A DNA stretch of 64,000 nt, taken from the IMG/VR virus record IMGVR_UViG_3300009183_000080, positions 1 through 64,000 of that record; one strand, written 5' to 3'. Numbering within the stretch: the first letter of the stretch is position 1; the number at the start of each line of letters is the position of its first letter. Positions 1 through 64,000 of this stretch are shown one piece after another. Origin of the DNA: a virus. Below the pieces are notes generated by a model. It was not told the origin of the DNA. It ran no database searches and saw only the letters and a program-made list of their open reading frames with translations. The translations under genes and the position numbers were made by a program.

Positions 1-449
1 CTTTGAATTACATGCCCACACTTGTGCTGTCCTGGATTTTCAGAGTATCCATCATCAAGTATGTTACTTTCTGGACTATGCCAATCAAGTGTAAATAAAT
101 ATTTTCCAGGAACATTTGTTTTATTTCTATCAAGGTATGAGATTCTCATGTTACTTAAGTTTTCAAATTTTGTAACTGAAATATATGGACTAAAGGAATT
201 CCATAAAACTAAATTATGAATTGGCTCTTCTGGAACATTTGGTTTTGTACAAAAAGCATTAATTGGCATTCTCCACCACATTCCACCATCTTCCATTAAG
301 AAATGAAACAATGGACTTCTGCCCTTAACAGTTGCAACACCAAAGATAACACATGGAAAGTACTGATCATGGCTATCTTCCTGGTCTCTTAAAAAGTTTC
401 CACGCACATAACACTCTATTGGTGGTATGTTTGCATTTAACTCTGGCAT
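1..449 (-). CDS. Conserved phage protein of unknown function, partial (C-terminus outside window)
   Basis: An open minus-strand frame runs from an ATG to the window edge, giving about 149 residues beginning MPELNANIPPIECYVRGNFL. The ATG shares one base with the TAA of the upstream resolvase gene (TAATG), which implies translational coupling. The protein is rich in Trp, Phe and His, with MEDGGMWWRMP near residue 60, and shows no membrane segment or signal peptide. From memory, similar proteins occur in other tailed phages as conserved hypotheticals near DNA-metabolism genes. No function can be assigned. Confidence 0.7.
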   Translation of the reverse strand, partial: MPELNANIPPIECYVRGNFLRDQEDSHDQYFPCVIFGVATVKGRSPLFHFLMEDGGMWWRMPINAFCTKPNVPEEPIHNLVLWNSFSPYISVTKFENLSNMRISYLDRNKTNVPGKYLFTLDWHSPESNILDDGYSENPGQHKCGHVIQ

Positions 450-1039
450 TACTTGTCAACTCCCATTGCTTTATCCCAGTTTTTTATAGCCCAATGTCCA
501 ATGCCACAAGCATCTGCTACATCGTTGTCAGTTATAGATCTATCATACTGCATATTAATAAACCTTATTGTTCTTTCTTTGCGTAAATTTCTTTCATAGG
601 TTTTATACCAAGATTCTGACTTTCCAGGATTGGCTGATCTTATTGCAAACTTTTCATCCTTATCAATTTTTTTATTACCAATAAAATTTTGCCAAGTTAT
701 TGGAGAAACTGTTCCTATAATTTTTGTGCCGGTTAGCCCTGCTGCTCCTAACAAGGCTCCTTGAACAAGTGCTAAGTCTGCAGCAACTTTTGGAGAGTTC
801 ATAAACACGGTATGTTCAATAACTATGGCTTCAAACCCTCCATAATAATCTAAGAATGATTTAGTTTTATTACATGCATCCATAACCTTTTCATAATTTG
901 TGTTGCCTTCAAAATTAATCTTGCCAACTGTTCCAAGAATTTCATTTTCAAATAAAGCAAATGCAAGGCTGTTTGTACTAGCATCAATAGCGCATATATT
1001 TTTTGGCTTAACAGCAAAGCCCCATTTATTCTTGTTCAT
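449..1039 (-). CDS. RuvC-like Holliday junction resolvase
   Basis: This 196-residue protein has the RNase H-fold layout of RuvC-type resolvases. An acidic residue sits on the first strand in AIDASTNSLAFAL (D19), a second in AIVIEHT (E75), and a C-terminal acidic pair lies in ITDNDVADACGIGHWA (D173, D176). RuvC enzymes cut four-way DNA junctions symmetrically using two metal ions held by four such residues. In a phage this would resolve recombination or replication branches before packaging. It follows the zinc-finger gene with a 14-nt overlap and is coupled to the next gene. The four acidic positions support the family; cleavage specificity cannot be read from sequence. Confidence 0.85.
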   Translation of the reverse strand: MNKNKWGFAVKPKNICAIDASTNSLAFALFENEILGTVGKINFEGNTNYEKVMDACNKTKSFLDYYGGFEAIVIEHTVFMNSPKVAADLALVQGALLGAAGLTGTKIIGTVSPITWQNFIGNKKIDKDEKFAIRSANPGKSESWYKTYERNLRKERTIRFINMQYDRSITDNDVADACGIGHWAIKNWDKAMGVDK

Positions 1040-1316
1040 ATTGCATATAACCTTTAATTTGATTAAGCATTCTGTGTAATTCTTTTGGATCTACCGTGCA
1101 ATTTGGACAATAGTTAACGTCGTTGTACATTGAAAGCGTAGTTCCACATCCTCTAGCACATTTTCTATCTTTGCCAATTCTTTTTTTTCTTTTATTTAAT
1201 GCCTGCTTGTTAGCAATTTTTACTTTTGTTGCTTCATTTCTACAAGTTGGACTACAGTAAATTTGATAACTTACTGTAGCATCAAACATATTTTCGCACC
1301 AACTACACGGCTTCAC
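1026..1316 (-). CDS. Small zinc-finger protein
   Basis: This 96-residue protein starts with GTG and overlaps both neighbours (14 nt each side). It contains CSWC near residue 4 and a CSPTC pair near residue 21, and later CARGC and CPNC, arranged as two likely zinc-binding clusters. Between them is a very basic stretch (NKRKKRIGK). The C-terminus is helical. Basic small zinc-finger proteins between phage recombination genes usually bind nucleic acid, but no specific role can be stated. The overlaps show it is translated as part of the resolvase/Cas4-like operon. Confidence 0.65.
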   Translation of the reverse strand: MKPCSWCENMFDATVSYQIYCSPTCRNEATKVKIANKQALNKRKKRIGKDRKCARGCGTTLSMYNDVNYCPNCTVDPKELHRMLNQIKGYMQYEQE

Positions 1317-2118
1317 TTAGACCCTCTAGTGGAGCAATTTTAATTACTCCTGCTCCTGCATCAGCGCAGGCTTTTTGAACTGGACAACCTTTACAAATTT
1401 TTGAATTTGCACGATAGTTTTTATTAGGAAGAGTTCGATCTTCCCAAGCCTTGCGTACTTCTCTTAGCCAGTTAAATGTATTGTCTATCCATTGTCTGTA
1501 ATGGTCATTTACGCTTATTGGAATTGCAAGAAGTTCATGGCTATTTTTATTTTCATACAATAAAACTCCATCTTTCTTCTTAAGAATTTTCATATACAGT
1601 AATATCTGAATGATGTGACCTTTTTTAGCCTTATTCATTCTCTTATAATACTGAAATGCTTCTTCTCCACATGTTTTAATTTCCAATACAACTTCTTCAT
1701 CATTAATAACTAAAATACCATCTCCATATCCAAAGATTGGAGGATCTTGGTTACTAATTTTAAATTCAGTTGTTGGCTTGCCAGTCTTTTCATCAGTAAA
1801 TACTTTTGCTATTCCAGAATTAAGAATTGCGTCTTGAATTCTTCCATGAGATAAAGTACCATTGCCCATATTTGCAGCAGAGAATGGAGTAGTTAGATCA
1901 TCAAACTCGTTGCCATCAAAGGCTAAGTACCAATATCTAGCACACTCACCAAACCCATAAGCAATTGTTGATGGAGCAAATGTTTTCTTTTGAACAAACT
2001 TTTTGTCACGACCTACGAGATAGCCTTTTTCAATAGCCTCAACTAAAGATTTAGTATCTATGTGACTTTCTGCCTTTGTTTGTTTTACCATTACTTGTTG
2101 TAGTAAACTTTTAGTCAT
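1303..2118 (-). CDS. Cas4/RecB-like PD-(D/E)XK exonuclease with Fe-S cluster cysteines
   Basis: The 271-residue protein carries the RecB-family nuclease motifs in order: LSHGRIQDA (H91), GYGDGILV (D133), VVLEIKT (E146, K148) and QILLYM (Q171, Y175). One cysteine lies before the core (C59 in GECARYWY) and three after it (C242, C245, C251 in KICKGCPVQKAC), the layout that holds a 4Fe-4S cluster in Cas4 and AddB. These enzymes are metal-dependent DNA exonucleases. No cas1, cas2 or repeat array is nearby, so a role in phage recombination or end processing is more likely than CRISPR adaptation. An AAAGGA Shine-Dalgarno precedes the ATG. Confidence 0.85.
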   Translation of the reverse strand: MTKSLLQQVMVKQTKAESHIDTKSLVEAIEKGYLVGRDKKFVQKKTFAPSTIAYGFGECARYWYLAFDGNEFDDLTTPFSAANMGNGTLSHGRIQDAILNSGIAKVFTDEKTGKPTTEFKISNQDPPIFGYGDGILVINDEEVVLEIKTCGEEAFQYYKRMNKAKKGHIIQILLYMKILKKKDGVLLYENKNSHELLAIPISVNDHYRQWIDNTFNWLREVRKAWEDRTLPNKNYRANSKICKGCPVQKACADAGAGVIKIAPLEGLSEAV

Positions 2119-2138
2119 TATATTCCTTTGTTTAGATA

Positions 2139-2147
2139 AGTATACAC
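2139..2147 (-). promoter_or_regulatory. Putative -10 box (TGTATACT) for the Cas4-like operon
   Basis: The minus strand reads TGTATACT, about 20 nt upstream of the Cas4-like start codon, with an AAAGGA ribosome-binding site between them. It lies at the very end of the preceding gene. A -35 element is not obvious. Confidence 0.35.
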
Positions 2148-2452
2148 TATCTGGTGATATATTTCAGTGCTGACACTAAATTGTTTACTGCTTCTGCTGC
2201 AGTATAGTAAATGTTTTTCTTTCCCCTGTTACTTTTGTCAACATTTGCCATCCAGGTTGCCTTTAATGCCAACTTAGCGGCAATGGCCTGAAGTCTAACA
2301 ATTTCTAAAGTTGCAACTTGAATAGGAATATCTGGCTTAATAATAAGTTTAGCAATCATAGTTAGTGCAGTTGTAAGGTCTTCATCTTCCATAAACTCTG
2401 CTATATCTGACAGATCATTAAGTTGTTCTAGTGTTGTTGTACTCGATTCCAT
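2147..2452 (-). CDS. Conserved small phage protein of unknown function
   Basis: This 101-residue, acidic-to-neutral, mostly helical protein begins MESSTTTLEQLNDLSDIAEF and has a hydrophobic helical core (residues 30-70) with no predicted membrane span. TAGGAAAAAAATG upstream gives a plausible ribosome-binding site. It lies between a 2OG-oxygenase-like gene and the Cas4-like nuclease. Proteins of this type appear in replication modules of other phages as conserved hypotheticals. No motif allows a functional call. Confidence 0.6.
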   Translation of the reverse strand: MESSTTTLEQLNDLSDIAEFMEDEDLTTALTMIAKLIIKPDIPIQVATLEIVRLQAIAAKLALKATWMANVDKSNRGKKNIYYTAAEAVNNLVSALKYITR

Positions 2453-2479
2453 TTTTTTCCTATCAGTTTAATTATTAAA

Positions 2480-3271
2480 TTAATTTAATTCTTTTAAATC
2501 TTTATTAAAGATGTCCCATGCTTTTTGTAATCTTTCATTACCCATTAAATCTTTTATATACTCTTGTCTTTTTTCAAAACTGTAAATATTATCAATAGGA
2601 TTTTTTTTGCCAGTAAACCTATAACTGTCTAAAGTACAGTAATCAAAACTAATAATTTCAAGAAACTCTCCTTCTTTCCATTTTCTTGGTGTTCTCCAAT
2701 GTACTTGATTTACCGCAGCAAATAACGCTGCGTCATTAGTTTTTAAACTAATTGTTTCATAATTATAAGGAGTTGATTCTATTACTAAATCCCAATCAAT
2801 ATTTCCGCCTATCTGTATATTAAATGTAACTAAGTTTTCATCTCCATCAATGTGGGGCGGAAGCCAAGGTTCTTGTTTGCCATTTCCATGTCTTAAATCA
2901 TAATCAATATAGGTATAATGGCACAATTTAACTTCATCGGCATATACCTCTTTTACATAAGAATCCATAACATCTATTATATCTTTTGGACATTCAAACT
3001 CTGTTAATAGTCTTGACATATGAACAACTTTTTTAGGAGCAAATCTATTCATAGGAATAACATATTCTTCCTGATCTCCAGGAACCCTGACATAATCTTC
3101 TGATTCTAAATATTTCATACAAGAGTTTATTTCATCTCTTAGTCTTTGTAATTGATCTTGAGTAAATGGGTTGGAAATATACATTGGCAAAGGTTTTTTA
3201 TATTTTTCAAAACCAGTCAAATATTTCCACATTTCTGCTGTTTCTTTAACTTCAACGTTATTGTTATCCAT
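2480..3271 (-). CDS. 2-oxoglutarate/Fe(II)-dependent oxygenase-like protein
   Basis: The 263-residue protein has the metal triad of cupin-fold 2OG/Fe(II) dioxygenases: H140 and D142 in PPHIDGD, and H191 in QVHWRTPRKW, with a nearby Arg that could hold 2-oxoglutarate. The surrounding strands (NLVTFNIQIGG and FLEIISFDY) fit the double-stranded beta-helix. Such enzymes hydroxylate proteins, nucleic acids or small molecules; the substrate here is unknown. I chose the second in-frame ATG because a TATAAT box ends exactly 6 nt before it. The ATG six codons upstream would lie before the -10 box, so a transcript from this promoter would not contain it. Four oxygenase-like genes occur in this window. 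Confidence 0.7.
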   Translation of the reverse strand: MDNNNVEVKETAEMWKYLTGFEKYKKPLPMYISNPFTQDQLQRLRDEINSCMKYLESEDYVRVPGDQEEYVIPMNRFAPKKVVHMSRLLTEFECPKDIIDVMDSYVKEVYADEVKLCHYTYIDYDLRHGNGKQEPWLPPHIDGDENLVTFNIQIGGNIDWDLVIESTPYNYETISLKTNDAALFAAVNQVHWRTPRKWKEGEFLEIISFDYCTLDSYRFTGKKNPIDNIYSFEKRQEYIKDLMGNERLQKAWDIFNKDLKELN

Positions 3272-3277
3272 AACTAT

Positions 3278-3285
3278 ATTATACA
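3278..3285 (-). promoter_or_regulatory. -10 box for a leaderless oxygenase transcript
   Basis: The minus strand reads TGTATAAT followed by ATAGTT and then ATG. The 6-nt gap would place the transcription start at about the A of the start codon. The box overlaps the last codons and TAA stop of the upstream nuclease-like gene. It belongs to the recurring promoter pattern of this genome. Confidence 0.6.
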
Positions 3286-3563
3286 CCATCTGTTAGTTGT
3301 TCAAGTATTGCTAATTCAGTTATTGCAAGTCTAACCTTGTTTGTACCCTCGCCAATAACAACAATTATGGCTGGATCATTATTATTTTTAATGGCATCTG
3401 TAACGGCTTTAGCCCAAACTTTTTGATTAAGAGTAAAAGATTTTCCAACTTCTTTAAAATCTACTGTAAAATTTTTCCATGTTGCGTCGCCCTTGTGAGT
3501 GTTTCTACCACTATTCTTGTGCTGTTTTGCACCAAGCCTTTTTGATTCTGATCTCTCACTCAT
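3279..3563 (-). CDS. Small PD-(D/E)XK nuclease-like protein (possible Hjc/Hjr-type)
   Basis: This protein has about 94 residues. It contains KGDATWKNFTVDFKE, in which an Asp, a strand and a D-x-K triad mimic the PD-(D/E)XK active site of archaeal Hjc-type junction resolvases. The later LNQKVWAKAVTDA and IIVVIGEG segments fit the next helix and strand. The N-terminus is basic. I prefer the second ATG because the AAGGA ribosome-binding site sits 8 nt before it but only 2 nt before the first ATG at 3569. It overlaps the upstream zinc protein. A RuvC-like resolvase is also present, so its role may be different or redundant. Confidence 0.5.
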   Translation of the reverse strand: MSERSESKRLGAKQHKNSGRNTHKGDATWKNFTVDFKEVGKSFTLNQKVWAKAVTDAIKNNNDPAIIVVIGEGTNKVRLAITELAILEQLTDGV

Positions 3564-3732
3564 CTTCATAATCCTTTTTTCCTTTTGGAATAAGACTAAC
3601 TTTTGATATATGTTTTTTATTACACATCCAAGTTAAATCTCTTGTCTCTGTCCATAATCTACAAACAATAACTTCTTCATTACATTTTTGACAAACAAAC
3701 TTTCCTTTATATGTAGAAAAATTGTTAAGCAT
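3556..3732 (-). CDS. Short zinc-ribbon protein (58 aa)
   Basis: This 58-residue open frame starts MLNNFSTYKGKFVCQKC. It has CQKC at residues 14-17 and single cysteines near 24 and 37, enough for one zinc site. It fills the gap between the RecA-like gene and the small nuclease gene. Its ATG overlaps the RecA-like stop by 8 nt, and its TGA lies inside the start of the next gene. This tight overlap at both ends is the main support. It has a basic C-terminus and no recognised family. Confidence 0.55.
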   Translation of the reverse strand: MLNNFSTYKGKFVCQKCNEEVIVCRLWTETRDLTWMCNKKHISKVSLIPKGKKDYEDE

Positions 3733-4738
3733 TCTCTACCTTTAGTTTTAATTGTTCTTGTAAGTCTAAATCTTCTCTTACTCTATCAATGAATGCATCT
3801 CTACCCTGAACTTTTGTGCCATCATCAAGTTGATACCAAGCACCAGTTCTATTTACCATACCCATTTGTTCTGCGGTATCAACAAGATCGCCTATCTTAT
3901 CAATCCCAATATCATCACCTCTAAAATAAAAATCATACTCACCAGACTGAAAGCCAGGAGAGGTTTTAGAGAATTGTAATTCCCATCTAATTTTTCTACC
4001 AATCTTTTCTTCAATTAATTTATCTCCTATTTTAATTTTTCCTTTGATGGCTTGATTGTCTGACTCCGATGAGAATAATTTAATAACGCAAGAGGAATAA
4101 AACTTAGTAGCCTGCCCACCAGAAGGCTGCTGACTAGTATACATAGCGTTAATATTATTACGAGACTGAGAAATAAGTACAAGCATAGTCGGCTTAACTT
4201 TGTTATTAGCATAGTTAAGCATTTTCCAAGCGTTGCTAAAGTCACGGGACTCTGCTCCAATCTGTTTTGTATTTTCTAAAGCCTTCATATCATCTGTATC
4301 TTTTTCAAAGTAGATAGCAGGAAGCATTGATGTAATACTGTCAATTACAATTAAATCAACTCCAGCATTAATAAGTCCAACTCCAACATCAACCATATCG
4401 CTAATAGTTCGTGCTTGTGAATAAATTAATTTCTTAGGATCTACCCCAAGTTTTATAGCCCAATCTTCTGAGTATGACATCTCAGAGTCAATCCATGCAC
4501 ATACTTTGCCTTCTGCTTGTGCCATAGCAATCATTTGTAGACACATGGAAGACTTTGCACTTGACTTGCTACCCCAGATCAAAACCTGTCTGCCATAAGG
4601 TAAGCCACCACCTAAAGCCTTATTAAGACCATAACTGGGTGTAGGCTGGTATTCAAAGTTAATTCCTTCTCCAGTGCCCAAACGTTTTCTAAGTTTAGGA
4701 TCTAACAATGCTAAGACATCTTCTACACTAACTGACAT
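3725..4738 (-). CDS. RecA-like recombinase
   Basis: The 337-residue protein has the RecA ATPase core: a Walker A-like loop GSKSSAKS (about residues 56-63), Walker B LIVIDS (129-134), and LVLISQSRNN resembling the strand before the DNA-binding loops. It would form filaments on single-stranded DNA and drive strand exchange or recombination-dependent replication. The Walker A loop has Ala where GxxxxGK[ST] has Gly. I chose the second ATG because GGAGG lies 6 nt before it and abuts the first ATG. The gene overlaps the end of the polymerase gene, so recombinase and polymerase are co-translated. Phage RecA-like proteins of the UvsX/Sak4 type are alternatives. Confidence 0.85.
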   Translation of the reverse strand: MSVSVEDVLALLDPKLRKRLGTGEGINFEYQPTPSYGLNKALGGGLPYGRQVLIWGSKSSAKSSMCLQMIAMAQAEGKVCAWIDSEMSYSEDWAIKLGVDPKKLIYSQARTISDMVDVGVGLINAGVDLIVIDSITSMLPAIYFEKDTDDMKALENTKQIGAESRDFSNAWKMLNYANNKVKPTMLVLISQSRNNINAMYTSQQPSGGQATKFYSSCVIKLFSSESDNQAIKGKIKIGDKLIEEKIGRKIRWELQFSKTSPGFQSGEYDFYFRGDDIGIDKIGDLVDTAEQMGMVNRTGAWYQLDDGTKVQGRDAFIDRVREDLDLQEQLKLKVENA

Positions 4739-7700
4739 GCACATCCTCCAAGGTTATAGTTCCATCTTTTGTTTTTCCAAAATCAAATTTATAGGTATTG
4801 CCTTCTTTAATATTCATATATGCTTTTGCAAAAGATGTTGGGAATACTGTTATAGAATGTAAGTCTCTTGATGAATCTGCTAAAGTTAATAATGCCATCT
4901 TCTTTCCAGTTTTTGTTGTTCTTGGTTTAAATGATATCACAAACATCTCTTCTTCTGCAAATGGCAATTGCTTATAATTTAAAAATCTAACTAAAGCATT
5001 TGGTGAAGTTTTAATTTCATCAACTGGTGTGGCAGAAACAATCCTATTGTCAGATGCTAATAGCAGATAAGTTTTACCAATCTCAATGGTAGTATTTTCA
5101 TCATCAAATATTCCAATTGATCCCGTTTTGTCTAACACATCAACACGAGACCATCCTGTTCCTCTTTTAATTGCTTTAATCATTCCCATCAAAATAAAAG
5201 ATCCTTTTTCTTCAAAGTCTTCTGTTGATTGAATAAATGAATGATATTGTGTTGGCACCGTCATATTAAATTCTGGCAGATTTAAATACTCATATAAATT
5301 TTCTTTGATCTCTTGATCATTTCTTGGGTTATCAGAAAAGGTAGCAGCACCAGTAATCCTTAGTGACTGTAAGGCTCTGCTGTTTACTCCGTTTCCTTTT
5401 GTAAAGGTAAATTCTTCAAGTTGTTTGTATGATGTGAATGGTCGTGCTTGGATATATCTTTCTGCAATTTTGTCAGATATATATTTAACAGAACTAAGTC
5501 CAAATCTAATACCTTTACCCTCAATTTTAAAATCCATATCCGAATCGTTAATGTGAGGTAACTTAATGCTAATGCCCATTCTTTTCGCTTCAATAAGATA
5601 CTCAGTTCTTCCATCTTTATCCTTTTCATTTTTTAAAAGTGCAAACATAAATTCAAGAGGGTAATAATACTTTAACCAAGCGGTCCAATACGAGACCGTA
5701 GAGTAAGCAACCGCATGAGACTTGTTGAACGAATACCCCGCATGTGCTTCAAAGTCATGCCATAAATCCAAAGCAGAATTAGGACTAATGTACTTAGAAG
5801 CACCATTAACAAACTTTTCTTTAAACTGATCAAATTCTTTAGCATCTTTCTTCTTTCCAATAATTTTACGTACTTTATCTGCTTCTGCCATTGTCATTCC
5901 ACCAAGTTCAACGCAGGCTTGCATAACCTGTTCTTGATACAAAACACAACCATATGTATCAACTGTAATTGGTTTCATAACTTTATTTAAGTAATCAATA
6001 TTTTGTTTACCGTGTTTTCTTGCAATATAGTCTTTGCCAATAGTGTTCATTGCGCCTGGTCGGACGAGAGCATTTGATGCAGCAAGTTCGTTTAAATTTT
6101 TTACTCCCATTCTAACTAACAAATTAGTATATGGTGCAGCCTCACATTGGAAAACCCCTTTAGTGTATCCTTCTGAAATCATTTCATAAACTTTAGGATC
6201 TTCTAAATCAATTTCTAATAAATTAATTTTCTTATAATGATTTTTTTCAATCTCTGCAATGGCATCTTGCATAACGCTAAGAGTTTTTAATCCAAGTGCA
6301 TCAATCTTAATTAATCCAATTCTTTCTGCTTCTTCCATATCAACACCAACAACTGGAATTCTTTCATCAGATCCTGGAGATGATCGTGTTTCTAAAGGTG
6401 CATATCTAAATATTGGATTCTTGCTTGTTACAACTCCTGCAGCATGAATTCCAGTTCCACGAATACGTCCTCTTAACTGATCTCCATAAATTTCTACTTC
6501 TGGATATTTTTCTCTAAACCATAATGTTGTTTTTGAATAACAGTATTCATCCCAAGTATCAACAAGTTTTAATACTTTATTAACATCAGAAAGAGGTATG
6601 TCTAATACACGAGCAACATCTCTAACTACACCTTTATCTTTAAATGATAAAAAGGTAGCAATAGAAGCAACGTGTCTATATTGTCTAACTAAATAATCTT
6701 TTACTTCTTCACGACGAGTATCTTGAATATCTGTATCAATATCTGGAAAATCATTTCGTTCTGGATTAATAAATCGAAAGAATAAAAGTCCATATTTAAT
6801 TGGATCAATGTCAGTGATTCCAAGTGTGAAGCAGACTAAAGATCCAGCAGATGATCCACGACCTGGACCAACCATAATGCCTTCTTTTTTGGCCCAAGCA
6901 ATCATACTTTGAACAACTAGAAAGTATGGTGCAAACTTTTTATTCTTAATAATCTCTAATTCTTCACGTAATCTATTAACATATTCTTCATTATCTTGCA
7001 GACCTTTAAGTGTCAAACCTTCAAAAGCAATCTTTTCTAATTCATTATCTGGACTTTTATATTGAACTGGAAGTAGATCAAGTCCATCTTGAATATCATA
7101 GTCTTCTACTGTATCTGCTAATAGCAATGTATTTGAATATATGTCTGGTCTATCTATCCCCTGTTTTTCCATTGCTAGTTTAATCTCATCATATGACAAT
7201 AAATGTATGTCAAACTTATTAAAAGTAATTTGACGATCTTCGCCATATAAATAGTCAAGTCTTTCCATCATATTAGTTTTCTTTTTAGATTTTTCATATG
7301 TGGCTTCTTTATTAACTTTGCCATGAGTATTCATTAGTAACTTAAATTCTTGAATCTCTTTTTGTGATGTATCTGAATGATGACAATCTGGGGTAACTAC
7401 AACTTTAATTTCAAACTCATCTGCAAGTTCAATTAAAGACTTATTTATTTCTGGGGTATTATGTGGCATTACTTCAATATAGTAATCATTACCAAAGTTA
7501 TTCTTAAACCATTTAATATGTTTCTTTGCAATAGCAAATTCATTTTCTTCTAATGCTTTTACAATTACACTACTTGGACATGCAGAAGTTACAATAATTC
7601 CTTCACGATATTTTTCAAGTATTTCAAAATCAAATCTTGGTTTCTTAAAAAAACCATCAGTCCATGAAAGTTCACTAATTTTATTTAAATTATCTAAACC

Positions 7701-8003
7701 AATCTGATTCTTTGCTAGAAGAATAATGTGGTTATAAACAAGGTCTTGTTGACCTTCTCGTTCAGACTTATCTCTTTTATCAGAAATGTCTGCACACATA
7801 TATCCTTCTAGCCCAAGAATTGGCTTAATGCCTTTGGATTTTGCTGTACGATAAAACTCACGATGTCCTGAAAGTGTGCCGTGATCTGTTATTGCCAAGG
7901 CTGGCATTTTAAGATCTACGGCACGACTTAAATATTCTTCTGGAGTTGCAATTCCATCGAATAAGGAATAATGAGTGTGTACGTGCAATCCTGCGTAGTT
8001 CAT
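4728..8003 (-). CDS. dnaE: DNA polymerase III alpha subunit (DnaE-like, family C)
   Basis: This is a 1091-residue replicative polymerase. An N-terminal PHP domain starts with LHVHTHYSLFDG and continues with AITDHGTLSG and VTPDCHHSD. The polymerase active site has PDIDTD (about residues 419-424) and an Asp in GLIKIDALGLKTL (about 566). The tau/beta-binding and OB-fold regions follow. I chose the ATG right after the upstream TAG because the PHP motif then begins at residue 6, as in cellular DnaE; a TTG 45 nt upstream is also in frame. PHP metal ligands look intact, so intrinsic 3'-5' proofreading, as described for mycobacterial DnaE1, is possible. No separate epsilon subunit gene was seen in the window. 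Confidence 0.93.
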   Translation of the reverse strand: MNYAGLHVHTHYSLFDGIATPEEYLSRAVDLKMPALAITDHGTLSGHREFYRTAKSKGIKPILGLEGYMCADISDKRDKSEREGQQDLVYNHIILLAKNQIGLDNLNKISELSWTDGFFKKPRFDFEILEKYREGIIVTSACPSSVIVKALEENEFAIAKKHIKWFKNNFGNDYYIEVMPHNTPEINKSLIELADEFEIKVVVTPDCHHSDTSQKEIQEFKLLMNTHGKVNKEATYEKSKKKTNMMERLDYLYGEDRQITFNKFDIHLLSYDEIKLAMEKQGIDRPDIYSNTLLLADTVEDYDIQDGLDLLPVQYKSPDNELEKIAFEGLTLKGLQDNEEYVNRLREELEIIKNKKFAPYFLVVQSMIAWAKKEGIMVGPGRGSSAGSLVCFTLGITDIDPIKYGLLFFRFINPERNDFPDIDTDIQDTRREEVKDYLVRQYRHVASIATFLSFKDKGVVRDVARVLDIPLSDVNKVLKLVDTWDEYCYSKTTLWFREKYPEVEIYGDQLRGRIRGTGIHAAGVVTSKNPIFRYAPLETRSSPGSDERIPVVGVDMEEAERIGLIKIDALGLKTLSVMQDAIAEIEKNHYKKINLLEIDLEDPKVYEMISEGYTKGVFQCEAAPYTNLLVRMGVKNLNELAASNALVRPGAMNTIGKDYIARKHGKQNIDYLNKVMKPITVDTYGCVLYQEQVMQACVELGGMTMAEADKVRKIIGKKKDAKEFDQFKEKFVNGASKYISPNSALDLWHDFEAHAGYSFNKSHAVAYSTVSYWTAWLKYYYPLEFMFALLKNEKDKDGRTEYLIEAKRMGISIKLPHINDSDMDFKIEGKGIRFGLSSVKYISDKIAERYIQARPFTSYKQLEEFTFTKGNGVNSRALQSLRITGAATFSDNPRNDQEIKENLYEYLNLPEFNMTVPTQYHSFIQSTEDFEEKGSFILMGMIKAIKRGTGWSRVDVLDKTGSIGIFDDENTTIEIGKTYLLLASDNRIVSATPVDEIKTSPNALVRFLNYKQLPFAEEEMFVISFKPRTTKTGKKMALLTLADSSRDLHSITVFPTSFAKAYMNIKEGNTYKFDFGKTKDGTITLEDVHVS

Positions 8004-8004
8004 A

Positions 8005-8661
8005 CTACCAATCTGTGTTGGTTGATGAAGTGGTTGACGGTGAGTCAAAGCCTAGATAAAAGGCTTCTTGCTCTGCATAAGGAACTTTGCGAAGTGCAAG
8101 TTCTAGTTGAAATGGCTCAATACCAGTCCAGTCAAATGGCTCTTTATCTGGTGCTGCTGGAATCATTGTGTAATTTGTTTCAGTACCCTGACCATTACGC
8201 TTCATCTTCCATACAACATTTGAGATACTACCAGTCTCAAGTGCATACTCACGAATAGTATTAAAAGATGATTGCTTGCTAATTCCCATAGACCAAATGG
8301 CCACATATGGTTTTTCAATTCCATCATCAACTAATACGTTACAGTAAAAGCGGAGACGACCACGCCATCCAGCCTTTGGGTCTTTACGGTGCATTTCTTC
8401 TGCCCAGTCACGACCTTCTGTGTCCATAGTATCTACTGCTTTGCGCTTGTAATCTTTTGGATTTACGTGCTCTTTGACAACTAGAGAAAGTCCACGAGAT
8501 GCATTATAATTTGCAGAGTCTTCGTCTAGTTCTTCAATAAAGCGAATCTTTACTGATTGTCCATCAGCAAGTTTAAGCCATCTTACCTTTGGTGAGTTTT
8601 CATCGTATTTTGGTTTGTCGAGCAGGGCGTTGATGTTTTTTAGTCCCTTTACTACGCTCAT
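8005..8661 (-). CDS. Single-stranded DNA-binding protein (phage type)
   Basis: The 218-residue protein begins MSVVKGLKNINALLDKPKY and has an OB-fold-like centre (KIRFIEELDE, RGRLRFYCNVLVDDG, YVAIWSMGISKQS) and a Ser/Thr-rich acidic tail ending in NTDW. That layout is typical of phage ssDNA-binding proteins, whose tails recruit partners. It lies directly upstream of the DnaE gene with a 1-nt gap. Codon use is visibly richer in C-ending codons than its neighbours, which fits high expression. AAAGGAGAATAATATG gives a strong ribosome-binding site. Family assignment is by overall layout, so moderate certainty. Confidence 0.7.
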   Translation of the reverse strand: MSVVKGLKNINALLDKPKYDENSPKVRWLKLADGQSVKIRFIEELDEDSANYNASRGLSLVVKEHVNPKDYKRKAVDTMDTEGRDWAEEMHRKDPKAGWRGRLRFYCNVLVDDGIEKPYVAIWSMGISKQSSFNTIREYALETGSISNVVWKMKRNGQGTETNYTMIPAAPDKEPFDWTGIEPFQLELALRKVPYAEQEAFYLGFDSPSTTSSTNTDW

Positions 8662-8675
8662 ATTATTCTCCTTTT

Positions 8676-10139
8676 TTATGTTGTTATTTTAAAATCATCA
8701 TACTGCTCTGCAGCACTATTGATTTTTTCTACTATTTTATTATACTCTTCCAATTCATTTTTGTCAAATGAATCTTTAGAAACTTTAAAACTATTTCCAG
8801 CATATAAAGATATCCAACTATACAACTGCCATGAAGGTGGTTGCATTAAATAAGAAAAATCTTCTTTGTTTGTTTTCATATCTTCTATAAATCTTTTTAT
8901 ATTATGATATTCGTATTCTGGCATTGGGTGTTTTAATAGAAACTCAGACCAAAAATTAGTATTGTTTTTATTTGTAATATAGTGCATGTATAGATAAGTT
9001 GTAATTGCCTGTCCATACCTTTCATTTAAATTATTAAAATGATCTATTTCTGTATTAGTAATAGTATTATTAATATATTTATAGAAATATTTATCTAAAA
9101 ATAAATATAAATGATTAATCATTCCCGATATTGCAGTGGCTTCCATTGGTTCAAAAAATGATGTAGCCAGTCCTATCCCTAAACAATTATTTATTAATAT
9201 TTTTTTTGCATAACCTGGAGTAAAATTAAAAGTTTTTATAATTTCTAAATCTTTTCCAAAAAATTCATATGCTTCTTTTATTGCATCATCTTCATTAATG
9301 TACTTATTGTTATAAACATATCCACAACCATATCTATTTTGTAGTGCAACTTTCCATGCCCAACCATAATCCATTGCAATTGCTTGTGTATATGGAACTT
9401 CTTTGCCATCTAAAGGAAGTTTGCAGGCAATTGCTGATGTTGCTGGAAGAAAATTAGATGTGTCAATCCACTCAACATTATAAACCTTATCTAAAAATAA
9501 TCTAGAAAATCCAGATGCATCAATTAAAAAATCTAGATTAATGCTTGTTTCATTATCTAATAGTAATTCCACAATGTCGTCATTACTATTTGTTTTAGTG
9601 TCAACAATAATAGCATCAATAATTTCTATATTTTTTTTAACTACTTCATTTTCTAAAAAATCTCCAAGCAATTTTGCATCTAAATGCAATGAATATTCTT
9701 TTTTACTATTAATTGAATGAGTTTTATTTTTATAAGATATTTGTGCATTTAAGTTAATAGAGTCTAAATTGCCATGCTCTTGCATTGCTATATTACAAAG
9801 TTTAAAGATGTTGTCATTATTGTAAAAAGTATTATCATCAAAAAAATTGTTAAATCCATGAAACCATGATTTGTTTTCTTTATTCCATCCAGAAAAAACA
9901 ACACCATTCTTAATGGTTGCATTTGTATACTTAATTACATCTTCAACATTAATGTTAAGATCTTTAAAAACTTTATGTATGTTTGTTGTTAGTCCTTCTC
10001 CAGGTCCTAGAACGCCTATTTGTTTACTTCGCACCATTGTTATTTTTAATTTAGGATATCTTTTATTTAACAGAAGTGCACTCAAACAACCAGCAGTTCC
10101 TCCACCAACAACAACAACGTTTTTAATATCTCTGATCAT
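8676..10139 (-). CDS. Flavin-dependent (tryptophan-type) halogenase
   Basis: The 487-residue protein has the FAD-binding GGGTAG at 12-17 and the flavin loop GPGEGLTTNIH at 45-55. K77 lies in ATIKNGVVFSGW, at the position of the catalytic lysine (K79) of PrnA/RebH. It also has a YGWAWKVALQNR block matching the halogenase WxWxIP motif (about 257-270) and FFEPMEATAISG with the conserved Glu (about 327-337). Such enzymes use FADH2, O2 and halide to make hypohalous acid that halogenates aromatic substrates. The first Trp of the WxWxIP motif is kept, but the IP is VA. The start is the ATG overlapping the AhpD-like stop by 17 nt; the frame is open further upstream but lacks the fold. A flavin reductase was not seen. 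Confidence 0.88.
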   Translation of the reverse strand: MIRDIKNVVVVGGGTAGCLSALLLNKRYPKLKITMVRSKQIGVLGPGEGLTTNIHKVFKDLNINVEDVIKYTNATIKNGVVFSGWNKENKSWFHGFNNFFDDNTFYNNDNIFKLCNIAMQEHGNLDSINLNAQISYKNKTHSINSKKEYSLHLDAKLLGDFLENEVVKKNIEIIDAIIVDTKTNSNDDIVELLLDNETSINLDFLIDASGFSRLFLDKVYNVEWIDTSNFLPATSAIACKLPLDGKEVPYTQAIAMDYGWAWKVALQNRYGCGYVYNNKYINEDDAIKEAYEFFGKDLEIIKTFNFTPGYAKKILINNCLGIGLATSFFEPMEATAISGMINHLYLFLDKYFYKYINNTITNTEIDHFNNLNERYGQAITTYLYMHYITNKNNTNFWSEFLLKHPMPEYEYHNIKRFIEDMKTNKEDFSYLMQPPSWQLYSWISLYAGNSFKVSKDSFDKNELEEYNKIVEKINSAAEQYDDFKITT

Positions 10140-10647
10140 AACCAACTTTATTGATCTGTTCTGCAGAAGGAATCCATGTTTCAGAATTTTCTTGAACACC
10201 ATGACCTTCAACAATTCTATTAAAGAAATTAAAGGCAGAGCAAACTGCAACAGCATCTTTAACTTGTTCTTGTGTAAATCCAGCCTCATAACATTCATCA
10301 TATAATTTCTTAGTCATACTTGCTGGATGCTTAGTTAACTGTTCTACTAAATTAAAAATTGTAGTCAATCTATTTGGAGTTGATTGAATTCCCCCATCTA
10401 AAATCTCAATCTCAGCATTTATTGATTCTGCAAAAACACGGTGCGATCCATAACAAAATCTACATCCATTTAAGTATGATGTATATGCTGCAATAATTTC
10501 TCTATCTTGTGGAGACAATGACGAAGCCTCTCGCAATACTTCTTGTGCAAATGAAAGCATCATCATATATCTTTTTTGATTTTCCATAAAAACATCAATA
10601 ATTGTTGAATCTTCCTTAATTGAATCGAATACATTTTTTACACTCAT
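10123..10647 (-). CDS. AhpD-like / carboxymuconolactone decarboxylase family protein
   Basis: This 174-residue all-helical protein carries the AhpD-type redox site: E50 in DREIIAAYTSYLN, followed by CRFCYGSH with C62, C65 and H69. Proteins with this CxxC-H site act as alkylhydroperoxidases or thiol peroxidase partners and can detoxify peroxides. It overlaps the start of the halogenase gene by 17 nt, so both are made from one message. A plausible inference is that it handles peroxide or reactive halogen by-products of the halogenase, or recycles a thiol. A GAGGT ribosome-binding site precedes the ATG at the end of the primase gene. Confidence 0.8.
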   Translation of the reverse strand: MSVKNVFDSIKEDSTIIDVFMENQKRYMMMLSFAQEVLREASSLSPQDREIIAAYTSYLNGCRFCYGSHRVFAESINAEIEILDGGIQSTPNRLTTIFNLVEQLTKHPASMTKKLYDECYEAGFTQEQVKDAVAVCSAFNFFNRIVEGHGVQENSETWIPSAEQINKVGYDQRY

Positions 10648-10649
10648 GA

Positions 10650-11594
10650 CTACCTCAGCATTTCTAGTATAGAATTGTCAATTGAACTACTTAACTTAAT
10701 TATATCAGAATCCTGCATATCTCCAATATCTTTATACTTAGTATCTAGTGTTATTATCGATACCCTTGACTTTAACTTATCAATCATTTTTTTAGACATT
10801 GACTTTCCAGCCTCATCATTATCTGCTATTAAATATATCTCATTGAAATATTTTTCTAATAGTTCTACTTGGCTTTTTGAAATTGTTGCTCCAAGCGTAG
10901 CCACTGCTGGCATACCAACTTGATCTAATCTTATGGCATCAAAAGATGACTCTACAACATAAACCCTATCATTTGCTTTTACCCTATGCAGATTAAACAA
11001 AGTTTTACTTTTTGGAAGTCCTGGAGTATTTTTAAAATCTTTTCCTTCAAGACTTCTGCCAACAAAACCAATTACCATTCCTTCTGGAGAGTGAACTGGA
11101 ATTGTAACCATATCCTGCTTCTCAGAATATCCTAAGTTAAACTTACTAACTGATAACTTAGTTACAAGTCTTCCATCAAAGTATCTCATTGCTCTTGGAG
11201 ATTCAAGTGCTTGTGAGTTCAGTCTCTTAATAATAACTTCGTCATACTGTACAAATGTTGGTGGGGTATATAGTTGTTTTGCTACTATTTGAGTAATATC
11301 AGACTCTTGCTCTTTGCTTTTTATATACCGCAAACTTTCAAAATATGATCTGTTGCTCATTTTCATTACTATTTCTTGCAAAGTAGCAGTCTGTTGACAC
11401 CCAAAACAAAAGAATAATCCACTTTCTTTTGACACTTCTCCAGCAGGGGTTCTATTGTTATTATGATATGGACAAAAAATAATATAGTCAGAATCTACTT
11501 CTGATTGTATTGTGACTCCGGAACCGATGAGAACTCTTTTGACTTGATCTTCTGTGTATATATCGGTCTGTACCCGTCTGCTGCGATCATCCAT
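10650..11594 (-). CDS. DNA primase (DnaG-type, zinc finger plus TOPRIM)
   Basis: The 314-residue protein has an N-terminal CHC2 zinc finger (C41 and H44 in FCPYH; C63 and C66 in FCFGC). The TOPRIM catalytic motifs follow: VVESSFDAIRL with its Glu (about 212) and LIADNDEAGKS with the DxD pair (about 255-265). It lacks the C-terminal helicase-binding domain of cellular DnaG, and at 314 residues is short, as in many phages. It would make RNA primers for the DnaE polymerase. The start lies 100 nt inside the upstream small gene. The next gene downstream is AhpD-like, so primase and redox genes share an operon. Confidence 0.9.
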   Translation of the reverse strand: MDDRSRRVQTDIYTEDQVKRVLIGSGVTIQSEVDSDYIIFCPYHNNNRTPAGEVSKESGLFFCFGCQQTATLQEIVMKMSNRSYFESLRYIKSKEQESDITQIVAKQLYTPPTFVQYDEVIIKRLNSQALESPRAMRYFDGRLVTKLSVSKFNLGYSEKQDMVTIPVHSPEGMVIGFVGRSLEGKDFKNTPGLPKSKTLFNLHRVKANDRVYVVESSFDAIRLDQVGMPAVATLGATISKSQVELLEKYFNEIYLIADNDEAGKSMSKKMIDKLKSRVSIITLDTKYKDIGDMQDSDIIKLSSSIDNSILEMLR

Positions 11595-11836
11595 TCTATA
11601 TTCTTTTTCCCTACGTAGATTCCATATACTGTCAATTTAAACTCAAACCAGTCTTTGATGCTGTTATAGTATATCGTAAAATCTGGCTCTATGTCAATTC
11701 TTGGAACATATGCAGACTCTTTCATTTGTACTAACAATAGCCTAATGTACTCTTCTTTTAATCTAAAAATGTCTGACTCATCCTTGATGTTGCCATCTAA
11801 CTTAAAACACTTTATAGGCTTATGATGAATTGACAC
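11495..11836 (-). CDS. Unknown small protein overlapping the primase start
   Basis: This 113-residue protein starts with GTG and shares its last 100 nt with the primase gene in another frame. It has IDIEPDFTIYYNSIKDWFEF and a beta-rich centre (KLTVYGIYVGKKNIEWMIAADG) but no recognisable motif. A TATAAT box ends 5 nt before the GTG, inside the stop region of the helicase gene. Its placement between helicase and primase suggests a replisome accessory role, which is inference from position only. Confidence 0.6.
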   Translation of the reverse strand: MSIHHKPIKCFKLDGNIKDESDIFRLKEEYIRLLLVQMKESAYVPRIDIEPDFTIYYNSIKDWFEFKLTVYGIYVGKKNIEWMIAADGYRPIYTQKIKSKEFSSVPESQYNQK

Positions 11837-11841
11837 ATCTT

Positions 11842-11847
11842 ATTATA
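11842..11847 (-). promoter_or_regulatory. TATAAT box 5 nt before a GTG start
   Basis: The minus strand reads TATAATAAGAT and then GTG, overlapping the last codon and TAA of the helicase gene. The short spacing fits a leaderless or near-leaderless message for the small gene and primase. It lacks the upstream TG extension seen at other sites. Confidence 0.4.
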
Positions 11848-13069
11848 ACTGCTTATCTTCATAATCCTTGTAGCGATAATAACCTTTGTCAAAGTCAACT
11901 TGAACTAGGAACTCACCCATAAAGCCATTTCTATTTTTTCTAAAGGCACATTCAATAATATCGCTATTATTTGCTCTACCAAGTGCAATTACCCAGTCTG
12001 CATCATAGGCAATCTGTCTTGACCAAGCAGTTTGTCCAAGTGTTGGAACACTACTAAGATCATTTACATCATCTGGAGTTGCAGAAGATATCGCAATGAT
12101 AGGAACTTCTTCTCCAATAGCCATTAACTTTAGTTCACGAGAAAGGTTTTTCATTCTTACTGTCTCATTGTCTGACTTCTGGTTTGGACTCATTAATTGT
12201 AGGTAGTCAACAATAACAAAATCTGGACGGTATTGATCTATTTTGCCACGTAGAACTGAAGGACTAATCTCCCCACCCTGATCATTTGAAATGATATGAA
12301 ATGGATTCTTTCCAGTAACCTTATCTTTGTGCCAAGTTTTAAACATCTCTGGCTCAACATGACCCTGACTAATCTTTCTATGTGACCAAAGACCTTCACC
12401 CATAATTGTAAATACACGGTTTCTAACTTCTGTCTCAGACATTTCAAGGCTAATCACTAATGGGGTTTTGCCTTGCTTCCATGCCTGTACCGCAAAATAA
12501 AGAGCAAGCCATGACTTACCAATGCCTGGATAGGCTAAAAACACTCCCAGTTGGCCTGGAGCGATACCACTTGGAAGGTAGTTATCAAATCCTGGCAAGC
12601 CAGTTTTAATACCTGTAATCCCAGCCTCTTCCATTTTACGCAAGTGATCAAAATATGCAGCAGCGGACTCAAAATCAGTAGCATCAATATCTCTAACAGA
12701 TGATGTATTCTTTTTAAGTTCTGAGGTTTGAGTAATTAGAGAATCTAGGGCAACTACTGAATTGCCACTTTGTACTTCTCCTGCTGCAGATCGTAATATT
12801 GTTTTAAGACTATCGTTTAGGTAGTCTCCTTGTAGTTCTGAAAGGTGATGTTTTGTTGCCCCAATATCTTCAACTACCTCGAAATCTCTAAACTTTTCAA
12901 TTACTAAGGATAGTGGTGGAACGGAACTGTTTGCCTCAAAATATTTTCTAATGAATGTCCATACATCTAAATGTGTTCGTAAAAGTCCATCAATATTTGC
13001 TTGTAGCAAAACGTGAATCTGTTTATCTTTTAAGACTGCATTTAATACCTTTGATTCAATGCTAGCCAT
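11843..13069 (-). CDS. Replicative DNA helicase (DnaB-like)
   Basis: The 408-residue protein has an N-terminal helical domain and a RecA-fold motor domain. Walker A is YPGIGKSW (about 180-187), Walker B is FVIVDYLQL (about 283-291), and ISLEMSETEVRNR and AISSATPDD match the DnaB H1a and H3 regions. It would unwind DNA ahead of the DnaE polymerase as a hexamer. It overlaps the upstream small gene (possible loader) by 8 nt. Start choice: ATG with GGAGTGGCTGA just before it. Length is shorter than cellular DnaB (about 470) because the N-terminal domain is reduced, as in other phage helicases. Confidence 0.92.
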   Translation of the reverse strand: MASIESKVLNAVLKDKQIHVLLQANIDGLLRTHLDVWTFIRKYFEANSSVPPLSLVIEKFRDFEVVEDIGATKHHLSELQGDYLNDSLKTILRSAAGEVQSGNSVVALDSLITQTSELKKNTSSVRDIDATDFESAAAYFDHLRKMEEAGITGIKTGLPGFDNYLPSGIAPGQLGVFLAYPGIGKSWLALYFAVQAWKQGKTPLVISLEMSETEVRNRVFTIMGEGLWSHRKISQGHVEPEMFKTWHKDKVTGKNPFHIISNDQGGEISPSVLRGKIDQYRPDFVIVDYLQLMSPNQKSDNETVRMKNLSRELKLMAIGEEVPIIAISSATPDDVNDLSSVPTLGQTAWSRQIAYDADWVIALGRANNSDIIECAFRKNRNGFMGEFLVQVDFDKGYYRYKDYEDKQL

Positions 13070-13370
13070 TCAGCCACTCCTTTGCCATCAATCTTCTTTC
13101 TGCACGTTCTCTATCATCTTCGTCTTTATCTTTTTTAGCCTTAATAATTTTTTCTGCCTGGTATGCAAAAGTATTCCAAGATGGACTCTCAGTAACCTTA
13201 AAATAGTATTCTAAAATATCGTAACATCCTTCAATTCCATACGACTGAATAAGAGCATCTGCTGCCCATTGTTCAACGTTAAGATTCATTGATGGCTTTA
13301 CATCATATCTTTCTTTGTGGTATTTACTATACCTTGAAAGCAAAGCCATTCGGTCTTTGCGCTCTGGCAT
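13062..13370 (-). CDS. Small protein, possible helicase loader
   Basis: This 102-residue, highly charged protein (MPERKDRMALLSRYSKYHKE, then a KAKKDKDEDDRERAERR helix) sits directly upstream of the DnaB-like helicase and overlaps it by 8 nt. Its own start shares bases with the stop of the previous gene. The middle (AADALIQSYGIEGCYDILEYYFKV) looks like a compact helical domain. In many phages the gene in this position encodes a helicase loader or replisome organiser, but there is no diagnostic motif, so that is inference from context. Confidence 0.55.
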   Translation of the reverse strand: MPERKDRMALLSRYSKYHKERYDVKPSMNLNVEQWAADALIQSYGIEGCYDILEYYFKVTESPSWNTFAYQAEKIIKAKKDKDEDDRERAERRLMAKEWLNG

Positions 13371-13576
13371 TACTCAGAGATTTCTGCTTTGGCTTCGTTA
13401 ATTTTGTCAGTTAATTTATCTTCAACAAACTTGTAAACACGTTCCATTGCTTCGTTAGTTGTCTCTCCATCTTTCTTAGAGTCAACAACTCCAAGATCAA
13501 GTCTTAATGATTGGAAGTTTCCAAGATTAAGTGTATAGCCTAAAGTTACAGAAACCTTAGTGTTATCGTTTTCCAT
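13370..13576 (-). CDS. Conserved small acidic phage protein
   Basis: This 68-residue protein starts MENDNTKVSVTLGYTLNLGN. It pairs an N-terminal beta-hairpin-like half with a C-terminal acidic amphipathic helix (NEAMERVYKFVEDKLTDKI). GGATG precedes the ATG. It begins the helicase operon, and its stop is coupled to the next start. Similar short proteins are found in replication blocks of other phages, from memory; function unknown. Confidence 0.6.
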   Translation of the reverse strand: MENDNTKVSVTLGYTLNLGNFQSLRLDLGVVDSKKDGETTNEAMERVYKFVEDKLTDKINEAKAEISE

Positions 13577-13594
13577 TTTACATCCATTCAGTAG

Positions 13595-14137
13595 TTAGAT
13601 AGATTCAGACCAGATAGGAATGAAGCGTCCATCTTCAGTTCTCGTATATGTAAGTATACCATCGCCCATTCTCCTAGTCAACTCTTGTTTAGTAGGAGTC
13701 ATGTTGTTTGTTACAAGGCCATCTTTTCTTGGTTGACCAATATGAATTGATGCCAATATGTCCCTTATTTCCCTTATGTGACTTTCTGAATAATAACATC
13801 TTATCTGCCAGCCACGCTTTCCACCTATGCTAGATCCTATTGGTGCTGGAATTGTTCCACGCTTAATAAGAGTAGGAATATACTTTTTATGTCTGTTAAT
13901 AAGTATAGCAGTTTCTCCAATAGTATATGCCTTTTCTCTTTTCTTTTTAAATTCCGCAATAAAACAAGTTTCAATTCTATCTTTATTTATATTATAAAGC
14001 GCAACAATTCCGTCTGATCTGTTTCTGTGGTGCACCTTAACTAAATCATTATTCAAAAACCAAATAGTTTTATTACCTGAAACTATAGCGGACTGATTGT
14101 AGTTTTGGCCCTCAATATTTCCTGTTGTAGAATCCAT
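13595..14137 (-). CDS. MerR/excisionase-like helix-turn-helix DNA-binding protein
   Basis: The 180-residue protein has a winged helix-turn-helix-like core near residues 68-130: YTIGETAILINRHKKYIP, then TLIKRGTIPAPIGSS and RCYYSESHIREIRDIL. This matches the order helix, turn, recognition helix, wing, and YSESHI helix of MerR/excisionase-type domains. The N-terminal part is beta-rich and unlike MerR. It may be a regulator or DNA-architecture protein at the junction between structural and replication genes. It overlaps the preceding zinc protein gene by 55 nt. The target is unknown. Confidence 0.6.
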   Translation of the reverse strand: MDSTTGNIEGQNYNQSAIVSGNKTIWFLNNDLVKVHHRNRSDGIVALYNINKDRIETCFIAEFKKKREKAYTIGETAILINRHKKYIPTLIKRGTIPAPIGSSIGGKRGWQIRCYYSESHIREIRDILASIHIGQPRKDGLVTNNMTPTKQELTRRMGDGILTYTRTEDGRFIPIWSESI

Positions 14138-14271
14138 GATCCCTCTTTGCTGCTGTCTGGTGGATGGTAAAATTTTCTTTTACCACAAATTACACAGTAA
14201 ACTTCAATATGCTCTTTTGTGCTGTATTGTCTGTCAACAAAAACAATACCACCACATCTTGCACACTTCAC
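14083..14271 (-). CDS. Small zinc-ribbon protein (GTG start)
   Basis: This 62-residue protein begins MKCARCGGIVFVDRQ and has two CxxC pairs (CARC at 3-6, CVIC at 26-29) that make a simple zinc ribbon. The GTG start shares bases with the stop of the upstream structural gene (TAGTG). Its end overlaps the HTH gene by 55 nt. Small ribbons like this may bind nucleic acid or modulate transcription; no specific role is visible. Confidence 0.6.
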   Translation of the reverse strand: MKCARCGGIVFVDRQYSTKEHIEVYCVICGKRKFYHPPDSSKEGSWILQQEILRAKTTISPL

Positions 14272-14711
14272 TAATTTGGTATTCCAATTGCAAGAACGTT
14301 TACATCAACAGTTGCTACTCCAACAGTATTAAACCTTACAAGAAATGAAGCAGTACTGGCTGTAACTTGAGTAATAACAACTGAAACATTTTTTCCAGCA
14401 TTTGTATTTCCTGTGTCAAAAGGAGTTGCTACTACAATTGGTGGATGTTTAAAATTATAATTAACTGCAAACGGCACCTGATTATCAGTAGCAGTAATGT
14501 CTTTAGAACTTGCTACAACTGCTGTAATGCCAACAATGCTTGCTCTTCCAGTTCCAACTGTATTGCTTGTTCCCGATTTGTCATTTTTAATTTGTGTTAC
14601 GCTTTGATTTGTTCCAACAATATCACTTAGTTGATTAACCGTTTCAACTAATTGATACATATAAGAAACATCTAAAGGTTGCCCTCTTTGTGGTACTGTT
14701 AATTTTGCCAT
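14271..14711 (-). CDS. Virion structural protein, probably tail or baseplate
   Basis: The 146-residue protein starts MAKLTVPQRGQPLDVSYMYQ, an opening I associate with small structural proteins of aquatic phages, followed by a short helix (LVETVNQLSDIV). The remainder is a Thr/Val-rich beta domain (VPFAVNYNFKHPPIVVATPF, then NVSVVITQVT) resembling fibre-tip folds. It is the last gene of the structural block before the replication genes. A TGATATAAT box precedes it, with GGAGG 4 nt before the ATG. A host-contact or trimeric tail role is inferred. Confidence 0.6.
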   Translation of the reverse strand: MAKLTVPQRGQPLDVSYMYQLVETVNQLSDIVGTNQSVTQIKNDKSGTSNTVGTGRASIVGITAVVASSKDITATDNQVPFAVNYNFKHPPIVVATPFDTGNTNAGKNVSVVITQVTASTASFLVRFNTVGVATVDVNVLAIGIPN

Positions 14712-14720
14712 TGTTCCTCC

Positions 14721-14729
14721 ATTATATCA
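14721..14729 (-). promoter_or_regulatory. Extended -10 promoter (TGATATAAT)
   Basis: TGATATAAT on the minus strand is followed by GGAGGAACA and ATG. The ribosome-binding site starts at the expected transcription start, so the leader would be only a few nucleotides long. It could give separate expression of the last structural gene and the DNA-metabolism block downstream. Confidence 0.55.
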
Positions 14730-14735
14730 TTTAAC

Positions 14736-15428
14736 TTATGCTACCGTTGTTAAAACAGACTCAAAAAGTTTTAATGAATTATTTTGTGTTTTTGAAATTC
14801 CTTCTGGCTGAATTGTTACTCGCACATTTGTTGTTCCAGTATTTGGAAATGTATATGTAGTCACCTTAGTAATTGCGTTTCCTACAGTTGCGGTTCCGTG
14901 ATATGAATAAGATGCTGCATTATCAAATTTAACAAAAATATCGTATTTTTCTCTAAAATCAGTATCCTTCCAAGTAACAGACCAGGAGCCCCCACCACTT
15001 ATTATGTTAACTTTATTTACAGTAATAGACGCAGCAGTGCCAGTGGTGGCAGCAGTTGAAACTGTACTTGAACCAATAAGAACTGTAAAGGTGTTTATTG
15101 TTGGAACAGTTAGGATTGTTTGTGCTCCAGTAACAGCAGTGAACGGAGCCACTGTGTTAGAAAAAGTAACAATCTGTCCAACACTAAGACCGTGTGCAGA
15201 TGCTGTGGTAACGGTTACGGTGCCAGAAACAATTGCTAAATTAGTAATGGATGTAGCAGTTGATGGAATAGGATAAGAATCAACATAATAAATTGAAGAC
15301 CATGCAGAAACTCTGTTTAAGTCTTCAGAAACAACTCTGTATCTTACAACATGTTGATTAGTGCTGTTGACTGGCGGTAAATTTTTTTTTAACAATAAAG
15401 ATTTTTTAATGTTTTTATCTACTGCCAT
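14736..15428 (-). CDS. Virion structural protein with beta-sandwich insert
   Basis: The 230-residue protein starts MAVDKNIKKSLLLKKNLPPV. The flanks (YRVVSEDLNRVSAWSSIYYV and SWSVTWKDTDFREKYDIFVK) look like a fibronectin/Ig-type fold. Residues about 65-135 form a separate segment with TVTTASAHGLSVGQIVTFSN and NTFTVLI, a Thr/Ala-rich domain seen repeatedly in phage tail and fibre proteins. The start overlaps the stop of the upstream baseplate-like gene (TAATG). The function is probably a tail-tip or appendage component. Confidence 0.65.
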   Translation of the reverse strand: MAVDKNIKKSLLLKKNLPPVNSTNQHVVRYRVVSEDLNRVSAWSSIYYVDSYPIPSTATSITNLAIVSGTVTVTTASAHGLSVGQIVTFSNTVAPFTAVTGAQTILTVPTINTFTVLIGSSTVSTAATTGTAASITVNKVNIISGGGSWSVTWKDTDFREKYDIFVKFDNAASYSYHGTATVGNAITKVTTYTFPNTGTTNVRVTIQPEGISKTQNNSLKLFESVLTTVA

Positions 15429-16564
15429 TATACAACGTTACCAATATCTAAAGACATTCTAAATTCAACATAATTGTTTGTGTTTGGAGATTTTTCAATT
15501 GGTTCTGCATTAGCATTTTGAACAACGGTATATCCAACCAATCCATATAAAGGATTAAGAGTGCTTAGGTTATCAAATCTAATTGCATCAAAAGCAATAT
15601 AGTGTGTTGTTACTACGGCTGATGAGGTTACAATGCATGAGTATAGTTTTGCAGATGAAACAAATTCCCAGGAAAAGGCTTCTTCTTTAACAAAATCTTC
15701 TAAAGTTTTTTCAACTACAAAATATCTATTAGCATCAAAATCAATTCCACCTGCTCCATGAACTAAATCAATTAAGCACCTTGCAGTTTTAGTATTAGTG
15801 TCTGTAAATTCTAAAATAATTTTTAAACTACCTGGTTTTGCATAAGGAGAACTTGCGTCTTTATTTACAAGAGAAAATGCAATCTTAATTTTATCTGACA
15901 ATGAATTTTTAGATAAATCAATGTTAAGCCCAGTTTTTTTTATATAATTTTTTGTAGATAAAGTCGTTGTGGTAGTTCCAACATTTGTAATGTTTGTAAT
16001 ATCTTTAATAGTACTATAATTTCCTTTTACTAAAACCATATTATTAAAAAATCTACATCTTTCATTTTTTGTATCTCTATTTACTTTATAAAAAATTCTA
16101 TTATCTGATGCTGCTTGAAACACACTTGCTGTTGTTGAAATAATGTTATCATCACTTTCATCAAGTGCTGAATTTATTGATGGAATTGCTTTTTCTGTAG
16201 TGTCAAGATACTTCCACTGTTCTTCCTCTGTAAATAACATCAAACTTCTGCTATCAAATCCTGAAGCAGATGGATTTCCTCCTGCAGAATAAATACCTAT
16301 TTCTGTAATTTCATATTTTTCCTGTGTCGGAAGTTCTGCAGTAAATACTATTTTATTAACATCATTTTCTTTTACATACCCTCTTGAAGAAATTGGAACT
16401 CTAAACATCTCAAAAATTAATGATTCTTTAGTTGAATAATCTCCATAGTTGTCTTCATTTGCTAATGGTTTTTGTCCACAACCAAAAGCCATATACGATG
16501 CGTAGGAAGGGGCTGTTCCAAGCAAGTATTTTGCTATGATTTCTTTTCCTTTATTTGTTATCAT
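15428..16564 (-). CDS. Tail/baseplate structural protein
   Basis: The 378-residue protein begins MITNKGKEIIAKYLLGTAPS, followed by YASYMAFGCG. That N-terminus resembles phage baseplate or tail-collar proteins that place new fibre modules (the EITEIGIYSAG segment near 80-90 is typical). The C-terminal half is beta-rich with aromatic residues (HYIAFDAIRFDN). Its ATG overlaps the previous stop (ATGA). It lies in the distal-tail cluster downstream of the tape measure gene, so a tail-tip role is likely. Confidence 0.65.
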   Translation of the reverse strand: MITNKGKEIIAKYLLGTAPSYASYMAFGCGQKPLANEDNYGDYSTKESLIFEMFRVPISSRGYVKENDVNKIVFTAELPTQEKYEITEIGIYSAGGNPSASGFDSRSLMLFTEEEQWKYLDTTEKAIPSINSALDESDDNIISTTASVFQAASDNRIFYKVNRDTKNERCRFFNNMVLVKGNYSTIKDITNITNVGTTTTTLSTKNYIKKTGLNIDLSKNSLSDKIKIAFSLVNKDASSPYAKPGSLKIILEFTDTNTKTARCLIDLVHGAGGIDFDANRYFVVEKTLEDFVKEEAFSWEFVSSAKLYSCIVTSSAVVTTHYIAFDAIRFDNLSTLNPLYGLVGYTVVQNANAEPIEKSPNTNNYVEFRMSLDIGNVV

Positions 16565-17325
16565 TCCTGATCAACTCCAAGATCTGTTTCATATATTGTA
16601 CCATTTTGTAGTGTTTCAATTTCAATCTTTTCTCCTGGATTTAAATCTATACTTTCTATAACTAAATTTCCAGTAGAAGTATCAATATACACATTTTTTC
16701 CTGAAGGACCATTTCCAACATTTGGAACCTTTGCGTCTAATTTTATAGCAAAATTTAAAAAATATTTGTCAGATGTGTCCTGAAGGGCCAAAATATTTTT
16801 TGGGTCTAAGGCCTTTTGTATTTCTGCCATATTAATAATTGGTTGATAGTTTACACTTTCAGTACTTAATTTTGCATTATTTGTAAGTGATAAAAGCATA
16901 GCACCATTAATTTCTTCAAAATATATCATCTTTAAAAAGTCTGCGTCCTCTGCGTTTATTTCATCATTTTTAAAAGTAACATATTGAGGGGTTGCAATTT
17001 TAACTGCAGGCCTTTTTGTTGATGTTGACCCTGTTTGTGAAGTCTGTTCTCCACCAGTTGATCCAGTTGATCCACCAGGTGCATCAGGTGTGGCTTTTAT
17101 ATTTTTTGTTCCAAAATAAGATTGAATATCTTGATTTAATTTATTATATCCCATTCTATCGTCTGGATCTATATTTACAGAAGGTACAAAATTGTTTTGC
17201 ATGTAATCAAAGTTATCTTTACTTTCTGGTGGTAAAAATGCTTTTAAATCTTTAAGCATTTTATCAAAACCCATATTGTCATCTGGATCTATGTTTACTG
17301 AAGGAACAAAATCATAAATACCCAT
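16561..17325 (-). CDS. Tail-associated structural protein with N-terminal duplicated motif
   Basis: The 254-residue protein holds two copies of FVPSVNIDPDD followed by MG (about residues 6-20 and 46-60). A Gly/Ser/Thr-rich linker (about 85-105) and a C-terminal beta domain follow. The duplicated N-terminus suggests two equivalent docking peptides for the neighbouring baseplate protein. I chose the ATG directly after the upstream TAA because GAGGTG lies 5 nt before it; an in-frame ATG 12 nt upstream lies inside that ribosome-binding region. Family not recognised. Confidence 0.6.
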   Translation of the reverse strand: MGIYDFVPSVNIDPDDNMGFDKMLKDLKAFLPPESKDNFDYMQNNFVPSVNIDPDDRMGYNKLNQDIQSYFGTKNIKATPDAPGGSTGSTGGEQTSQTGSTSTKRPAVKIATPQYVTFKNDEINAEDADFLKMIYFEEINGAMLLSLTNNAKLSTESVNYQPIINMAEIQKALDPKNILALQDTSDKYFLNFAIKLDAKVPNVGNGPSGKNVYIDTSTGNLVIESIDLNPGEKIEIETLQNGTIYETDLGVDQE

Positions 17326-17326
17326 A

Positions 17327-20300
17327 TTACACCTCACTCAAATATATAGTCATGTCTGGTCCTTGCAAACTTCTTGAATAATCTATGTTATAAATAACAA
17401 ATCTTGAAGTAGAAGATGTAACAAGATCTAATCCATTATTATTCTTATAATCAATTGAAACAATATCACCAAGTTGAATTGTGGGGTTTGCAAAAATTTT
17501 TAATCCAATTGCTTTTTTCGGAACCATTAACTTATCTACTAACCATCCCATTAATTCTTCTGCATCTTCTGTATTTTGTATATATTCTCCCTGTATAGAA
17601 AAAGCACTTGTTCCATAATTCATTCTGCTTAATTTAACATTATTATATTTTTCTTTTTGTATGTTTGGAGAATAAACTATTTTATCGTCTTTAAGTTCTG
17701 GGTCTGAAAAACTTGATTTCTTTTTAAAATAATCGTCTACTGTAAGTTCATTACTGCTATCACTTGTAAATGCAATACCTTGAATTTTTAAAAAGTTTGA
17801 AGTAGTTGTGCTTACGTCTAATAAAGTATCTGTTGCATTAAATATTAAAAATTCTGCTCCGTACGCATTTGCTTCAAATCCAGATATTGTATATTCTTTT
17901 ACTTTGTCTGGGGCATTTACTATTTTTGCATATAGTGCTGGATAGGCATTGTCAAACCTTGCATTAATATATGCACACTCTCTCATTATAGTTCCAAATT
18001 CTTCAAAATGAATATCATAAATTGGAGTAGTTAAAGGGCTTAATCCACTCAAATATGTTTCTTGTAAAATTCCACTCATTGCATATTTTCTTAATGATTG
18101 ATTAACGGTAACATCTTTTGCTGCAAATACTTTTGAAATTTGATTGTTTACTACAAAACCAGAATTTTGTGAATAATTGTTGGTTAAAGCATAAAAATTT
18201 TCAAACATACATTTAGATGATCCTCTAATAAATAAAGCAGTATTTTGATATGCTGGTAGTGGAGAAGTATCATCAACTTGACCAATTAAAATATCATTTA
18301 TATATAAATAAAACCTTCTTGTATTTTTATTTGCTAAATCTTCATATTCTACTGCTAAATCATATACAGTTGTAAACTGTTCACCATATTTTCTTGATAT
18401 ACCAGCAAAATCTCCAGAGTCATATTGAATTTGTTCATTGAATGCATTAAACAATAATGTTGGAATAGCATTTGCTTGTCCAGTACCTTCTTCAATTTTA
18501 TAAAATATAATATTTGAAGTGTTTGTTGTTGCGCCATCTAATGCAATAACTTCAAAGTAGTATCCATTGTTTGTTTCTGGGTTAAGCAGAATTGCAATTC
18601 CTCCAGAGTTTCCAGATATAACAACACTTTGTTCTGGAGATGTTGAACCATTTGAATAGTATGTCATTCCAGAAAGTGGAACTGCAGTAGAAATTATATT
18701 ACTACTTTCTGTTTTTATTTGCTCATCTCTGTCACCAATAATACGCATTTTAGTTCCAAAATGTTTAAATACTGCTTTGTCTAGTTTTTTATAAACATAA
18801 GATATATGATTAATTGGTTTTGGATCTGTTGCAATAAAATCTTTACCTTTAAAAACAAGTGCTGATGATTGAACTAATCCTTTATTTTTAACAGGATCTA
18901 TAGATTGCAAAGATGCTCTTTCTGTTTCTGTAAAAGGATGTTCTGATAAAAATCTTTTAATTACGCCATTAACAAATGCTGAGTTAGCAATGGTATTTGA
19001 AATACCCGCAGGGCCAGCACCAGTGGTTCCGTCAAATGTAGTGTCTCCAAATAAATATTGAGATTCCATTAAACAACCTCTACGATTAGTAAGACTATAC
19101 CAGTGTTCATCTAAGGCTGCTTTATGGGAAACAATGGTTGTTCCAAATTGAGCCCTTCCATGTTTTGCAACAGAGCCATTTACCATTCTAATAACTCCAT
19201 TAACTGTTTCATAATATGGCTCTGAGTATATTCTAACTTTTCCCGTTGGATATAGTTTGCCATTATATTTTAATTTATTTAAATAATTTTTGTATTCAGA
19301 ATCACTACTTATCCATACGTTTGGGTTTTCAAGTCCTTCAACAAAATATTGAACTGCATCATATCTAATAACTTCACCATTAGCATAAAAATATCCTTGA
19401 TTTCTTGAAATTAAATAAATGCTTTCTCCAAAATCAATAACATTATTTTTAAGTTGATTATCCATTACGGTTGGCGCTTCATTTATAAGTGTTGAGTTTA
19501 GCCCAATTGCTGATAATGTAAATCCACTTGATTTTTGATTTGATCCTTTTAATTCTTCATAATTAGATATCTCCCATAAAAGTGATGGTTTATATACCCA
19601 AAATTTATTTGATGCACTTGATATGGTTTCTTCGCCTATTGCTGAAAATGTTTTGTCAATGTATCGTGATGTATAATTGATTTTTCCATCATTATAAATT
19701 TTTTTATCTTGAGAAGCAATTGAAATAATATTAGGAAGTTTTTTACCAGTAATTAATTTATTTTTAATTATGCTCACAGAATTTTCTGAAAGAGATGGAC
19801 TATTTCCACCAAGTTCATCTTCCCAATATTCAGTGCTATAAAGTCCGCCATCAAAAAACTCTTCTGCAGTATTGCTATATACCCCTGCATCTTCTGAGGT
19901 TAAATCTATCTCTACTAAAACATCATTTGTTTTTGATCCAATTAATGTTGTATCTATTGACCTCTTTGATGCTTCTGGTATTAAATAATTTTTGCTCATT
20001 GCAATAAAATTATTATATTCATCAAAGAACATTGCTGTTTGTGTTGATATGGCTAATTCATTTAATACTTCTGCAACGTTTGTATCTGGTCCTACAAAAA
20101 AATATGGAATAATTGGATCTGATTCTCCTTCAATTCTTTTATAAATATAATTAGTAAATCCAATAGCGTCTAATAAAATTGATATTGCATAACTTACTGA
20201 TATGTTTGTAAGAAAAAGTTTTGGAGCAAGCATTGATTCAAAATAAAAATAAAAATCTCTTAACTCTAAAGATATAGTTCCACCAGTTACATCTGCCTGT

Positions 20301-21967
20301 GGAAAACCTTCTGAATACAAAGTTTTAATTGGAACACTGTAATCATTTCCAGAAACGTTTAAGAGTGTTTCATAGAAATTAAACTTAATATTTTTTGTAA
20401 CATACTTAGAAATAATACTATTTGTATTATTTTCATTGAATGCTTGATCATCGTCAAATATTGAAATGTTTCCAGTAGAGGCTAGAAGTTGTCCAACGGG
20501 CAAAGAAGTTGATCCAAGATCAGACAATTGTTTAGTTACTTTATAGTTAATAGTTTTGTTTGATATGTTTGCAATTAGTCTTGGTGACATCTCAATTAAA
20601 TCAAAGGTTGAATCAAATTTATTCATGGCATCTACAACAATTCTAACTCCTCTAACATATTGAAACTCACGATATGTAGTAACGTTATCTTTAATAAAAT
20701 ATTCTGGAGATGTAAAATCAGTAACAAAATTTGTTTCTTTAGTTAAGTCTGAATTTGTTAACTTCCAACCATATTCAGGAACAAAGGTTTGATAAACTTT
20801 TGTTGTATTGTTCCAAATATGATAAACTCCTTTGTCTGTTGCTGATTCTACAACTAAATAAGCATAGCCATCGATTGATTTATTTGGCAATAATGTTGTA
20901 GAGGATATTTTTTCAACATGTATAAATCTATTTTTATGTTCAATTGGAAGAATTAATCCATATGACAATTCCACATATCCATCTTCGTTAATTATTGGAG
21001 TTGCATCATCTCTTAAGGAGTTGGCATTAAAAGTTTTTGCTGATACCCATGAATTTCCAGACAAGTATTCTATTCTCCAGTTAATAGGAACCTGTTTGTT
21101 AGAGTTTCCATAAAGTGGATCTGCAATAGGAGTTGTAGAAGTATTAAAAGGGCCTAAATTTTTACTTCCAACATGTGTTTGCATCTTAACTATAAGTCTA
21201 TTAGCGGGAACATTTTCTTTATACACTACAAATGGTGCAGCATCTTCAATTGGATATTGACTGTTTGTAGAATTTTTTGATATACCTCGTTCTGGTGAAT
21301 TAATGTCTGTGCCATTTTCTTTTCTAAATGATGTCCAATATTTAAATTGATCATCTCTTGCTCCCATATAATATCTTGGTCTTTGTGTAAAAGAACTAAT
21401 TCCGTTAACAGAATCTTTAACTTTTTTATATTTTATTTTTTTTATGGGTAAATTATTTGAATCATTTTTTACAATGCCATTGCTATCTTTTTCATAAACA
21501 AACTTACCTTCTGCATCTGTTTCATATTCATAAATAAAATTTCCAGCAGCATCTGTTTCATAAAATTGTTGATTGTCAATTGAATTAGTATTAAAATTAT
21601 GAAAGTGTCTTCCTGGAATGTAAAAGGCTTTGTTAATTCCAGATCTTGGACGAAAAGGTTTAATACAATCTTCTAATGAATAAAACATATTATATTGTTC
21701 TTCAATCTTAGAAAATAACGAAGGAAGATCATCATTATCATAGCCATTGTCAACTACAATATCTGAATCTGTTGCTCCCGTGTAAGCATTGTTAGTGTCG
21801 GTTGCATCAAATGAAAGCGGTATTTTTTTTGTATCTCTATTTCTATAATTTCCTAATTTAAAAATATTATCTGGAACATTCATATTCCACTCTGCTAATA
21901 TTGTTGCACGAGTTTCAATTGTTGAAGAAGTTTCTATATGGTTTTTTAATGTTGTATTTACAAACAT
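17327..21967 (-). CDS. Large minor tail protein (distal tail/baseplate hub candidate)
   Basis: The 1546-residue protein is the second-largest product here. It starts MFVNTTLKNHIETSSTIETR and runs through ATILAEWNMNVPDNI, an opening typical of large minor tail proteins of actinophages. Several beta-rich modules follow. One near residues 1180-1310 (MTYYSNGSTSPEQSVVISGN to NTALFIRGSSKCMFENFYAL) resembles a LamG/concanavalin-like fold. The C-terminus (IQLGDIVSIDYKNNNGLDLV) looks like a hub-type domain. GAGGTTTAA precedes the ATG. It lies after the distal tail gene and before baseplate-like genes, so it probably forms the tail tip that contacts the host. Confidence 0.75.
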   Translation of the reverse strand: MFVNTTLKNHIETSSTIETRATILAEWNMNVPDNIFKLGNYRNRDTKKIPLSFDATDTNNAYTGATDSDIVVDNGYDNDDLPSLFSKIEEQYNMFYSLEDCIKPFRPRSGINKAFYIPGRHFHNFNTNSIDNQQFYETDAAGNFIYEYETDAEGKFVYEKDSNGIVKNDSNNLPIKKIKYKKVKDSVNGISSFTQRPRYYMGARDDQFKYWTSFRKENGTDINSPERGISKNSTNSQYPIEDAAPFVVYKENVPANRLIVKMQTHVGSKNLGPFNTSTTPIADPLYGNSNKQVPINWRIEYLSGNSWVSAKTFNANSLRDDATPIINEDGYVELSYGLILPIEHKNRFIHVEKISSTTLLPNKSIDGYAYLVVESATDKGVYHIWNNTTKVYQTFVPEYGWKLTNSDLTKETNFVTDFTSPEYFIKDNVTTYREFQYVRGVRIVVDAMNKFDSTFDLIEMSPRLIANISNKTINYKVTKQLSDLGSTSLPVGQLLASTGNISIFDDDQAFNENNTNSIISKYVTKNIKFNFYETLLNVSGNDYSVPIKTLYSEGFPQADVTGGTISLELRDFYFYFESMLAPKLFLTNISVSYAISILLDAIGFTNYIYKRIEGESDPIIPYFFVGPDTNVAEVLNELAISTQTAMFFDEYNNFIAMSKNYLIPEASKRSIDTTLIGSKTNDVLVEIDLTSEDAGVYSNTAEEFFDGGLYSTEYWEDELGGNSPSLSENSVSIIKNKLITGKKLPNIISIASQDKKIYNDGKINYTSRYIDKTFSAIGEETISSASNKFWVYKPSLLWEISNYEELKGSNQKSSGFTLSAIGLNSTLINEAPTVMDNQLKNNVIDFGESIYLISRNQGYFYANGEVIRYDAVQYFVEGLENPNVWISSDSEYKNYLNKLKYNGKLYPTGKVRIYSEPYYETVNGVIRMVNGSVAKHGRAQFGTTIVSHKAALDEHWYSLTNRRGCLMESQYLFGDTTFDGTTGAGPAGISNTIANSAFVNGVIKRFLSEHPFTETERASLQSIDPVKNKGLVQSSALVFKGKDFIATDPKPINHISYVYKKLDKAVFKHFGTKMRIIGDRDEQIKTESSNIISTAVPLSGMTYYSNGSTSPEQSVVISGNSGGIAILLNPETNNGYYFEVIALDGATTNTSNIIFYKIEEGTGQANAIPTLLFNAFNEQIQYDSGDFAGISRKYGEQFTTVYDLAVEYEDLANKNTRRFYLYINDILIGQVDDTSPLPAYQNTALFIRGSSKCMFENFYALTNNYSQNSGFVVNNQISKVFAAKDVTVNQSLRKYAMSGILQETYLSGLSPLTTPIYDIHFEEFGTIMRECAYINARFDNAYPALYAKIVNAPDKVKEYTISGFEANAYGAEFLIFNATDTLLDVSTTTSNFLKIQGIAFTSDSSNELTVDDYFKKKSSFSDPELKDDKIVYSPNIQKEKYNNVKLSRMNYGTSAFSIQGEYIQNTEDAEELMGWLVDKLMVPKKAIGLKIFANPTIQLGDIVSIDYKNNNGLDLVTSSTSRFVIYNIDYSRSLQGPDMTIYLSEV

Positions 21968-22603
21968 TTAAACCTCTTCCAGCGATACCGTAATATCCCA
22001 AAGATCATGATTGCTTTGTCCACGCTTAGATACCGTATATGAAAAATCAGAAACATAAACCTGAACAATTTGGTTATATTGTTCTAAATGTGTATATGGT
22101 GCTGAGGTTCCATCTTGTGCATAGTTATTAAACTTGTCATAGGCTAGGAACATCCAAAATGGTCCCGTGTGGTTTTCATACCAGTCTAGCATTTCTACTC
22201 CGCCTGCACCCCCGTCAGCGGTATATTCAGGGGATTGTGTGGTTGCTCCAGTAGTGGCTCCAGTAGTGGCCCAGTTTGGTATAGAAAAATAAGATCTTGA
22301 TGGAAGGTTTTGCCAACTTACACTTAAAGTATTTTTATCAGCAATATGAAAAGACCTCATGTTGCCGTTTACCATTCTTTGTCTTTGTTCAATTCTTTGT
22401 GAATTAAATTGAAGAGGACTACGGTTGTGGTCTGATAGAATTAAAAATTGATTTAGATTAGTAGTTTCTGTAGTGTATGCTCCTATTTCAAATCCTTCTG
22501 GCACGTACATTCCGCTTTGTAAAGTTCCTGGATTTTCTGACCAAAGAATTCCTTGTGGTCTGGAATAGCGTTTTCTTCCACTCATATATGCTGCGGTAGC
22601 CAC
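21968..22603 (-). CDS. Distal tail-type minor tail protein (GTG start)
   Basis: This 211-residue protein directly follows the tape measure gene, the usual place of the distal tail (Dit-like) or minor tail protein. It contains an internal WATTGATTGATT repeat encoded by a short tandem DNA repeat. Its aromatic-rich centre (YENHTGPFWMFLAYDKF) and C-terminal beta strands (QIVQVYVSDFSYTVSKRG) fit a tail-tube cap fold. The start is GTG, sharing bases with the tape measure stop (TAGTG) and preceded by GAGGT. Confidence 0.7.
   Translation of the reverse strand: MATAAYMSGRKRYSRPQGILWSENPGTLQSGMYVPEGFEIGAYTTETTNLNQFLILSDHNRSPLQFNSQRIEQRQRMVNGNMRSFHIADKNTLSVSWQNLPSRSYFSIPNWATTGATTGATTQSPEYTADGGAGGVEMLDWYENHTGPFWMFLAYDKFNNYAQDGTSAPYTHLEQYNQIVQVYVSDFSYTVSKRGQSNHDLWDITVSLEEV
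22240..22275. repeat. Short tandem repeat in the distal tail gene
   Basis: A roughly 15-nt unit (ctccagtagtggc) is repeated in tandem and encodes the repeated TTGATTGATT residues of the distal tail protein. It is in frame and may vary in copy number between relatives. Confidence 0.6.
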
Positions 22604-25600
22604 TATAAACCTCTAATTCTTTGATTATCAATTTGTCTAATTTGATTAATAACAGTACGTGCAATATCATTTGGATTTGCATTACTGTTAGAAACATTAA
22701 CACTAAGATTATAATTATACAGGGTTTTGGAATTATTTGTGCTAACTGCATTATTTGAAACATTAGCATTACTATATTTTGGGGTTGAAGAACTTGGTGT
22801 TTCAAATGTTGGGGAGTTTATAGCACTAAGTAAAGGACCAAACTTTTGAGTTGCTTTTCTATTTACTACAAATTCTCCAGGAGTAAGCATTGCTGGAACA
22901 GTATCAGTTCCAACAGCCATGCCACCAGATGACATATATCTAGGAACTATTCCGCCCATTGCATAACCTGTTATGTTCATTTCTTTTCCATATTGTTTTA
23001 CAGCATCATCAACTCGTTTTTTATCAAATCCATATTTTAAAAGATCTAACAATGTTTGTTTTGCAATTTTTACTACATTATCTGGAATTGCAGTAGAAGA
23101 TTTTAATATATCATAACTCTTACTTTCTTTATTAAGAAATCTTAATTCATTTTCTAACCAAACATTGCCCCCAAGTCTTGAGCCTGGAGGGGTTTTCTTT
23201 CCTGCTTCATCAACAAAACTAGGCTTAATTCTTGGGTGAATATCAACAACTTTGCCTAACCCTTTTGCTTCTAATGTATCAACAATTTTTTGGCTATAGT
23301 CAGTTCTACTAGAAACTATACCTGTATTTAATCCAGTTTTGGTAGTTCCACTCATTCTTGCTGCATCCATTAAAGCCAAAGCCATTAAATCAAAACTTTC
23401 CATTATGCTTCCTTTATTTCCTATAGTTTCCAATAAAGATCCATCAAAAGGATCATGCAATATTGCAGCAACACCTTTGATTGTTCCTTCTTCACTTTTA
23501 GGACCAGCAGAATATATTTGATGGTATAAAGATATGTCGTCATCGGCTCCTTGATATAAATAATAATTTGGACCTGTTGTTTTATTTTTCTTTGGCTTAT
23601 TTAATGGCATGCTGATTTTAGCAGCAGGAATAGATTTTTTGTCAGCCACTTTTTTTAACGTTTCTTTTAACGTCTCTGGGGTTGAGTACCTTGCTGCAAT
23701 TTCGGCTCGCAAATCTTTTTCAAATTTTTGTGCTGCTTTTTCTCCTGCAGTTAATTTAGGATCAGGTAATTTCATTCCTTTAGTTGCTGCATATGCAGTT
23801 TGTTTAGGTTCAAATATTTTTTTTAATCCGCTAGAAATAGAGTTGGATTTTTTAATTACTGACTTAGGTATGCCATCCGCAACCATTGATTTGCTATCTA
23901 ATTTAAAGCCCATTCCTGGCATAGTTCCCATCATCCAGTTGGTAAAGGCATCACCATGTCTATATCCCAAATAGCCTTCTTTTATTAAGGCTTGAATTAT
24001 TGGCTGGTTTGCATCTGAGTTGGCGCTTGTAACATGAGCACCTGGCATGTTGTATTTTATTGCAATTTTTTCTATATCTTTTGGTGTAGCCAAACCTTTA
24101 CTACCTAAAACTTTTAAAATTGCTGATGGGGTTAGTGCTGTTTTATATGCGTATTCTCCAAAATCTTCAAATTGATTTTTAGAAATTTTAGCATTAGCAG
24201 CAAAATAGTTTCCTGGTCCATAAGCAGCCCTTGGAGGAGTTCCTTCTCCACTAATTGCTTTTGCATGTCTTTCATAAACAGATAATGGAGAAGCAGTATA
24301 TGGTGTACTTGTTCTGTGAACGCCTCTTTGAAGTTGCAGAAGTCCTCCCAGACCTCCTGGCATAGAGTCTACAATTTCTTGAGTTAAATTGGGTTTGTTT
24401 AATAATGTTAGCAAATCATCCTTTTTAGTAGCAATTTTTGAAATAAAATTGGTTGCTGGCTTTTTTACAAATTTTTCTAAAATATTTTTTGGTATATTTT
24501 TATATAAAGGATCAGAAGTGTATCTGCCTTCTAAATTATTTTGCATATATTTTTGCAATGTAGAAAATTCTTCTGGGTTTTTATTTTGTATTGTTAATTT
24601 TGGATTTAAATTTTGTGCAAGTTTACCAATAGATTTGCTAGCCAATTCAGCCATTAGCGAATTTCTACCGTAATTATCAAAACTACCAGTCCATCGGGTT
24701 TCAGGGGTTTCTCCATATTTCCAAGAGTTTGAAAATGCTTTGGCAACATTTGACATAAAATTTGCAGGTGCAGTCAATGGTTTAGCAATAGTACTTGCAA
24801 TAGTTTGCATACGAGATTTTGGGGCAAAAGGAGTGTAAGTACTAAAATCTAGTACGTCACTAGGTAAGTCACCCCAAATATCTGAGTTATTTGAATTATT
24901 TTTAATATTATCAAACATCTCTGCTGTTTTTCTTGCCTGCTCTTCTTTTCTACTTTTTGGCAAATTAATTATTTTTTTAAATGGTGCAGCAATTTTTGAT
25001 TCTACTGCTTTAAATGGTTTAGCAATTGCTGAAAGTGCTGTGGAAACTCCTGGTATTAGTTTTAAATATTTTAAAGGATTTGCCATTGTTAAGCCAATAC
25101 CTAAAGCATCTGATCCTCTTTCTTTTAATCCATACCCTTCATTTTTATATAAATTTGCACCAAGAACATTGATATCAGGAACATTAAGTTTTGGTCCCAT
25201 GCCAGGAATAGCATTAGCACCATCAATTGAATTTTGCAAAACTGGTCTTATGAAAGAAGTTGCAGCCATTTGAAAACCTTCTTTAAAGAAATTTCCAATT
25301 GCTCCTGCTGTTGTTCCTGCTGCACCTACTACCTTTTTTGCAATTGATGATCGTTCAAATTTACCATCAGGTTGAAGATTTTTAACTCCTAAGTATCCAC
25401 CTTCTGCAAGTTTTTGGGCATTTAAAGATTCAAACAAACCTACTCCATACTTATCAACACTTCTTGCATTTACAACATATTCTCCATCTGATAGTAATGC
25501 GGGTATTGAATCAGAAGTTCCTGTTCCTGGCCCGTTGATTTTTCCACCAGATCTAAATCCAGGAATTCCAACACCACGAAGAAAATCTTTTCTTCTTTGT

Positions 25601-28600
25601 TCTTGGTCTATTAATTTTTGTGCTGCTACTAATTCTGCATTTTCTTTATACAGTCTATTAACTTCTTCTGCATCTTTTCTAAGTTGTTCAGATCGTTGTT
25701 CTGCGGTTTTTCCTGGAGCAAAACCTTGACTTGCTTTTTGGTTTGCTATTTTTTGTTCTCCGTCTGATGCTGCTATCTTAGCATTTAGTGCTGCTGTTGC
25801 TTCAGCATTTGCTCGTGCTACTGAGTTAGGGATAATGTTTCCAGATGCAAATCCTGCTGCTGCAATTCTTGCTTCATCCATTGTTTTTACAAACAATTTA
25901 AATTCTTCATGAAGTTCTTTAACAGATGCTTTAGTTCCTACTGCAGACCCATCCAAAGTCTCAAAAACATTGTCTAAGAATTTTGCTGCACCTTCTGGAC
26001 CTAATGCTTCAACTGCAAGATTGATTGTTGAAATTGCTGCGTCAATTTGATCCTTTGTTAATTTTGTTGTTTGTTCAGTAAGTTTATCCAATTCAATCTT
26101 TTTAACTCTAACTTCATTTTCCATATCTATAAATCTTTGATCTATAGTTCTGTTCATTTTTTCAAAATCTTCTCTTGTATATGCTTTGCCATCACTGCCA
26201 GTTGCAGTAACACCCTTAATTGCATTTTCTTTTGCTTTTTGTAATGCTTCCATTCTGCTTCTTGCACTTTGTGCAATTTTTGCATTTCGATATTCTTGCA
26301 TTGCACTGCTTGCTGCAGACATATCTCCACTTGCAAATGCCTCAGCAATTGACATTTTTCTTGAGGTTAGTTCATTTTCTTTTTCTCTTAAACTATTTAT
26401 TTCTTCAAGAGCAGTAATTTGTTTATCATAGGATTCATTAATGTCATATTCTCTTCTTGAAATTTGTTCTAAGGCATAATCATTATCACCCTTTTGTATG
26501 TTTAGTTTAGTTTTTTCTTTAATGTATTCATTTTCAATCATTTTTTCTTGTATATCAATATAAGCCTTTGCCATTTGAAGTTGTTTGCTTTGAGATTCTG
26601 CTGCATCCATTTGTGCTGTTTTTGTAAATCTTTCATTAATAAAATTTGCTTTTGTTAATTCTTTTTGTTTTAATTTTATTGTATCTAAATCTTCTTGAGA
26701 AATTCTTGATTGTGTAATTGCTAAAGCAATAGCATCAGTGCTAACTACATTGTTGGCTTCTTGTTCACTAAAACCTTGTAGTCTTAATGTATTAATAGCC
26801 TTTGTTCTGCGTTCCATTTCTACCAATGCGCTTACTGTGTTATTATAATTTTGTCCAACTTCTGAAGAAGCCAAACCTGCTTCAAATTTTTGTTGTTTTT
26901 TTGTGTCTATACCCGTTACTTTTCCTTTTTTTGTTTTTATTCCCATTTGGTCCATAAGTTCTTTATCTTGCAGTTGTTCAGGGGTTAGATTTTCTACAAA
27001 ACGTAAATAGTCTTCACTTATTTTGCCTTCACCAAGAGTTCTTAATTTGTTAATAGTTCCGTCAAAATTAATTGGAATTTTTCCTGTTGCAGTCATTACC
27101 TTCATTAACTCTTGAAAACCACCAGTTGCTTTTATTGTTGAGTCATGAAATAGTTTAAGTTTTTTAAGCATGTCATCAAGTAATGAGTCTCTACCTTTTT
27201 GTTCGTCTTGTTTTTTTGCTGCTGCTACTTGCTTTGCCATTGCTTGTTCTAATTCTGTAACTTGTTTTGCTGGGGCTGCTGCCATCGCTTCAGCAGCACG
27301 GGCTTTACCTTGAGCCGTACTTAATTGTTTTTCAATTGCTTGTGGAGACATCCCAGTAGAAGCCAAATAACCACCCATTGCAGCGGGGTCTTCTATGTAT
27401 GAGCGATAAGCGGATAAAAAAGTTATTGTAAATGTTTTTTGTTGATCTGCTGGTAATTTATCAAAATAATCTACTTGAGTACTTAATGCGTTTATTTCAT
27501 CAACCGACATTCCGTCTATTTTTGCTAAAATGCCAATTTTTAATTTACCTTTTGTTTTTTGAATTTGTTTAAAAATTTCTTTTAATGCAGCAGTTCCATT
27601 TGGATTTTTTTCTATATAATTAGATACAATTTGCATATCCAATACTTCTCCTGTTTTACCAAGAGTTTTGAAAAAATCTATATTCTCTTGATTGTCACCT
27701 GATGAACCGCTAGTCATTTTTAAAACTAATGTTTTTTGAACTTCTTTTAATGGATTTCCAGAATTATCAATAAACATTGATGCAACTTGTGATGCCTCAT
27801 TTCCTTGTGTTGGAGAAGAAACTAAAACTTTTAGTAATGCTTCTGTTCCTTTTTGATCACCTTTAAATAAGTTTGTTAAATTTATAATTTCTGTAGGGCT
27901 TACATTTTTTCCTTTAAGTTGTAAATTTATTGCATATTGTTGTTTTCTTGATATTCCTTCAAAACCTTTAATTGCCTCAACTGCCCCTCCAGCAATATCT
28001 TGTTCTGCTGTACCTTTGTATGCTGCTACTGCTCCTTTTTCAGAAGTTCTTAAAAGTGATGTGGCTGTTTTGGTAGAAGTTGTTTCTACATCATCAAAAA
28101 ATTTTACAACCTGTTCATTAATTTGTCTATCTTTTTCAACTAAATCAAGTCTTTGTTTTTCACGCTTGTCTCTTAGTTCATCTGCTTTACCAAATTGTTT
28201 CTTTATTTCTAATTGTTCAATTAATTTTTGAGTTTGAGCATCAAAAGAATTTAAAAGTTCTTGACTTTGTTCTATTGCAATTGATTGAAGTCCAACAGCA
28301 GTTCCTGTTGCTTTTGCAATAGAAGCACCATTAAATAAACCAAATTTAGCAAGTTTAGCATTTTTTACGTTTGCAAATGAGTTTGCAATATTATTTTGTG
28401 CAGTATCAAGAAGTTTAACTCTAACTCCAATTGGATCTTCAAGAGCATTTTCTCCTTTAGGACCCATTAAACTTATTAACTTAGCATTTACACTAATTCC
28501 AAAAGAATAGTCATTAAGTTGTTTGCCTAATTCTGCAGCAATACTTTGTGCTTGTGATGCTGTTAAAGTACCACTTGCAATTGATGTTGCTAGTTGTGAA

Positions 28601-31600
28601 GCAATACCCTCTTGAGTGTCAACCTTGTTAGTTGCTTTCATACTACTTGCAATATCTTTAATTTTTTGCTGTCCCGTTTCACTTTGAACATATGCTTGTC
28701 CAAAAGTTGTTTTACCAGGTTTAATTTGAAATTTGGAAAAACTATCTGCCCTTCTTCTATTCATTAATTCGGTGCCAGTAACCTTATTAGTAAAAATTGC
28801 TAACTCATTTAAAGATTTTGAACTAGCACCCATTGCTTGAGTTGTTTCCATTGTTTTTGCTGCTAATGCTTCATTTTTCTTTTTAAGATACATATACCCT
28901 GCTCCTACAAGTACTAGGGCTGCTGCTAACGCTCCTGCTTGAGTTTTCATTAATGGTGCAGCCATGCTCAATCCCATTGCAATCATTGAGCCTTCCATGT
29001 TTCCAGTCATTCCTAGTGCCATTGATGCGCCCATACCAGCAGCACCAATTCCTGGAGCAAATCTTGCTATTTTTGTAGGGTTTTTTACTGATCTAGAAGC
29101 AAACTGTCCAGCCTTTGAAGCCTTTAGTCTTTCCATTGCTGCTTTACGTCTTCCTGGAGTTTGTTTAGTACCGTCAAAATCTTCTGCATTATCGGAGCCA
29201 TATGACCCAAGACTAGAAATGTCTATAACTTCTTTTCCAGTAATTGGATCTATTATAGTATTAACATCGCCTTCACCACGTAAAACAAATCCGCCTTTAT
29301 TTAATCCTTGTAAAAATCCTTTATTTTCTTGTGTTGATTTTTTATTTACAACAAAAGATCCTTGATTGAGCATCATTGGAACTGTATCTTTATTGCCTGT
29401 TCCTGGAACTATTGTTCCATTAGAACGTCTTTCAATTTTTCCACCGGCATTTATATATTGTAATGCTGGACCAATTTGTTGTGCTAGTGCTCTATCTGCA
29501 ATAAATTCTCCTGGAGTTAATAATGCTGGTACCGTTTCTGGTTCTCCGTAACCTGGTGTTCCATTTTTTCTTCTTCTTTCTTTGACAAGAAAACCTCTTT
29601 GTTTTAAAACTCCAGTTAGCACACTTTTAACAAATGCATCTTCGGATCCTGGTTTAGATTGAGCCACGTTTATTAAAGTTTTAAATTCTTTCCGTTGTCT
29701 GGTAGTGGCATCAATCGATTCACGAAGCGGTTTATTTATTTTAGGATGTGGTGCTGCTTGTGATGATTCTGGCATCTTGCCATCACTTTTATTTCTTGGA
29801 CCTACTCCTACATCTGTAAGTGGTGCTAATCCAGAACCATCTGGATTTAATGTTCTACTCCACATAGCATCAACTTTAGGCAGAAAACTTCTTGAAACTC
29901 CTGCAGTAGTTGTTTGGCCTCTTGATGATGTCATAAAATTATCAAACATTTCGTTGTATACTGGTCCGCCTATTGGTTGTTTTTCAGAAATGGCTGCTGC
30001 AAACGCTACTCGTTGCCCCATACTAGTAGACCACGCTAATTTAGCCCTAGCACCAGTTGCTGTTCCGACAATTTGACGAATATCTGCTGATAATTGTTCT
30101 TTTGCAACCACAGCCATTCGGTATGCTTGTAATGCCTTAACTCTTTCAGTTGTTCCTGGAGTTGCATTTAGATATCGTTGTCTTGTTGTTTCTTCATGAT
30201 TTTCAAGTATGCCTTCTGTTCTTATAGCGTCTTCGTGGGTAAGTGGATATGGCTCTGGAAGATCAAGAAATGCCTTGCCTGCTGTTCTTGCGCTGTTATT
30301 GCTTTGAGTTAAATTATTATATCCTTGATCTCCAACCATTGTATATCCAGCACTTTTTCTCAAACCAATAAGGCTATCTCTTGCTGCTCCCATATTGCCT
30401 CGTGTGTGTACTGGGGGGTTATTTCCATGTGAATCTTCCCAATGTAACAAGGCAGTTCCAGCAACACCACCTGGTCTAATGTTTAACAGGTCTTGTTCTT
30501 CCGCCAGCAATCTAAGCCTAGTTCTTTCTTTATTTGCTGCAATTCTTGCTGCCTCCGCAGCCTTTTCTTCTTCAGTGCCTTTAAACCTTCTTACAAACCC
30601 ACCTTTATTAAATGTAGCAGCAGCATGAATTGGTTGGAATTTTGACCAATCAACGTTTGCTCCAGCCTTAAGTCTATCAATCATATTTTGATAAACAATT
30701 GTTTCTGTTGGATCTAAATCCCAAGATTTAATAAGTTTTTCTAGTCTTGGTATTGTTTCACTAATTTCTTTTTTTATTGCAGCATCATATTCTGTTGGAG
30801 ACATTTTTGCAGCAAGACTAGATGTTTCTTTTGCAAAAAATTGTTTTGCTCCGCCACCTTTTACACCACCAAGATTAACCATTGCTTGTTCTTCCATGCT
30901 TGGCATTACTTTGGCAAACTCTCTAAATCCAGAGGCTCTATCATGTACCCCAGCAGTTCCAACATCTGCAACAATATTTCCAGAAACGTTTGCCCTTTGT
31001 AAGTCTTTGTCTCCTCTTAGTGTTGACGCAACTAACTGTTTAACCATGTCCTTTTGTGAGAATTGTCCATCCATTGCTGCTATTCTAGGATCATAAGGGG
31101 ACTCAATAACAATAAATTTTCTTTCCCCTGTTGGGTCTGTTGGATCCATCATTGTTCTAATAGTTTGTTTTGGAGATACCATTTTGTGTGCGGCTCTTAC
31201 AATTTCTGTAGCACGAATTTCTGCTAGTGCAGTACCTTCATCCATAGTTGGTTTTACTACAACTAAATCTCCATTAGGTTTTCTGTATACCCCGCCAACT
31301 CCACGAGCAGGAAAACTAAATCCAGTGAATGGTTGATGTAATGTTCCAAAATCGGTTGGTGGCACGTCTCCATATTTTCCAGCCTTTACATTATCCGATA
31401 TCTTGTTTAGCGTTTGTCTAGACGTTGTTGCTTTTGCTGCTGAGGTTGGCATACCAATAAATCTTGCTGGTGGCTTTGGTTGTGCTGCTGCTACCTGAGC
31501 AGCAACTACTGCTTTAGCATGTTCTATTGATCCTACACGGAATTTTGGTAATGTTGGATCATATCTTGGTCCTCCCTTTACTTCCCCTGCCCAAGGATTT

Positions 31601-33777
31601 TGTATATTTTTAAACTTTCCAGTTCCTACACCACGTAAAACAAAACCACCTTTGTTTAACGCTGGTAATAATCCCCGATTTTCTTGTGTTGCTTTTTTAT
31701 TTACAACAAATTCTCCAGGAGTTAACATTGCTGGAACTGTGTCAGTGTTTCCACTTCCTGGAACAAGTCCTCCCTTATTAAATTTCTTTGGTGTAAAACC
31801 AGGTCTCATCATTCCTGGATTTACTCTAGCAAAATTGTTTGCTGCAACTACTCCTCTTTGATATGCTGCTGTTAATTGATTTGCAGCCTGTGTCTCTAAA
31901 AGAAAACTTTGTCTTAGTCTGGAATGTGCTTGATCTAATGAGGCTGCAACTGTTGTTGCTTCAATTTGTGCTGAAGTCATATATTGAGTTTGTTCGCCAA
32001 GAACTTTAGACTGGCCCCCAAGATTCATAAATCCTTTTCTTAAGGTAATAAATAATTTAATAATATTTGCTGCACCATTTGCAATTAAACCAAATGTCAT
32101 CAATAATGCAGGACCAATAAGACCAACAATACCAATAAATCTTACAATTCCGGCCTTTACTCCATCACTAAGCCCATTAAATTTTTCAAGTATTTTGCCA
32201 ATAAACTCTACTATTGGAGTAACAGCCTTTAAAAATTGTTCTCCAATTGGTGCTAATGTTACTTTAAGATCTTCCATTGTTTTTTTAAATTTTGTACCAG
32301 TTGCATTTTCTACTTTAGCAAGTTCTCGTTCAGATAAAATAGCAAGTTCTTCAATTGAGTTTGATGCTAAATTAAGAGTTCTGGATGCTTGAGTTCCATC
32401 TTTTGTAATATTTTGAAATAATGTTGAAAGTCTTGAAAACTGAAACTTGCCAAACAATTGTTCAATTGCTCTTGCTCTGTTTAGTGGATCAAGTGTGTCT
32501 AGTGCTTGTGCAAATTGAATAACGGTTGATTTAATATCTCCCTTGTTTGATTCAACTATGCCCTTAATATTAACTCCAAAATCTGCTAAAAATGCAGATG
32601 CTTTTTTGCTTGGATTAATTAATGATGCAAGGCCAGACTTTAATGCGTTGGCACCTTCTGAAGCATTAATGCCACCCTCTTTCATTGCAGTCATAAAGAA
32701 TGCAAGGTCTTCAACATCTCCACCAAGTTGTCTAATAACTGGGGCAGCCTTTGGAATTGCAATAGTTAAATCTTCAATATTTAAAACTGTTTGGTTTTCT
32801 ACAGCGTTAAGAAAATCAATCTTTCCTCTTAATTTATCTGCTTCTATTCCAAAAGCATTTGTTAATGATATTGTTGTTTCTAATGCCTGCTCTTGTTCAA
32901 CTCCTCCAAGAACTGCAAGTCTTGTTGCTTGTGCAACCTGTGCCATTAAGTCGGCACCCATTTTTCCTGTTGCTGCTGCGTCTGCTGCAATTTGCATAGT
33001 TTTTTCAACAGCAACTCCATATTTAGTAAACTGTTTTGCTAATAACTCAACTTCTTTTAATGCTCTAGAAGTTTCAGCGGAAGTTGTAAACATTTCACCA
33101 TAAACACGTTTAAATCTAATGGCTTGTTTTTCTAATGCCATAAATGTTTTGCTTGAAGAAACTGCCAACATACTAAGTGGAATTGTAAAACCAACCATAA
33201 GTTGACGACCAGCCCACTGTGTATTTTTACCAAAATTTAAAAGATTAGTTGATCCTTGTTTTAATAACTGATTTAATAATTGTTGTTTTTGTGCAGCCAA
33301 AGCAGTTTTAGTTGCAAGATTATTCATGTCTAATGTAAGAGGTCTTACGGCTATAGCCTTAATTGCACCATTTGCATCTCTACCCATTTTAATATATTGG
33401 GTTTGCATTGTTTTAACACGTTCTTCTGCTACCTTGCCAATTGTGTTAAACTCTGTTTTGAAAAGTTTTCCAAATGTTTTTGTTGCACCACCAGCATACC
33501 TAAAATATTCACGAGTTGAAAATTTGTTTTTTTCTAATGAGTCAGTGAAACTATCAGTAGAACTTTTTATTGTTGTAATGCTTGCTGCAAATTTTCCAGT
33601 TGCATTTACACTATTTATAAGATTGCTTGTTAAGTTGGCTTGAGCCCTTGCTGCTGCTTTATTGCTTGTTGCAATTGCGTTATTAAACTGAGAAAGTTGT
33701 GCTTGAAGTGATTTTAGTTGTGCAAGTGCTTGAGAGGCGTCAAGATTAACCTCAATATTGGATTGAACATCAGCCAC
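22603..33777 (-). CDS. Tape measure protein with embedded globular domains
   Basis: At 3724 residues this is by far the largest gene; it sits after the tail chaperones and before the distal tail gene. Residues about 205-540 form a TP901-type tape measure core, with hydrophobic segments near 545-580. Another hydrophobic stretch lies at about 1580-1635, and helical, coil-forming segments at about 2250-2680. Four or five glycine-rich linker blocks containing TVPAMLTPGEFVVNKKAT-like sequence (about 665-716, 1413-1503, 2740-2793, 3605-3653) bound globular segments. One (about 808-1046) looks kinase-like and another (about 3143-3296) ADP-ribosyltransferase-like. The protein sets tail length and passes into the cell with DNA. 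The start is GTG with GAGGTG 6 nt upstream. Confidence 0.92.
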   Translation of the reverse strand: MADVQSNIEVNLDASQALAQLKSLQAQLSQFNNAIATSNKAAARAQANLTSNLINSVNATGKFAASITTIKSSTDSFTDSLEKNKFSTREYFRYAGGATKTFGKLFKTEFNTIGKVAEERVKTMQTQYIKMGRDANGAIKAIAVRPLTLDMNNLATKTALAAQKQQLLNQLLKQGSTNLLNFGKNTQWAGRQLMVGFTIPLSMLAVSSSKTFMALEKQAIRFKRVYGEMFTTSAETSRALKEVELLAKQFTKYGVAVEKTMQIAADAAATGKMGADLMAQVAQATRLAVLGGVEQEQALETTISLTNAFGIEADKLRGKIDFLNAVENQTVLNIEDLTIAIPKAAPVIRQLGGDVEDLAFFMTAMKEGGINASEGANALKSGLASLINPSKKASAFLADFGVNIKGIVESNKGDIKSTVIQFAQALDTLDPLNRARAIEQLFGKFQFSRLSTLFQNITKDGTQASRTLNLASNSIEELAILSERELAKVENATGTKFKKTMEDLKVTLAPIGEQFLKAVTPIVEFIGKILEKFNGLSDGVKAGIVRFIGIVGLIGPALLMTFGLIANGAANIIKLFITLRKGFMNLGGQSKVLGEQTQYMTSAQIEATTVAASLDQAHSRLRQSFLLETQAANQLTAAYQRGVVAANNFARVNPGMMRPGFTPKKFNKGGLVPGSGNTDTVPAMLTPGEFVVNKKATQENRGLLPALNKGGFVLRGVGTGKFKNIQNPWAGEVKGGPRYDPTLPKFRVGSIEHAKAVVAAQVAAAQPKPPARFIGMPTSAAKATTSRQTLNKISDNVKAGKYGDVPPTDFGTLHQPFTGFSFPARGVGGVYRKPNGDLVVVKPTMDEGTALAEIRATEIVRAAHKMVSPKQTIRTMMDPTDPTGERKFIVIESPYDPRIAAMDGQFSQKDMVKQLVASTLRGDKDLQRANVSGNIVADVGTAGVHDRASGFREFAKVMPSMEEQAMVNLGGVKGGGAKQFFAKETSSLAAKMSPTEYDAAIKKEISETIPRLEKLIKSWDLDPTETIVYQNMIDRLKAGANVDWSKFQPIHAAATFNKGGFVRRFKGTEEEKAAEAARIAANKERTRLRLLAEEQDLLNIRPGGVAGTALLHWEDSHGNNPPVHTRGNMGAARDSLIGLRKSAGYTMVGDQGYNNLTQSNNSARTAGKAFLDLPEPYPLTHEDAIRTEGILENHEETTRQRYLNATPGTTERVKALQAYRMAVVAKEQLSADIRQIVGTATGARAKLAWSTSMGQRVAFAAAISEKQPIGGPVYNEMFDNFMTSSRGQTTTAGVSRSFLPKVDAMWSRTLNPDGSGLAPLTDVGVGPRNKSDGKMPESSQAAPHPKINKPLRESIDATTRQRKEFKTLINVAQSKPGSEDAFVKSVLTGVLKQRGFLVKERRRKNGTPGYGEPETVPALLTPGEFIADRALAQQIGPALQYINAGGKIERRSNGTIVPGTGNKDTVPMMLNQGSFVVNKKSTQENKGFLQGLNKGGFVLRGEGDVNTIIDPITGKEVIDISSLGSYGSDNAEDFDGTKQTPGRRKAAMERLKASKAGQFASRSVKNPTKIARFAPGIGAAGMGASMALGMTGNMEGSMIAMGLSMAAPLMKTQAGALAAALVLVGAGYMYLKKKNEALAAKTMETTQAMGASSKSLNELAIFTNKVTGTELMNRRRADSFSKFQIKPGKTTFGQAYVQSETGQQKIKDIASSMKATNKVDTQEGIASQLATSIASGTLTASQAQSIAAELGKQLNDYSFGISVNAKLISLMGPKGENALEDPIGVRVKLLDTAQNNIANSFANVKNAKLAKFGLFNGASIAKATGTAVGLQSIAIEQSQELLNSFDAQTQKLIEQLEIKKQFGKADELRDKREKQRLDLVEKDRQINEQVVKFFDDVETTSTKTATSLLRTSEKGAVAAYKGTAEQDIAGGAVEAIKGFEGISRKQQYAINLQLKGKNVSPTEIINLTNLFKGDQKGTEALLKVLVSSPTQGNEASQVASMFIDNSGNPLKEVQKTLVLKMTSGSSGDNQENIDFFKTLGKTGEVLDMQIVSNYIEKNPNGTAALKEIFKQIQKTKGKLKIGILAKIDGMSVDEINALSTQVDYFDKLPADQQKTFTITFLSAYRSYIEDPAAMGGYLASTGMSPQAIEKQLSTAQGKARAAEAMAAAPAKQVTELEQAMAKQVAAAKKQDEQKGRDSLLDDMLKKLKLFHDSTIKATGGFQELMKVMTATGKIPINFDGTINKLRTLGEGKISEDYLRFVENLTPEQLQDKELMDQMGIKTKKGKVTGIDTKKQQKFEAGLASSEVGQNYNNTVSALVEMERRTKAINTLRLQGFSEQEANNVVSTDAIALAITQSRISQEDLDTIKLKQKELTKANFINERFTKTAQMDAAESQSKQLQMAKAYIDIQEKMIENEYIKEKTKLNIQKGDNDYALEQISRREYDINESYDKQITALEEINSLREKENELTSRKMSIAEAFASGDMSAASSAMQEYRNAKIAQSARSRMEALQKAKENAIKGVTATGSDGKAYTREDFEKMNRTIDQRFIDMENEVRVKKIELDKLTEQTTKLTKDQIDAAISTINLAVEALGPEGAAKFLDNVFETLDGSAVGTKASVKELHEEFKLFVKTMDEARIAAAGFASGNIIPNSVARANAEATAALNAKIAASDGEQKIANQKASQGFAPGKTAEQRSEQLRKDAEEVNRLYKENAELVAAQKLIDQEQRRKDFLRGVGIPGFRSGGKINGPGTGTSDSIPALLSDGEYVVNARSVDKYGVGLFESLNAQKLAEGGYLGVKNLQPDGKFERSSIAKKVVGAAGTTAGAIGNFFKEGFQMAATSFIRPVLQNSIDGANAIPGMGPKLNVPDINVLGANLYKNEGYGLKERGSDALGIGLTMANPLKYLKLIPGVSTALSAIAKPFKAVESKIAAPFKKIINLPKSRKEEQARKTAEMFDNIKNNSNNSDIWGDLPSDVLDFSTYTPFAPKSRMQTIASTIAKPLTAPANFMSNVAKAFSNSWKYGETPETRWTGSFDNYGRNSLMAELASKSIGKLAQNLNPKLTIQNKNPEEFSTLQKYMQNNLEGRYTSDPLYKNIPKNILEKFVKKPATNFISKIATKKDDLLTLLNKPNLTQEIVDSMPGGLGGLLQLQRGVHRTSTPYTASPLSVYERHAKAISGEGTPPRAAYGPGNYFAANAKISKNQFEDFGEYAYKTALTPSAILKVLGSKGLATPKDIEKIAIKYNMPGAHVTSANSDANQPIIQALIKEGYLGYRHGDAFTNWMMGTMPGMGFKLDSKSMVADGIPKSVIKKSNSISSGLKKIFEPKQTAYAATKGMKLPDPKLTAGEKAAQKFEKDLRAEIAARYSTPETLKETLKKVADKKSIPAAKISMPLNKPKKNKTTGPNYYLYQGADDDISLYHQIYSAGPKSEEGTIKGVAAILHDPFDGSLLETIGNKGSIMESFDLMALALMDAARMSGTTKTGLNTGIVSSRTDYSQKIVDTLEAKGLGKVVDIHPRIKPSFVDEAGKKTPPGSRLGGNVWLENELRFLNKESKSYDILKSSTAIPDNVVKIAKQTLLDLLKYGFDKKRVDDAVKQYGKEMNITGYAMGGIVPRYMSSGGMAVGTDTVPAMLTPGEFVVNRKATQKFGPLLSAINSPTFETPSSSTPKYSNANVSNNAVSTNNSKTLYNYNLSVNVSNSNANPNDIARTVINQIRQIDNQRIRGL
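22820..22965 (-). repeat. Tape measure linker repeat, C-terminal copy
   Basis: This encodes MGGIVPRYMSSGGMAVGTD followed by TVPAMLTPGEFVVNRKATQK, the last copy of the linker that recurs in the tape measure protein. It lies just before the C-terminal tail. Confidence 0.75.
25400..25560 (-). repeat. Tape measure linker repeat, diverged copy
   Basis: This encodes RSGGKINGPGTGTSDSIPAL, then LSDGEYVVNARSVDKYG. It is the most diverged copy and precedes the C-terminal globular region. Confidence 0.7.
29270..29540 (-). repeat. Tape measure linker repeat, double copy
   Basis: Two copies lie back to back: TVPALLTPGEFIADRALAQQ, then IVPGTGNKDTVPMMLNQGSF with VVNKKSTQENKG. They separate the globular N-terminal insertions from the hydrophobic and helical middle of the protein. 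Confidence 0.75.
31630..31785 (-). repeat. Tape measure linker repeat, first copy
   Basis: This encodes NKGGLVPGSGNTDTVPAML, then TPGEFVVNKKATQENRG and LNKGGFVLRG. It marks the junction between the TP901-type core and the kinase-like segment. A short NKGGFVRR echo occurs again near 30600. Confidence 0.75.
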
Positions 33778-33796
33778 TCATAACACCTCTTCTTAG

Positions 33797-34114
33797 TTAC
33801 ATATTTAGCAAAGAACCATCTGGAAGACTATTACCAGACGCTGCCTCAACAATTTTATAAACTGTAGGCAAATCTAAATTCTCTTCAAGGGCTTTTAGGT
33901 CTTGTGACAATTCAGGCTTATACTGTTGCATTGCAATTGCTACACATTCCATTAGGATATTCATTGATTTTTCATTGTCTTCTGATACTGCTGCAATACC
34001 CTCAAACTTTTTCATAAAGGGACGGAGTAGTGAGATCTTTAACGGTCTAACTGAAATCTTTGTTCCGTCAATAAGAACAACTACATTCTCATCTGCTTTT
34101 GCTGCTGTTGCCAT
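33797..34114 (-). CDS. Tail assembly chaperone, short paralogue
   Basis: This 105-residue protein lies directly upstream of the tape measure gene. It aligns by eye with the N-terminal half of the next gene upstream: PLKISLLRPFMKKF against PLKIKYMREFMDIF, ILMECVAIAMQQYKPEL against ILLECSRVCMKQYNPGL, and LPTVYKIVEAASG against LNTLYDIVEIAAG. Tail chaperones in this position keep the tape measure soluble while the tube polymerises. AAAGGAG precedes the ATG, and its own TGATATAAT box lies further upstream. It corresponds to the short (G-like) product of phages that use frameshifting. Confidence 0.75.
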   Translation of the reverse strand: MATAAKADENVVVLIDGTKISVRPLKISLLRPFMKKFEGIAAVSEDNEKSMNILMECVAIAMQQYKPELSQDLKALEENLDLPTVYKIVEAASGNSLPDGSLLNM

Positions 34115-34141
34115 TTCTTTCTCCTTTGGTTAAGTTAATTA

Positions 34142-34150
34142 ATTATATCA
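34142..34150 (-). promoter_or_regulatory. Extended -10 promoter (TGATATAAT)
   Basis: TGATATAAT on the minus strand lies in the gap between the two tail chaperone genes, about 27 nt before the short chaperone start. It could give extra transcription of the short chaperone and the tape measure gene. Confidence 0.5.
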
Positions 34151-34159
34151 TGAATACGT

Positions 34160-34867
34160 TTATTTTTTAGTTAAATCTTCGTAATCCAAGCCCATTCCAA
34201 TACCAAACCCTGCTCTTGCTGCATTAGGACCTTGTAACGACAACACATCATTACCATCACTTGTTTGCCCACCACTAAAGACTCTTGCTTTCATGTCTTC
34301 CCATTCTTTTTGTCCCTTGCCATTTTGATTATTTTTATCTAAATCTACACCCTGAATTGCTGCTAAAAATTTTTTTTCTTCATAATCTAAATCTCTTTTT
34401 GAAGACAAAGTTTGCATTAATTCTGGAATAGAAAGAGATGTTTCTAACTCTTCATAGTTTTTCCATATGCCCAAAGTAAAAACTTCTGCTTCTAGTTTTG
34501 CTAAATCTAAATCAAACCAACCTTGTTCTTTCTCTTTGTCTTTTGATATTTCTTTAATTGGCGTTTCTTCTTCTTTTGTTGTTTGTGGTTTTATCTTAAT
34601 TCCGGCTGCAATTTCAACAATATCATATAGGGTATTAAGATCTACATGTTCTTCTAAGTCTAAAAATAAACCAGGATTGTATTGTTTCATGCAAACCCTA
34701 GAACATTCTAATAAAATTTCAATAGATTCATCATCATTTTTTGAACCTTCCATGCCAATAAATATATCCATAAACTCTCTCATGTATTTAATCTTTAAAG
34801 GAGAGCACTCAAGAACTTGATTGTTTAGTAATACAATTTGAGATGTTTTAAATACTTTTGTAGCCAT
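34160..34867 (-). CDS. Tail assembly chaperone, long paralogue
   Basis: The 235-residue protein has an N-terminal half homologous to the short chaperone and a second domain (WFDLDLAKLEAEVFTLGIWK, then YEEKKFLAAIQG) joined by a charged linker rich in Lys and Glu (about 95-112). This is the layout of a GT-like product, but here it is encoded in one frame by a separate gene rather than by frameshifting. A TAAAAT box lies exactly 6 nt before the ATG, implying a leaderless message. It follows the terminator of the major tail gene. Confidence 0.75.
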   Translation of the reverse strand: MATKVFKTSQIVLLNNQVLECSPLKIKYMREFMDIFIGMEGSKNDDESIEILLECSRVCMKQYNPGLFLDLEEHVDLNTLYDIVEIAAGIKIKPQTTKEEETPIKEISKDKEKEQGWFDLDLAKLEAEVFTLGIWKNYEELETSLSIPELMQTLSSKRDLDYEEKKFLAAIQGVDLDKNNQNGKGQKEWEDMKARVFSGGQTSDGNDVLSLQGPNAARAGFGIGMGLDYEDLTKK

Positions 34868-34873
34868 TAGTTA

Positions 34874-34879
34874 ATTTTA
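34874..34879 (-). promoter_or_regulatory. -10 box (TAAAAT) for a leaderless chaperone transcript
   Basis: TAAAAT is followed by TAACTA and ATG. The 6-nt spacing equals that of the other leaderless candidates. The box sits just beyond the terminator of the major tail gene. Confidence 0.45.
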
Positions 34880-34922
34880 GCATAAAACAACAAAACCCAC
34901 TCCCGTTATGAGAGTGGGTTAT
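34880..34922 (-). terminator. Intrinsic terminator after the major tail protein gene
   Basis: On the minus strand a perfect 9-bp stem AACCCACTC/GAGTGGGTT with a 9-nt loop is followed by TTGTTGTTTT. It lies 14 nt after the major tail protein stop and would limit read-through into the chaperone genes. Confidence 0.8.
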
Positions 34923-34936
34923 TGTTTACTTTTTAC

Positions 34937-35605
34937 TTAGGCTCCGACGTAGTTGGTGCCAGATCCATCATAGTAGGTACGATCAACGATCTTACCATAT
35001 GTTGCTGTTGTGTCATCTGGAAGCATACGGAATGAAACTTCAAACATAGAAGCCTCTTCACGCTTTGCTGAAACTGTAACAGCCTCAATTGAAAGAGCAC
35101 GGTATCCAATGTATACACGCTCTACTGAGTCAGACTTGTCTCCATCACCAGTTCCTGGACCTACTGCAACGATACCACGCTCAAGTGGTACTTCTCCAAT
35201 GTCTCCTGCTGATAGTTGAAGTGTACGACCTGCTGATGTATTCTTTGTTCCAGTTAATGCTGATGCTTTTCCTGCAGTTGCAAGAAGTAAATTTTCTAAT
35301 GTTGCTTCGGCAAAAGCGGTAGCAAGAGTAACTTGCATTCCCTGCTTGTATAGTTTAGCAACGTCAAGAACCTGATCTACGGCTACCTCGCCAAAATCTG
35401 GTGTGAAGGTCAATTCAAGACCATTCATTGTATAACCTACGTTGTCAAAATCTGGATCTGATGACAAGGTAGACTTATATGACTCTGTAGACACAAATGC
35501 AGGAACTGCAGTTGCACCTGTTGGTGTAAGTTTGTAATCTGCAACGAAAATTGCTGCTGCACCTACGATAATATTTGTGGATGTACCACGTGAATATGCT
35601 GCCAT
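34937..35605 (-). CDS. Major tail protein
   Basis: The 222-residue protein begins MAAYSRGTSTNIIVGAAAIF and has the Gly/Thr/Ala-rich, acidic, beta-sheet character of siphovirus tail-tube proteins. The centre contains TLATAFAEATLENLLLATAG and the C-terminal part VSAKREEASMFEVSFRM. It lies between neck genes and tail chaperones, the standard position. It is bracketed by its own promoter and terminator, and its codon use is richer in C-ending codons than neighbours, both consistent with very high expression. GGGAG precedes the ATG. Confidence 0.85.
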   Translation of the reverse strand: MAAYSRGTSTNIIVGAAAIFVADYKLTPTGATAVPAFVSTESYKSTLSSDPDFDNVGYTMNGLELTFTPDFGEVAVDQVLDVAKLYKQGMQVTLATAFAEATLENLLLATAGKASALTGTKNTSAGRTLQLSAGDIGEVPLERGIVAVGPGTGDGDKSDSVERVYIGYRALSIEAVTVSAKREEASMFEVSFRMLPDDTTATYGKIVDRTYYDGSGTNYVGA

Positions 35606-35675
35606 TTTTAACTCCCTTTTTCAATTTTTTTTCTATATTAAGTTATCAAAGCATTATTAATGCCTTCTCTAAACT

Positions 35676-35684
35676 ATTATATCA
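35676..35684 (-). promoter_or_regulatory. Extended -10 promoter for the major tail protein
   Basis: TGATATAAT on the minus strand lies about 70 nt before the ATG. A small hairpin (GCATTA/TAATGC) sits in the leader and GGGAG is the ribosome-binding site. With the terminator after the gene it makes the major tail gene a separate unit. Confidence 0.6.
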
Positions 35685-35690
35685 GCCTTT

Positions 35691-36275
35691 TTATGTATAA
35701 TATGGGGCTAGGTCATTTATAGTATGATAGTCATACTCAATAATAAACTTATTTAAAGTCAATCCACGCAGAGAAGAAAGTTCCGTTAAGTCTCTGACCT
35801 CTTCTAACTGATAAACTTTTATGTCATGAAAATAAACATTTCTAATTAAAGGCACTGATAAATCTAAAAGAGGGGTGTCTCCATCTTGTTTTTTCATTGT
35901 CCATCTATTTAGGTCTTCGGCTGCTGCATCTGCTCTATCTAGTAATTGAGATAAAATTGTGCTAACATCTAAAATTTTGCTGGGAGTTGAATATACATAA
36001 TACAATAACTGCTCACACTTAAGAGGATACAAACCACTTCTTCTATATCTAATAAGTCTGTCATATTGAACAATTACGTCTGGCTGTGTATTTAATGCAA
36101 TGCCTTCATCATCATATTGCGTTGGTATGTCCACTCTGTTTTTGCTTAAGTCATCAATTGCTGCTGCGTTAGATGGTATTGTCAAAACACTAAGGCCGTA
36201 TTCATTTAATGCTGCTTGAATAAAAGCATTTATCCAAATTGGTGGAAAGGGTAAGTTTATTATATCTTTTGCCAT
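35691..36275 (-). CDS. Tail terminator/completion-like protein
   Basis: This 194-residue protein lies immediately upstream of the major tail gene, where tail terminator proteins are usual. It begins MAKDIINLPFPPIWINAFIQ and has an alpha/beta centre (PDVIVQYDRLIRYRRSGLYP, LLYYVYSTPSKILDVSTILS) like connector and terminator folds. The C-terminal half is beta-strand rich. The function is inferred from position and layout; it would cap the tail tube and join it to the head. Confidence 0.6.
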   Translation of the reverse strand: MAKDIINLPFPPIWINAFIQAALNEYGLSVLTIPSNAAAIDDLSKNRVDIPTQYDDEGIALNTQPDVIVQYDRLIRYRRSGLYPLKCEQLLYYVYSTPSKILDVSTILSQLLDRADAAAEDLNRWTMKKQDGDTPLLDLSVPLIRNVYFHDIKVYQLEEVRDLTELSSLRGLTLNKFIIEYDYHTINDLAPYYT

Positions 36276-36276
36276 T

Positions 36277-36954
36277 TTACTCTACCTCCACATTAATGTT
36301 TGTAATCCAACGATAGCCAACTTCTCTACCCTTTGTTTTTCCAATCTTTGATCCTGCTCTTAGATTGCTTTTGTATGCTCTTGGATTGCTTAAGTGATCA
36401 TAAATTCCAGAAGCCCTTAGAAATGTTTGTTTAAAATAATAATTCATAAAATTATCAAATGTTTTTTCATAAGAACCTTGAACCCAGTCTCCTCCAGGAT
36501 TTGAAACATTAACTGGATTTTTTGTAAAAATTTGTTCTCCACCAACATCAAAAGAAAGCACAGAAGCATTTCTTGGTTTAATTACAACTGGTTGACCATA
36601 CTCCATAATTCTTGCCTTGTTGTAAAATGGAACTGAAGAACCTTGTTTAATTGATGTTGATTGTTTAAAATTAGAAATAATAGATAACCCTAAATTACTT
36701 ACGGTGTGGTCAACTTGAAAAAGTCTTTTAGATGCCATTCCAACCTTGCCCCATTCATAAACGTGGTGCATAGACATTGGATCCATTCTTGCATTTGCAT
36801 CAACAAACATCTTTAATGCCTCTACTGTTTCTTTTCCTAAATTATTTAAAAATACTGTTTTTCCTTTTTGCATTCCTTCAAAAAATCCAAAGGAGTAATT
36901 AACAATATTATTCATCTGTTTGGCAAATTTTTTATCATTAAATACAGCCTGCAT
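36277..36954 (-). CDS. Neck protein (HK97 gp10-like candidate)
   Basis: The 225-residue protein starts MQAVFNDKKFAKQMNNIVNY. Its N-terminal helical part (GKETVEALKMFVDANARMDP) and HHVYEWGKVG segment resemble HK97 gp10-family neck proteins. It overlaps the upstream gene at TAATG. Its position between head-tail adaptor and tail terminator supports a tail completion role. The sequence evidence is modest. Confidence 0.6.
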   Translation of the reverse strand: MQAVFNDKKFAKQMNNIVNYSFGFFEGMQKGKTVFLNNLGKETVEALKMFVDANARMDPMSMHHVYEWGKVGMASKRLFQVDHTVSNLGLSIISNFKQSTSIKQGSSVPFYNKARIMEYGQPVVIKPRNASVLSFDVGGEQIFTKNPVNVSNPGGDWVQGSYEKTFDNFMNYYFKQTFLRASGIYDHLSNPRAYKSNLRAGSKIGKTKGREVGYRWITNINVEVE

Positions 36955-37400
36955 TAGTCAGCCCCGCTTTGGTTTTCTGTTCTTCGTAAAACAACCTTGT
37001 AGTAATCTATTGTACCAAAAGGGTTTACAACTGGATCGTAGGTAGCAATTTCATAAATTGTACCTTTTCCAGAACGTTCTCCAGAAGTTTCTTGATATAT
37101 AAGTTCATCCATACTGTTTCTTATGTTTGTAATAATAATGTTTGTAAGTGAGTTATTTTCTTTATTTGTTGACTTACGAATGTCATTTTTAATTCTTCCA
37201 ATAAGCATATTTTCATTTTTTGTAAAAACCTTTGCCTTAATATCTTCTGCTAATGCAGTTCCTCCTGAAGTAAAATTAACAATAACGCTTTTGTCAAAAA
37301 TCCAATTCTTTAAACCAGATCCATACATATCACGTTGAATAGTTGGATAGTATATGTCTGCAATCATTGGATACAAAAAATCTGTTGCTTCGCATGACAT
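36954..37400 (-). CDS. Head-tail stopper/adaptor-like protein
   Basis: This 148-residue protein has a beta-rich fold (YYPTIQRDMYGSGLKNWIFD, VVLRRTE at the end) and sits between connector and neck genes. It overlaps both (TAATG at the upstream end). By position it could be the stopper that closes the portal channel or attaches the tail. No specific motif was found. Confidence 0.55.
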   Translation of the reverse strand: MSCEATDFLYPMIADIYYPTIQRDMYGSGLKNWIFDKSVIVNFTSGGTALAEDIKAKVFTKNENMLIGRIKNDIRKSTNKENNSLTNIIITNIRNSMDELIYQETSGERSGKGTIYEIATYDPVVNPFGTIDYYKVVLRRTENQSGAD

Positions 37401-38323
37401 TACAATACTCCGATTTTAACTCTGGAATCCGATATATATTTTGAAAGAATTTTATCAACTAAAAGATTTCCAGTACCATCTAGTATTGATTTATGGAATT
37501 GAAGTTTAAATTGATCTGTATTATAAGTAGTTACATATCTCTTATAGTAATCTAATTTTCCACAACGAATATCATCCATAAGCATTAATGTTGCTTCTTT
37601 AATATCAAGAGGTACTACTTTATATCCCGTTTCTAAAACAAAAGTAAAGTCTGATTGGTTATCAAAAGAATTACCATAACCAATTGGTCCAAGCCAATCT
37701 GATTGAGCAGTTGGCAAAAATAATGGAGCCTGTTCTGATCTGTTATATTCTCCTGGTACATCTTTAATAATTGCAGTACCATTATCACTTAATTTATAGG
37801 TAATTCCAAAAATTGCAGGAGTTGTTAAACTGCTGTCATACCAAAGAATGTTATCTTGATATACTTTTAAAACTTTATGACTTCTATAATTGAGTGGAAC
37901 ATAATCAGTTCCAAGTCCTACGTGCTCGGTTGTTTTCTTTTTATAATAAAATCCTTCTTGGAGAACTGCATCAATAATAGATCTGGCTAAAAATTCTTGT
38001 TTTTTATACTCTGCAATTTCAGTTGCTGTTGTTGCTAAATCATTTGGATCGGCATATGGTCTGTAAATTTCAAGACCATCTTGAACAACTATGTCAGCGC
38101 CTGATCCGCTTTCTACTTCATAGATTGTGAGGGTATAAGATCCATCATATTTTACGTAATCGTCATCTAAAACATAAGATATTTTTTTGTTGGCATTTGA
38201 AGTAACTTCTTCTTCAATTTCTGTAAAACCTGGACCTTCGATAACCAATAAGTAGTCAGCATAGGCATTTGGAACATCATAGGTAATAGTGATTGGGTAT
38301 GGCGGAAGTCTCAGTACTTGCAT
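37400..38323 (-). CDS. Head-tail connector protein
   Basis: The 307-residue protein has an N-terminal Ig-like beta domain (residues 5-95, PITITYDVPNAYADYLLVIE). It is followed by an adaptor-like alpha/beta part (EYKKQEFLARSIIDAVLQEG, KEATLMLMDDIRCGK) that resembles phage head completion proteins. It follows the small gene after the capsid gene and its start overlaps the upstream stop (TAATG). It probably binds the portal ring. The Ig-like N-terminal extension is an addition relative to simple adaptors. Confidence 0.65.
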   Translation of the reverse strand: MQVLRLPPYPITITYDVPNAYADYLLVIEGPGFTEIEEEVTSNANKKISYVLDDDYVKYDGSYTLTIYEVESGSGADIVVQDGLEIYRPYADPNDLATTATEIAEYKKQEFLARSIIDAVLQEGFYYKKKTTEHVGLGTDYVPLNYRSHKVLKVYQDNILWYDSSLTTPAIFGITYKLSDNGTAIIKDVPGEYNRSEQAPLFLPTAQSDWLGPIGYGNSFDNQSDFTFVLETGYKVVPLDIKEATLMLMDDIRCGKLDYYKRYVTTYNTDQFKLQFHKSILDGTGNLLVDKILSKYISDSRVKIGVL

Positions 38324-38547
38324 TATTTAATACCGTAGTGCTTTGCAAGTTCTAAAGCGCTAGCCTCTCTAACTGATTTGTGTTGTAGGTATATATCAAT
38401 AAATTCTGTTTTAACAATATTATAGCCTTGATCTATGTGTCCATATTTATCAAAATAAAGGTTTTTATCAGAGTAAATTACTGCCTGACTGTTTTGTTCT
38501 TTTACTTCAACAATCTTTTCTGGTGTTATTTTTTTTACAGTTGACAT
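38323..38547 (-). CDS. Small protein downstream of the major capsid gene
   Basis: This 74-residue protein, MSTVKKITPEKIVEVKEQNS, is charged with no membrane segment. It is the first gene after the capsid terminator, with its own TGATATAAT box and AAAGGAG ribosome-binding site, and is coupled to the connector gene (TAATG). A small head-completion or decoration role is possible but not shown. Confidence 0.55.
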   Translation of the reverse strand: MSTVKKITPEKIVEVKEQNSQAVIYSDKNLYFDKYGHIDQGYNIVKTEFIDIYLQHKSVREASALELAKHYGIK

Positions 38548-38564
38548 TTTACTCCTTTGTTATT

Positions 38565-38573
38565 ATTATATCA
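38565..38573 (-). promoter_or_regulatory. Extended -10 promoter after the capsid terminator
   Basis: TGATATAAT is followed by AATAAC, AAAGGAG and ATG. The pair terminator plus promoter separates capsid expression from the neck genes. Confidence 0.55.
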
Positions 38574-38582
38574 GATCTAATC

Positions 38583-38611
38583 AAAAAGGGCAGAGGTTCA
38601 ATCCCCTGCCC
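38583..38611 (-). terminator. Intrinsic terminator after the major capsid gene
   Basis: The minus strand reads GGGCAG, a loop that includes GGGATTGAACCT, then CTGCCC and TTTTTG. The stem-loop plus T-run begins about 20 nt after the capsid stop codon. Confidence 0.8.
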
Positions 38612-38629
38612 AAATTGATTTTTAACTAA

Positions 38630-39754
38630 TTAAGCAGAAGCAGCAATGTCCTTGTAGGCAATTGCATCTTCTTCTTCAATTTGAACACCAAAACGTACGA
38701 ATACGGTGTATTCAATTGTGTCTTTCTTTGGAACATATTGACGATTGACGGTAATATCCCGTTGGAATCCCCAAATACGGTTCTGTGGGAAAGTAAGATC
38801 GCAATAATCTGCTGGGTAGTAAGGAACTTCCATTACGTCAACGCCAAGTACACGAGTGGTACGGGCTCCTCCGAATGTCTGTCCTACGCCATCAAGATAG
38901 TCTTGACGATTTGCTTGTGTGCTACCGTTACGGCTTGAAAAAGCCTCAGAAATAGCATCTGCAAGGGTACCGTTATTTTTAACGATACTCTGGAATACAT
39001 CTGTACCTGCATAGAACTTAAGATTGTTCTTAAGTGCACGATACTTACGTGGCATTGCATTGATAATGCCTTGCATAACTGGAGTTGTCCAGTTATCTGA
39101 TACAACTGCTGGAAGAACTGAATCGTGTGCTTGACCCGCTCCGCTTCCTGTTGTAGTTTTCTTAACAAAGCCTTCCATAATAGAAAGGAATGATCCTGTT
39201 GAACCATCTCCGTTAATAGCCAAATCTTCGATATCATTACCGAATGCATTGGTCATCAAACGAACAAGATGATCTTCAAGAGCAGCACCTTCAATATTAT
39301 CTTCTAGACCTTCTGATGTAACTTCCCAATCAAGACGAATCTTTTTGGTTGTTAATTCTACTTTAGAAAAAGTAGCACCAGCGTTTGTATATGCACCACT
39401 GCCTTGAGCAGCAGCACGAATTACACGCTCACCAACGTTAACTTTTTCAAGTTCCATTGTATTTGCTCGCATTGTAACTCTACGTCCGTCTTTTGCAAGA
39501 ACAGTTGCGTCCCAAACATAGTCAATAAATTGACGAGCCTGCTCAGGTCGTAGAATTCCACTACCTGCTGCACCCGAAGGATTTACAGCGTTTGCTCCGG
39601 TTGTGATTCCGGAAAGAGCGGTAGGAATATTTCCTATAACTCCTAATGCTGGAGTTGTTACTCCACCAATTCCACCGGAGGCAAATCCACCCTCAGCGTT
39701 ATAAGCGCCTGGTACGGAAACTCCTGGTTGATTTTTAATGATTTCTTCTGACAT
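38630..39754 (-). CDS. Major capsid protein (HK97 fold)
   Basis: The 374-residue protein begins MSEEIIKNQPGVSVPGAYNA. An N-terminal Gly/Ala-rich arm is followed by HK97-type features: RPEQARQFIDYVWDATVL, LTTKKIRLDWEVTSEGLEDN (beta strand and spine helix), ALEDHLVRLMTNAFGNDIED, and C-terminal EYTVFVRFGVQIEEEDAIAY. It directly follows the protease/scaffold gene. I chose the ATG preceded by GGAGGTGAACAAT. A TTG in frame 15 nt upstream lies inside that ribosome-binding site and is unlikely. Codon choice is more GC-rich than nearby genes. Confidence 0.93.
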   Translation of the reverse strand: MSEEIIKNQPGVSVPGAYNAEGGFASGGIGGVTTPALGVIGNIPTALSGITTGANAVNPSGAAGSGILRPEQARQFIDYVWDATVLAKDGRRVTMRANTMELEKVNVGERVIRAAAQGSGAYTNAGATFSKVELTTKKIRLDWEVTSEGLEDNIEGAALEDHLVRLMTNAFGNDIEDLAINGDGSTGSFLSIMEGFVKKTTTGSGAGQAHDSVLPAVVSDNWTTPVMQGIINAMPRKYRALKNNLKFYAGTDVFQSIVKNNGTLADAISEAFSSRNGSTQANRQDYLDGVGQTFGGARTTRVLGVDVMEVPYYPADYCDLTFPQNRIWGFQRDITVNRQYVPKKDTIEYTVFVRFGVQIEEEDAIAYKDIAASA

Positions 39755-39777
39755 ATTGTTCACCTCCAAGTGAATTT

Positions 39778-40314
39778 TTACTTAAATAGGTCGGATTCTG
39801 TGAGGAAACGTCCGCCCCATATTGATTTTTGAACCATTTCTGGCTCCTGAACAATCTCACCGAGATCGCCAGACTTGCGGAAAGCGGTGTCTTGCTCTAC
39901 AGCATCCACTCTCTTTCCAAATACATCGTAAGAATCCTTAACTTCTTTAACCTCACCGGAAATGTTTTGGATTGACTTACTTAGATCAGCAATTTGAGTC
40001 TGTAGGTTTAGTACAGTCTCTTCATTTAATGATTTAACCATTGCTGTTAGATCGCCAAAGGCATTAGCAAGAGTATTCTTGATTTCAGCAATTGCATCAA
40101 CTGCAGTGTCATCAGACTTAGCGATCTCTTCTGTTTTTTCAACAGTCTCGACAACTTCTTCTGATTTAACAATCTCAGTTTGAACAACTGCTTCATTTGT
40201 TTCAACTGCAACAGTTTCTGCAACTTCAGCATCTACGCTTTTAGTTACAACTGTCTCAGTTGCCTCTGGTACGACCTCAACATTATCAACAACGTTTGTT
40301 GTCTCTTCTGTCAT
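39778..40314 (-). CDS. Nested scaffold protein from an in-frame internal start
   Basis: Inside the protease gene, AAAGGAGGT lies 8 nt before an in-frame ATG at residue 255 (MTEETTNVVDNVEVV). Translation from here gives a 178-residue, acidic, coiled-coil-rich protein without the protease domain. This mirrors the lambda C/Nu3 arrangement, where the scaffold is made from a start nested in the protease gene. The ribosome-binding site is among the best in the window and has no other use at that spot. Expression of the short product is inferred from sequence. Confidence 0.75.
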   Translation of the reverse strand: MTEETTNVVDNVEVVPEATETVVTKSVDAEVAETVAVETNEAVVQTEIVKSEEVVETVEKTEEIAKSDDTAVDAIAEIKNTLANAFGDLTAMVKSLNEETVLNLQTQIADLSKSIQNISGEVKEVKDSYDVFGKRVDAVEQDTAFRKSGDLGEIVQEPEMVQKSIWGGRFLTESDLFK

Positions 40315-41076
40315 AGGACTTACCTCCTTTTGCATCTTAATTGCACTAATGCCTTTTGCACTATCAACTAAGAACTTTATCATTTTATCTTTGTCTGTAT
40401 CAGACTTTTCAACAAAACCTATATTTTTCATTTGACTTCCGCTTGTAGGACTTAATTCAAAATCATTTTCTGAAATCATAATTAATCCAGACTCTTTATC
40501 CCAAAAAACATTTTCTACTGCTAGGTCAGCAATATCGCCTTTCATAACGTTTATTCCATCAACTTTTTCAATTGATACAACACTAGCAAATTGATTTGCT
40601 GGGCTATCAACAAGGGACAGTTCAAATAAATCATAATCTTTAATAATTCTAATTGGGCGATCTACTTTTTCATCATATCCATCATCCCATTTATTCATAA
40701 TTCCACCAATTGAAAATCCAGAAAGAGTGCCATCTAAAACCTTTTCCCAAGTGTTTTGCGCTCCTTTTGAAACGTAAGCAGAAACAAAAACTCCTGAGTA
40801 AAACTTTTTTGAGTCGGCATCAAAGTACTTATCTTCTTTAAATGAAACCATCTTACCAACTGCAGATGGTTGATGCATTTCTCTTATGTTTCCTTTAAAC
40901 GCAGCAAATGCTTTTATGCTTGCATCGCTTGTTACAATGTCATTTTGTTTGTCTAAATTATCAAGAGTTGCAAATCCCGAAACAATTCTGCGCTCTTGAT
41001 CAATCTTTGAGATTGGCATAGACAATCTAAGATTGTTGCCATCCGATTTCCAATGCGCTTTATTAATGATATCCAT
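39778..41076 (-). CDS. Prohead protease with C-terminal scaffold-like region
   Basis: The 432-residue protein has an N-terminal assembly protease of the HK97/herpesvirus type. It has VSGFATLDNLDKQNDIVTS early, the catalytic His in REMHQPSAVGKM (about residue 66), and the nucleophile Ser in GTLSGFSIGGIMNKW (about 120). Residues about 255-432 are a Glu/Val-rich, coiled-coil-like segment ending in SIWGGRFLTESDLFK, typical of scaffolds. Proteases of this family cleave scaffold and capsid arms during maturation. A strong internal ribosome-binding site allows separate production of the scaffold part (see nested feature). Confidence 0.88.
   Translation of the reverse strand: MDIINKAHWKSDGNNLRLSMPISKIDQERRIVSGFATLDNLDKQNDIVTSDASIKAFAAFKGNIREMHQPSAVGKMVSFKEDKYFDADSKKFYSGVFVSAYVSKGAQNTWEKVLDGTLSGFSIGGIMNKWDDGYDEKVDRPIRIIKDYDLFELSLVDSPANQFASVVSIEKVDGINVMKGDIADLAVENVFWDKESGLIMISENDFELSPTSGSQMKNIGFVEKSDTDKDKMIKFLVDSAKGISAIKMQKEVSPMTEETTNVVDNVEVVPEATETVVTKSVDAEVAETVAVETNEAVVQTEIVKSEEVVETVEKTEEIAKSDDTAVDAIAEIKNTLANAFGDLTAMVKSLNEETVLNLQTQIADLSKSIQNISGEVKEVKDSYDVFGKRVDAVEQDTAFRKSGDLGEIVQEPEMVQKSIWGGRFLTESDLFK
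40322..40330 (-). promoter_or_regulatory. Internal Shine-Dalgarno (AAAGGAGGT) for the nested scaffold
   Basis: Near-perfect complement to the 16S rRNA 3' end, 8 nt ahead of an in-frame ATG in the middle of the protease gene. It decides the start of the nested scaffold protein. Confidence 0.75.
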
Positions 41077-41085
41077 ATCCTTACT

Positions 41086-41094
41086 ATTATACCA
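41086..41094 (-). promoter_or_regulatory. Extended -10 promoter (TGGTATAAT) for the protease gene
   Basis: TGGTATAAT is followed 9 nt later by the protease ATG, with AAGGAT between. The leader would be about 2-3 nt or absent. This may drive protease, scaffold and capsid genes independently of the portal. Confidence 0.55.
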
Positions 41095-41113
41095 ACTATT
41101 TTAATACTTTTTA

Positions 41114-42721
41114 TTACTTAGAAGATCTGCCTTCGCCTTGTGCATTTCTTCCAGAAATTGTGGATGGGCTATCAGAATTATTGTTTGCTCTTTGTGAATC
41201 TCTTTCTCTATTCCCTGCTAAATTTGCTCTAGCATCTGTTTCTTGTCTTGGACTCATTTCAAATGGAGTGTCTCCATCTTTAATCATTGGCAATCCAAGT
41301 TTCTCTCTTGCTTCATTTGGCATCATTACTTGGGTCTTAACATACCGTTCAAGAATTTGAGACTGAGAAATTTCATCAGTAAGCGTAAGTTCGTTAAATT
41401 TAAGTTCAAGAATGTCGGTTTTTTCACGAATAATTTTGTTAATTAGTTTTGATATTTCGTTTTGTGCTGGACGAGAAACCTGTTCTTTAAATGTACGATC
41501 TTGTGCAAGTGCGTTGGCAATTGATCCAGAATCTCCACCACCTAATTTAGACAATGGAACCTGATGGGCCACTAGAATATCATTTCTATTTTGAAGCCTA
41601 TACTCTTTAAAAGATCCTTCTTGAACACCATTTTCAATTGGCTTCATATCAAATTCAACTTTATTATTTTCAGTATCTCCTGGAAGTGGAATATACAGGG
41701 TTCTGTGAGACTGACCTTTTAAACCAGTTTGTAAGAATCTAAACATTTTGTCTTCTGCGTCTGCACTTAACTTGGCACCTTTAAGTGTAATGATATATCT
41801 TGGAACTGCCTTGTTCTCAAAATAATCAATATTGTAATTTGATGCAAGTTGATCACCAATAAGTGAAGAAAGGGCTGAAATAATATCTGGAACTCCATAA
41901 AAAGTATTTAATGGAGAGTATTGTTTAAAATGAATAACTTCATTTGGTCTTGTGTCTGTTGTTACTGGGTTTTGATTCTTTGCCCCAAAATTTCTAAAAT
42001 ATGTAACTGCTGGCTGGATAATCTGAACATATCCGTCATTTAATCTGCGAACACGCATTGTTGTTGATGGAATGTGACCAATGTAACCAATTTCTCCTGT
42101 TACTTTACGACCAACTTCCATGTATCCGTTTCCAGTTGCCTGAACATCTACATAAATTTTTTCCATAATTTTTGTAAAACTATCATCATCGTTAAGATTT
42201 TCTAACCAATCACGCATTTCAATCTTTGCTCTTTCAATCCTTTTGCGAGCACGGCCAAGAGAGTTTTCGTCCTCAACGTTTTCAAGTTTTAGCATGGTAC
42301 GTGAAGAAACAACAAAATCATAACCAAGACCAACAACGTTTTCTACTTTAGCGTCAATTGCTGCGTGGTTTGCAAAAGATGTATCGTAAAAATTTGCTAA
42401 TTCATAAAGGTTGTAAGGAGGTGTAATTACATCAAAAAGCCCATAACCATTTCTAACTGCTGTTCCTGGATTGATGGCTTTTGATTTTGTGTTATCTGTA
42501 CCAGACTGAACTGCATTTGCGCTATCTAAATATGCGGAAGTTGGATCTACTGCCTTGCCAAGAGTACGAGCAGTGCGCCTTTTAAAATTTTGATCAAGAT
42601 TGTTTAAATTTTTAATAAAATCCCAGTTTTTATTAAAAGGATCGTTCTTTTTAAATTCATCCTCTTTGTCTGCAAGATTATCAATACTTGCTCCAAGATA
42701 GTACTCTTCTTCATCAATCAT
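41114..42721 (-). CDS. Portal protein
   Basis: The 535-residue protein matches a phage portal in order: a wing region with AAIDAKVENVVGLGYDF, GNGYMEVGRKVTGEIGYIGH, EVIHFKQYSPLNTFYGVPDI, the NIDYFENKAVPRYIITLKGA stem region, and the C-terminal SKLINKIIREKTDILELKF crown helices. The C-terminal tail is disordered and rich in Asn, Ser and Arg. It would form the dodecameric channel at the head vertex. I chose the second ATG, since GGAG lies only 1 nt before the first one at 42730. It overlaps the upstream gene stop. Confidence 0.9.
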   Translation of the reverse strand: MIDEEEYYLGASIDNLADKEDEFKKNDPFNKNWDFIKNLNNLDQNFKRRTARTLGKAVDPTSAYLDSANAVQSGTDNTKSKAINPGTAVRNGYGLFDVITPPYNLYELANFYDTSFANHAAIDAKVENVVGLGYDFVVSSRTMLKLENVEDENSLGRARKRIERAKIEMRDWLENLNDDDSFTKIMEKIYVDVQATGNGYMEVGRKVTGEIGYIGHIPSTTMRVRRLNDGYVQIIQPAVTYFRNFGAKNQNPVTTDTRPNEVIHFKQYSPLNTFYGVPDIISALSSLIGDQLASNYNIDYFENKAVPRYIITLKGAKLSADAEDKMFRFLQTGLKGQSHRTLYIPLPGDTENNKVEFDMKPIENGVQEGSFKEYRLQNRNDILVAHQVPLSKLGGGDSGSIANALAQDRTFKEQVSRPAQNEISKLINKIIREKTDILELKFNELTLTDEISQSQILERYVKTQVMMPNEAREKLGLPMIKDGDTPFEMSPRQETDARANLAGNRERDSQRANNNSDSPSTISGRNAQGEGRSSK

Positions 42722-43082
42722 CGGAACCATGCTCCTTTATTGTTTGCTGTGCTGCATGAACTGCGCCCAAATCATTCATATTGGGAATAAGTCCTTCTTT
42801 CATTCTGGCAATCTGTTCGGAGTATTCCATCTCACTTACACGGCTTACACCAGGATGAAAAACTGGTTTTCCTTCTGGCTGACCCCAATATTCTGCTGCT
42901 TTGCGTAATTCCATAATCTTTTCAAGATCACCTTTACGTGCAGGAATGTTTAAAAGGTTTCCGTGACCATCTCCAAAGACCTTGCCGTTGGGTTTTTCCC
43001 AAAAATATAAACCCCAGTCATAGTTTTTTTCAATAAGTTTGATCTTGGACTTACCAACTTCTCCTGGTTTTTTCTCTCTCAT
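42714..43082 (-). CDS. Conserved small phage protein upstream of the portal
   Basis: This protein of about 122 residues (MREKKPGEVGKSKIKLIEKN, then YDWGLYFWEKPNGKVFGDGHG) has a Trp-rich beta start and helical end. A TGGTATACT box lies 7 nt before the second of two in-frame ATGs; the first (43088) would start almost inside the promoter spacer, so I chose the second. It overlaps the portal start. From memory, similar genes precede portals in other actinophages. The function is unknown; packaging or portal assembly is a guess from position. Confidence 0.6.
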   Translation of the reverse strand: MREKKPGEVGKSKIKLIEKNYDWGLYFWEKPNGKVFGDGHGNLLNIPARKGDLEKIMELRKAAEYWGQPEGKPVFHPGVSRVSEMEYSEQIARMKEGLIPNMNDLGAVHAAQQTIKEHGSDD

Positions 43083-43089
43083 AACCATT

Positions 43090-43098
43090 AGTATACCA
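43090..43098 (-). promoter_or_regulatory. Extended -10 promoter (TGGTATACT) for the portal operon
   Basis: TGGTATACT lies 7 nt before an ATG on the minus strand, within the short gap after the LamG-like gene. The near-leaderless spacing matches the recurring pattern. Confidence 0.55.
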
Positions 43099-43100
43099 TA

Positions 43101-46100
43101 TTATGCTACGGTTGATATAGAACTTTGCCAAATGGCGTCTTTAAATACTTTCAAATAGTCAGTCTCCATATAAATACCTTCATTGTCATCTATAATAATT
43201 TTATTTGTTCCAACATAATTTTTATATACTTCTCCAGCATTAACAATATACCTGCTGTCTCTACTTTTAACTAAAACGCTATCCCAATTTGAATTGTCCC
43301 ATACGTTCCAATTTTGACCATCTACTTCTCCCCAATTTCTAAACAAAACTTGCTGTTCAAGTTGTGAATTAGTACCTTTATAAAAAGATATGTTGTTAAA
43401 AGTCATTAGATGCTTTAAGTTTATTTTTCCATTATAAGAGTTTAGGCCTAAGTTAACTGGGAAAGATATACCTAAAACAGTCCATCTTTGAATTGATATA
43501 GTTGGCTCTGTTACATAAAGTCCATTTAAATAATAAGATAATTCTGTAAACGGCAGGTCATCCGATTTTGTTTTAGCAAAAATAGTTGCTCTATCTGCAT
43601 TTGATGAATTAGCCTGAATATAAAACTCAATAGTGTCACCTGCATACTCTATTTCAAACATTAAAACTGGATCTTCAGGAAATGCCCATAGGTCTGACCT
43701 GATAAACATTTGAATAGCACTTAAAGAATACTTAATGTCTAAACCTGGATTAATGTCAATACTTAACCCACGATTTAAATTGTTTAGTCCATCTCTTAAT
43801 TCAATCCCGCTTTTTCTTGTAAGGTATAGGTATGGAACGCTTTCTTTGTCAATAACATATGGATTAAATCCTTTATAATCAGGGATACCACTTGCTAACT
43901 TGTATGGAACCAAGTCTATTGCATATCTACTTTTTATTGGATTTGAATCATTTGCATTTAAACTTTTTGCTGCAAATTCTATTTTTCTTAAAGAAAGTTT
44001 ATTATGTAATATACCAAATACTTTAAACCTAATAGAATAAACCATTGATATAGTGTTAAAGTCAATATCTTTTGATGGATAGATTAAATAATTGTCAACA
44101 ATCTCAAACCTTTCAGTCTGCCAATCTGCCTCAGTATTTAAATTTAATATTCTTTTCTTAATTGCTGGATTTGTTGTTGCATAGTCTGCGTCTGCTTGTG
44201 TAATTCCTTGAGAAATATCTTGAAAAGTAACATATACTCTTACGTTTGAATTGTTAGTATTTAATGAATCAGAATTGTCTACCCAGTAGGTGTCTCCTTC
44301 TTCTTTTACTTCAGATGGTACTGGATAGTCAATATTAAACTGAATAAAATCAATATCTGTTATAGTTTCTTCATCTTCATCTAAAACATCTTTTGCAAGT
44401 ACTGATAATGGAATGTAGTCTTCCCAGTATCCAAAAACCGAAATATCAATAAAAAACTTTCCATAATCTTCAAAAGAAAATAGAGTATAACTAGAAACAT
44501 GATCAATAATAGAGTTTGAAAAATTAAAAGTGCCGTCATCATAAAAATATGAGTCTAAAGTAAAAGATGTATGTTTATATGTGTTAATTCCAACGCTATA
44601 TATATTGCCAGTAAACATATTTTCTTTATTTGGTTGGCTTCCAATGTATAGTTTTAATGATCCTGGATTTGCAAAAAATTGAGCAAGACCACCTGTTGTA
44701 TTGTTTGCAATTAGTTTTGAAATTTGAATTCCGGCAGTAAAAATTCCAACGGGACAAGTATGTGATCTAATTGTAGTTGAAACTCCAGCATAAGTAAAAA
44801 CATAATTTAGTAGAGTAGATTCTTTTTTGATGGCAAAACTGTTTACTCCGTCTGTTATATATAAAAACATAGCGTTTTGATTTTCTTCTAATTTAAATGT
44901 TCCAATAATAGAATCTATGGTGTTTGAAATAAATGAAAGACTTTCAAAATATATATAAGAATCAGTTCCCCAAGTTCCAGATGGCTTCAAACTAAAAAAT
45001 TTAGATCCTGTAGTTTGAATTAATTTATTGGCAGCCTCTAGTTCAGTTATGGTTTTATTGTCAGACAAAATAAAATTAGGCAATTCATAATCCGGAGTTT
45101 TAAGTGTTGATATTCCAGGAATTAAGTTATCTTCAATTCCAGAATCCCAAGATCTTGTAGTTGGATATGTTATGTTATTGCTATATTCTGCAAATGGATA
45201 GTCTATCTCTACTGTTAATCCACCATAATAATTATCTATAATTTCTGGTGTTGTTGGAATACCTTGACCTAAAATATAATGAATTTTTGCTGCATTTGTT
45301 GAAATAGAGTATGGATATAAAGAAATGCAATCAATCTTAATTTGATCCACATATTCTGCATATGCATAAAAAGCAATCCAGTCATTACTTTTACTTGTTT
45401 CTAATTCATCATATTGTGAAGGAAGATTCATTAATGATGTATTAATTACCAAAGATCCAACTTCTTCGCCATTAACCAAAAGAGTTGCTTGATTTTTAAT
45501 AAGTTTAATGTGAACAAGCATTGGTCTATACCATTCACCAACAAAATGTGAAACAAAATCGCCATCAATTACTAAAGTTAAAAAACAATCTTTTACATAT
45601 AAACCATCTGTTGATCCCATTGGTCCCAAAATTCTTTTTGCATCTGACGTATTTACGTCTGCCTGTAGCCAAACCTCCAAAGTATAGTCATTGTGTCTGC
45701 CAGATTCGTTTAAAAATCCATACCCTGGAAAAATAAAAGATGGTTGAGTATTTGCAATTAAATCTGCTTCATCTACAAAATAATTTATATCTGTCCAAGA
45801 ATCTTCTGTATTTTTCCAATAAGACCAACTTTCTTCAGCAACCTGTTCCCAAGTTCTATAATCAATTATTTCTGAGTGTGGAATTAACTGAACTGCTCTG
45901 TCTGATCCATAAACAAGCGGTACACCAAAATTTTTACCAGCCAAAGAATTATTGTCAACAACATAATATCCGCTATTTGCATTAAGACCATAAGCGTCTG
46001 CTTCAACAACTCCATCTAAAGATAAATTAATAGTTGCTGGACTTGAAAGTTTTGTTTGACCTAATGATATTGCATTAAACTCTTCGCTATGTTGACCTGC

Positions 46101-46667
46101 AGTAATTCCATTAAAATGAATATTATAGTCTGCAATGGTTGCTCCTCCTGGAGATGAAACAACTTTTATAACAAATTTAAATTCTTTATCAAGATCTGGA
46201 AAAGTAAATGTTGCTGTAATTGGAGTCCAAACTTGTGATTCAATGACTGTAAAATCTTTAAACTCTGATCCTCCATCATACTCATATCCAATAGATATTG
46301 AAACAATGTTTGCACTTGCTGTATAGTAGTATGTGCTTAAAGCAAAGGTTTGTAGTGTAGGATTTAAAGATTGAAAATTTACTAGGTTTGCACTTTTTAT
46401 ATAAGATGTCGTATTTGAAGGTGCAACAGGAAGCGTAGATCTAAAAACTTTACGATAACTATTTGGAAAAGGCTCAACTTGGTTTTCTGAATTAATCTGT
46501 GGAGTTGACCCAGTAATGACTGTTCCACTTGTTTTAGTCCAAGTATTAATATCTCTTTGTGCTTCTGATATTAAAGATATGTAGTCTGCGGAATCATCTA
46601 ATGGCCAAATTGCAAGCGGATGCTCAGCAAAAATTTTCTCGGCATATAAATTAGAAGGAATATTCAT
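43101..46667 (-). CDS. Large structural protein with LamG/concanavalin-like domains
   Basis: The 1188-residue protein begins MNIPSNLYAEKIFAEHPLAI and continues WPLDDSADYISL, an opening of phage appendage proteins with lectin-like domains. Residues about 325-410 carry a LamG-type pattern (DYTLEVWLQAD, FLTLVIDGDFVSHFVGEWYR, LLVNGEEVGSL). Similar strands recur near 600-700 and at the C-terminus (ILFAK-type strands and FNNISFYKG). It lies upstream of the portal gene, apart from the other tail genes. A role in adsorption to host glycans or as head or tail decoration is inferred from the fold. Confidence 0.7.
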   Translation of the reverse strand: MNIPSNLYAEKIFAEHPLAIWPLDDSADYISLISEAQRDINTWTKTSGTVITGSTPQINSENQVEPFPNSYRKVFRSTLPVAPSNTTSYIKSANLVNFQSLNPTLQTFALSTYYYTASANIVSISIGYEYDGGSEFKDFTVIESQVWTPITATFTFPDLDKEFKFVIKVVSSPGGATIADYNIHFNGITAGQHSEEFNAISLGQTKLSSPATINLSLDGVVEADAYGLNANSGYYVVDNNSLAGKNFGVPLVYGSDRAVQLIPHSEIIDYRTWEQVAEESWSYWKNTEDSWTDINYFVDEADLIANTQPSFIFPGYGFLNESGRHNDYTLEVWLQADVNTSDAKRILGPMGSTDGLYVKDCFLTLVIDGDFVSHFVGEWYRPMLVHIKLIKNQATLLVNGEEVGSLVINTSLMNLPSQYDELETSKSNDWIAFYAYAEYVDQIKIDCISLYPYSISTNAAKIHYILGQGIPTTPEIIDNYYGGLTVEIDYPFAEYSNNITYPTTRSWDSGIEDNLIPGISTLKTPDYELPNFILSDNKTITELEAANKLIQTTGSKFFSLKPSGTWGTDSYIYFESLSFISNTIDSIIGTFKLEENQNAMFLYITDGVNSFAIKKESTLLNYVFTYAGVSTTIRSHTCPVGIFTAGIQISKLIANNTTGGLAQFFANPGSLKLYIGSQPNKENMFTGNIYSVGINTYKHTSFTLDSYFYDDGTFNFSNSIIDHVSSYTLFSFEDYGKFFIDISVFGYWEDYIPLSVLAKDVLDEDEETITDIDFIQFNIDYPVPSEVKEEGDTYWVDNSDSLNTNNSNVRVYVTFQDISQGITQADADYATTNPAIKKRILNLNTEADWQTERFEIVDNYLIYPSKDIDFNTISMVYSIRFKVFGILHNKLSLRKIEFAAKSLNANDSNPIKSRYAIDLVPYKLASGIPDYKGFNPYVIDKESVPYLYLTRKSGIELRDGLNNLNRGLSIDINPGLDIKYSLSAIQMFIRSDLWAFPEDPVLMFEIEYAGDTIEFYIQANSSNADRATIFAKTKSDDLPFTELSYYLNGLYVTEPTISIQRWTVLGISFPVNLGLNSYNGKINLKHLMTFNNISFYKGTNSQLEQQVLFRNWGEVDGQNWNVWDNSNWDSVLVKSRDSRYIVNAGEVYKNYVGTNKIIIDDNEGIYMETDYLKVFKDAIWQSSISTVA

Positions 46668-46676
46668 TATTAGTCT

Positions 46677-46685
46677 ATTTTATCA
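46677..46685 (-). promoter_or_regulatory. Extended -10 promoter (TGATAAAAT)
   Basis: TGATAAAAT lies 9 nt before the ATG of the LamG-like gene and overlaps the end of the oxygenase gene. No Shine-Dalgarno is present, so a leaderless or very short leader is likely. Confidence 0.4.
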
Positions 46686-47213
46686 TACAATGCGGGTAAA
46701 CCATCTTGGTAATGTGTATCTATTAGTTCCTGTGACAGTTTTTACTCCGTGAACAAAATCTGGTGTGTCTGGAAAACATACTAAATCTCCTGCCTCTGGT
46801 TTAATTATAATTTCTAACTCTGGAAAATAAATCTCACCGCCAGAATAATTATCATTTATGTATATAAGGCAAGCAATATCATTTGTTCTAGTGACATCAA
46901 AATGCTCATGCATAGATGCACCAACTTCAAATCTAGCAATATGATTTAAATTTGAAACATAATTTACAAATGGTCCAGGATAATTTTCTAATACAAAATC
47001 ATAAACTTTTTTTTGATACTCATTTAAAATTAAAAATTCTTCAGAAACATCTGATTTTGCAATACCAGAATGAAATGCTTTAAATTCTTTTTTTGTATTT
47101 CCAAATTCTGTAAACTCTGAATCAACGCTTAATGCAAAATTATATAGCATACTAGAAACTTCTTTTGGCATAAAAGTTTTTATATGCTTTATTTTAGATA
47201 AACGATCTTCCAT
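46683..47213 (-). CDS. 2-oxoglutarate/Fe(II) oxygenase (prolyl-4-hydroxylase-like)
   Basis: The 176-residue protein is a compact 2OG-Fe(II) dioxygenase. It has H104-x-D106 in MHEHFDVTRT, distal H155 in DFVHGVKTV, and R165 in TNRYTLPRWF for 2-oxoglutarate binding. The core strand CLIYINDNYSGGEIYFPEL is typical of the P4Hc family. Such proteins hydroxylate proteins or nucleobases. Its start abuts the stop of the ribonucleotide reductase gene upstream. No substrate is visible; a neighbouring structural protein is possible. Confidence 0.85.
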   Translation of the reverse strand: MEDRLSKIKHIKTFMPKEVSSMLYNFALSVDSEFTEFGNTKKEFKAFHSGIAKSDVSEEFLILNEYQKKVYDFVLENYPGPFVNYVSNLNHIARFEVGASMHEHFDVTRTNDIACLIYINDNYSGGEIYFPELEIIIKPEAGDLVCFPDTPDFVHGVKTVTGTNRYTLPRWFTRIV

Positions 47214-49243
47214 TAAGAAACCTTAATTTCGCAGTAGTCTGTTGTGCAATACATTTCTCCAACGGAATCAAGATTCTCAATACCGTCATAAATTGCATCA
47301 AAGTTAATGTGAGCAACCTTTCCGACATAAGCATCATACTCTTCTTTAGTAATTTGTGTGTATGGCTGTTGTGGATAAGTATGATTTCCCATTGGAAGGA
47401 ATGAAACTGCTTTTAATTGACCTTCGTACATGTGAAGTGCTGGAGCAATATGTTTTGTTTCTGTTTCTTTGTCAAAAGATAAAGTCACAGATACCCCATT
47501 GTCCGACCAATACTTCTGTGTTGTTGCAGCAAGACCAATTTTTTCAAACAAACTTACATCCTTCTCTGATCTTGGATGTCCAGAAGATACTGGGAAATAT
47601 ACTACTGTAGTATTTGCTGATACTAGATCGTCTTCAATTTTATACCCTGCTGCTTTAAATAAATGTAGCATTGGATCTGTATTTCCAAAACGAATTGCAC
47701 GTAAGAAGTATTCTCCACCAACAGACCAGTGAACTCCTGGAGATGCTCCAGAAAGTAATGAAACTGATCCTGAAGGTTTTACTGTAGTTACACGAATTGA
47801 TTCACGAACACATAGCCATTCTGAATACTGCTTGTCGTAGTGGCGAATCTTATTGTATCCTTCGTCCATCCACTCTCTGGTTGTTGGCATTCCATTGATA
47901 TCAGTAAATGATGCAATACCAGTTAATGATGTTCCAATTCTACGGTTTCTTTGCATAATACCGTTTGTAATTTGCCAATGTGTTGGAAGTAAAGTTACAG
48001 TTTTTCCATAAAGATATGCAAATTTCAAGGTACGCATAAAGTCTTCTTTGTCTGTATGACGATTTAAATGAACCTCAACTAATGTACATAGTTCATAAGA
48101 CTCTAGTGGTTGTTCTGCACAAGGATTGAAACCCATAACACGATAGTCTTTTCCATCTGCTGGATCTGCTAGTCTTCCATAATTTCTTGCAACATCAAGC
48201 CAAATAAAACCAGGCTCTCCATTATCTGCAATTAAATCCACATAATCTTCGTAGTGAGTTCCAACCTCAGCAGCAATAGAGTTATTGCTCATCCATGCCC
48301 ATCCTGGATTTTCTGAATCAAATGAGTTACGATCTGGAAATAGTTCTGAGTTTTTAAGATTAATAAAGTCTTTATCATTTGGATTTCCAAGAGCAAGTGT
48401 TGCAGATCTACGAACATTGCCAGAAACAACACAGGTTCCAATAAGGTTTACAATATCTACAATTGCTCTAGAGTCTAACTTCTCTCCTGCCCTAGAACCA
48501 ATTACTTTACGGATCATTGTATGTAGATCCATTAATGGTTTTGGACCGCTTGCAACCCCACCAAAGCCCTTAATTGGGGCTCCTAGAGGACGGATCAAGT
48601 CATAGTTAAATTCTTGAATTGATTGATTTGCTCTCAAAAATGAATTAAGCAAAAGTCTAACAGATTCTACCCATCCTTCACGAGTATCTGGGATTTCATA
48701 TACAGATGCTGGTTCTGTTGGTGCATAGATAGATAGATCTTTTTCTTGACCTACCGTGTCAAATCCAACTCCAATGCCAAGCATTAATGCGTCCATAACC
48801 CAAGCAAATAAGGATCCTGGATCGTTACGATCAATGTCTCTTGTTGAAACCATCGCACAATTTTGAAGAGATGCAGAGTTTTTTCTTTCCATTGTCATTG
48901 GGGTACCAAAAGCCCAAAGACCTCTTCCTGGTGGAGTCCATTTAAGATTAAACATGCGGTCATATGCTTCTTGTGCTGATTTCTGTGCTTTATAGTCATT
49001 CCAAGGCAGTCTGTTTTCTTTCGCATGATTCTTTTGCACTGAGTACATGCCTTCAATTACTCTTTTACAAACCTCATACCATCTTTCCTTAGTACCATCG
49101 TCTTTTACACGGGAATAAGTACGAACAAACGTAATCTCTCCTAATGAGTTTCCACCTGCATCTTTGAACCCAAATGGTGGCTCAATTTCAATATATTTGT
49201 TTACAAAATCATCAGAAAAACGAAAAGAAAATACGTCAGACAT
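47213..49243 (-). CDS. nrdJ: Class II (adenosylcobalamin-dependent) ribonucleoside-triphosphate reductase
   Basis: The 676-residue protein matches monomeric class II ribonucleotide reductases in length and motifs. It has SLQNCAMVSTRD with the N-terminal active Cys, GNVRRSATLALG, the catalytic FNPCAEQPLESYELC (about 368-382) and a C-terminal CTTDYC redox pair. It converts NTPs to dNTPs with coenzyme B12, independent of oxygen, to feed replication. AGGGG precedes the ATG, with a TGCTATAAT box upstream. No subunit partner is needed for class II. A B12-dependent enzyme implies the host supplies or salvages cobalamin. Confidence 0.93.
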   Translation of the reverse strand: MSDVFSFRFSDDFVNKYIEIEPPFGFKDAGGNSLGEITFVRTYSRVKDDGTKERWYEVCKRVIEGMYSVQKNHAKENRLPWNDYKAQKSAQEAYDRMFNLKWTPPGRGLWAFGTPMTMERKNSASLQNCAMVSTRDIDRNDPGSLFAWVMDALMLGIGVGFDTVGQEKDLSIYAPTEPASVYEIPDTREGWVESVRLLLNSFLRANQSIQEFNYDLIRPLGAPIKGFGGVASGPKPLMDLHTMIRKVIGSRAGEKLDSRAIVDIVNLIGTCVVSGNVRRSATLALGNPNDKDFINLKNSELFPDRNSFDSENPGWAWMSNNSIAAEVGTHYEDYVDLIADNGEPGFIWLDVARNYGRLADPADGKDYRVMGFNPCAEQPLESYELCTLVEVHLNRHTDKEDFMRTLKFAYLYGKTVTLLPTHWQITNGIMQRNRRIGTSLTGIASFTDINGMPTTREWMDEGYNKIRHYDKQYSEWLCVRESIRVTTVKPSGSVSLLSGASPGVHWSVGGEYFLRAIRFGNTDPMLHLFKAAGYKIEDDLVSANTTVVYFPVSSGHPRSEKDVSLFEKIGLAATTQKYWSDNGVSVTLSFDKETETKHIAPALHMYEGQLKAVSFLPMGNHTYPQQPYTQITKEEYDAYVGKVAHINFDAIYDGIENLDSVGEMYCTTDYCEIKVS

Positions 49244-49260
49244 AATACCCCTTAAATTTA

Positions 49261-49281
49261 ATTATATGTTTTATTATAGCA
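49261..49281 (-). promoter_or_regulatory. Promoter region of the ribonucleotide reductase gene
   Basis: Two TATAAT boxes lie upstream on the minus strand; the farther one is extended (TGCTATAAT). AGGGG and ATG follow. Confidence 0.5.
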
Positions 49282-49328
49282 GAGTTTTTATTTTACAACA
49301 ACTCTATACTTCTACATGAGATAGAGTT
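49281..49328. other. Competing hairpins between oxygenase-like and reductase genes
   Basis: Three short segments can pair in two ways: AGAGTT near 49281, AACTCTAT at 49300-49307 and ATAGAGTT at 49321-49328. The 49300/49328 hairpin has an 8-bp stem. On the plus strand it is followed by a T-rich run; on the minus strand the run is weak. It could be a terminator of the upstream gene or a simple bidirectional stop. Confidence 0.4.
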
Positions 49329-49329
49329 T

Positions 49330-50001
49330 TTATTTTTTATAAACTAAAGGTGTATAAAGTTTTTGTGTTTTATCATCAAAAGAATTTGCTGGCTGTATAC
49401 TATATCCTAAAGTTATTCTTTTTGAATTCTCTTTCCAATATCCTCTTTCATGCAAAAGTCCAGTTTCAGATAAAATGGCCCTATTGTTTTTATTAACATT
49501 TTGAAATAATTCCCCAGACTCTAATTTATAAATTGTTACAGATGGTTCTGCATTTATACAATAATATCCATGAAAATCTGGAATACCTCTTTCTTCATCA
49601 TCATGAAAAGTCATATCTTTATTAAATAATTCTTTAGGAGCAGTAATATTTTGAAAATCGTTTAAATCACAGTTAAACCAACCTTTAATTAAATAATTTT
49701 CTTTATTAAAATCAATATCATAATAGTCGCAAGCATTTTGTGTCATTTCTAACAAAGCATTATTTAAATTAATAATTTCTTTATAATCATATTTAAAAAG
49801 ATTATAAGAATTTGAAAAGATAGTCGTCATTCCTTTTTCATAATATTTTTGACCATCAGATTTTGATATTCCTTCAATTTCTCCATTAAGCATTTTTTGT
49901 TCTTCATTAAGTAAAAAATTATAAAAATCATCAAGATTATTATTTAAAAAAACTTCAAAAAACTTATGAGGTTGTTTATTTAATTGATTGCTGTTTAACA
50001 T
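49330..50001 (-). CDS. 2OG/Fe(II) oxygenase-like protein
   Basis: The 223-residue protein has a plausible 2OG-Fe(II) triad: H-x-D in MTFHDDEERG (about 132-134), a later His in LLHERGYW (about 184) and an Arg in RITLGYSIQP (about 197). The strand HGYYCINAEPSVTIYKLESG fits the beta-helix core. The N-terminal half is helical. I chose the ATG preceded by AAAGGAATAAA, just after the stop of the upstream gene; an in-frame upstream start would overlap it. Substrate unknown. It is the third oxygenase-type gene in the window. Confidence 0.6.
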   Translation of the reverse strand: MLNSNQLNKQPHKFFEVFLNNNLDDFYNFLLNEEQKMLNGEIEGISKSDGQKYYEKGMTTIFSNSYNLFKYDYKEIINLNNALLEMTQNACDYYDIDFNKENYLIKGWFNCDLNDFQNITAPKELFNKDMTFHDDEERGIPDFHGYYCINAEPSVTIYKLESGELFQNVNKNNRAILSETGLLHERGYWKENSKRITLGYSIQPANSFDDKTQKLYTPLVYKK

Positions 50002-50011
50002 TTTATTCCTT

Positions 50012-50728
50012 TCATTTATATGTTTTTCGATTCCAATACCATTTTTTATATCCACCAGTAAATCTACTTCTAACTTTACTTGTTTGTTCGTTTACTATTT
50101 TTATATCAAAATTTTTATTAAATTCTGCTACCCAATTGTCTCTTTTAAATGGAAAAACTTGTACCAATGGGGTACCCTGTTTAATAGTTCCCTTAAATCC
50201 TTTATCTATAAAAAAAGAAAATAAACCATCTGACATATAACCATCTGTATCAATAATTGCAGCAACGGCATGCATTGGCATATAGTCTTGATGTTGTGGT
50301 TCCATAAATAAAGAACTATATCCTTTTTCAGTTTCTACAACCCATCCAATATTAACTCTAAATATATGGTCTGCAAAAAAATCATAATTAAATGGATAGT
50401 GTGAAACTTGTTCTTTTGAATGAGACCCAATTAATGGGGTTTTTAATTTTTTATAATTGTCTGAAATTTTAAAAATTTTGTTATCTCCAGTTGTATCAAT
50501 TTCTATATCAACCGGACATAACAACAAATATCCTGTAGTAATAATGTCAAAAATTGCCTGACAATTTTTTATTGTTATTCCATCAATAAGGCTATTTTCT
50601 TGCACAATGTAACTTGGTTGATCCTTATACCATTGTGGTAAATTTTTTGACATAGGAATTGGTTGAGGAAAAGCATCAATCATTTTTGGATATCTATAAT
50701 TAAATGTTATTTTTTTTTCTGTTTCCAT
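50012..50728 (-). CDS. Conserved phage protein of unknown function (cyanophage-like family)
   Basis: The 238-residue protein has IPMSKNLPQWYKDQPSYIV near the start, IKNCQAIFDIITTGYLLLCP and VDIEID, then ETEKGYSSLFMEPQHQ, and a C-terminal IKQGTPLVQVFPFKRDNW. I recognise this set of motifs from conserved proteins of marine tailed phages whose function is unknown. It is not an oxygenase by motif. A TGATATAAT box lies 5 nt before the ATG. It lies directly upstream of an oxygenase-like gene. Confidence 0.6.
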   Translation of the reverse strand: METEKKITFNYRYPKMIDAFPQPIPMSKNLPQWYKDQPSYIVQENSLIDGITIKNCQAIFDIITTGYLLLCPVDIEIDTTGDNKIFKISDNYKKLKTPLIGSHSKEQVSHYPFNYDFFADHIFRVNIGWVVETEKGYSSLFMEPQHQDYMPMHAVAAIIDTDGYMSDGLFSFFIDKGFKGTIKQGTPLVQVFPFKRDNWVAEFNKNFDIKIVNEQTSKVRSRFTGGYKKWYWNRKTYK

Positions 50729-50733
50729 AACTA

Positions 50734-50742
50734 ATTATATCA
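50734..50742 (-). promoter_or_regulatory. Extended -10 promoter (TGATATAAT), near-leaderless
   Basis: TGATATAAT then TAGTT then ATG: a 5-nt spacer with no ribosome-binding site. It overlaps the stop of the upstream Hint protein gene. Confidence 0.55.
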
Positions 50743-52032
50743 GTAATCAGGACGGTCAAAGACTAACATGTTTTCAGTAAAAAAGTTGTCATATGGCTCA
50801 CAGTTAATAGATATTTTTTCCATTTCTACATTCACTTCTTCTACTGTTGTAACTGGTAGCCATGCTTGATGTTCATAATTATATACCTCGTAAGTTGTAT
50901 CAATATTAGGTGCCTGTATAAACTTAGTAATTCCGTCTTTTTTAACTAAAAGATAATGAGCAGGAGTATAAAGGTTTCCATTTATATGAATAAAGTTTTC
51001 AGCAGTTCCAGGGGTAACCGACACAACTGTTGTTTCTACAACAAGATCATTGTCTAATTGTATATCAGAAGAACTCCATTCTGTCCAATTTGTTGTTGCA
51101 TCTCCTCCCAAATTCATTGCATATACTGTATCTCCAACAACTAAATCTTCAATAAATTTTACTCCAGTTGGGGTCAAAACTTTTGTTTGGACTGCAAGTG
51201 AATCTCCCCAGACAGAAAATCCAAAAGAGTATGGCCAAAAACCAAATGGTGTAAAACCAAATACTCCACCAAACGACGGTGCAAAACCAAATACTCCACC
51301 AAATGGTGCAAAAGCAAACACTCCAAATGGTGCAAAACCAAATACTGCAAATGGTGCAAAACCAAATGGAGCAAAACTAAAACTTGTAAAACTTGCAGAT
51401 GCTGCAGATGTAGAAGAGTTGCCATTTGCATTTGTTGCATATACTGTATATGCCTGAGCCGTTCCAGCCTCTTGAGCAACGTTAGCAGAAAGGGTTGATC
51501 CTCCTACTGAACCTGTTTTGCTATCATTAGATGCCCAAGTATATCCTGTAATTGCACTTCCACCAGTTGCTGGTGCTACCCAAGTTACAATGTCTGTTGC
51601 TGTTTGTGAAACTGAAGTGATAGTTGGTGCTGCTGGAGTTGCTGGAACTGTTGTTACTGTTACTGAAGAAGAAGTTGTTCCACTTGCAGTTCCTGAAGCA
51701 TTTGTTCCCTGTACTGTAAATGTGTATGAAGTATTAGATGCTAATCCTTGAAAAGTATAGGAAGGAGTAGATGAGCCAGTATTAACTGTATAGGTTGAAG
51801 GAGTGGTAGTAATAGTATATCCAGTTGCTGCTGGAGATTCTGCTGGAAGTGTCCAAGTAAGGGATACTGATCCACCTGTGCCTGCTGCTGATGCTGCTGA
51901 AGTAGTATTAGCGGTAGCAAGATAAGGACGAGATGTTCCTACGTTTGTGCCACTTAAAGAAGTAACGTTATCTGGTTGCAAAAAGTTATCTTGTGCTGAA
52001 GACTTGATGCCTCTTTTTTTACTAACTGCCAT
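50740..52032 (-). CDS. Appendage protein: FN3 domains, FG-rich repeats and a C-terminal Hint-like domain
   Basis: This 430-residue protein has three parts. Residues about 35-215 are fibronectin type III-like modules (VSLTWTLPAESPAATGYTIT, then SNTSYTFTVQGTNASGT). Residues about 219-270 are a low-complexity run of FAPFG/FGFAPFGG-type repeats. Residues about 277-430 resemble a Hint (hedgehog/intein) domain: VQTKVLTPTGVKFIEDLVVG with DTVYA, then VVSVTPGTAENFIHINGNLY, TPAHYLLVKKDG, and a C-terminal FFTENMLVFDRPDY. A Ser lies where the usual Cys begins the Hint block, and the final HN of inteins is missing. Surface-exposed fibre role likely. Confidence 0.7.
   Translation of the reverse strand: MAVSKKRGIKSSAQDNFLQPDNVTSLSGTNVGTSRPYLATANTTSAASAAGTGGSVSLTWTLPAESPAATGYTITTTPSTYTVNTGSSTPSYTFQGLASNTSYTFTVQGTNASGTASGTTSSSVTVTTVPATPAAPTITSVSQTATDIVTWVAPATGGSAITGYTWASNDSKTGSVGGSTLSANVAQEAGTAQAYTVYATNANGNSSTSAASASFTSFSFAPFGFAPFAVFGFAPFGVFAFAPFGGVFGFAPSFGGVFGFTPFGFWPYSFGFSVWGDSLAVQTKVLTPTGVKFIEDLVVGDTVYAMNLGGDATTNWTEWSSSDIQLDNDLVVETTVVSVTPGTAENFIHINGNLYTPAHYLLVKKDGITKFIQAPNIDTTYEVYNYEHQAWLPVTTVEEVNVEMEKISINCEPYDNFFTENMLVFDRPDY
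51225..51380. repeat. Tandem repeat encoding FAPFG-type motifs
   Basis: Units of ggtgcaaaaccaaatactcc-like sequence recur about eight times and encode Phe/Gly/Pro repeats in the Hint-domain protein. The repeat is in frame with no stops. Confidence 0.75.
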
Positions 52033-52049
52033 TTTTACTCCTCTTTTCT

Positions 52050-52058
52050 ATTATATCA
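52050..52058 (-). promoter_or_regulatory. Extended -10 promoter (TGATATAAT) for the FN3-Hint gene
   Basis: TGATATAAT is followed by AGAAAAGAGGAG and ATG, so a short leader with a good ribosome-binding site. Confidence 0.55.
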
Positions 52059-52063
52059 AACTA

Positions 52064-54148
52064 CTATGCTGACAAATCTCCCATTACAACCCAAAGATTT
52101 GCTGCTCTCTTAAATAATGTCGCTGATGACCATTGTGCACGAAGTTTTAATCCAGGAGTTGCATTTACTGTTGTTGTTCCTGGTGTTACTGCTTCAATTG
52201 TCACAGCGCCAGTATTTGTTCGAAGAATGTCAATTGATGTTCCAATTGGAAAGTTAAAAGTAGCGTCTGTTGGAATTAAAACTTTGACTGCAGTTCCGCC
52301 TGTATGTGAAACTTCAATTAATGAGTCTCTTTCATTTGCTGCTGAAAGGGTGTATTCTGCTGTCTTCTGAATAATTGATGTCCGTGATGGAACACCTTCT
52401 TTTGTTTGTGTACCGTCGGTAAAAATAAATCCACCAGCAGTTGTACTAATAACTGAAGTTCCGTTTACTTTAAGATCTTTTCCTGAAGCAAGGTTGATAT
52501 GCTCGGAAGATGTCCAAGAATCTGTAGCATCTACCCAGTTAAAGGTTTTATCTGTTGCGCCTTTAAGTGTTATACCTCCGCCATCAGCAGTTGCATCTGA
52601 TGGAGTAGCAACATCACCAAGAACAATATTCTTATCATCAACAGAAAGTTCTGTTGAGTTGATAGTTGTGGTTGTTCCATTTACAATTAAGTTTCCAGAA
52701 AGTGTAAGGGCTGCTGCGTTTACCGTTCCAGTAAATGTTGGACTGGCAAGTGGTGACTTTGCATCTAACTGTGTTTGAATTGCTGAAGTGACTCCATCAA
52801 CATATCCAATTTCAGTAGAGGATACGGTTGAAGAGATACCAAGTTTGGTCCAGTCAATTGCTGCAGATGCGTTAATGTCAGCATTAACAATTGTTCCATC
52901 AAGAATTTTTGCAGAAGTAACTGCACCATCTGCTAAATCTCCAACAAGAATTGTTCCATCAAGAATCATTGCAGATGTAACAGTTCCTGAAGGAAGAGTT
53001 ACTGTTCCTGTAAATGTAGGAGAAGCAAGTGGTGCTTTTGCATCTAATTGAGTTTGAATGGCTGATGTTACTCCGTCAAGATATCCAATTTCAGTATTGT
53101 TAACACCTGCAACAACTGCTTGTTTATTATCTAATTGTGTTTGAATAGCAGAAGTTACTCCATCAAGATATCCAATTTCAGTGTTTGAAACGTTTGCAAC
53201 TATGGCTTGGTATGTATTAGATGCGGTTGTGGTATCTAGTTTTGCAGCAAGATCTGAAGTTAAACCTACAACTTTAGACTGTGCAATATTTGCTGTAGCA
53301 CTAATATCGTCATTAACAATAGTTCCATCAGCAATTTTTGCAGAAGTAACTGCACCATCTGCAATATCAGCAGTAGCAATTGTTCCATCTAGAATCATTG
53401 TAGAAGTAACAGTTCCTGAAGGAAGAGTTACTGTTCCTGTAAATGTAGGACTGTTTAATGGGGCCTTAAGCGCATCGGCAGTATCTACGTATACTTTTGA
53501 TGCGCCATCTGTATCTGCAGTAGGTACTGGCATATTAATAATTTTTGTAGCCAAGTTTAAATCAATATTTCCAGTCATTTGACCGCCTGCTTTTGATAGA
53601 CGTTCAGTAACATCTGAAACTAATGCTACTGTGCCTCCTGCGTTTGGAAAAAGAATTGCTCTATCTGCTGTAGGATCTATAACGCTAATTGTTGTTTCAT
53701 GTGCATCTGCTGTAGTGCCTTCAAAAACAATTCCTGTTGTAGCATTAATTGTTGTGCTGTTAATAGTAGTAGTTGTACCACTTACTGTTAAATCCCCTGA
53801 AATTGTGACAGCGCCAGTAGAGGAGTTGGCTAAAACAACTGTTCCTGATGCATCTGGAAGAGTGATGGTCCGATCTGCTGTAGGATCTGTTACTTCTAGG
53901 GTAGTTTCAAAAGCATTTGCTGTAGCACCTTCAAACTTAATGTTTGAACCAAATTGAGGGTTTACTGTGCTGTCTGAGTCAATAAAATAATCAAGGTTGA
54001 TCCAGTGGTTTGTGCCATCACCAATTTTAAACTTGTTGGTATCTGACTCGTAACCGATTTCTCCGGCTGCAAGGATTGGGCCGTTGCCACTGTTGGTTGA
54101 TATCCACTGGGCTGCAGTACCCCTTCTCTGTTGCATTCTTGTTGCCAT
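52064..54148 (-). CDS. Tail fibre protein, repetitive
   Basis: The 694-residue protein starts MATRMQQRRGTAAQWISTNS, with ILAAGEIGYESDTNKFKIGD. This N-terminal hyaluronidase/fibre module is common in phage tail fibres. The rest is repetitive: TFTGTVTLPSGTVTS, DGAVTSAKIADGTIVN and YLDGVTSAIQTQLD recur three or more times. A module with TINSTELSVDDKNIVLGD and KTFNWVDATDSWTSSEHINL is shared with a second fibre gene. AGGGGG precedes the ATG. It probably binds host surface glycans. Confidence 0.85.
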   Translation of the reverse strand: MATRMQQRRGTAAQWISTNSGNGPILAAGEIGYESDTNKFKIGDGTNHWINLDYFIDSDSTVNPQFGSNIKFEGATANAFETTLEVTDPTADRTITLPDASGTVVLANSSTGAVTISGDLTVSGTTTTINSTTINATTGIVFEGTTADAHETTISVIDPTADRAILFPNAGGTVALVSDVTERLSKAGGQMTGNIDLNLATKIINMPVPTADTDGASKVYVDTADALKAPLNSPTFTGTVTLPSGTVTSTMILDGTIATADIADGAVTSAKIADGTIVNDDISATANIAQSKVVGLTSDLAAKLDTTTASNTYQAIVANVSNTEIGYLDGVTSAIQTQLDNKQAVVAGVNNTEIGYLDGVTSAIQTQLDAKAPLASPTFTGTVTLPSGTVTSAMILDGTILVGDLADGAVTSAKILDGTIVNADINASAAIDWTKLGISSTVSSTEIGYVDGVTSAIQTQLDAKSPLASPTFTGTVNAAALTLSGNLIVNGTTTTINSTELSVDDKNIVLGDVATPSDATADGGGITLKGATDKTFNWVDATDSWTSSEHINLASGKDLKVNGTSVISTTAGGFIFTDGTQTKEGVPSRTSIIQKTAEYTLSAANERDSLIEVSHTGGTAVKVLIPTDATFNFPIGTSIDILRTNTGAVTIEAVTPGTTTVNATPGLKLRAQWSSATLFKRAANLWVVMGDLSA

Positions 54149-54180
54149 AATTTAATCCCCCTAGATTTTATTCTTTCTTT

Positions 54181-54189
54181 ATTATAACA
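54181..54189 (-). promoter_or_regulatory. Extended -10 promoter (TGTTATAAT) for a tail fibre gene
   Basis: TGTTATAAT lies about 32 nt before the ATG; AGGGGG serves as ribosome-binding site in the leader. Confidence 0.5.
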
Positions 54190-54194
54190 TATAA

Positions 54195-54665
54195 TTAATT
54201 AAAGTTATCTAACGGACTTCCGCCATCATAACTAGTTAACCACTCTACTGAATCGTAAAACCCTGCAATTTGTGTTGAAGAGAATACATCATCATATGCT
54301 CCTGCATCTTGAAAAACGGTAGTAATAAGTCCCGTTCCATCAATTGCAGTATCGTGAATATGTTGTCTCAAGTTTGCAGTATCATCAAAAGTAGCAATCA
54401 TAATCCAGTCGGCAGCATCTGTTGAATATATCGAAAGATGTTGCGTAACTGTATCAAAGTATATTTGTCCATCTACTGGTGCAACTGGAGCAGTTGATTC
54501 GGTTGGGACAACGTTTGCATTTCCAGCAACCGTATCAACATACAACTTAGTTGCTGCATGAGCATTTTGAGTCGGGGTGGCAACTGTAACTACTCCACCA
54601 AAGGTACCAGTTGTGGCTACGTTTAAGCCATTCTTTACCTTAAAGTCTTTGTCTACTGTTGCCAT
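54195..54665 (-). CDS. Small tail fibre protein sharing its N-terminus with the next fibre
   Basis: The 156-residue protein starts MATVDKDFKVKNGLNVATTG. Its first 14 residues are the same as the start of the 601-residue fibre gene upstream, and the DNA is nearly identical there too. It has VATPTQNAHAATKLYVDTVA, then a QIYFDTVTQHLSIYSTDAAD domain typical of fibre tips. GTAGGGGGTAGTAA precedes the ATG. The common N-terminus probably docks both proteins to the same baseplate partner. Confidence 0.75.
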   Translation of the reverse strand: MATVDKDFKVKNGLNVATTGTFGGVVTVATPTQNAHAATKLYVDTVAGNANVVPTESTAPVAPVDGQIYFDTVTQHLSIYSTDAADWIMIATFDDTANLRQHIHDTAIDGTGLITTVFQDAGAYDDVFSSTQIAGFYDSVEWLTSYDGGSPLDNFN

Positions 54666-54692
54666 TTACTACCCCCTACTTTTTATTTTAAA

Positions 54693-56498
54693 CTATTTAA
54701 ACATTTTTTTATTTAATGTGTATGCAAGAGTTCCTACAGTGGTTGGAGTTAGTTTAATACTAGCAACACCTGCTGTTACTGTAAATGATAAATCACCAAG
54801 AGACTCATTGCTAATAATTTCAGCATAAGTTGTTTGATAAACGTTGCCATTTCCATCAAGTCCCATAAGAACTTCAAACATATGAATATCGTTACCTTTT
54901 CTCATTGAAAGTATTAATTTAGAAGTTTCATATCCTCCACTTACTTCATCCATAGTTGTAATTGTTGTTAAAGTAGTGCCTGATATTGTTCCTACATAAC
55001 TAGTTTCAACTGTGCCGAGCGAGCCACTTGAAGTTAAAGCAAGTTGTGGTGTTATTACTGCGGTTTGGAAGGTTGCATTGTTATTGAATACTAACTTTGC
55101 GCCAGATGAGTTTCCAGTTTCATCAGTTACTGCTGCTAAAAGGTTTTCAGAGTTTGGTGTTGCAAGGAATGTTGCAATTCCTGTTCCAAGACCAGATACT
55201 GCTGTGCTTATAGCAACATTTGTAATAGTGTTATTTGCACCATCAATTGTTTTGTTTGTAAGTGTTTGTGCTGTTGCTGTTTCTAGTGTACCGTTTAGGT
55301 AAATAGCCTTACCAGAAGCAAGGTTGATGTGCTCAGAAGAGGTCCATGCATCAGTTGCGTCTACCCAGTTAAAAGTCTTGTCTGTAGCACCTTTAAGAGT
55401 AATACCACCACCATCTGCGCCTGCATCTGTTGGAGTTGCTACTGAACCAAGTGTAAGGTTCTTGTCATCAACTGTGATTTCTGTTGAGTTAATTGTGGTT
55501 GTTGTACCGTTTACTGTTAAATCCCCTGACAAAACAAGAGATGTACCAGTTGCAGCACCAATGTTTGGTGTTACAAGTGTTGGGGTATTAGCAAAAACAA
55601 GTGCTCCAGTACCAGTTTCATCAGAGATGATACCAGCAAGTTCTGAAGAAGATGTTGCTGCATGTACGTTCAACTTATCTGTTGTTACAACAAGAGTCTT
55701 TGATGATGGGATAGTTGTACTGTTAATAGATGTAGCAGTAGCAACGCCAAGATCTGGAGTTGTAAGAATTGGACTTGTAAGAGTCTTATTTGTAAGCGTT
55801 TGAGTGTTTGTTGTTCCAACTACTGCACCAGTTGCACCGTGTGCTGCTGTTGATCCTGTATGTGTTGTAAGGTCTGAACTGGTAGCCTTAGCATCTAATT
55901 GGGTTTGAATTGCTGAAGTTACACCATCTACATAGTTAAGTTCTGTTGTAGAAAGAGTTGCTCCATCAAGAATATTAAGTTCTGTAGAACTTGCTGACAT
56001 AACAACATCTTCGTTAATCTTTGGTGATGTTAATGTTTTGTTTGTAAGAGTCTGTGTATTTGTTGTTCCGACTACTGCACCAGTGGCACCGTGTGCTTCT
56101 GTAAGGCTTGCATGTGTTGTAACGTCTGAAGTAAGTGCTACTGTACCTGTAGCATTTGGAAGTGTGATTGTCCGATCTGCGGTTGGATCTGTGACTGTAA
56201 GTGTTGTCTCATAAGCATCTGCTGTTGCGCCTTCAAAAGTAATTTGTGTATCAAATACACCAACTGCTGCTGGATCTGACCATTGAACACCATAAGTTGC
56301 TCCTGATGCTGCAGTGAGGACCTGTCCGTTGGTTCCAACGCCAAGACGTGCTACTGCATCATCTGCACTACCAACAATTAAATCACCTTTAGCATCTACA
56401 ACTCCTGCGGTAATAACATTTTTACCATTAACAGTTGCTGTTGATCCTTGAACAACTAAACCATTTTTTACTTTAAAATCTTTGTCTACTGTTGCCAT
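54693..56498 (-). CDS. Tail fibre protein
   Basis: The 601-residue protein starts MATVDKDFKVKNGLVVQGST and has fibre repeats: EAHGATGAVVGTTNTQTLTN twice, NKTLTSPKI/NKTLTSPIL, and YVDGVTSAIQTQLDAK. A module with TTINSTEITVDDKNLTLGSV, GADGGGITLKGATDKTFNW is shared with the 694-residue fibre. The C-terminal part (EVSGGYETSKLILSMRKGND) looks like a globular tip. AAAGGAGATAAAAA precedes the ATG. The shared modules suggest the two fibres arose by duplication. Confidence 0.85.
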   Translation of the reverse strand: MATVDKDFKVKNGLVVQGSTATVNGKNVITAGVVDAKGDLIVGSADDAVARLGVGTNGQVLTAASGATYGVQWSDPAAVGVFDTQITFEGATADAYETTLTVTDPTADRTITLPNATGTVALTSDVTTHASLTEAHGATGAVVGTTNTQTLTNKTLTSPKINEDVVMSASSTELNILDGATLSTTELNYVDGVTSAIQTQLDAKATSSDLTTHTGSTAAHGATGAVVGTTNTQTLTNKTLTSPILTTPDLGVATATSINSTTIPSSKTLVVTTDKLNVHAATSSSELAGIISDETGTGALVFANTPTLVTPNIGAATGTSLVLSGDLTVNGTTTTINSTEITVDDKNLTLGSVATPTDAGADGGGITLKGATDKTFNWVDATDAWTSSEHINLASGKAIYLNGTLETATAQTLTNKTIDGANNTITNVAISTAVSGLGTGIATFLATPNSENLLAAVTDETGNSSGAKLVFNNNATFQTAVITPQLALTSSGSLGTVETSYVGTISGTTLTTITTMDEVSGGYETSKLILSMRKGNDIHMFEVLMGLDGNGNVYQTTYAEIISNESLGDLSFTVTAGVASIKLTPTTVGTLAYTLNKKMFK

Positions 56499-56512
56499 TT
56501 TTTATCTCCTTT

Positions 56513-56959
56513 TTATGCCTTTAATCCCATACGTGCATAACGTACGGTGATTGGGGTTATACCGATAACTGGAGTAACCGTTACGGATACTGTATTTCCA
56601 GCACGGGAGACGCTAATGGTGCCAATATTCCCATCGTTGTCGATTGTTCCATACTCACTGACAGATACACCTGTAGTATCAGCAAGAATTGTCATTTCTG
56701 TTGCGTAATATTTATTTTCGCCACCAGAAGTCTTTTTAATAGAGATCATATATTTAACTGCTCTATATTCTGTTGCATCAAAATTATCAATTACTGTAGC
56801 AGTTTCAATGCCGTTGATTGTTGACTCATTGTTTCCTGCACTACCCAAATCTGTTGCTTGAGCGCTTGCTGTGTCAATAAAATCTTCAAAGTCCGTCTGT
56901 GAAGGACGATCTCCTGTTTGAAATCTTAACTTTAAGTTTGCTAGTGATAGACGGGCCAT
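56513..56959 (-). CDS. Small virion structural protein
   Basis: The 148-residue protein starts MARLSLANLKLRFQTGDRPS, with QTDFEDFIDTAS, an opening seen in phage fibre-base proteins. The C-terminal beta half (KYMISIKKTSGGENKYYATE, VSVTVTPVIGITPITVRYAR) fits a jelly-roll-like fold. A TGTTATAAT box lies exactly 6 nt before the ATG with no ribosome-binding site, a clear leaderless candidate. It heads the fibre operon. Confidence 0.65.
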   Translation of the reverse strand: MARLSLANLKLRFQTGDRPSQTDFEDFIDTASAQATDLGSAGNNESTINGIETATVIDNFDATEYRAVKYMISIKKTSGGENKYYATEMTILADTTGVSVSEYGTIDNDGNIGTISVSRAGNTVSVTVTPVIGITPITVRYARMGLKA

Positions 56960-56965
56960 GTTTAT

Positions 56966-56974
56966 ATTATAACA
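56966..56974 (-). promoter_or_regulatory. Leaderless promoter (TGTTATAAT, 6 nt before ATG)
   Basis: TGTTATAAT then ATAAAC then ATG. Same spacing as at five to six other genes. Confidence 0.65.
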
Positions 56975-56982
56975 TAATTTTA

Positions 56983-57300
56983 TTACAAAATATAGTTAGA
57001 AAAACCAATAATCTGCATACCAATTCCTGGGGGATTTAAAGGATTTATACCTTCGATACCTATATTAGTTATCTTTAATCTGAATGGAAGTATTGCATTT
57101 ATTGATACCTTTTTAGAATAGTCAACTGTTTTTATACCCGAAGATTTAAAACCTTTTATTGGAGTTATTTTGGTTTTTGTTTTAACATCAGTTAAAGTTG
57201 TTTTTAAATAATTAACAGTTTTAATTTTAGAAGACTTAAAGTCTTTTACTGCAGTTACTTTTGCTTTTGCCTTAACATCAGTTAATGTTGCTTTAGCCAT
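56983..57300 (-). CDS. Small protein with an internal tandem duplication
   Basis: The 105-residue protein repeats a 30-residue unit: ATLTDVKAKAKVTAVKDFKS with SKIKTVNYLK, then TTLTDVKTKTKITPIKGFKS with SGIKTVDYSKK. The C-terminus is Pro/Gly/Ile-rich (GINPLNPPGIGMQIIG). It is very basic and lies in the fibre cluster. The family is not recognised; it may be a small appendage or linker protein. Confidence 0.6.
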   Translation of the reverse strand: MAKATLTDVKAKAKVTAVKDFKSSKIKTVNYLKTTLTDVKTKTKITPIKGFKSSGIKTVDYSKKVSINAILPFRLKITNIGIEGINPLNPPGIGMQIIGFSNYIL

Positions 57301-57303
57301 TTG

Positions 57304-57720
57304 TTATGACTGATCTGTAACTTCGCCAAGCATGATCATTTCTCCTTGACATACAGTCCAAACCCTTGTAGCATCTGTAAGTTGAACATCAAAAACATCA
57401 CCAGTTATTAATTGCTTAGATTGAGCGGGAGTCAAAGAAACTAAAAACTCTCCATCTCCATCAGTTTGTGATTGTACTGGTACTAACTCAAATAATAAAT
57501 CATCTCCAACATTATCAGAGTACCGTCTAAAATCAACCTCAATGTCCCAATCATCGACTACAATTGGATCTCCTGCATCATCTTGTACGTATATCCTAAA
57601 AGAGGCGCTGTCGCCTTTTACAACCGTCCAGTTAACCAATGGTGGTTTATTTCCAATATTGTAGGTAGAAGGAGCCTTTACATCCATCTCTGATTCGTCT
57701 GGATTGCGGTATTTAGCCAT
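57304..57720 (-). CDS. Small appendage protein (BppU-like paralogue 1)
   Basis: The 138-residue protein has LVNWTVVKGDSASFRIYVQD, then EVDFRRY, LFELVPVQSQTDGDGEFLVS, TPAQSKQLITGDVFDVQLTD and GEMIMLGEVTDQS. The order RGDS/T, strand, LTPxQ, YxxDVxL, GxxxxxxxVT also occurs in two further genes (starting 62073 and 63343). It resembles the N-terminal Ig-like domain of baseplate upper proteins. TGATATAAT sits exactly 6 nt before the ATG, so it is probably translated from a leaderless message. Confidence 0.65.
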   Translation of the reverse strand: MAKYRNPDESEMDVKAPSTYNIGNKPPLVNWTVVKGDSASFRIYVQDDAGDPIVVDDWDIEVDFRRYSDNVGDDLLFELVPVQSQTDGDGEFLVSLTPAQSKQLITGDVFDVQLTDATRVWTVCQGEMIMLGEVTDQS

Positions 57721-57726
57721 AAAGAA

Positions 57727-57735
57727 ATTATATCA
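57727..57735 (-). promoter_or_regulatory. Leaderless promoter (TGATATAAT, 6 nt before ATG)
   Basis: TGATATAAT then TTCTTT then ATG on the minus strand. It is back to back with the plus-strand promoter of the lysozyme-like gene. Confidence 0.65.
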
Positions 57736-57750
57736 CATTAAGTCTTTAAG

Positions 57751-57780
57751 TTGACTCAATGTCCAAATCCATGATATACT
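57751..57780 (+). promoter_or_regulatory. Plus-strand promoter of the lysozyme-like gene
   Basis: TTGACT and TATACT are separated by 18 nt, with a TGA extension before the -10 box. The expected start is near 57787, right where a hairpin begins. Confidence 0.7.
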
Positions 57781-57787
57781 AGTGAGT

Positions 57788-57818
57788 AACACCATAACTT
57801 TATGGTGTTTTTGTTTCT
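57788..57818 (+). other. 5' hairpin with T-run in the lysozyme-like leader
   Basis: A perfect 9-bp stem AACACCATA/TATGGTGTT with an ACTT loop is followed by TTTTGTTT. It lies between the promoter and the AAGGAGG ribosome-binding site. It could be a terminator-like attenuator or a 5'-end stabilising stem-loop. Confidence 0.6.
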
Positions 57819-57832
57819 AAGGAGGAACAGTC

Positions 57833-58372
57833 ATGACAACTAATAAGATAGTGATTGGTGTACTCGCAGCAGTAACTGGAATTGCAATATTTTCTAATTC
57901 TAGCGCTAATGCTGAAAATAATCTGAGTAGTACCGTGTTAAAAGAAGAAACAGCAACCGCTCAGGCGGTTTTTTTGGTTTCTAAGGAAAACAAATTAAAT
58001 AGTTATAAAAATGTTAGAAAACAACTAAGTCCAACACAACTAGTAGAACTTTTAGAATCAGTTGGTTTTGAAGGGTATGCACTAAAAGTTGCTTGGGCAA
58101 CAGTAATGAAAGAATCAATGGGAACCCCAACATCCTTTAATGGTAATCGTAGTACAGGAGATAATTCATATGGACTATTTCAAATCAATATGCTAGGATC
58201 AATGGGCGCAGATCGACGGGATAAGTTTAACCTTGATTCCAATGATGATCTATTCGATCCCGTTAAAAATGCACAGATTGGCTACCATATGAGTGATGGT
58301 GGTAAAGACTGGTCTGCCTGGAAGGGTATTACCTGGAAGACCAAAGAGTGGCTAGCAAGATATCCTGATTAA
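57833..58372 (+). CDS. Secreted lysozyme-like lytic transglycosylase
   Basis: This 179-residue protein is the only complete plus-strand gene. Residues 1-27 form a signal peptide with a hydrophobic core (IVIGVLAAVTGIAIF) and an ANA cleavage site. The mature part has a lysozyme/SLT-type domain: KVAWATVMKESMG with catalytic-type E94, then NRSTGDNSYGLFQINM (about 105-120), NAQIGYHMSDGGKDWSAWKG. It would cut peptidoglycan outside the membrane, for lysis or entry, or to alter the host wall. AAGGAGG precedes the ATG. It meets the minus-strand oxygenase gene tail to tail, sharing 4 nt (stops overlap). Confidence 0.8.
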   Translation: MTTNKIVIGVLAAVTGIAIFSNSSANAENNLSSTVLKEETATAQAVFLVSKENKLNSYKNVRKQLSPTQLVELLESVGFEGYALKVAWATVMKESMGTPTSFNGNRSTGDNSYGLFQINMLGSMGADRRDKFNLDSNDDLFDPVKNAQIGYHMSDGGKDWSAWKGITWKTKEWLARYPD

Positions 58373-58956
58373 TAAACAAAACTAACAATTGCATATCTAA
58401 CACCACCTGTTATTGGCAAAACTTTATGCTGATAAACATAACTTGATGGGAAAAGAAATAGTTGATTAGCCTTTGGCCTAATCGTTAAATTAAACTTGGA
58501 AAATTCTATTTCTCCTCCTTCGTAATCGTCATTGCAATAATAAATTAAAGACATCCTTCTTGGTGTTTCAATATGATCATCTAAATGAGTATTAAAATAT
58601 TGACCCTTTCTATATTTTAAAACTAGATAAGGTTCATGGGTTTTTGTTTCTAGATGAAACATTTCCTTGTAGTATTCTTCATATGGCGTGAACAAATTTT
58701 TTAACTTATTTGAAGTTTCAAGTAAAAATAAATCATTTTGATCTGATTCAAATGGAATGCTAATAGAAAAAACATTTCTTGTAGACAGGTCAATAACCTT
58801 TTCTCCATAAGAGTTGTGGGTTCCACCAAATCCCCAATTAAGATTTCTTTTTTTTGTTTCTAACTCTAACTCTTCTATAAAATTTTTTGAATCTAGGAAA
58901 ACATCATCATAAATAAAAAATCCTGGAATTGGTTCTGTATAATTAGATAATGTCAT
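58369..58956 (-). CDS. 2-oxoglutarate/Fe(II) oxygenase (P4H-like)
   Basis: The 195-residue protein has H124-x-D126 in FNTHLDDHIE, H177 in VYQHKVLPI and R187 in GGVRYAIVSF, the full 2OG-Fe(II) set. The core RMSLIYYCNDDYEGGEIEFS closely resembles the corresponding strand of the 176-residue oxygenase downstream of the reductase. It lies among appendage genes, so hydroxylation of a fibre protein is a testable guess, particularly as a collagen-like protein is encoded nearby. Its stop overlaps that of the convergent lysozyme-like gene. Confidence 0.85.
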   Translation of the reverse strand: MTLSNYTEPIPGFFIYDDVFLDSKNFIEELELETKKRNLNWGFGGTHNSYGEKVIDLSTRNVFSISIPFESDQNDLFLLETSNKLKNLFTPYEEYYKEMFHLETKTHEPYLVLKYRKGQYFNTHLDDHIETPRRMSLIYYCNDDYEGGEIEFSKFNLTIRPKANQLFLFPSSYVYQHKVLPITGGVRYAIVSFVY

Positions 58957-58958
58957 TT

Positions 58959-59165
58959 TTATACGGGATAACTGTCGCCAACGGACAACTGACCATCTTC
59001 AATAAAAATCATTTGATGTGGTGTTGCAATAACTCTTGCCAATAATTCATTACAATCCATAATACATTCTACTACCCCATTAACTGCAATTGCTATTTTA
59101 TAACTATGATCATTAATATCATAGCCTTCTTTTTTAATTATTTCTAAACTTCTTGCCGTAAGCAT
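58959..59165 (-). CDS. Small protein, paralogue of the 70-aa protein upstream
   Basis: The 68-residue protein has YKIAIAVNGVVECIMDCNEL with LARVIATPHQMIF and ends GQLSVGDSYPV. The layout matches the 70-residue protein encoded 260 nt upstream (KIALIIDNEVVDVMYCQERL, LASILLSNPLVLDV, QISVGYSYN), so the two are paralogues flanking a zinc-binding gene. TGGAG precedes the ATG. Similar small proteins with xGYSYN-type endings occur in phage fibre clusters; function unknown. Confidence 0.6.
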   Translation of the reverse strand: MLTARSLEIIKKEGYDINDHSYKIAIAVNGVVECIMDCNELLARVIATPHQMIFIEDGQLSVGDSYPV

Positions 59166-59174
59166 TTTTCTCCA

Positions 59175-59423
59175 TTAGTCTTGTACAGCAGGCCATTTGT
59201 TAATTGGACAAGATGCTGCTTTTAATTTTGTTTTTTGATTCATAAAACATCCACAAAGTTTACAAGTCTTGGTTGCTTGAATTAATTCTGGACAAGACAA
59301 GCAAATGTCGTATCTTTCTTTTTGTATTTCATCCGTTGTATGATTGTTTGGATTAAGAAGATCCCAAGGTTTTACTTGTGATTGTGCTTCTTTCCAAATC
59401 TGCCATTTAGTTTTTTCTGTCAT
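59175..59423 (-). CDS. Small zinc-binding protein (four-cysteine type)
   Basis: The 82-residue protein has CLSCPELIQATKTCKLCGCF then NQKTKLKAASCPINKW. The cysteines (CxxC...CxxCxC...C) form a zinc site. I recall this pattern from small conserved phage proteins, including marine phages, often near fibre or baseplate genes. The N-terminal helix is amphipathic. It lies between two paralogous small genes. Confidence 0.65.
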   Translation of the reverse strand: MTEKTKWQIWKEAQSQVKPWDLLNPNNHTTDEIQKERYDICLSCPELIQATKTCKLCGCFMNQKTKLKAASCPINKWPAVQD

Positions 59424-59425
59424 TG

Positions 59426-59638
59426 TTACTCTGTAAAAGTGTCTGAGTCTGCATTGTAAGAATATCCTACACTAATTTGTTCATTTAATACTCTTTCGCT
59501 AACATCAAGTACTAATGGATTGCTTAACAATATCGAAGCAAGTCTTTCCTGACAATACATAACATCAACTACTTCATTATCAATAATTAAAGCAATTTTG
59601 CTCATTGCAATAACTTCTTCTTCTGTTGGTCCTGTCAT
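59426..59638 (-). CDS. Small protein, paralogue of the 68-aa protein downstream
   Basis: The 70-residue protein has SKIALIIDNEVVDVMYCQER, LASILLSNPLVLDV and ends QISVGYSYNADSDTFTE. The N-terminal 12 residues are extra relative to its paralogue. AGGAGG precedes the ATG and a TATAAT box lies 15 nt before it. Same unknown role. Confidence 0.6.
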   Translation of the reverse strand: MTGPTEEEVIAMSKIALIIDNEVVDVMYCQERLASILLSNPLVLDVSERVLNEQISVGYSYNADSDTFTE

Positions 59639-59653
59639 TATTCCTCCTTCTTT

Positions 59654-59659
59654 ATTATA
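59654..59659 (-). promoter_or_regulatory. -10 box (TATAAT) for the small-gene trio
   Basis: TATAAT is followed by AAAGAAGGAGGAATA and ATG. It lacks the TG extension. Confidence 0.4.
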
Positions 59660-59665
59660 TCTTAA

Positions 59666-60727
59666 TTAAAGCGATTCTGCAGAAAAGTTATCTATTAGAG
59701 ATCCAGCATTTGTACTAGATGGTGTTTTTATAATACCAGCCTTAGTTCCTTTTAATGGAGTTGCTGGAGTATTGGTTAGTGTTGTTGCAAAAGCAGAACT
59801 TAATCCAGAACTTTGATATGCTGTAATTGTAATGTTATCTCCGGAAGTAGATGCTTTAATAGAGTTTGCCTCTACAAATGCACTGTTATTAGAGTTAATG
59901 CCTGTTGTTTGAACTGTTGATATTGTGCCAGAAACATTTTTATATAATTTTAATTCAGTTAAATATGTTGTTGTACTACCTCCAGGAACATAAGTTCCAC
60001 AATCTCCACCACCACTGCTTGAGTTTCCTCCTGCACCAGCGCAACCATAAGTTGGCGTACTTGTAGTTGAGCCAGTGTAGTATGCTAAGCCTGCAGGAGT
60101 TGTTGTTCCACAACCACCAGAGCAAGCCCCACTTACGGATCCTCCAGTGCAACTATAAGTCATACTTCCTCCGCCACATGGCTGACCCTCGGTTGGACCA
60201 CCATCAATTACACAACTATTGCCTGATGGAGTACATCCGCCTGGACAGTTACCCCATCCCGCTGAAACTAGACTAGAAGAACAAGACGCTGATGTTGCAC
60301 CAACAAGTGTTCCACAATTTCCACCACCACTGCTTGAGTTTCCTCCTGCACCAAAACAACCTGACGTGGTTCCTGTTTGCACAGTACTGCCAGTGTAGTA
60401 TGCCTGTGTGCTTGAAACTGAAGAAGAGTAGTTAACAGAACTTGCCCACCAAGAGTTTGCATCTGTTACCCAAAAAGCAATTCCAGGACCACCATCAGTT
60501 ATGTCTGCAGAAACAATAACATTTTGTGCTCCAATATCAACTGTTGCTAAAGGATAACTACTTGCAGCGGTAGATGATGTTGCTTGATTTGAAGAGATTG
60601 CCCAAGTTCCGCTAAGAATAGACCATAAATTTCCAGAACTTGATGTACCTAAAGATCCATCTGATCTATTAAACGTGTCAGTTATTTTACTTAGTACTGA
60701 TGTAATAATTCCAAGTATATTTAGCAT
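59666..60727 (-). CDS. Appendage protein: lectin-like fold split by a Cys/Gly-rich insertion
   Basis: The 353-residue protein starts MLNILGIITSVLSKITDTFN, then RSDGSLGTSSSGNLWSILSG and TWAISSN, a phage concanavalin-like opening. Residues about 108-255 are a Gly/Ser insertion with 12 cysteines and two copies of AYYTGST...GCxGAGGNSSSGGGxCGT. The lectin-like fold then resumes (TYLTELKLYKNVSGTISTVQ). Six disulphides could stabilise the insertion. It probably decorates a fibre or the capsid. Confidence 0.65.
   Translation of the reverse strand: MLNILGIITSVLSKITDTFNRSDGSLGTSSSGNLWSILSGTWAISSNQATSSTAASSYPLATVDIGAQNVIVSADITDGGPGIAFWVTDANSWWASSVNYSSSVSSTQAYYTGSTVQTGTTSGCFGAGGNSSSGGGNCGTLVGATSASCSSSLVSAGWGNCPGGCTPSGNSCVIDGGPTEGQPCGGGSMTYSCTGGSVSGACSGGCGTTTPAGLAYYTGSTTSTPTYGCAGAGGNSSSGGGDCGTYVPGGSTTTYLTELKLYKNVSGTISTVQTTGINSNNSAFVEANSIKASTSGDNITITAYQSSGLSSAFATTLTNTPATPLKGTKAGIIKTPSSTNAGSLIDNFSAESL
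59996..60049 (-). repeat. Direct repeat, copy 1 of the Cys/Gly motif
   Basis: Near-identical DNA to 60308-60361, encoding GAGGNSSSGGGxCGT. The two copies lie about 312 nt apart, both in frame. Confidence 0.75.
60308..60361 (-). repeat. Direct repeat, copy 2 of the Cys/Gly motif
   Basis: Partner of 59996-60049, differing at only a few bases. Together they bracket the Cys-rich insertion. Confidence 0.75.
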
Positions 60728-60736
60728 GGAATATCC

Positions 60737-61522
60737 TTAAGCCGTCAGGTCGCCTAGAAGAACCCAGGAGTTTGTTCCTACTTTAATAAGTGTTGCTGCT
60801 GAGTATTGTCCGGAAAGTTTTCTATTATTACTTTTACTATTTAGTGTAACGCTTCCACTTACTGGTGCAACTGATGTTTGAACAGAACCTATTTGTAGAA
60901 TGTCGACTCTTGCTCCCGCAGGAAATGTGGTTTCCAATGGAATTGTAATAATTGAAGTTGATGAGGATACGTTCATAATAATAATTTTTCCAGCATCTGC
61001 TGGGTCTAATGTATAGTTCGCTGTTTTTGTTGATGAATCAACTGTTTGCTTTAATGTTGAGACTGCAGTTGGTGTTGCTGCTTTAACTGATGAAGTTTCT
61101 GATGTTGAATCACTTAGTTGAGAAACTCCAGGCTGTGAAGTTGTTGCTGCTTGTGGTGCTGCCCATTTAAGACCAAAAGTTCCTTGTGTATCGTCTGCAG
61201 TTAAAATATATCCATTGCTGCCAACTGTTAAATTATCAACAGCATTATTTCCGGTTCCAACAAAAAGATCTCCTCTTGCATCCATAACAGACTCTTGAAC
61301 AACAGTACTGTTATCTGTAGAAATTGCAGCAATCGATGCTTCAATATCGTGTAAATATTTTGCAATACCAGCAGTTGGGGTAGCGTTGGCAAGAAGTGGA
61401 GCGTCTTGTCCATAATGATAGTTTTTAAATGCAATCTGGATATCTGCGGTATCTCCTAATGATGGAATTTTTGCAAGGGGATACTTATCTGTTGCTTCAG
61501 TTCCAATATTTACGACAGCCAT
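60737..61522 (-). CDS. Tail fibre-like structural protein
   Basis: The 261-residue protein starts MAVVNIGTEATDKYPLAKIP and has VMDARGDLFVGTGNNAVDNL with VGSNGYILTADD, a module also present in the 601-residue fibre (DAKGDLIVGSADDAVARLGV). The C-terminal half (TLDPADAGKIIIMNVSSSTS) matches the C-terminal region of the 694-residue fibre, ending SWVLLGDLTA versus LWVVMGDLSA. TGGTATAAT lies exactly 6 nt before the ATG. It is likely a fibre component. Confidence 0.75.
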   Translation of the reverse strand: MAVVNIGTEATDKYPLAKIPSLGDTADIQIAFKNYHYGQDAPLLANATPTAGIAKYLHDIEASIAAISTDNSTVVQESVMDARGDLFVGTGNNAVDNLTVGSNGYILTADDTQGTFGLKWAAPQAATTSQPGVSQLSDSTSETSSVKAATPTAVSTLKQTVDSSTKTANYTLDPADAGKIIIMNVSSSTSIITIPLETTFPAGARVDILQIGSVQTSVAPVSGSVTLNSKSNNRKLSGQYSAATLIKVGTNSWVLLGDLTA

Positions 61523-61528
61523 ACAAAG

Positions 61529-61537
61529 ATTATACCA
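61529..61537 (-). promoter_or_regulatory. Leaderless promoter (TGGTATAAT, 6 nt before ATG)
   Basis: TGGTATAAT then CTTTGT then ATG, no Shine-Dalgarno. Confidence 0.65.
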
Positions 61538-61549
61538 TAATAATAAAAA

Positions 61550-61696
61550 CTATTGATTTACTGTAATAACGCTATTTGCTTCAATTACTTCTATTTCTTG
61601 ATCGATTCCCGTCAAATTTGGAGCGGTATTTAGAACAATGTTTAACTGTGATTCATAAACAGTAACTGAGTCTTCATAAACAAAAACTTCTGGCAT
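61550..61696 (-). CDS. Small protein (48 aa) coupled to the appendage gene upstream
   Basis: The 48-residue frame (MPEVFVYEDSVTVYESQLNI and onward) fills an otherwise empty 170-nt gap. Its ATG shares a base with the TAA of the upstream gene (TAATG), the same coupling used elsewhere in this genome. It is rich in Val, Ile and acidic residues. The function is unknown; the coupling is the main support. Confidence 0.5.
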   Translation of the reverse strand: MPEVFVYEDSVTVYESQLNIVLNTAPNLTGIDQEIEVIEANSVITVNQ

Positions 61697-62073
61697 TATG
61701 CACCAGTTACATCGTCAGTTACTGTAATTGCTCCAGTTAGAAGCGTATATCTTAATGTAGTGCTATTAAAAATTTCAACATCGTAATAATATGTTGATCC
61801 TCCAACCAAATCGGTTCTAGCACTTGGTTTAATTGTACAAGTAATAATATCTGCACCTGTATCGATTACTGCAGAAAGTTTAGTTGTATCCGCAACACTA
61901 TCAATTGCTGTAGTTGGGCTGTCGCCTCTACTTGAAGCGATTGAAAAGATTGCTCCCGCAGCAGCATAGTTATCTAATGCAAATGTTGCTCCAGTAGAAG
62001 TTTTCGGGGTAATTTTAAAAACAAATGTATCTCCACGATAATAGTCAAAGTCATATGTTCCAGGAAATGCCAT
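61696..62073 (-). CDS. Small appendage protein (BppU-like paralogue 2)
   Basis: The 125-residue protein has DFDYYRGDTFVFKITPKTST, then GAIFSIASSRGD, TCTIKPSARTDLVGGSTYYY with DVEIF and ends TLLTGAITVTDDVTG. The order matches paralogue 1: RGDT/S, strand, threonine/serine loop, YYYDVE, GxITVTxDVT. TGGTATAAT lies exactly 6 nt before the ATG. An Ig-like domain of the baseplate upper protein type is inferred. Confidence 0.65.
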   Translation of the reverse strand: MAFPGTYDFDYYRGDTFVFKITPKTSTGATFALDNYAAAGAIFSIASSRGDSPTTAIDSVADTTKLSAVIDTGADIITCTIKPSARTDLVGGSTYYYDVEIFNSTTLRYTLLTGAITVTDDVTGA

Positions 62074-62079
62074 GATCTT

Positions 62080-62088
62080 ATTATACCA
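62080..62088 (-). promoter_or_regulatory. Leaderless promoter (TGGTATAAT, 6 nt before ATG)
   Basis: TGGTATAAT then AAGATC then ATG. It overlaps the end of the collagen-like gene upstream. Confidence 0.65.
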
Positions 62089-62853
62089 CTAAGAAATGTG
62101 GACTAAGATAGATTTGACTTTTACATCCCCGTCAAAATCTGCTCTAATTTGTGGGTTAATTCCATATTTTCTAATTCTGTCATTTACTATGTACAGGGTT
62201 TGGGTAACTGAAAAATCATAAAGATATTTATATTTTAGGTTTGCTACAAACTGTGTTGAATTTAAAGTTGCTTTTTCAGAAAAGGCTCTTATCCAAACCT
62301 CAGTATTATTTCCATATGTTTCTAACTCAAAACAATAAGTTATTTCAACTCTAGTGCCTATATCTAATCCTTTAAAGTTTAATTGTTGATTTGCTGCACT
62401 CCATAGACTTACATTTCCTTTTGGCAAATATTCTTCGTTTGTTCCATCAGATTTTGCATCGTTTAATATATTTACCCATCCTTCATCTCCGCTAGATAGT
62501 CCTACACGAATTTGTGACTGATCTAAATTTTCATAATATGCCCAACCAGACTTTCTATTTTGAGAAACTATTCCGTTGCTTGCAACAATTGATGATTCTC
62601 CTGGTTCTCCCTTTTGTCCTCTTTCACCTTTTGGACCTTGTGGACCAGCATCACCTTTATCGCCTTTTGGTCCTATCTCTCCCTGTCTACCAGCAACTCC
62701 TTGTGGTCCTGGTGGCCCTACAAGTATTCTGTAGTCTATATCGGGCACTGAGGGATTATTTGTTTCTATAACTGTTTCTGCTACTGCTTCGGCATAGCCA
62801 TATTTAGGTTTTGATTGCATTCCTGGAATTTCAGATTTTTTACTTATGCTCAC
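62089..62853 (-). CDS. Collagen-like structural protein (GTG start)
   Basis: The 254-residue protein contains about 13 uninterrupted Gly-X-Y triplets (residues 46-86), for example GPPGPQGVAGRQGEIGPKG. An N-terminal anchor and a C-terminal beta domain (YLYDFSVTQTLYIVNDRIRK, RADFDGDVKVKSILVHIS) flank them. Collagen triple helices give thin trimeric spacers in phage fibres. The GTG start overlaps the stop of a 27-residue frame (GTGA). A 2OG oxygenase gene is close by, so proline hydroxylation is conceivable; this is inference. Confidence 0.75.
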   Translation of the reverse strand: MSISKKSEIPGMQSKPKYGYAEAVAETVIETNNPSVPDIDYRILVGPPGPQGVAGRQGEIGPKGDKGDAGPQGPKGERGQKGEPGESSIVASNGIVSQNRKSGWAYYENLDQSQIRVGLSSGDEGWVNILNDAKSDGTNEEYLPKGNVSLWSAANQQLNFKGLDIGTRVEITYCFELETYGNNTEVWIRAFSEKATLNSTQFVANLKYKYLYDFSVTQTLYIVNDRIRKYGINPQIRADFDGDVKVKSILVHIS

Positions 62854-62933
62854 TTATTAATTATAAAGGTTTTTAAGTTAACCTTAATTACCTTAGAGGG
62901 TGTAACTGCAGGTGATGTAACTTTAATAATCAT
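62850..62933 (-). CDS. Very small protein (27 aa) coupled at both ends
   Basis: The 27-residue frame (MIIKVTSPAVTPSKVIKVNL and onward) shares ATGA with the stop of the upstream gene and GTGA with the start of the downstream gene. Nothing else occupies the gap. It may be translated or may simply carry ribosomes from one gene to the next. No family known. Confidence 0.4.
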   Translation of the reverse strand: MIIKVTSPAVTPSKVIKVNLKTFIINK

Positions 62934-63343
62934 AATCCAGTACCTGTTACATCGCTAAGCACTACAATAGTTCCAATAACTGGTGTCCAAGTAACTTCTG
63001 ATTCAACTGCACCAGACTCATCGTTAGGAATAATAATTTCCAAATCAAAAGGTAATTCTAAAACGGTATTTTTATAACCAGTTCCCCAAAGTTTTGTAAT
63101 CTCAGAGGTAGCAGTAATAATAACATAACCAGTATATTTTTCAACGGTCAATTCATCTAAAGTATCACCAGAGGCATCATAAGAAGAAGAAACAAATGTC
63201 CAATCAGAAATATCTACAAAGGTAACTTCATCATCTTCTAAAAATTCTACTTTAAGAGTTGCAGAATCTCCACGAACCACTTTCCATTGGATATTTATGG
63301 GAGATGCTCCTACTTGATCAATGGAAGCGGTGACAGAACTCAT
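62930..63343 (-). CDS. Small appendage protein (BppU-like paralogue 3)
   Basis: The 137-residue protein has INIQWKVVRGDSATLKVEFL, then DISDWTFVSSSYDASGD, VIITATSEITKLW, PFDLEIIIP and ends WTPVIGTIVVLSDVTGTGL. Paralogue 1 (WTVVKGDSASFRIYVQDD, VDDWDIEVDFRRY) is the closer relative. TGGTATAAT lies exactly 6 nt before the ATG. It starts the collagen-like gene cluster. Confidence 0.65.
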   Translation of the reverse strand: MSSVTASIDQVGASPINIQWKVVRGDSATLKVEFLEDDEVTFVDISDWTFVSSSYDASGDTLDELTVEKYTGYVIITATSEITKLWGTGYKNTVLELPFDLEIIIPNDESGAVESEVTWTPVIGTIVVLSDVTGTGL

Positions 63344-63349
63344 AAAATT

Positions 63350-63358
63350 ATTATACCA
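63350..63358 (-). promoter_or_regulatory. Leaderless promoter (TGGTATAAT, 6 nt before ATG)
   Basis: TGGTATAAT then AATTTT then ATG on the minus strand. Confidence 0.65.
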
Positions 63359-63371
63359 TACGGTTTTTCAT

Positions 63372-63400
63372 TTGACAGATCAGGAAAGTTCGTGTATACT
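63372..63400 (+). promoter_or_regulatory. Consensus plus-strand promoter
   Basis: TTGACA and TATACT are separated by 17 nt, the closest match to a sigma70-type promoter in the window. No plus-strand gene starts until 63720, so the leader would be over 300 nt or yield a noncoding RNA. Confidence 0.65.
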
Positions 63401-63475
63401 TAAAATATATAAGAAAAAAGATGTATCTTTAAGTTAAATATATAAAAGATATCTTATATATAATATATATATATA
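63401..63475. other. AT-rich stretch with (TA)n run and short inverted repeats
   Basis: Nearly all A/T. It contains AAAGATGTATCTTT and TATAAAAGATATCTTATA-type inverted repeats and an alternating TA run near 63460-63475. No open frame was found. It could be an origin-like or regulatory region, or the structured leader of the plus-strand promoter. Confidence 0.4.
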
Positions 63476-63685
63476 TTATGGATGATTTTTTAAATGATCA
63501 ATTAAGAGATCGAACATTTTGTCAGTTTTTTGTTCTACTCTAGTTAAAGAGTCTTTCATCGATGATCCAGAATTCGGCTTAAGTTCGCTTAAATAATGTT
63601 TTACAAGCCACTTGATTCCAAAGGCGATAGATGATACAATTGTAAGTATTGCAACAATTAGTGAAGCCCAGTCTTGTATGGTCAT
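63476..63685 (-). CDS. Small membrane protein, holin-like
   Basis: The 69-residue protein has one N-terminal transmembrane segment (about residues 5-28, WASLIVAILTIVSSIAFGIK). A charged cytoplasmic-type helix (LTRVEQKTDKMFDLLIDHLK) follows. Short size and topology fit a class III-type holin or a phage membrane accessory protein. It lies at the promoter-proximal end of the appendage block, not next to the lysozyme-like gene. TGATATAAT lies 9 nt before the ATG with no ribosome-binding site. Confidence 0.5.
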   Translation of the reverse strand: MTIQDWASLIVAILTIVSSIAFGIKWLVKHYLSELKPNSGSSMKDSLTRVEQKTDKMFDLLIDHLKNHP

Positions 63686-63694
63686 TGTAGGATT

Positions 63695-63703
63695 ATTATA
63701 TCA
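63695..63703 (-). promoter_or_regulatory. Extended -10 promoter (TGATATAAT) for the holin-like gene
   Basis: TGATATAAT is followed 9 nt later by ATG. It lies divergent from the plus-strand gene, whose AAGGAG site is 7 nt away. Confidence 0.5.
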
Positions 63704-63719
63704 TCATTTAAGGAGAGTT

Positions 63720-64000
63720 TTGAAAAAAGAAATACTCAGTACGCTTGAATACTCAAAAAATATAATTATATCTCCAGATGTTGATGGTTTAATGAGCGCA
63801 ACACTTCTTTCTCGAAATTTGGGACATCGAGTCGTCGGCACATATGACAAAAGTATTTTATGTTTGGCGGAGGGTATAAATCCGGCGGAATGTCTGTTCG
63901 TCGACTGTGATATGAATACTCCAGAGTTCGCGTCAATTGGAAATCATATGCGACTTATGGAAGATAACATCTGTATCGAATCTTTTAATCCAAATGTTCA
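63720..64000 (+). CDS. DHH-like phosphoesterase/nuclease, partial (TTG start)
   Basis: The open plus-strand frame begins at a TTG with AAGGAG 4 nt upstream and runs off the window. It encodes LKKEILSTLEYSKNIIISPD, then VDGLMSATLLSRNLGHRVVG and CLFVDCDMNTPEFA. The SPDVDGLMSATLL block resembles the D-x-D-G motif of DHH proteins (RecJ, NrnA), with VDCDM as the next acidic block. Those are exonucleases or phosphodiesterases. The diagnostic DHH triad is outside the window, so the family is tentative. Confidence 0.55.
   Translation, partial: MKKEILSTLEYSKNIIISPDVDGLMSATLLSRNLGHRVVGTYDKSILCLAEGINPAECLFVDCDMNTPEFASIGNHMRLMEDNICIESFNPNV

What the first reader, a model, noticed from the sequence alone, without database searches (positions are those of the whole stretch)
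8676..10647. Halogenase paired with an AhpD-like protein inside the replication block
The flavin-dependent halogenase keeps GGGTAG, the catalytic-type Lys (K77), WAWKVALQNR and FFEPMEATAIS. It is co-transcribed and overlapping with a CxxC-H AhpD-like gene. A viral halogenase from a cyanophage (VirX1, an iodinase) is known, but coupling to an AhpD partner between primase and ssDNA-binding protein genes is unusual. It might modify a host metabolite, a nucleotide or a protein, with AhpD handling peroxide or a thiol step.
Basis: partly seen in the sequence, partly recalled or inferred. Interest (0 to 1): 0.8.

Follow-up and report, generated by a model that had tools for sequence, protein, structure and literature searches.

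The report
Swappable halogenase module in freshwater phages
A freshwater virus of actinobacteria carries an enzyme predicted to attach chlorine, bromine or iodine to an organic molecule, and comparison with hundreds of related viruses shows that it belongs to a repeatedly reshuffled set of three gene families, one of them an undescribed membrane protein, which gives a concrete lead to what viral halogenases do.

Summary
On the minus strand a flavin-dependent halogenase (8676-10139, 487 aa) overlaps by 17 nt an AhpD-like CxxC protein (10123-10647), between primase and SSB. Catalytic Lys (K77 = PrnA K79) and Glu (E333 = PrnA E346) are kept. Both genes are under purifying selection. The Trp-binding segment of true tryptophan halogenases is missing, so the substrate is probably not free tryptophan.

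The replication setting says nothing about substrate. In 190 related loci the primase-SSB junction is empty in 120. The other 70 hold only three gene families: AhpD, halogenase, and an unnamed ~95-aa three-helix membrane protein ("mem"), in seven combinations. Halogenase alleles are 27-48% identical between phages with near-identical flanks, and their partner switches between AhpD and mem. Seeded on mem alone, a halogenase lies within 3 kb in 51 of 54 loci outside this site. mem and AhpD match no INPHARED phage; mem matches no Pfam or PHROG family.

Best reading: a working halogenase for a small or peptidyl aromatic substrate, in a modular system whose accessories handle redox chemistry (AhpD) and probably a membrane step (mem). 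Partnership is well supported; chemistry, substrate and benefit are inferred.

The parts
8676..10139 (-). flavin-dependent halogenase gene, 487 aa (start ATG at 10139, not 10301)
   Evidence: PF04820 2.9e-88; phrog_2928 1.8e-94; AF2 model pLDDT 92.5, best PDB fits Xcc4156, PyrH, BrvH, VirX1 at TM 0.83-0.87; dN/dS 0.10-0.24
9909..9911 (-). codon of catalytic-type Lys K77 (aligns with PrnA K79)
   Evidence: profile alignment to PrnA; K in 51 of 52 relatives
9345..9362 (-). WxWxIP-type motif, here WAWKVA (Pro to Ala; L005 keeps Pro)
9141..9143 (-). codon of active-site Glu E333 (aligns with PrnA E346)
   Evidence: E in 50 of 52 relatives
10123..10647 (-). AhpD-like (carboxymuconolactone decarboxylase fold) gene, 174 aa
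   Evidence: PF02627 2.9e-8; TIGR01926 peroxidase-related 8e-19, 68 bits, below its 81.8-bit cut-off; PDB AhpD relatives
10441..10500 (-). AhpD motif E50-x11-C62-x2-C65-x3-H69
   Evidence: invariant in 26 of 26 rows of the AhpD alignment
10123..10139 (-). 17-nt overlap of AhpD 3' end and halogenase 5' end; no ribosome-binding site seen before the halogenase ATG, so translational coupling is likely (inference)
8662..10649 (.). cargo segment between primase and SSB; about 30 bp in most relatives
8005..8661 (-). flank: single-strand DNA-binding protein gene
   Evidence: phrog_9721
10650..11594 (-). flank: DNA primase gene
   Evidence: phrog_47

Best explanation
The gene pair is one configuration of a modular phage halogenation system. 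The halogenase takes FADH2 (from a host flavin reductase), O2 and a halide, makes hypohalous acid at FAD, passes it to K77 and halogenates an electron-rich aromatic group positioned by E333; the substrate is probably a small metabolite or peptide rather than free tryptophan. The AhpD-like CxxC/His protein is a dedicated redox accessory, most likely removing peroxide or hypohalous acid that leaks from the uncoupled flavin cycle or reducing an oxidised partner. In sister phages the partner is instead, or also, a three-helix membrane protein, which suggests that the substrate, product or enzyme has a membrane step. The cassette is gained, lost and re-alleled at fixed sites, as expected if each allele suits a different host or substrate. 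Shown: gene identity, catalytic residues, purifying selection, recurrent three-family association, partner switching, allele swapping. Inferred: halogenase activity, substrate, roles of AhpD and mem, benefit to the phage.
For: Active-site residues and fold. dN/dS well under 1. All 70 occupied primase-SSB junctions of 190 hold only AhpD, halogenase and mem. mem-seeded sample: halogenase within 150 bp on the same strand in 46 of 54 loci outside the junction, within 3 kb in 51. Records with mem alone at the junction have a halogenase elsewhere in 5 of 5, against 1 of 34 records with an empty junction (Fisher p 1e-5). AhpD-seeded sample: halogenase within 2 kb in 9 of 14 sequence groups (grouped by hand), against 0 of 120 empty-junction loci. 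AhpD beside a convergent halogenase in another phage architecture (L193, L208, L212). Partner switches with strong support: L129 (mem) with L196 (AhpD), 99; window (AhpD) with L023 and L123 (mem), 100. No Trp4 segment in any of 52 sequences (motif from PMC8269204).
Against: No biochemical data. One AhpD-paired allele (L014/L015) has R for K77 and T for E333, so AhpD can accompany an enzyme that may not halogenate. The window's WxWxIP motif is WAWKVA. Some AhpD-bearing records show no halogenase (G027-G032), though these are 22-42 kb fragments. AhpD scores below NCBIfam family cut-offs. Counts are not corrected for shared ancestry, and the 80 mem loci were the best-scoring hits.
Confidence: 0.55

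Rival explanations
1. The enzyme halogenates (or otherwise oxidises) a phage structural protein, for instance aromatic residues of tail fibres, and the alleles match the fibre type.
For: In DSL-LC01 and other actinophages the halogenase follows collagen-type fibre genes or lies near tail and glycosyltransferase genes. Peptide-level relatives exist (MibH among the structural matches; weak QhpG and LodB profile hits). The fibre region of the window is closer to G001, which shares its allele, than to G016 (50015-54148).
Against: Here the gene sits in the replication block. The tail-tip genes of the window are closer to G016, which has a different allele (33%), than to G001, which has the same allele. 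Only three genomes compared.
Confidence: 0.15
2. It is a flavin monooxygenase or oxidase descended from halogenases that no longer halogenates, with AhpD clearing its peroxide.
For: Pro to Ala in WxWxIP; the L014/L015 allele lacks Lys and Glu; weak matches to tryptophylquinone-forming QhpG and LodB.
Against: K77 and E333 are conserved in at least 50 of 52 sequences down to ~23-30% identity; sister allele L005 keeps the Pro.
Confidence: 0.12
3. It modifies nucleotides or phage DNA.
For: Position between primase and SSB.
Against: The junction is empty in 120 of 190 relatives; the same genes occur beside terminase, tail, WhiB or RuvC-like genes in other phages. No known base-modification gene was noticed nearby, though this was not searched for systematically.
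Confidence: 0.04
4. Generic hitch-hiking: halogenase, AhpD and mem are unrelated cargo that happen to share an insertion hot spot.
For: Many presence/absence and allele differences at one site; AhpD and mem can occur there without a halogenase.
Against: No other cargo in any of 70 occupied junctions; the same pairs recur at other sites and in other gene orders; unlinked co-occurrence of mem and halogenase in 5 of 5 records.
Confidence: 0.08

Closest known systems
VirX1 of cyanophage Syn10 (PDB 6QGM)
   Same: phage-encoded flavin-dependent halogenase with K79 (PMC8407142); same fold, TM 0.83; natural substrate unknown as far as I know
   Different: ~21% identity; outside the clade of the window's relatives (branch 95); neighbour in Syn10 is another halogenase-like gene, no AhpD annotated nearby
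BrvH, Xcc4156 and group C flavin-dependent halogenases (PMC8269204)
   Same: FAD and halide sites kept, Trp4 motif absent; among the best structural matches
   Different: cellular enzymes; 23-25% identity in the structural alignments; no AhpD or mem partner known to me
PrnA, RebH, PyrH, Thal (true tryptophan halogenases)
   Same: fold, K79 and E346 equivalents
   Different: Trp4 tryptophan-binding segment absent in the phage family
Pelagiphage HTVC008M and cyanophage P-SSM2 'tryptophan halogenase'
   Same: annotated phage tryptophan halogenases at about 32% identity
   Different: HTVC008M copy lies next to a 2OG-Fe(II) oxygenase and terminase; no AhpD of this family found in any INPHARED phage
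AhpD / peroxidase-related TIGR01926 (PDB 6K40 and others)
   Same: CMD fold, E...CxxCxxxH catalytic set
   Different: below family cut-offs; F/Y in place of the histidine between the two cysteines of M. tuberculosis AhpD (from memory); phage clade with EGHG motif

Membership tests
Flavin-dependent halogenase (PF04820) | GxGxxG FAD-binding motif | tested here: met
   GGGTAG; G12, G14 and G17 in 52 of 52
Flavin-dependent halogenase (PF04820) | catalytic lysine (PrnA K79) | tested here: met
   K77 by profile alignment; 51 of 52 relatives
Flavin-dependent halogenase (PF04820) | active-site glutamate (PrnA E346) | tested here: met
   E333; 50 of 52
Flavin-dependent halogenase (PF04820) | WxWxIP motif | tested here: inconclusive
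   window WAWKVA, two Trp kept, Pro to Ala; Pro in 50 of 52 relatives and in sister L005. The motif or variants of it are absent in some characterised halogenases (PMC8407142)
Flavin-dependent halogenase (PF04820) | halide-dependent carbon-halogen bond formation | not testable with these tools
   needs purified enzyme
Tryptophan halogenase, groups A/B (PrnA, RebH, PyrH) | Trp4 tryptophan-binding motif (PrnA 443-461) | tested here: not met
   PrnA Y443-E450 is an insert relative to the phage profile; motif absent from all 52; motif definition from PMC8269204
VirX1 clade | groups with VirX1 in a tree | tested here: not met
   branch 95 separates Syn10 proteins from the window's relatives; quick tree
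AhpD alkylhydroperoxidase | E-x11-C-x2-C-x3-H catalytic set in CMD fold | tested here: met
AhpD alkylhydroperoxidase | passes curated family cut-off (TIGR01926, TIGR00778) | tested here: not met
   68.1 of 81.8 bits; 22.6 of 27.8 bits; so called AhpD-like, not AhpD
AhpD alkylhydroperoxidase | peroxidase or disulfide-reductase activity | not testable with these tools
   needs purified protein
mem as SemiSWEET/PQ-loop/MPC half-transporter | three-helix-bundle fold match | tested here: inconclusive
   recur among the best named Foldseek hits in both libraries but at E 2-9; VIA Z 4.3-6.9, below the level that is informative for helical bundles; no Pfam or PDB sequence match and no PHROG match under E 0.1

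The most novel reading that the evidence does not exclude
Freshwater actinophages (and many other uncultured phages) run a dedicated halogenation system in which a halogenase, a thiol-redox protein and a three-helix membrane carrier together make and move a halogenated small molecule during infection, with alleles exchanged as host- or rival-specific chemistry.
Probability: 0.2. Interest if true: 0.88.

Novelty: new variant of a known kind. Interest (0 to 1): 0.62.

Why it matters
Viral halogenases have been known since VirX1, and 20 of 153 surveyed cyanophage sequences carry one (PMC10452541), but no natural substrate or partner is known to me. A near-constant partner family (mem), an alternative redox partner (AhpD), and natural sets of near-identical phages with, without, or with a different halogenase at one site turn the question of what they do into something that can be tested by co-purification, transport assay and comparative metabolomics. 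mem is a widespread phage membrane family (at least 583 contig matches) without a Pfam or PHROG entry.

Tried and rejected
Nucleotide or DNA modification because of the replication setting: rejected, since the junction is a cargo site. AhpD as the obligatory partner: rejected, since mem replaces it in sister lineages. Tryptophan halogenase in the strict sense: rejected (Trp4 absent). Halogenase alleles tracking the tail tip: not so in three genomes; fibre genes undecided. Cellular origin of AhpD: one GTDB pattern scan gave only six distant hits (29-35%, Planctomycetota and Acidobacteria), which says little because the patterns were narrow. mem as a mitochondrial-pyruvate-carrier or SemiSWEET relative: only a weak fold match, and hmmsearch of its profile against PDB gave nothing at E up to 10. 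Literature on halogenase plus AhpD or alkylhydroperoxidase: no paper; the VirX1 paper itself is not held. The 541-aa start of the halogenase: rejected. Not run: complex prediction, cellular search for mem, gene-expression data.

Full report
What is there. The window is the first 64 kb of a 71,432-base IMG/VR virus record. Portal and DnaE proteins are closest, at 46% and 54% identity, to Streptomyces phages; Streptomyces phage Circinus (Stanwilliamsviridae) shows a similar order helicase, primase, SSB, DnaE, RecA, Cas4-like, RuvC, with no gene between primase and SSB. The host is therefore probably a freshwater actinobacterium (inference; WhiB-like genes in related loci, named by eye, agree). 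The halogenase starts at ATG 10139 and is 487 aa; the AhpD-like gene ends at 10123, so they overlap by 17 nt.

Is it a working halogenase? A profile of 52 phage relatives aligned to PrnA puts K77 on PrnA K79 and E333 on E346. K77 is kept in 51 of 52 and E333 in 50 of 52 sequences that are mostly 27-47% identical to the window. The AlphaFold2 model (pLDDT 92.5) matches Xcc4156, PyrH, BrvH, PrnA, MibH and VirX1 at TM 0.81-0.87. Nei-Gojobori dN/dS is 0.10-0.24 for the halogenase, 0.05-0.17 for AhpD and up to 0.04 for SSB (the one near-identical AhpD pair gives 0). The WxWxIP motif reads WAWKVA in most of the window's clade, but WAWKVP in L005. A published comparison of Trp halogenases (PMC8269204) defines a Trp4 segment (PrnA 443-461) absent from group C enzymes; in the phage profile PrnA residues Y443-E450 are an insert and the motif is absent from all 52. 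So it is a halogenase family member but not a tryptophan halogenase by that criterion.

Is the AhpD pairing real? The AhpD-like protein has no match in 50,697 phage records but 41 relatives in IMG/VR. Its E50, C62, C65, H69 and EGHG motif are invariant in 26 of 26 aligned rows. It scores below NCBIfam cut-offs, so AhpD-like is the proper name. In AhpD-seeded loci 9 of 14 sequence groups (my grouping) have a halogenase within 2 kb, including phages where AhpD follows a WhiB-like gene and the halogenase is convergent (L193, L208, L212).

The junction is a dedicated cargo site. Loci fetched by SSB or primase, together with the AhpD- and halogenase-seeded ones, give 190 junctions with both flanks, with some contigs represented by more than one locus: 120 empty (28-88 bp between the matches) and 70 occupied, all by AhpD, halogenase and a ~95-aa membrane protein ('mem') in seven combinations: AhpD+halo 46, mem 11, mem+halo 5, AhpD 4, mem+AhpD 2, halo+mem 1, AhpD+mem 1. 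At 95% flank identity there are 93 clusters; four hold both occupied and empty junctions, among them the window's own (27 loci occupied, 6 empty). Close neighbours with near-identical flanks and AhpD 86-87% identical carry halogenases only 27-35% identical to the window's (L012-L015). In a three-genome comparison the halogenase is the only replication gene around this site that diverges in this way.

mem. It lies directly beside the halogenase in many loci fetched by halogenase alone. Fetched by mem alone (best 80 of at least 583 relatives), 46 of 54 loci outside the junction have a halogenase within 150 bp on the same strand, 5 more within 3 kb; the 3 without are cut short on at least one side by the contig end. 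Records with mem alone at the junction have a halogenase elsewhere in 5 of 5 (in G023 directly after the RuvC-like gene), against 1 of 34 empty-junction records. mem has no Pfam, PHROG, PDB-sequence or INPHARED match. Its model (pLDDT 74) is an N-terminal helix plus a three-helix bundle; SemiSWEET, PQ-loop and mitochondrial pyruvate carrier chains recur among the best matches in two libraries, but at E above 1 and Z 4-7, so this is a lead only.

Partner switching. In the halogenase tree (quick search) AhpD-linked rows need at least five changes on well-supported branches. L129 (mem) is sister to L196 (AhpD), support 99; the window (AhpD) joins L023 and L123 (mem), support 100. The 113-kb relative G001 has both an AhpD-linked and a mem-linked halogenase. 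AhpD and mem are therefore alternative or additional accessories of one system rather than strict substitutes.

Mechanism. From established flavin-halogenase chemistry (PMC8407142, and general knowledge): FADH2 + O2 gives flavin hydroperoxide, halide attacks it, hypohalous acid is guided by the lysine to the aromatic substrate, and Glu activates the substrate. No flavin reductase was identified beside the pair, so FADH2 probably comes from the host. Uncoupled turnover releases peroxide, which an AhpD-like CxxC/His protein could remove; this and the membrane step are inferred. The small-metabolite or peptide substrate is favoured over DNA (cargo site, varied contexts) and over tail-tip proteins (allele does not track them in three genomes), but fibre proteins are not excluded. 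One allele (L014/L015) has lost Lys and Glu, so not every occupant need be a halogenase.

Limits. Counts are not corrected for shared ancestry; IMG/VR records are fragments; no expression or biochemical data; the literature library lacks most subscription journals.

Noticed in passing
L122 2695-2985, L305 11827-12138, L304 7342-7698 and at least 583 viral contig matches: Undescribed ~95-aa three-helix phage membrane protein, almost always beside a halogenase; invariant Y-W-N-E-K-PG-W-S-K-PT-FN-W residues.
   Followed up: partly
L298 4998-11004; also L297, L288, L273: Two to four consecutive, mutually divergent halogenase paralogues in one phage locus.
   Followed up: no
L014 5777-7318 / L015 6509-: Halogenase-family allele with Lys to Arg and Glu to Thr at the catalytic positions, beside an AhpD 86% identical to the window's.
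   Followed up: partly
L261 4517-4726, L295 3985-4740, L223 3366-4007, L295 2829-3425, L308 6751-8500: Halogenase loci of other actinophages also carry what look like a DUF2061-like small membrane protein, an APS-kinase-like protein and sulfotransferases (named by eye).
   Followed up: no
L280 2015-2851; L304 8618-10042: Luciferase-like flavin monooxygenase genes near phage halogenases (13 loci; named by eye), another flavin-dependent family.
   Followed up: no
window 50012-50728 (-): phrog_7084 protein of unknown function beside fibre genes; relatives sit next to AhpD or halogenase in other phages (L193, L208, L197, L308; relatives named by eye).
   Followed up: partly
window 50740-52032 (-): Fibronectin type III protein whose C-terminus looks like a Hint/intein-type domain (VQTKVLTPTG...LYTPAHYLLVK), by eye only.
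   Followed up: no
window 46683-47213, 58369-58956 and 2480-3289 (all -): 2OG-Fe(II) oxygenase genes (two by Pfam, the third by weak PHROG match) that are absent or under 40% identical in close relatives.
   Followed up: no
window 47213-49243 (-): Class II (B12-dependent type) ribonucleotide reductase, 98-99% identical in two relatives.
   Followed up: no

What the first reader, a model, noticed from the sequence alone, without database searches (positions are those of the whole stretch)
50740..52032. FN3, FG-rich repeat and Hint-like domain fused in one phage protein
Two FN3-type modules are followed by about eight Phe/Gly/Pro repeats (FAPFG type), then a Hint-like domain with TKVLTPTGVKFIEDLVVGD and TPAHYLLVKKDG. 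The Hint part has Ser at the entry position and lacks the terminal HN, so it may not splice but could still do N-terminal acyl shift, cross-linking or self-cleavage. The repeats could self-associate.
Basis: partly seen in the sequence, partly recalled or inferred. Interest (0 to 1): 0.7.

Follow-up and report, generated by a model that had tools for sequence, protein, structure and literature searches.

The report
Phage tail-region protein with Hint cap
This is an uncultured tailed phage's tail-region protein made of two fibronectin-like domains, a floppy phenylalanine-rich arm and an intein-like domain that seems to have kept only the self-cutting half of its chemistry, a design shared by a family of phages that swap the arm but keep the cap.

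Summary
Two FN3 domains are real (Pfam E 3.6e-11), residues 218-275 are a disordered Phe-rich arm, and residues 278-426 form a confident Hint fold (pLDDT 85.7; VIA Z up to 18.5 to bacterial intein-like domains, inteins and Hedgehog). Ser278 sits at the intein/Hedgehog entry position. In 83 distinct relatives (median 42% identity over the Hint) the entry Ser and the block-B His are invariant (83 of 83; 10 of 149 columns are invariant) and a C-terminal His-Asn pair is never present (0 of 83). Distant cultured-phage relatives (Alexandravirus, Alcaligenes phage) keep Cys1 and His-Asn behind collagen-like repeats. N-terminal modules (FN3, PASTA) and arms (FGA, FAPF, FFPP, FSHYAG, PT, VGSP) swap; the Hint cap stays. 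Best explanation: the cap keeps the N-to-O acyl shift and so cleaves off, or transfers, the arm; no activity was shown. A side lead: Pro-rich arms tend to lie next to prolyl-hydroxylase-like 2OG oxygenases, strong in raw counts but not significant after tree correction. New variant of a known kind.

The parts
50740..52032 (-). whole gene, 430 aa (P0001)
51649..51972 (-). FN3 domain 1, about residues 21-128
   Evidence: Pfam fn3 best stretch 51-120; confident beta domain in the model; the domain limits are my reading
51385..51648 (-). FN3-like domain 2, about residues 129-216
   Evidence: second fn3 stretch; strands 137-201 in the model
51202..51384 (-). disordered Phe-rich arm, about residues 217-277
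   Evidence: pLDDT <50 for 218-275; F composition
50755..51201 (-). Hint domain, residues 278-426
51199..51201 (-). Ser278, entry (block A:1) residue
   Evidence: model residue 11 begins the alignments to residue 1 of many inteins and residue 258 of Hedgehog 1at0; Ser in 83 of 83
50956..50958 (-). His359, block B:10
   Evidence: His in 83 of 83, 85 of 85 with outgroups
50776..50811 (-). signature S-I-N-C-E-P-Y-D-N-F-F-T, residues 408-419 (block F), with Cys411
50755..50760 (-). Phe425-Asp426 in place of the intein His-Asn (block G)
   Evidence: HN in 0 of 83; model 159 aligns to residue 440, the last one, of the Mtu RecA intein 2in0
52064..54148 (-). upstream neighbour: Mtd_N-type tail fibre gene
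   Evidence: Pfam Mtd_N 1.3e-11; order kept in relatives
50012..50728 (-). downstream neighbour: phrog_7084 family, unknown function
   Evidence: E 6e-37; near the Hint gene in most relatives
46683..47213 (-). 2OG-Fe(II) oxygenase, nearest solved relatives prolyl hydroxylases
   Evidence: PF13640 E 3.6e-11

Best explanation
It is a modular phage tail-region protein: N-terminal binding or spacer domains (FN3), a disordered arm, and a C-terminal Hint cap that is a reduced autoprocessing domain. Proposed mechanism (inferred): block-B His359 and the fold strain the Asp277-Ser278 peptide bond, Ser278 attacks it (N-to-O acyl shift), and the resulting ester is broken by water (the arm is released) or by a nucleophile of another protein or glycan (the arm is transferred and covalently anchored). 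With no His-Asn and only four residues after the Hint, splicing is not expected. Shown: fold (by model), position and conservation of Ser278 and His359, loss of block G, and place in the tail-fibre module. Inferred: that the shift happens, and what the acceptor is.
For: Hint fold with the entry Ser aligned to residue 1 of inteins and C258 of Hedgehog. S278 and H359 are among only 10 invariant columns of 149 in 83 distinct relatives at median 42% identity. B:7 keeps Ser/Thr in 78 of 83; PMC4031507 (passages) names Cys1/Ser1 as the step-1 nucleophile and Thr B:7 and His B:10 as assisting residues. Purifying selection: NG86 dN/dS 0.06-0.36 in six Hint comparisons. Outgroups keep Cys1, TxxH-type block B and His-Asn: Alcaligenes phage and 13 of 13 Erwinia/Dickeya-type loci, so the ancestor plausibly was an active Hint. 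[quoted passage not shown] Tail context.
Against: No activity data. Block F:4, most commonly Asp, is Ser/Thr/Ala here (72/8/3 of 83), which could mean a dead or slow active site. The most conserved part (408-419, median 100% identity to the window against 37% for 278-407) is not the entry site, so the main selected function may be binding. The -1 residue is not conserved. The 83 sequences are not 83 independent lineages.
Confidence: 0.5

Rival explanations
1. The Hint fold is kept only as a structural plug: a catalytically dead domain whose conserved C-terminal face (INCEPYDNFFT) docks the arm to a tail or baseplate partner.
For: Residues 408-419 are far more conserved than the rest, and the pattern holds in 32 of 32 complete loci found without using that region. 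F:4 Asp, F:13 His and block G His-Asn are lost.
Against: It gives no reason for an invariant entry Ser and block-B His, or for Ser/Thr at B:7.
Confidence: 0.33
2. The nucleophile has moved to block F: Cys411 attacks the junction, as Cys F:4 does in class 3 inteins, with Ser278 an accessory or relay.
For: Cys411 in 83 of 83 where entry is Ser; Val or Ile there in the outgroup members read, where entry is Cys.
Against: Cys411 is at F:7, three residues from F:4, and on a strand would point to the other side (inference); class 3 inteins lack Ser/Cys at position 1 (PMC7664689 passages), whereas here Ser is invariant. No coordinates could be measured.
Confidence: 0.1
3. It is an intein or remnant of a spliced intein inserted in a tail gene.
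For: Fold, and weak Intein_splicing Pfam hits.
Against: In the proteins read the domain is C-terminal, with only 3-28 residues after it and no His-Asn.
Confidence: 0.02

Closest known systems
Type B bacterial intein-like (BIL) domains
   Same: Hint fold (best Foldseek and VIA matches include the BIL structures 2lwy, 6y75, 6tmm), entry nucleophile kept, block G lost, sits in variable modular proteins
   Different: Ser at entry, F:7 Cys and the INCEPYDNFFT signature, C-terminal end position in phage tail-module proteins; membership by sequence clustering not tested; the structures matched are not stated to be type B
Alexandravirus (Erwinia/Dickeya) virion structural protein, PHROG 38766, and Alcaligenes phage Afa-NA1 putative tail protein
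   Same: C-terminal Hint after a repeat arm; all 25 aligned Hint domains hit phrog_38766, best E 3.2e-10
   Different: Cys1, His-Asn, collagen-like Gly-X-Y arm and a further domain before the Hint; about 22-27% identity
Hedgehog C-terminal (Hog-Hint) domain
   Same: C-terminal Hint using only the first acyl shift; Z 17.2
   Different: no sterol-recognition region; Ser not Cys
Uncultured Caudovirales proteins in BFVD named 'Fibronectin type III', 'PASTA_pknB domain containing protein', 'Hint domain containing protein' (A0A6J5NYB8, A0A6J5NY54, A0A6J7WKC1)
   Same: same fold and, by name, the same kind of modules
   Different: names only; their sequences were not read here
Class 3 inteins
   Same: Hint fold; a block-F Cys
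   Different: Cys at F:7 not F:4; Ser1 present; no splicing end

Membership tests
HINT superfamily | Hint fold | tested here: met
   predicted model
HINT superfamily | block A entry Cys/Ser and block B [T/S]xxH | tested here: met
   S278 83/83, H359 83/83, B:7 S/T 78/83
HINT superfamily | score above a curated Pfam Hint/Intein cut-off (a convention of the library, not a property of the superfamily) | tested here: inconclusive
   the window Hint hits only Hint_2 at 14.3 bits, cut-off 28.4; hits in relatives are below cut-off too
Intein | C-terminal His-Asn and +1 Cys/Ser/Thr with a C-extein | tested here: not met
   HN 0/83; mostly 3-9 residues after the domain
Type B BIL | intein motifs present except block G | tested here: inconclusive
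   blocks A and B present, G lost, but F:4 and F:13 are altered too
Type B BIL | N-terminal autocleavage | not testable with these tools
   needs expression
Hedgehog Hog domain | sterol-recognition region after Hint | tested here: not met
   the protein ends 4 residues after D426 in the window
Class 3 intein | Cys at F:4 and no Ser/Cys1 (WCT motif) | tested here: not met
   F:4 is S/T/A and Ser1 is invariant
FN3 | Pfam fn3 above cut-off | tested here: met
   43.5 bits against 25
FG-nucleoporin-like self-associating repeat | phase separation or gel formation | not testable with these tools
   only disorder and Phe content shown

The most novel reading that the evidence does not exclude
A phage covalent-anchoring device: an extendable, sequence-swappable aromatic or proline-rich arm whose C-terminus is activated as an ester by a Ser-type Hint cap and joined to a virion or host-surface nucleophile, the Pro-rich versions being hydroxylated by prolyl-hydroxylase-like oxygenases encoded next door.
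Probability: 0.12. Interest if true: 0.85.

Novelty: new variant of a known kind. Interest (0 to 1): 0.55.

Why it matters
If the cap is active, phages use Hint chemistry in virion assembly or attachment, and a compact Ser-type Hint that lacks block G is a possible tool for C-terminal cleavage or ester ligation. If it is dead, it is a clean case of a Hint fold reused as a structural dock. The neighbouring prolyl-hydroxylase-like genes make phage protein hydroxylation directly testable.

Tried and rejected
Tried without result: single-protein Pfam did not see the Hint; genome contigs held no relative; tblastn with two other Hint types found no cultured phage at E<=0.1. An N-terminal-only diverse alignment had no stretch conserved enough to scan with, so a closer set was used. 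Atomic distances (Ser278-His359-Cys411) could not be measured, since no coordinates are given.

Considered and weakened: class 3 mechanism through Cys411 (position F:7, Ser1 present). Ascertainment: most loci were found with C-terminal patterns; the control scan without them (34 loci) gave 32 complete C-termini, all with the signature and none with HN. One of its two patterns holds the block-B His, neither holds Ser278.

Prolyl hydroxylation: of 77 rows (82 distinct, 5 dropped for short downstream DNA or short linker) 24 of 29 Pro-rich (P>=0.20 of the last 60 residues) and 6 of 48 others have a 2OG gene within 2.5 kb downstream, Fisher 7e-10; at P>=0.15, 28 of 38 and 2 of 39. Tree-independent pairs: 7 on supported branches, the second trait going the same way in 3.2 on average, the other way in 0.1, not differing in 3.8; median p 0.25, so not significant. 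FGA-type phages also carry 4-6 such genes, elsewhere in the record. Nearest solved structures being prolyl hydroxylases is expected for PF13640 in general.

Papers: searches are search listings; passages read in PMC3556154, PMC5259590, PMC7765530, PMC4031507, PMC7664689. No paper in these listings is recognisably about this protein family, by title and abstract start; the searches for fibronectin type III + Hint domain + phage and hedgehog intein + bacteriophage + virion + tail found none.

Full report
What is there. The reading frame 50740-52032 is on the minus strand and encodes 430 aa. The record is a 71,432-base virus record of which the window is the first 64,000 bases. It carries a portal protein, head maturation protease, a 3,724-aa tape-measure-like protein, DNA polymerase, primase, helicase and class II ribonucleotide reductase. 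Its portal is nearest to Streptomyces phages, 46% identity, which hints at an actinobacterial host; that is inference.

Domains. Pfam finds two FN3 stretches, E 3.6e-11. The full-length model (20 aligned sequences) has confident beta domains up to residue about 210, a disordered stretch 218-275 (pLDDT about 30) and the C-terminal domain. The arm holds 20 Phe in 62 residues; all Phe codons of the gene are TTT; F-x-P-F(-G) occurs five times. The Hint model (25 sequences) has pLDDT 85.7. Best PDB matches are the C. thermocellum BIL domain 2lwy (E 7.6e-8) and the Tetrahymena BIL2 domain 6y75/6tmm (VIA Z 18.5, rmsd 2.0, 139 aligned); inteins and Hedgehog 1at0 (Z 17.2) follow. For many inteins the aligned range begins with model residue 11 at residue 1 (for 1at0 at residue 258), so Ser278 is the entry residue; for Mtu RecA (2in0) it ends with model 159 at residue 440, so Asp426 is in the place of the terminal Asn (ranges give first and last aligned residues only).

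Family. Six viral-contig scans gave relatives; searches kept the best 80 of 181, 211 and 168. A profile search of the 254 stretches held after one search gave 254 hits and 87 distinct tails; 85 covered the domain, and the two left out are Dickeya/Erwinia. Of the 85, 83 are window-type and 2 are cultured-phage outgroups. In the 83: entry Ser 83, block-B His 83, Cys411 83, B:7 Ser/Thr 78 (Val 5), F:4 Ser 72, Thr 8, Ala 3, F:13 Asp 81, Asn 2, G:7 Asp 71, Glu 7, Asn 4, Gly 1, and His-Asn 0. Ten of 149 columns are invariant; median identity to the window over the Hint is 42%. Block-F numbering rests on the gap-free match to the outgroups, whose Asp F:4, and in the Alcaligenes phage His F:13, are the residues that PMC4031507 calls most common there (passages). 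C-terminal conservation is not only ascertainment: 32 of 32 complete loci found without that region have it.

Outgroups. Erwinia/Dickeya Alexandravirus and an Alcaligenes phage carry a Hint at the same C-terminal place behind a collagen-like arm. All 13 viral loci of that type have Cys at entry, THEH, Val at F:7 and His-Asn-Thr followed by a short tail. The Alcaligenes copy has Cys, His-Asn and Met at +1. So Ser1 with Cys F:7, and Cys1 with Val/Ile F:7, are two states of one family. Window-type proteins vary in N-terminal modules (FN3 or PASTA) and in arms (FGA, FAPF, FFPP, FSHYAG, PT, VGSP, VVVNDP). The Hint cap is common to all of them, necessarily so since it was the search query; that it lies at the C-terminus was not a search condition.

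Place. In relatives the order Mtd-type tail fibre, Hint gene, phrog_7084 gene, (2OG oxygenases), class II RNR recurs; some records hold two Hint genes (L023/L033, L019/L025, L089/L090).

How it probably works. The residues needed for the first step of Hint chemistry are kept and those for the C-terminal step are lost, as in type B BIL domains (PMC4031507 and PMC7765530, passages). I therefore favour an N-to-O acyl shift at Asp277-Ser278 followed by hydrolysis or transfer of the arm (0.5). The main rival is a catalytically dead dock (0.33), because the strongest conservation lies in block F and F:4 Asp is lost. No chemistry was tested.

Side lead. Phages with Pro-rich arms often carry 2OG-Fe(II) oxygenase genes directly downstream (24 of 29 against 6 of 48; Fisher 7e-10) and not upstream: among 29 loci with room on both sides, 20 such genes lie within 5 kb downstream (15 in 6 loci with P>=0.2, 4 in 7 loci with P 0.1-0.2, 1 in 16 loci below 0.1) and none upstream. 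The tree-corrected test has 7 pairs, the informative ones nearly always in the same direction, but is not significant. FGA-type phages have such genes elsewhere. In the window two PF13640 genes flank the tail-fibre block (46698-46943 and 58372-58623). This is a lead, not a result.

Noticed in passing
L016, L018, L020, L022, L024, L026, L073, L074, L078, L088 downstream of the Hint gene: Clusters of 4-5 prolyl-hydroxylase-like 2OG-Fe(II) oxygenase genes within 5 kb of Hint genes with FFPP-type arms.
   Followed up: partly
window 50012-50728 (-): phrog_7084 gene of unknown function beside the Hint gene in most relatives, twice in FSHYAG-arm phages; relatives in haloarchaeal tailed viruses and Synechococcus phages.
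   Followed up: partly
window 49330-50055 (-): Protein without a convincing Pfam hit that looks by eye like a 2OG oxygenase (HxD...H pattern, my reading); relatives next to many Hint genes.
   Followed up: no
window 22603-33777 (-): 3,724-aa tape-measure-like protein, which would suggest a very long tail.
   Followed up: no
window 8676-10301 (-): Tryptophan-halogenase-like gene in a phage (phrog_2928, E 2.7e-94).
   Followed up: no
window 47213-49243 (-): Class II ribonucleotide reductase gene lying inside the structural gene block, also in relatives.
   Followed up: no
L089 and L090 (same record, 79,103 bases): Two Hint genes in one phage: an FGA-arm copy without an adjacent 2OG gene and a PT-arm copy with one.
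   Followed up: partly
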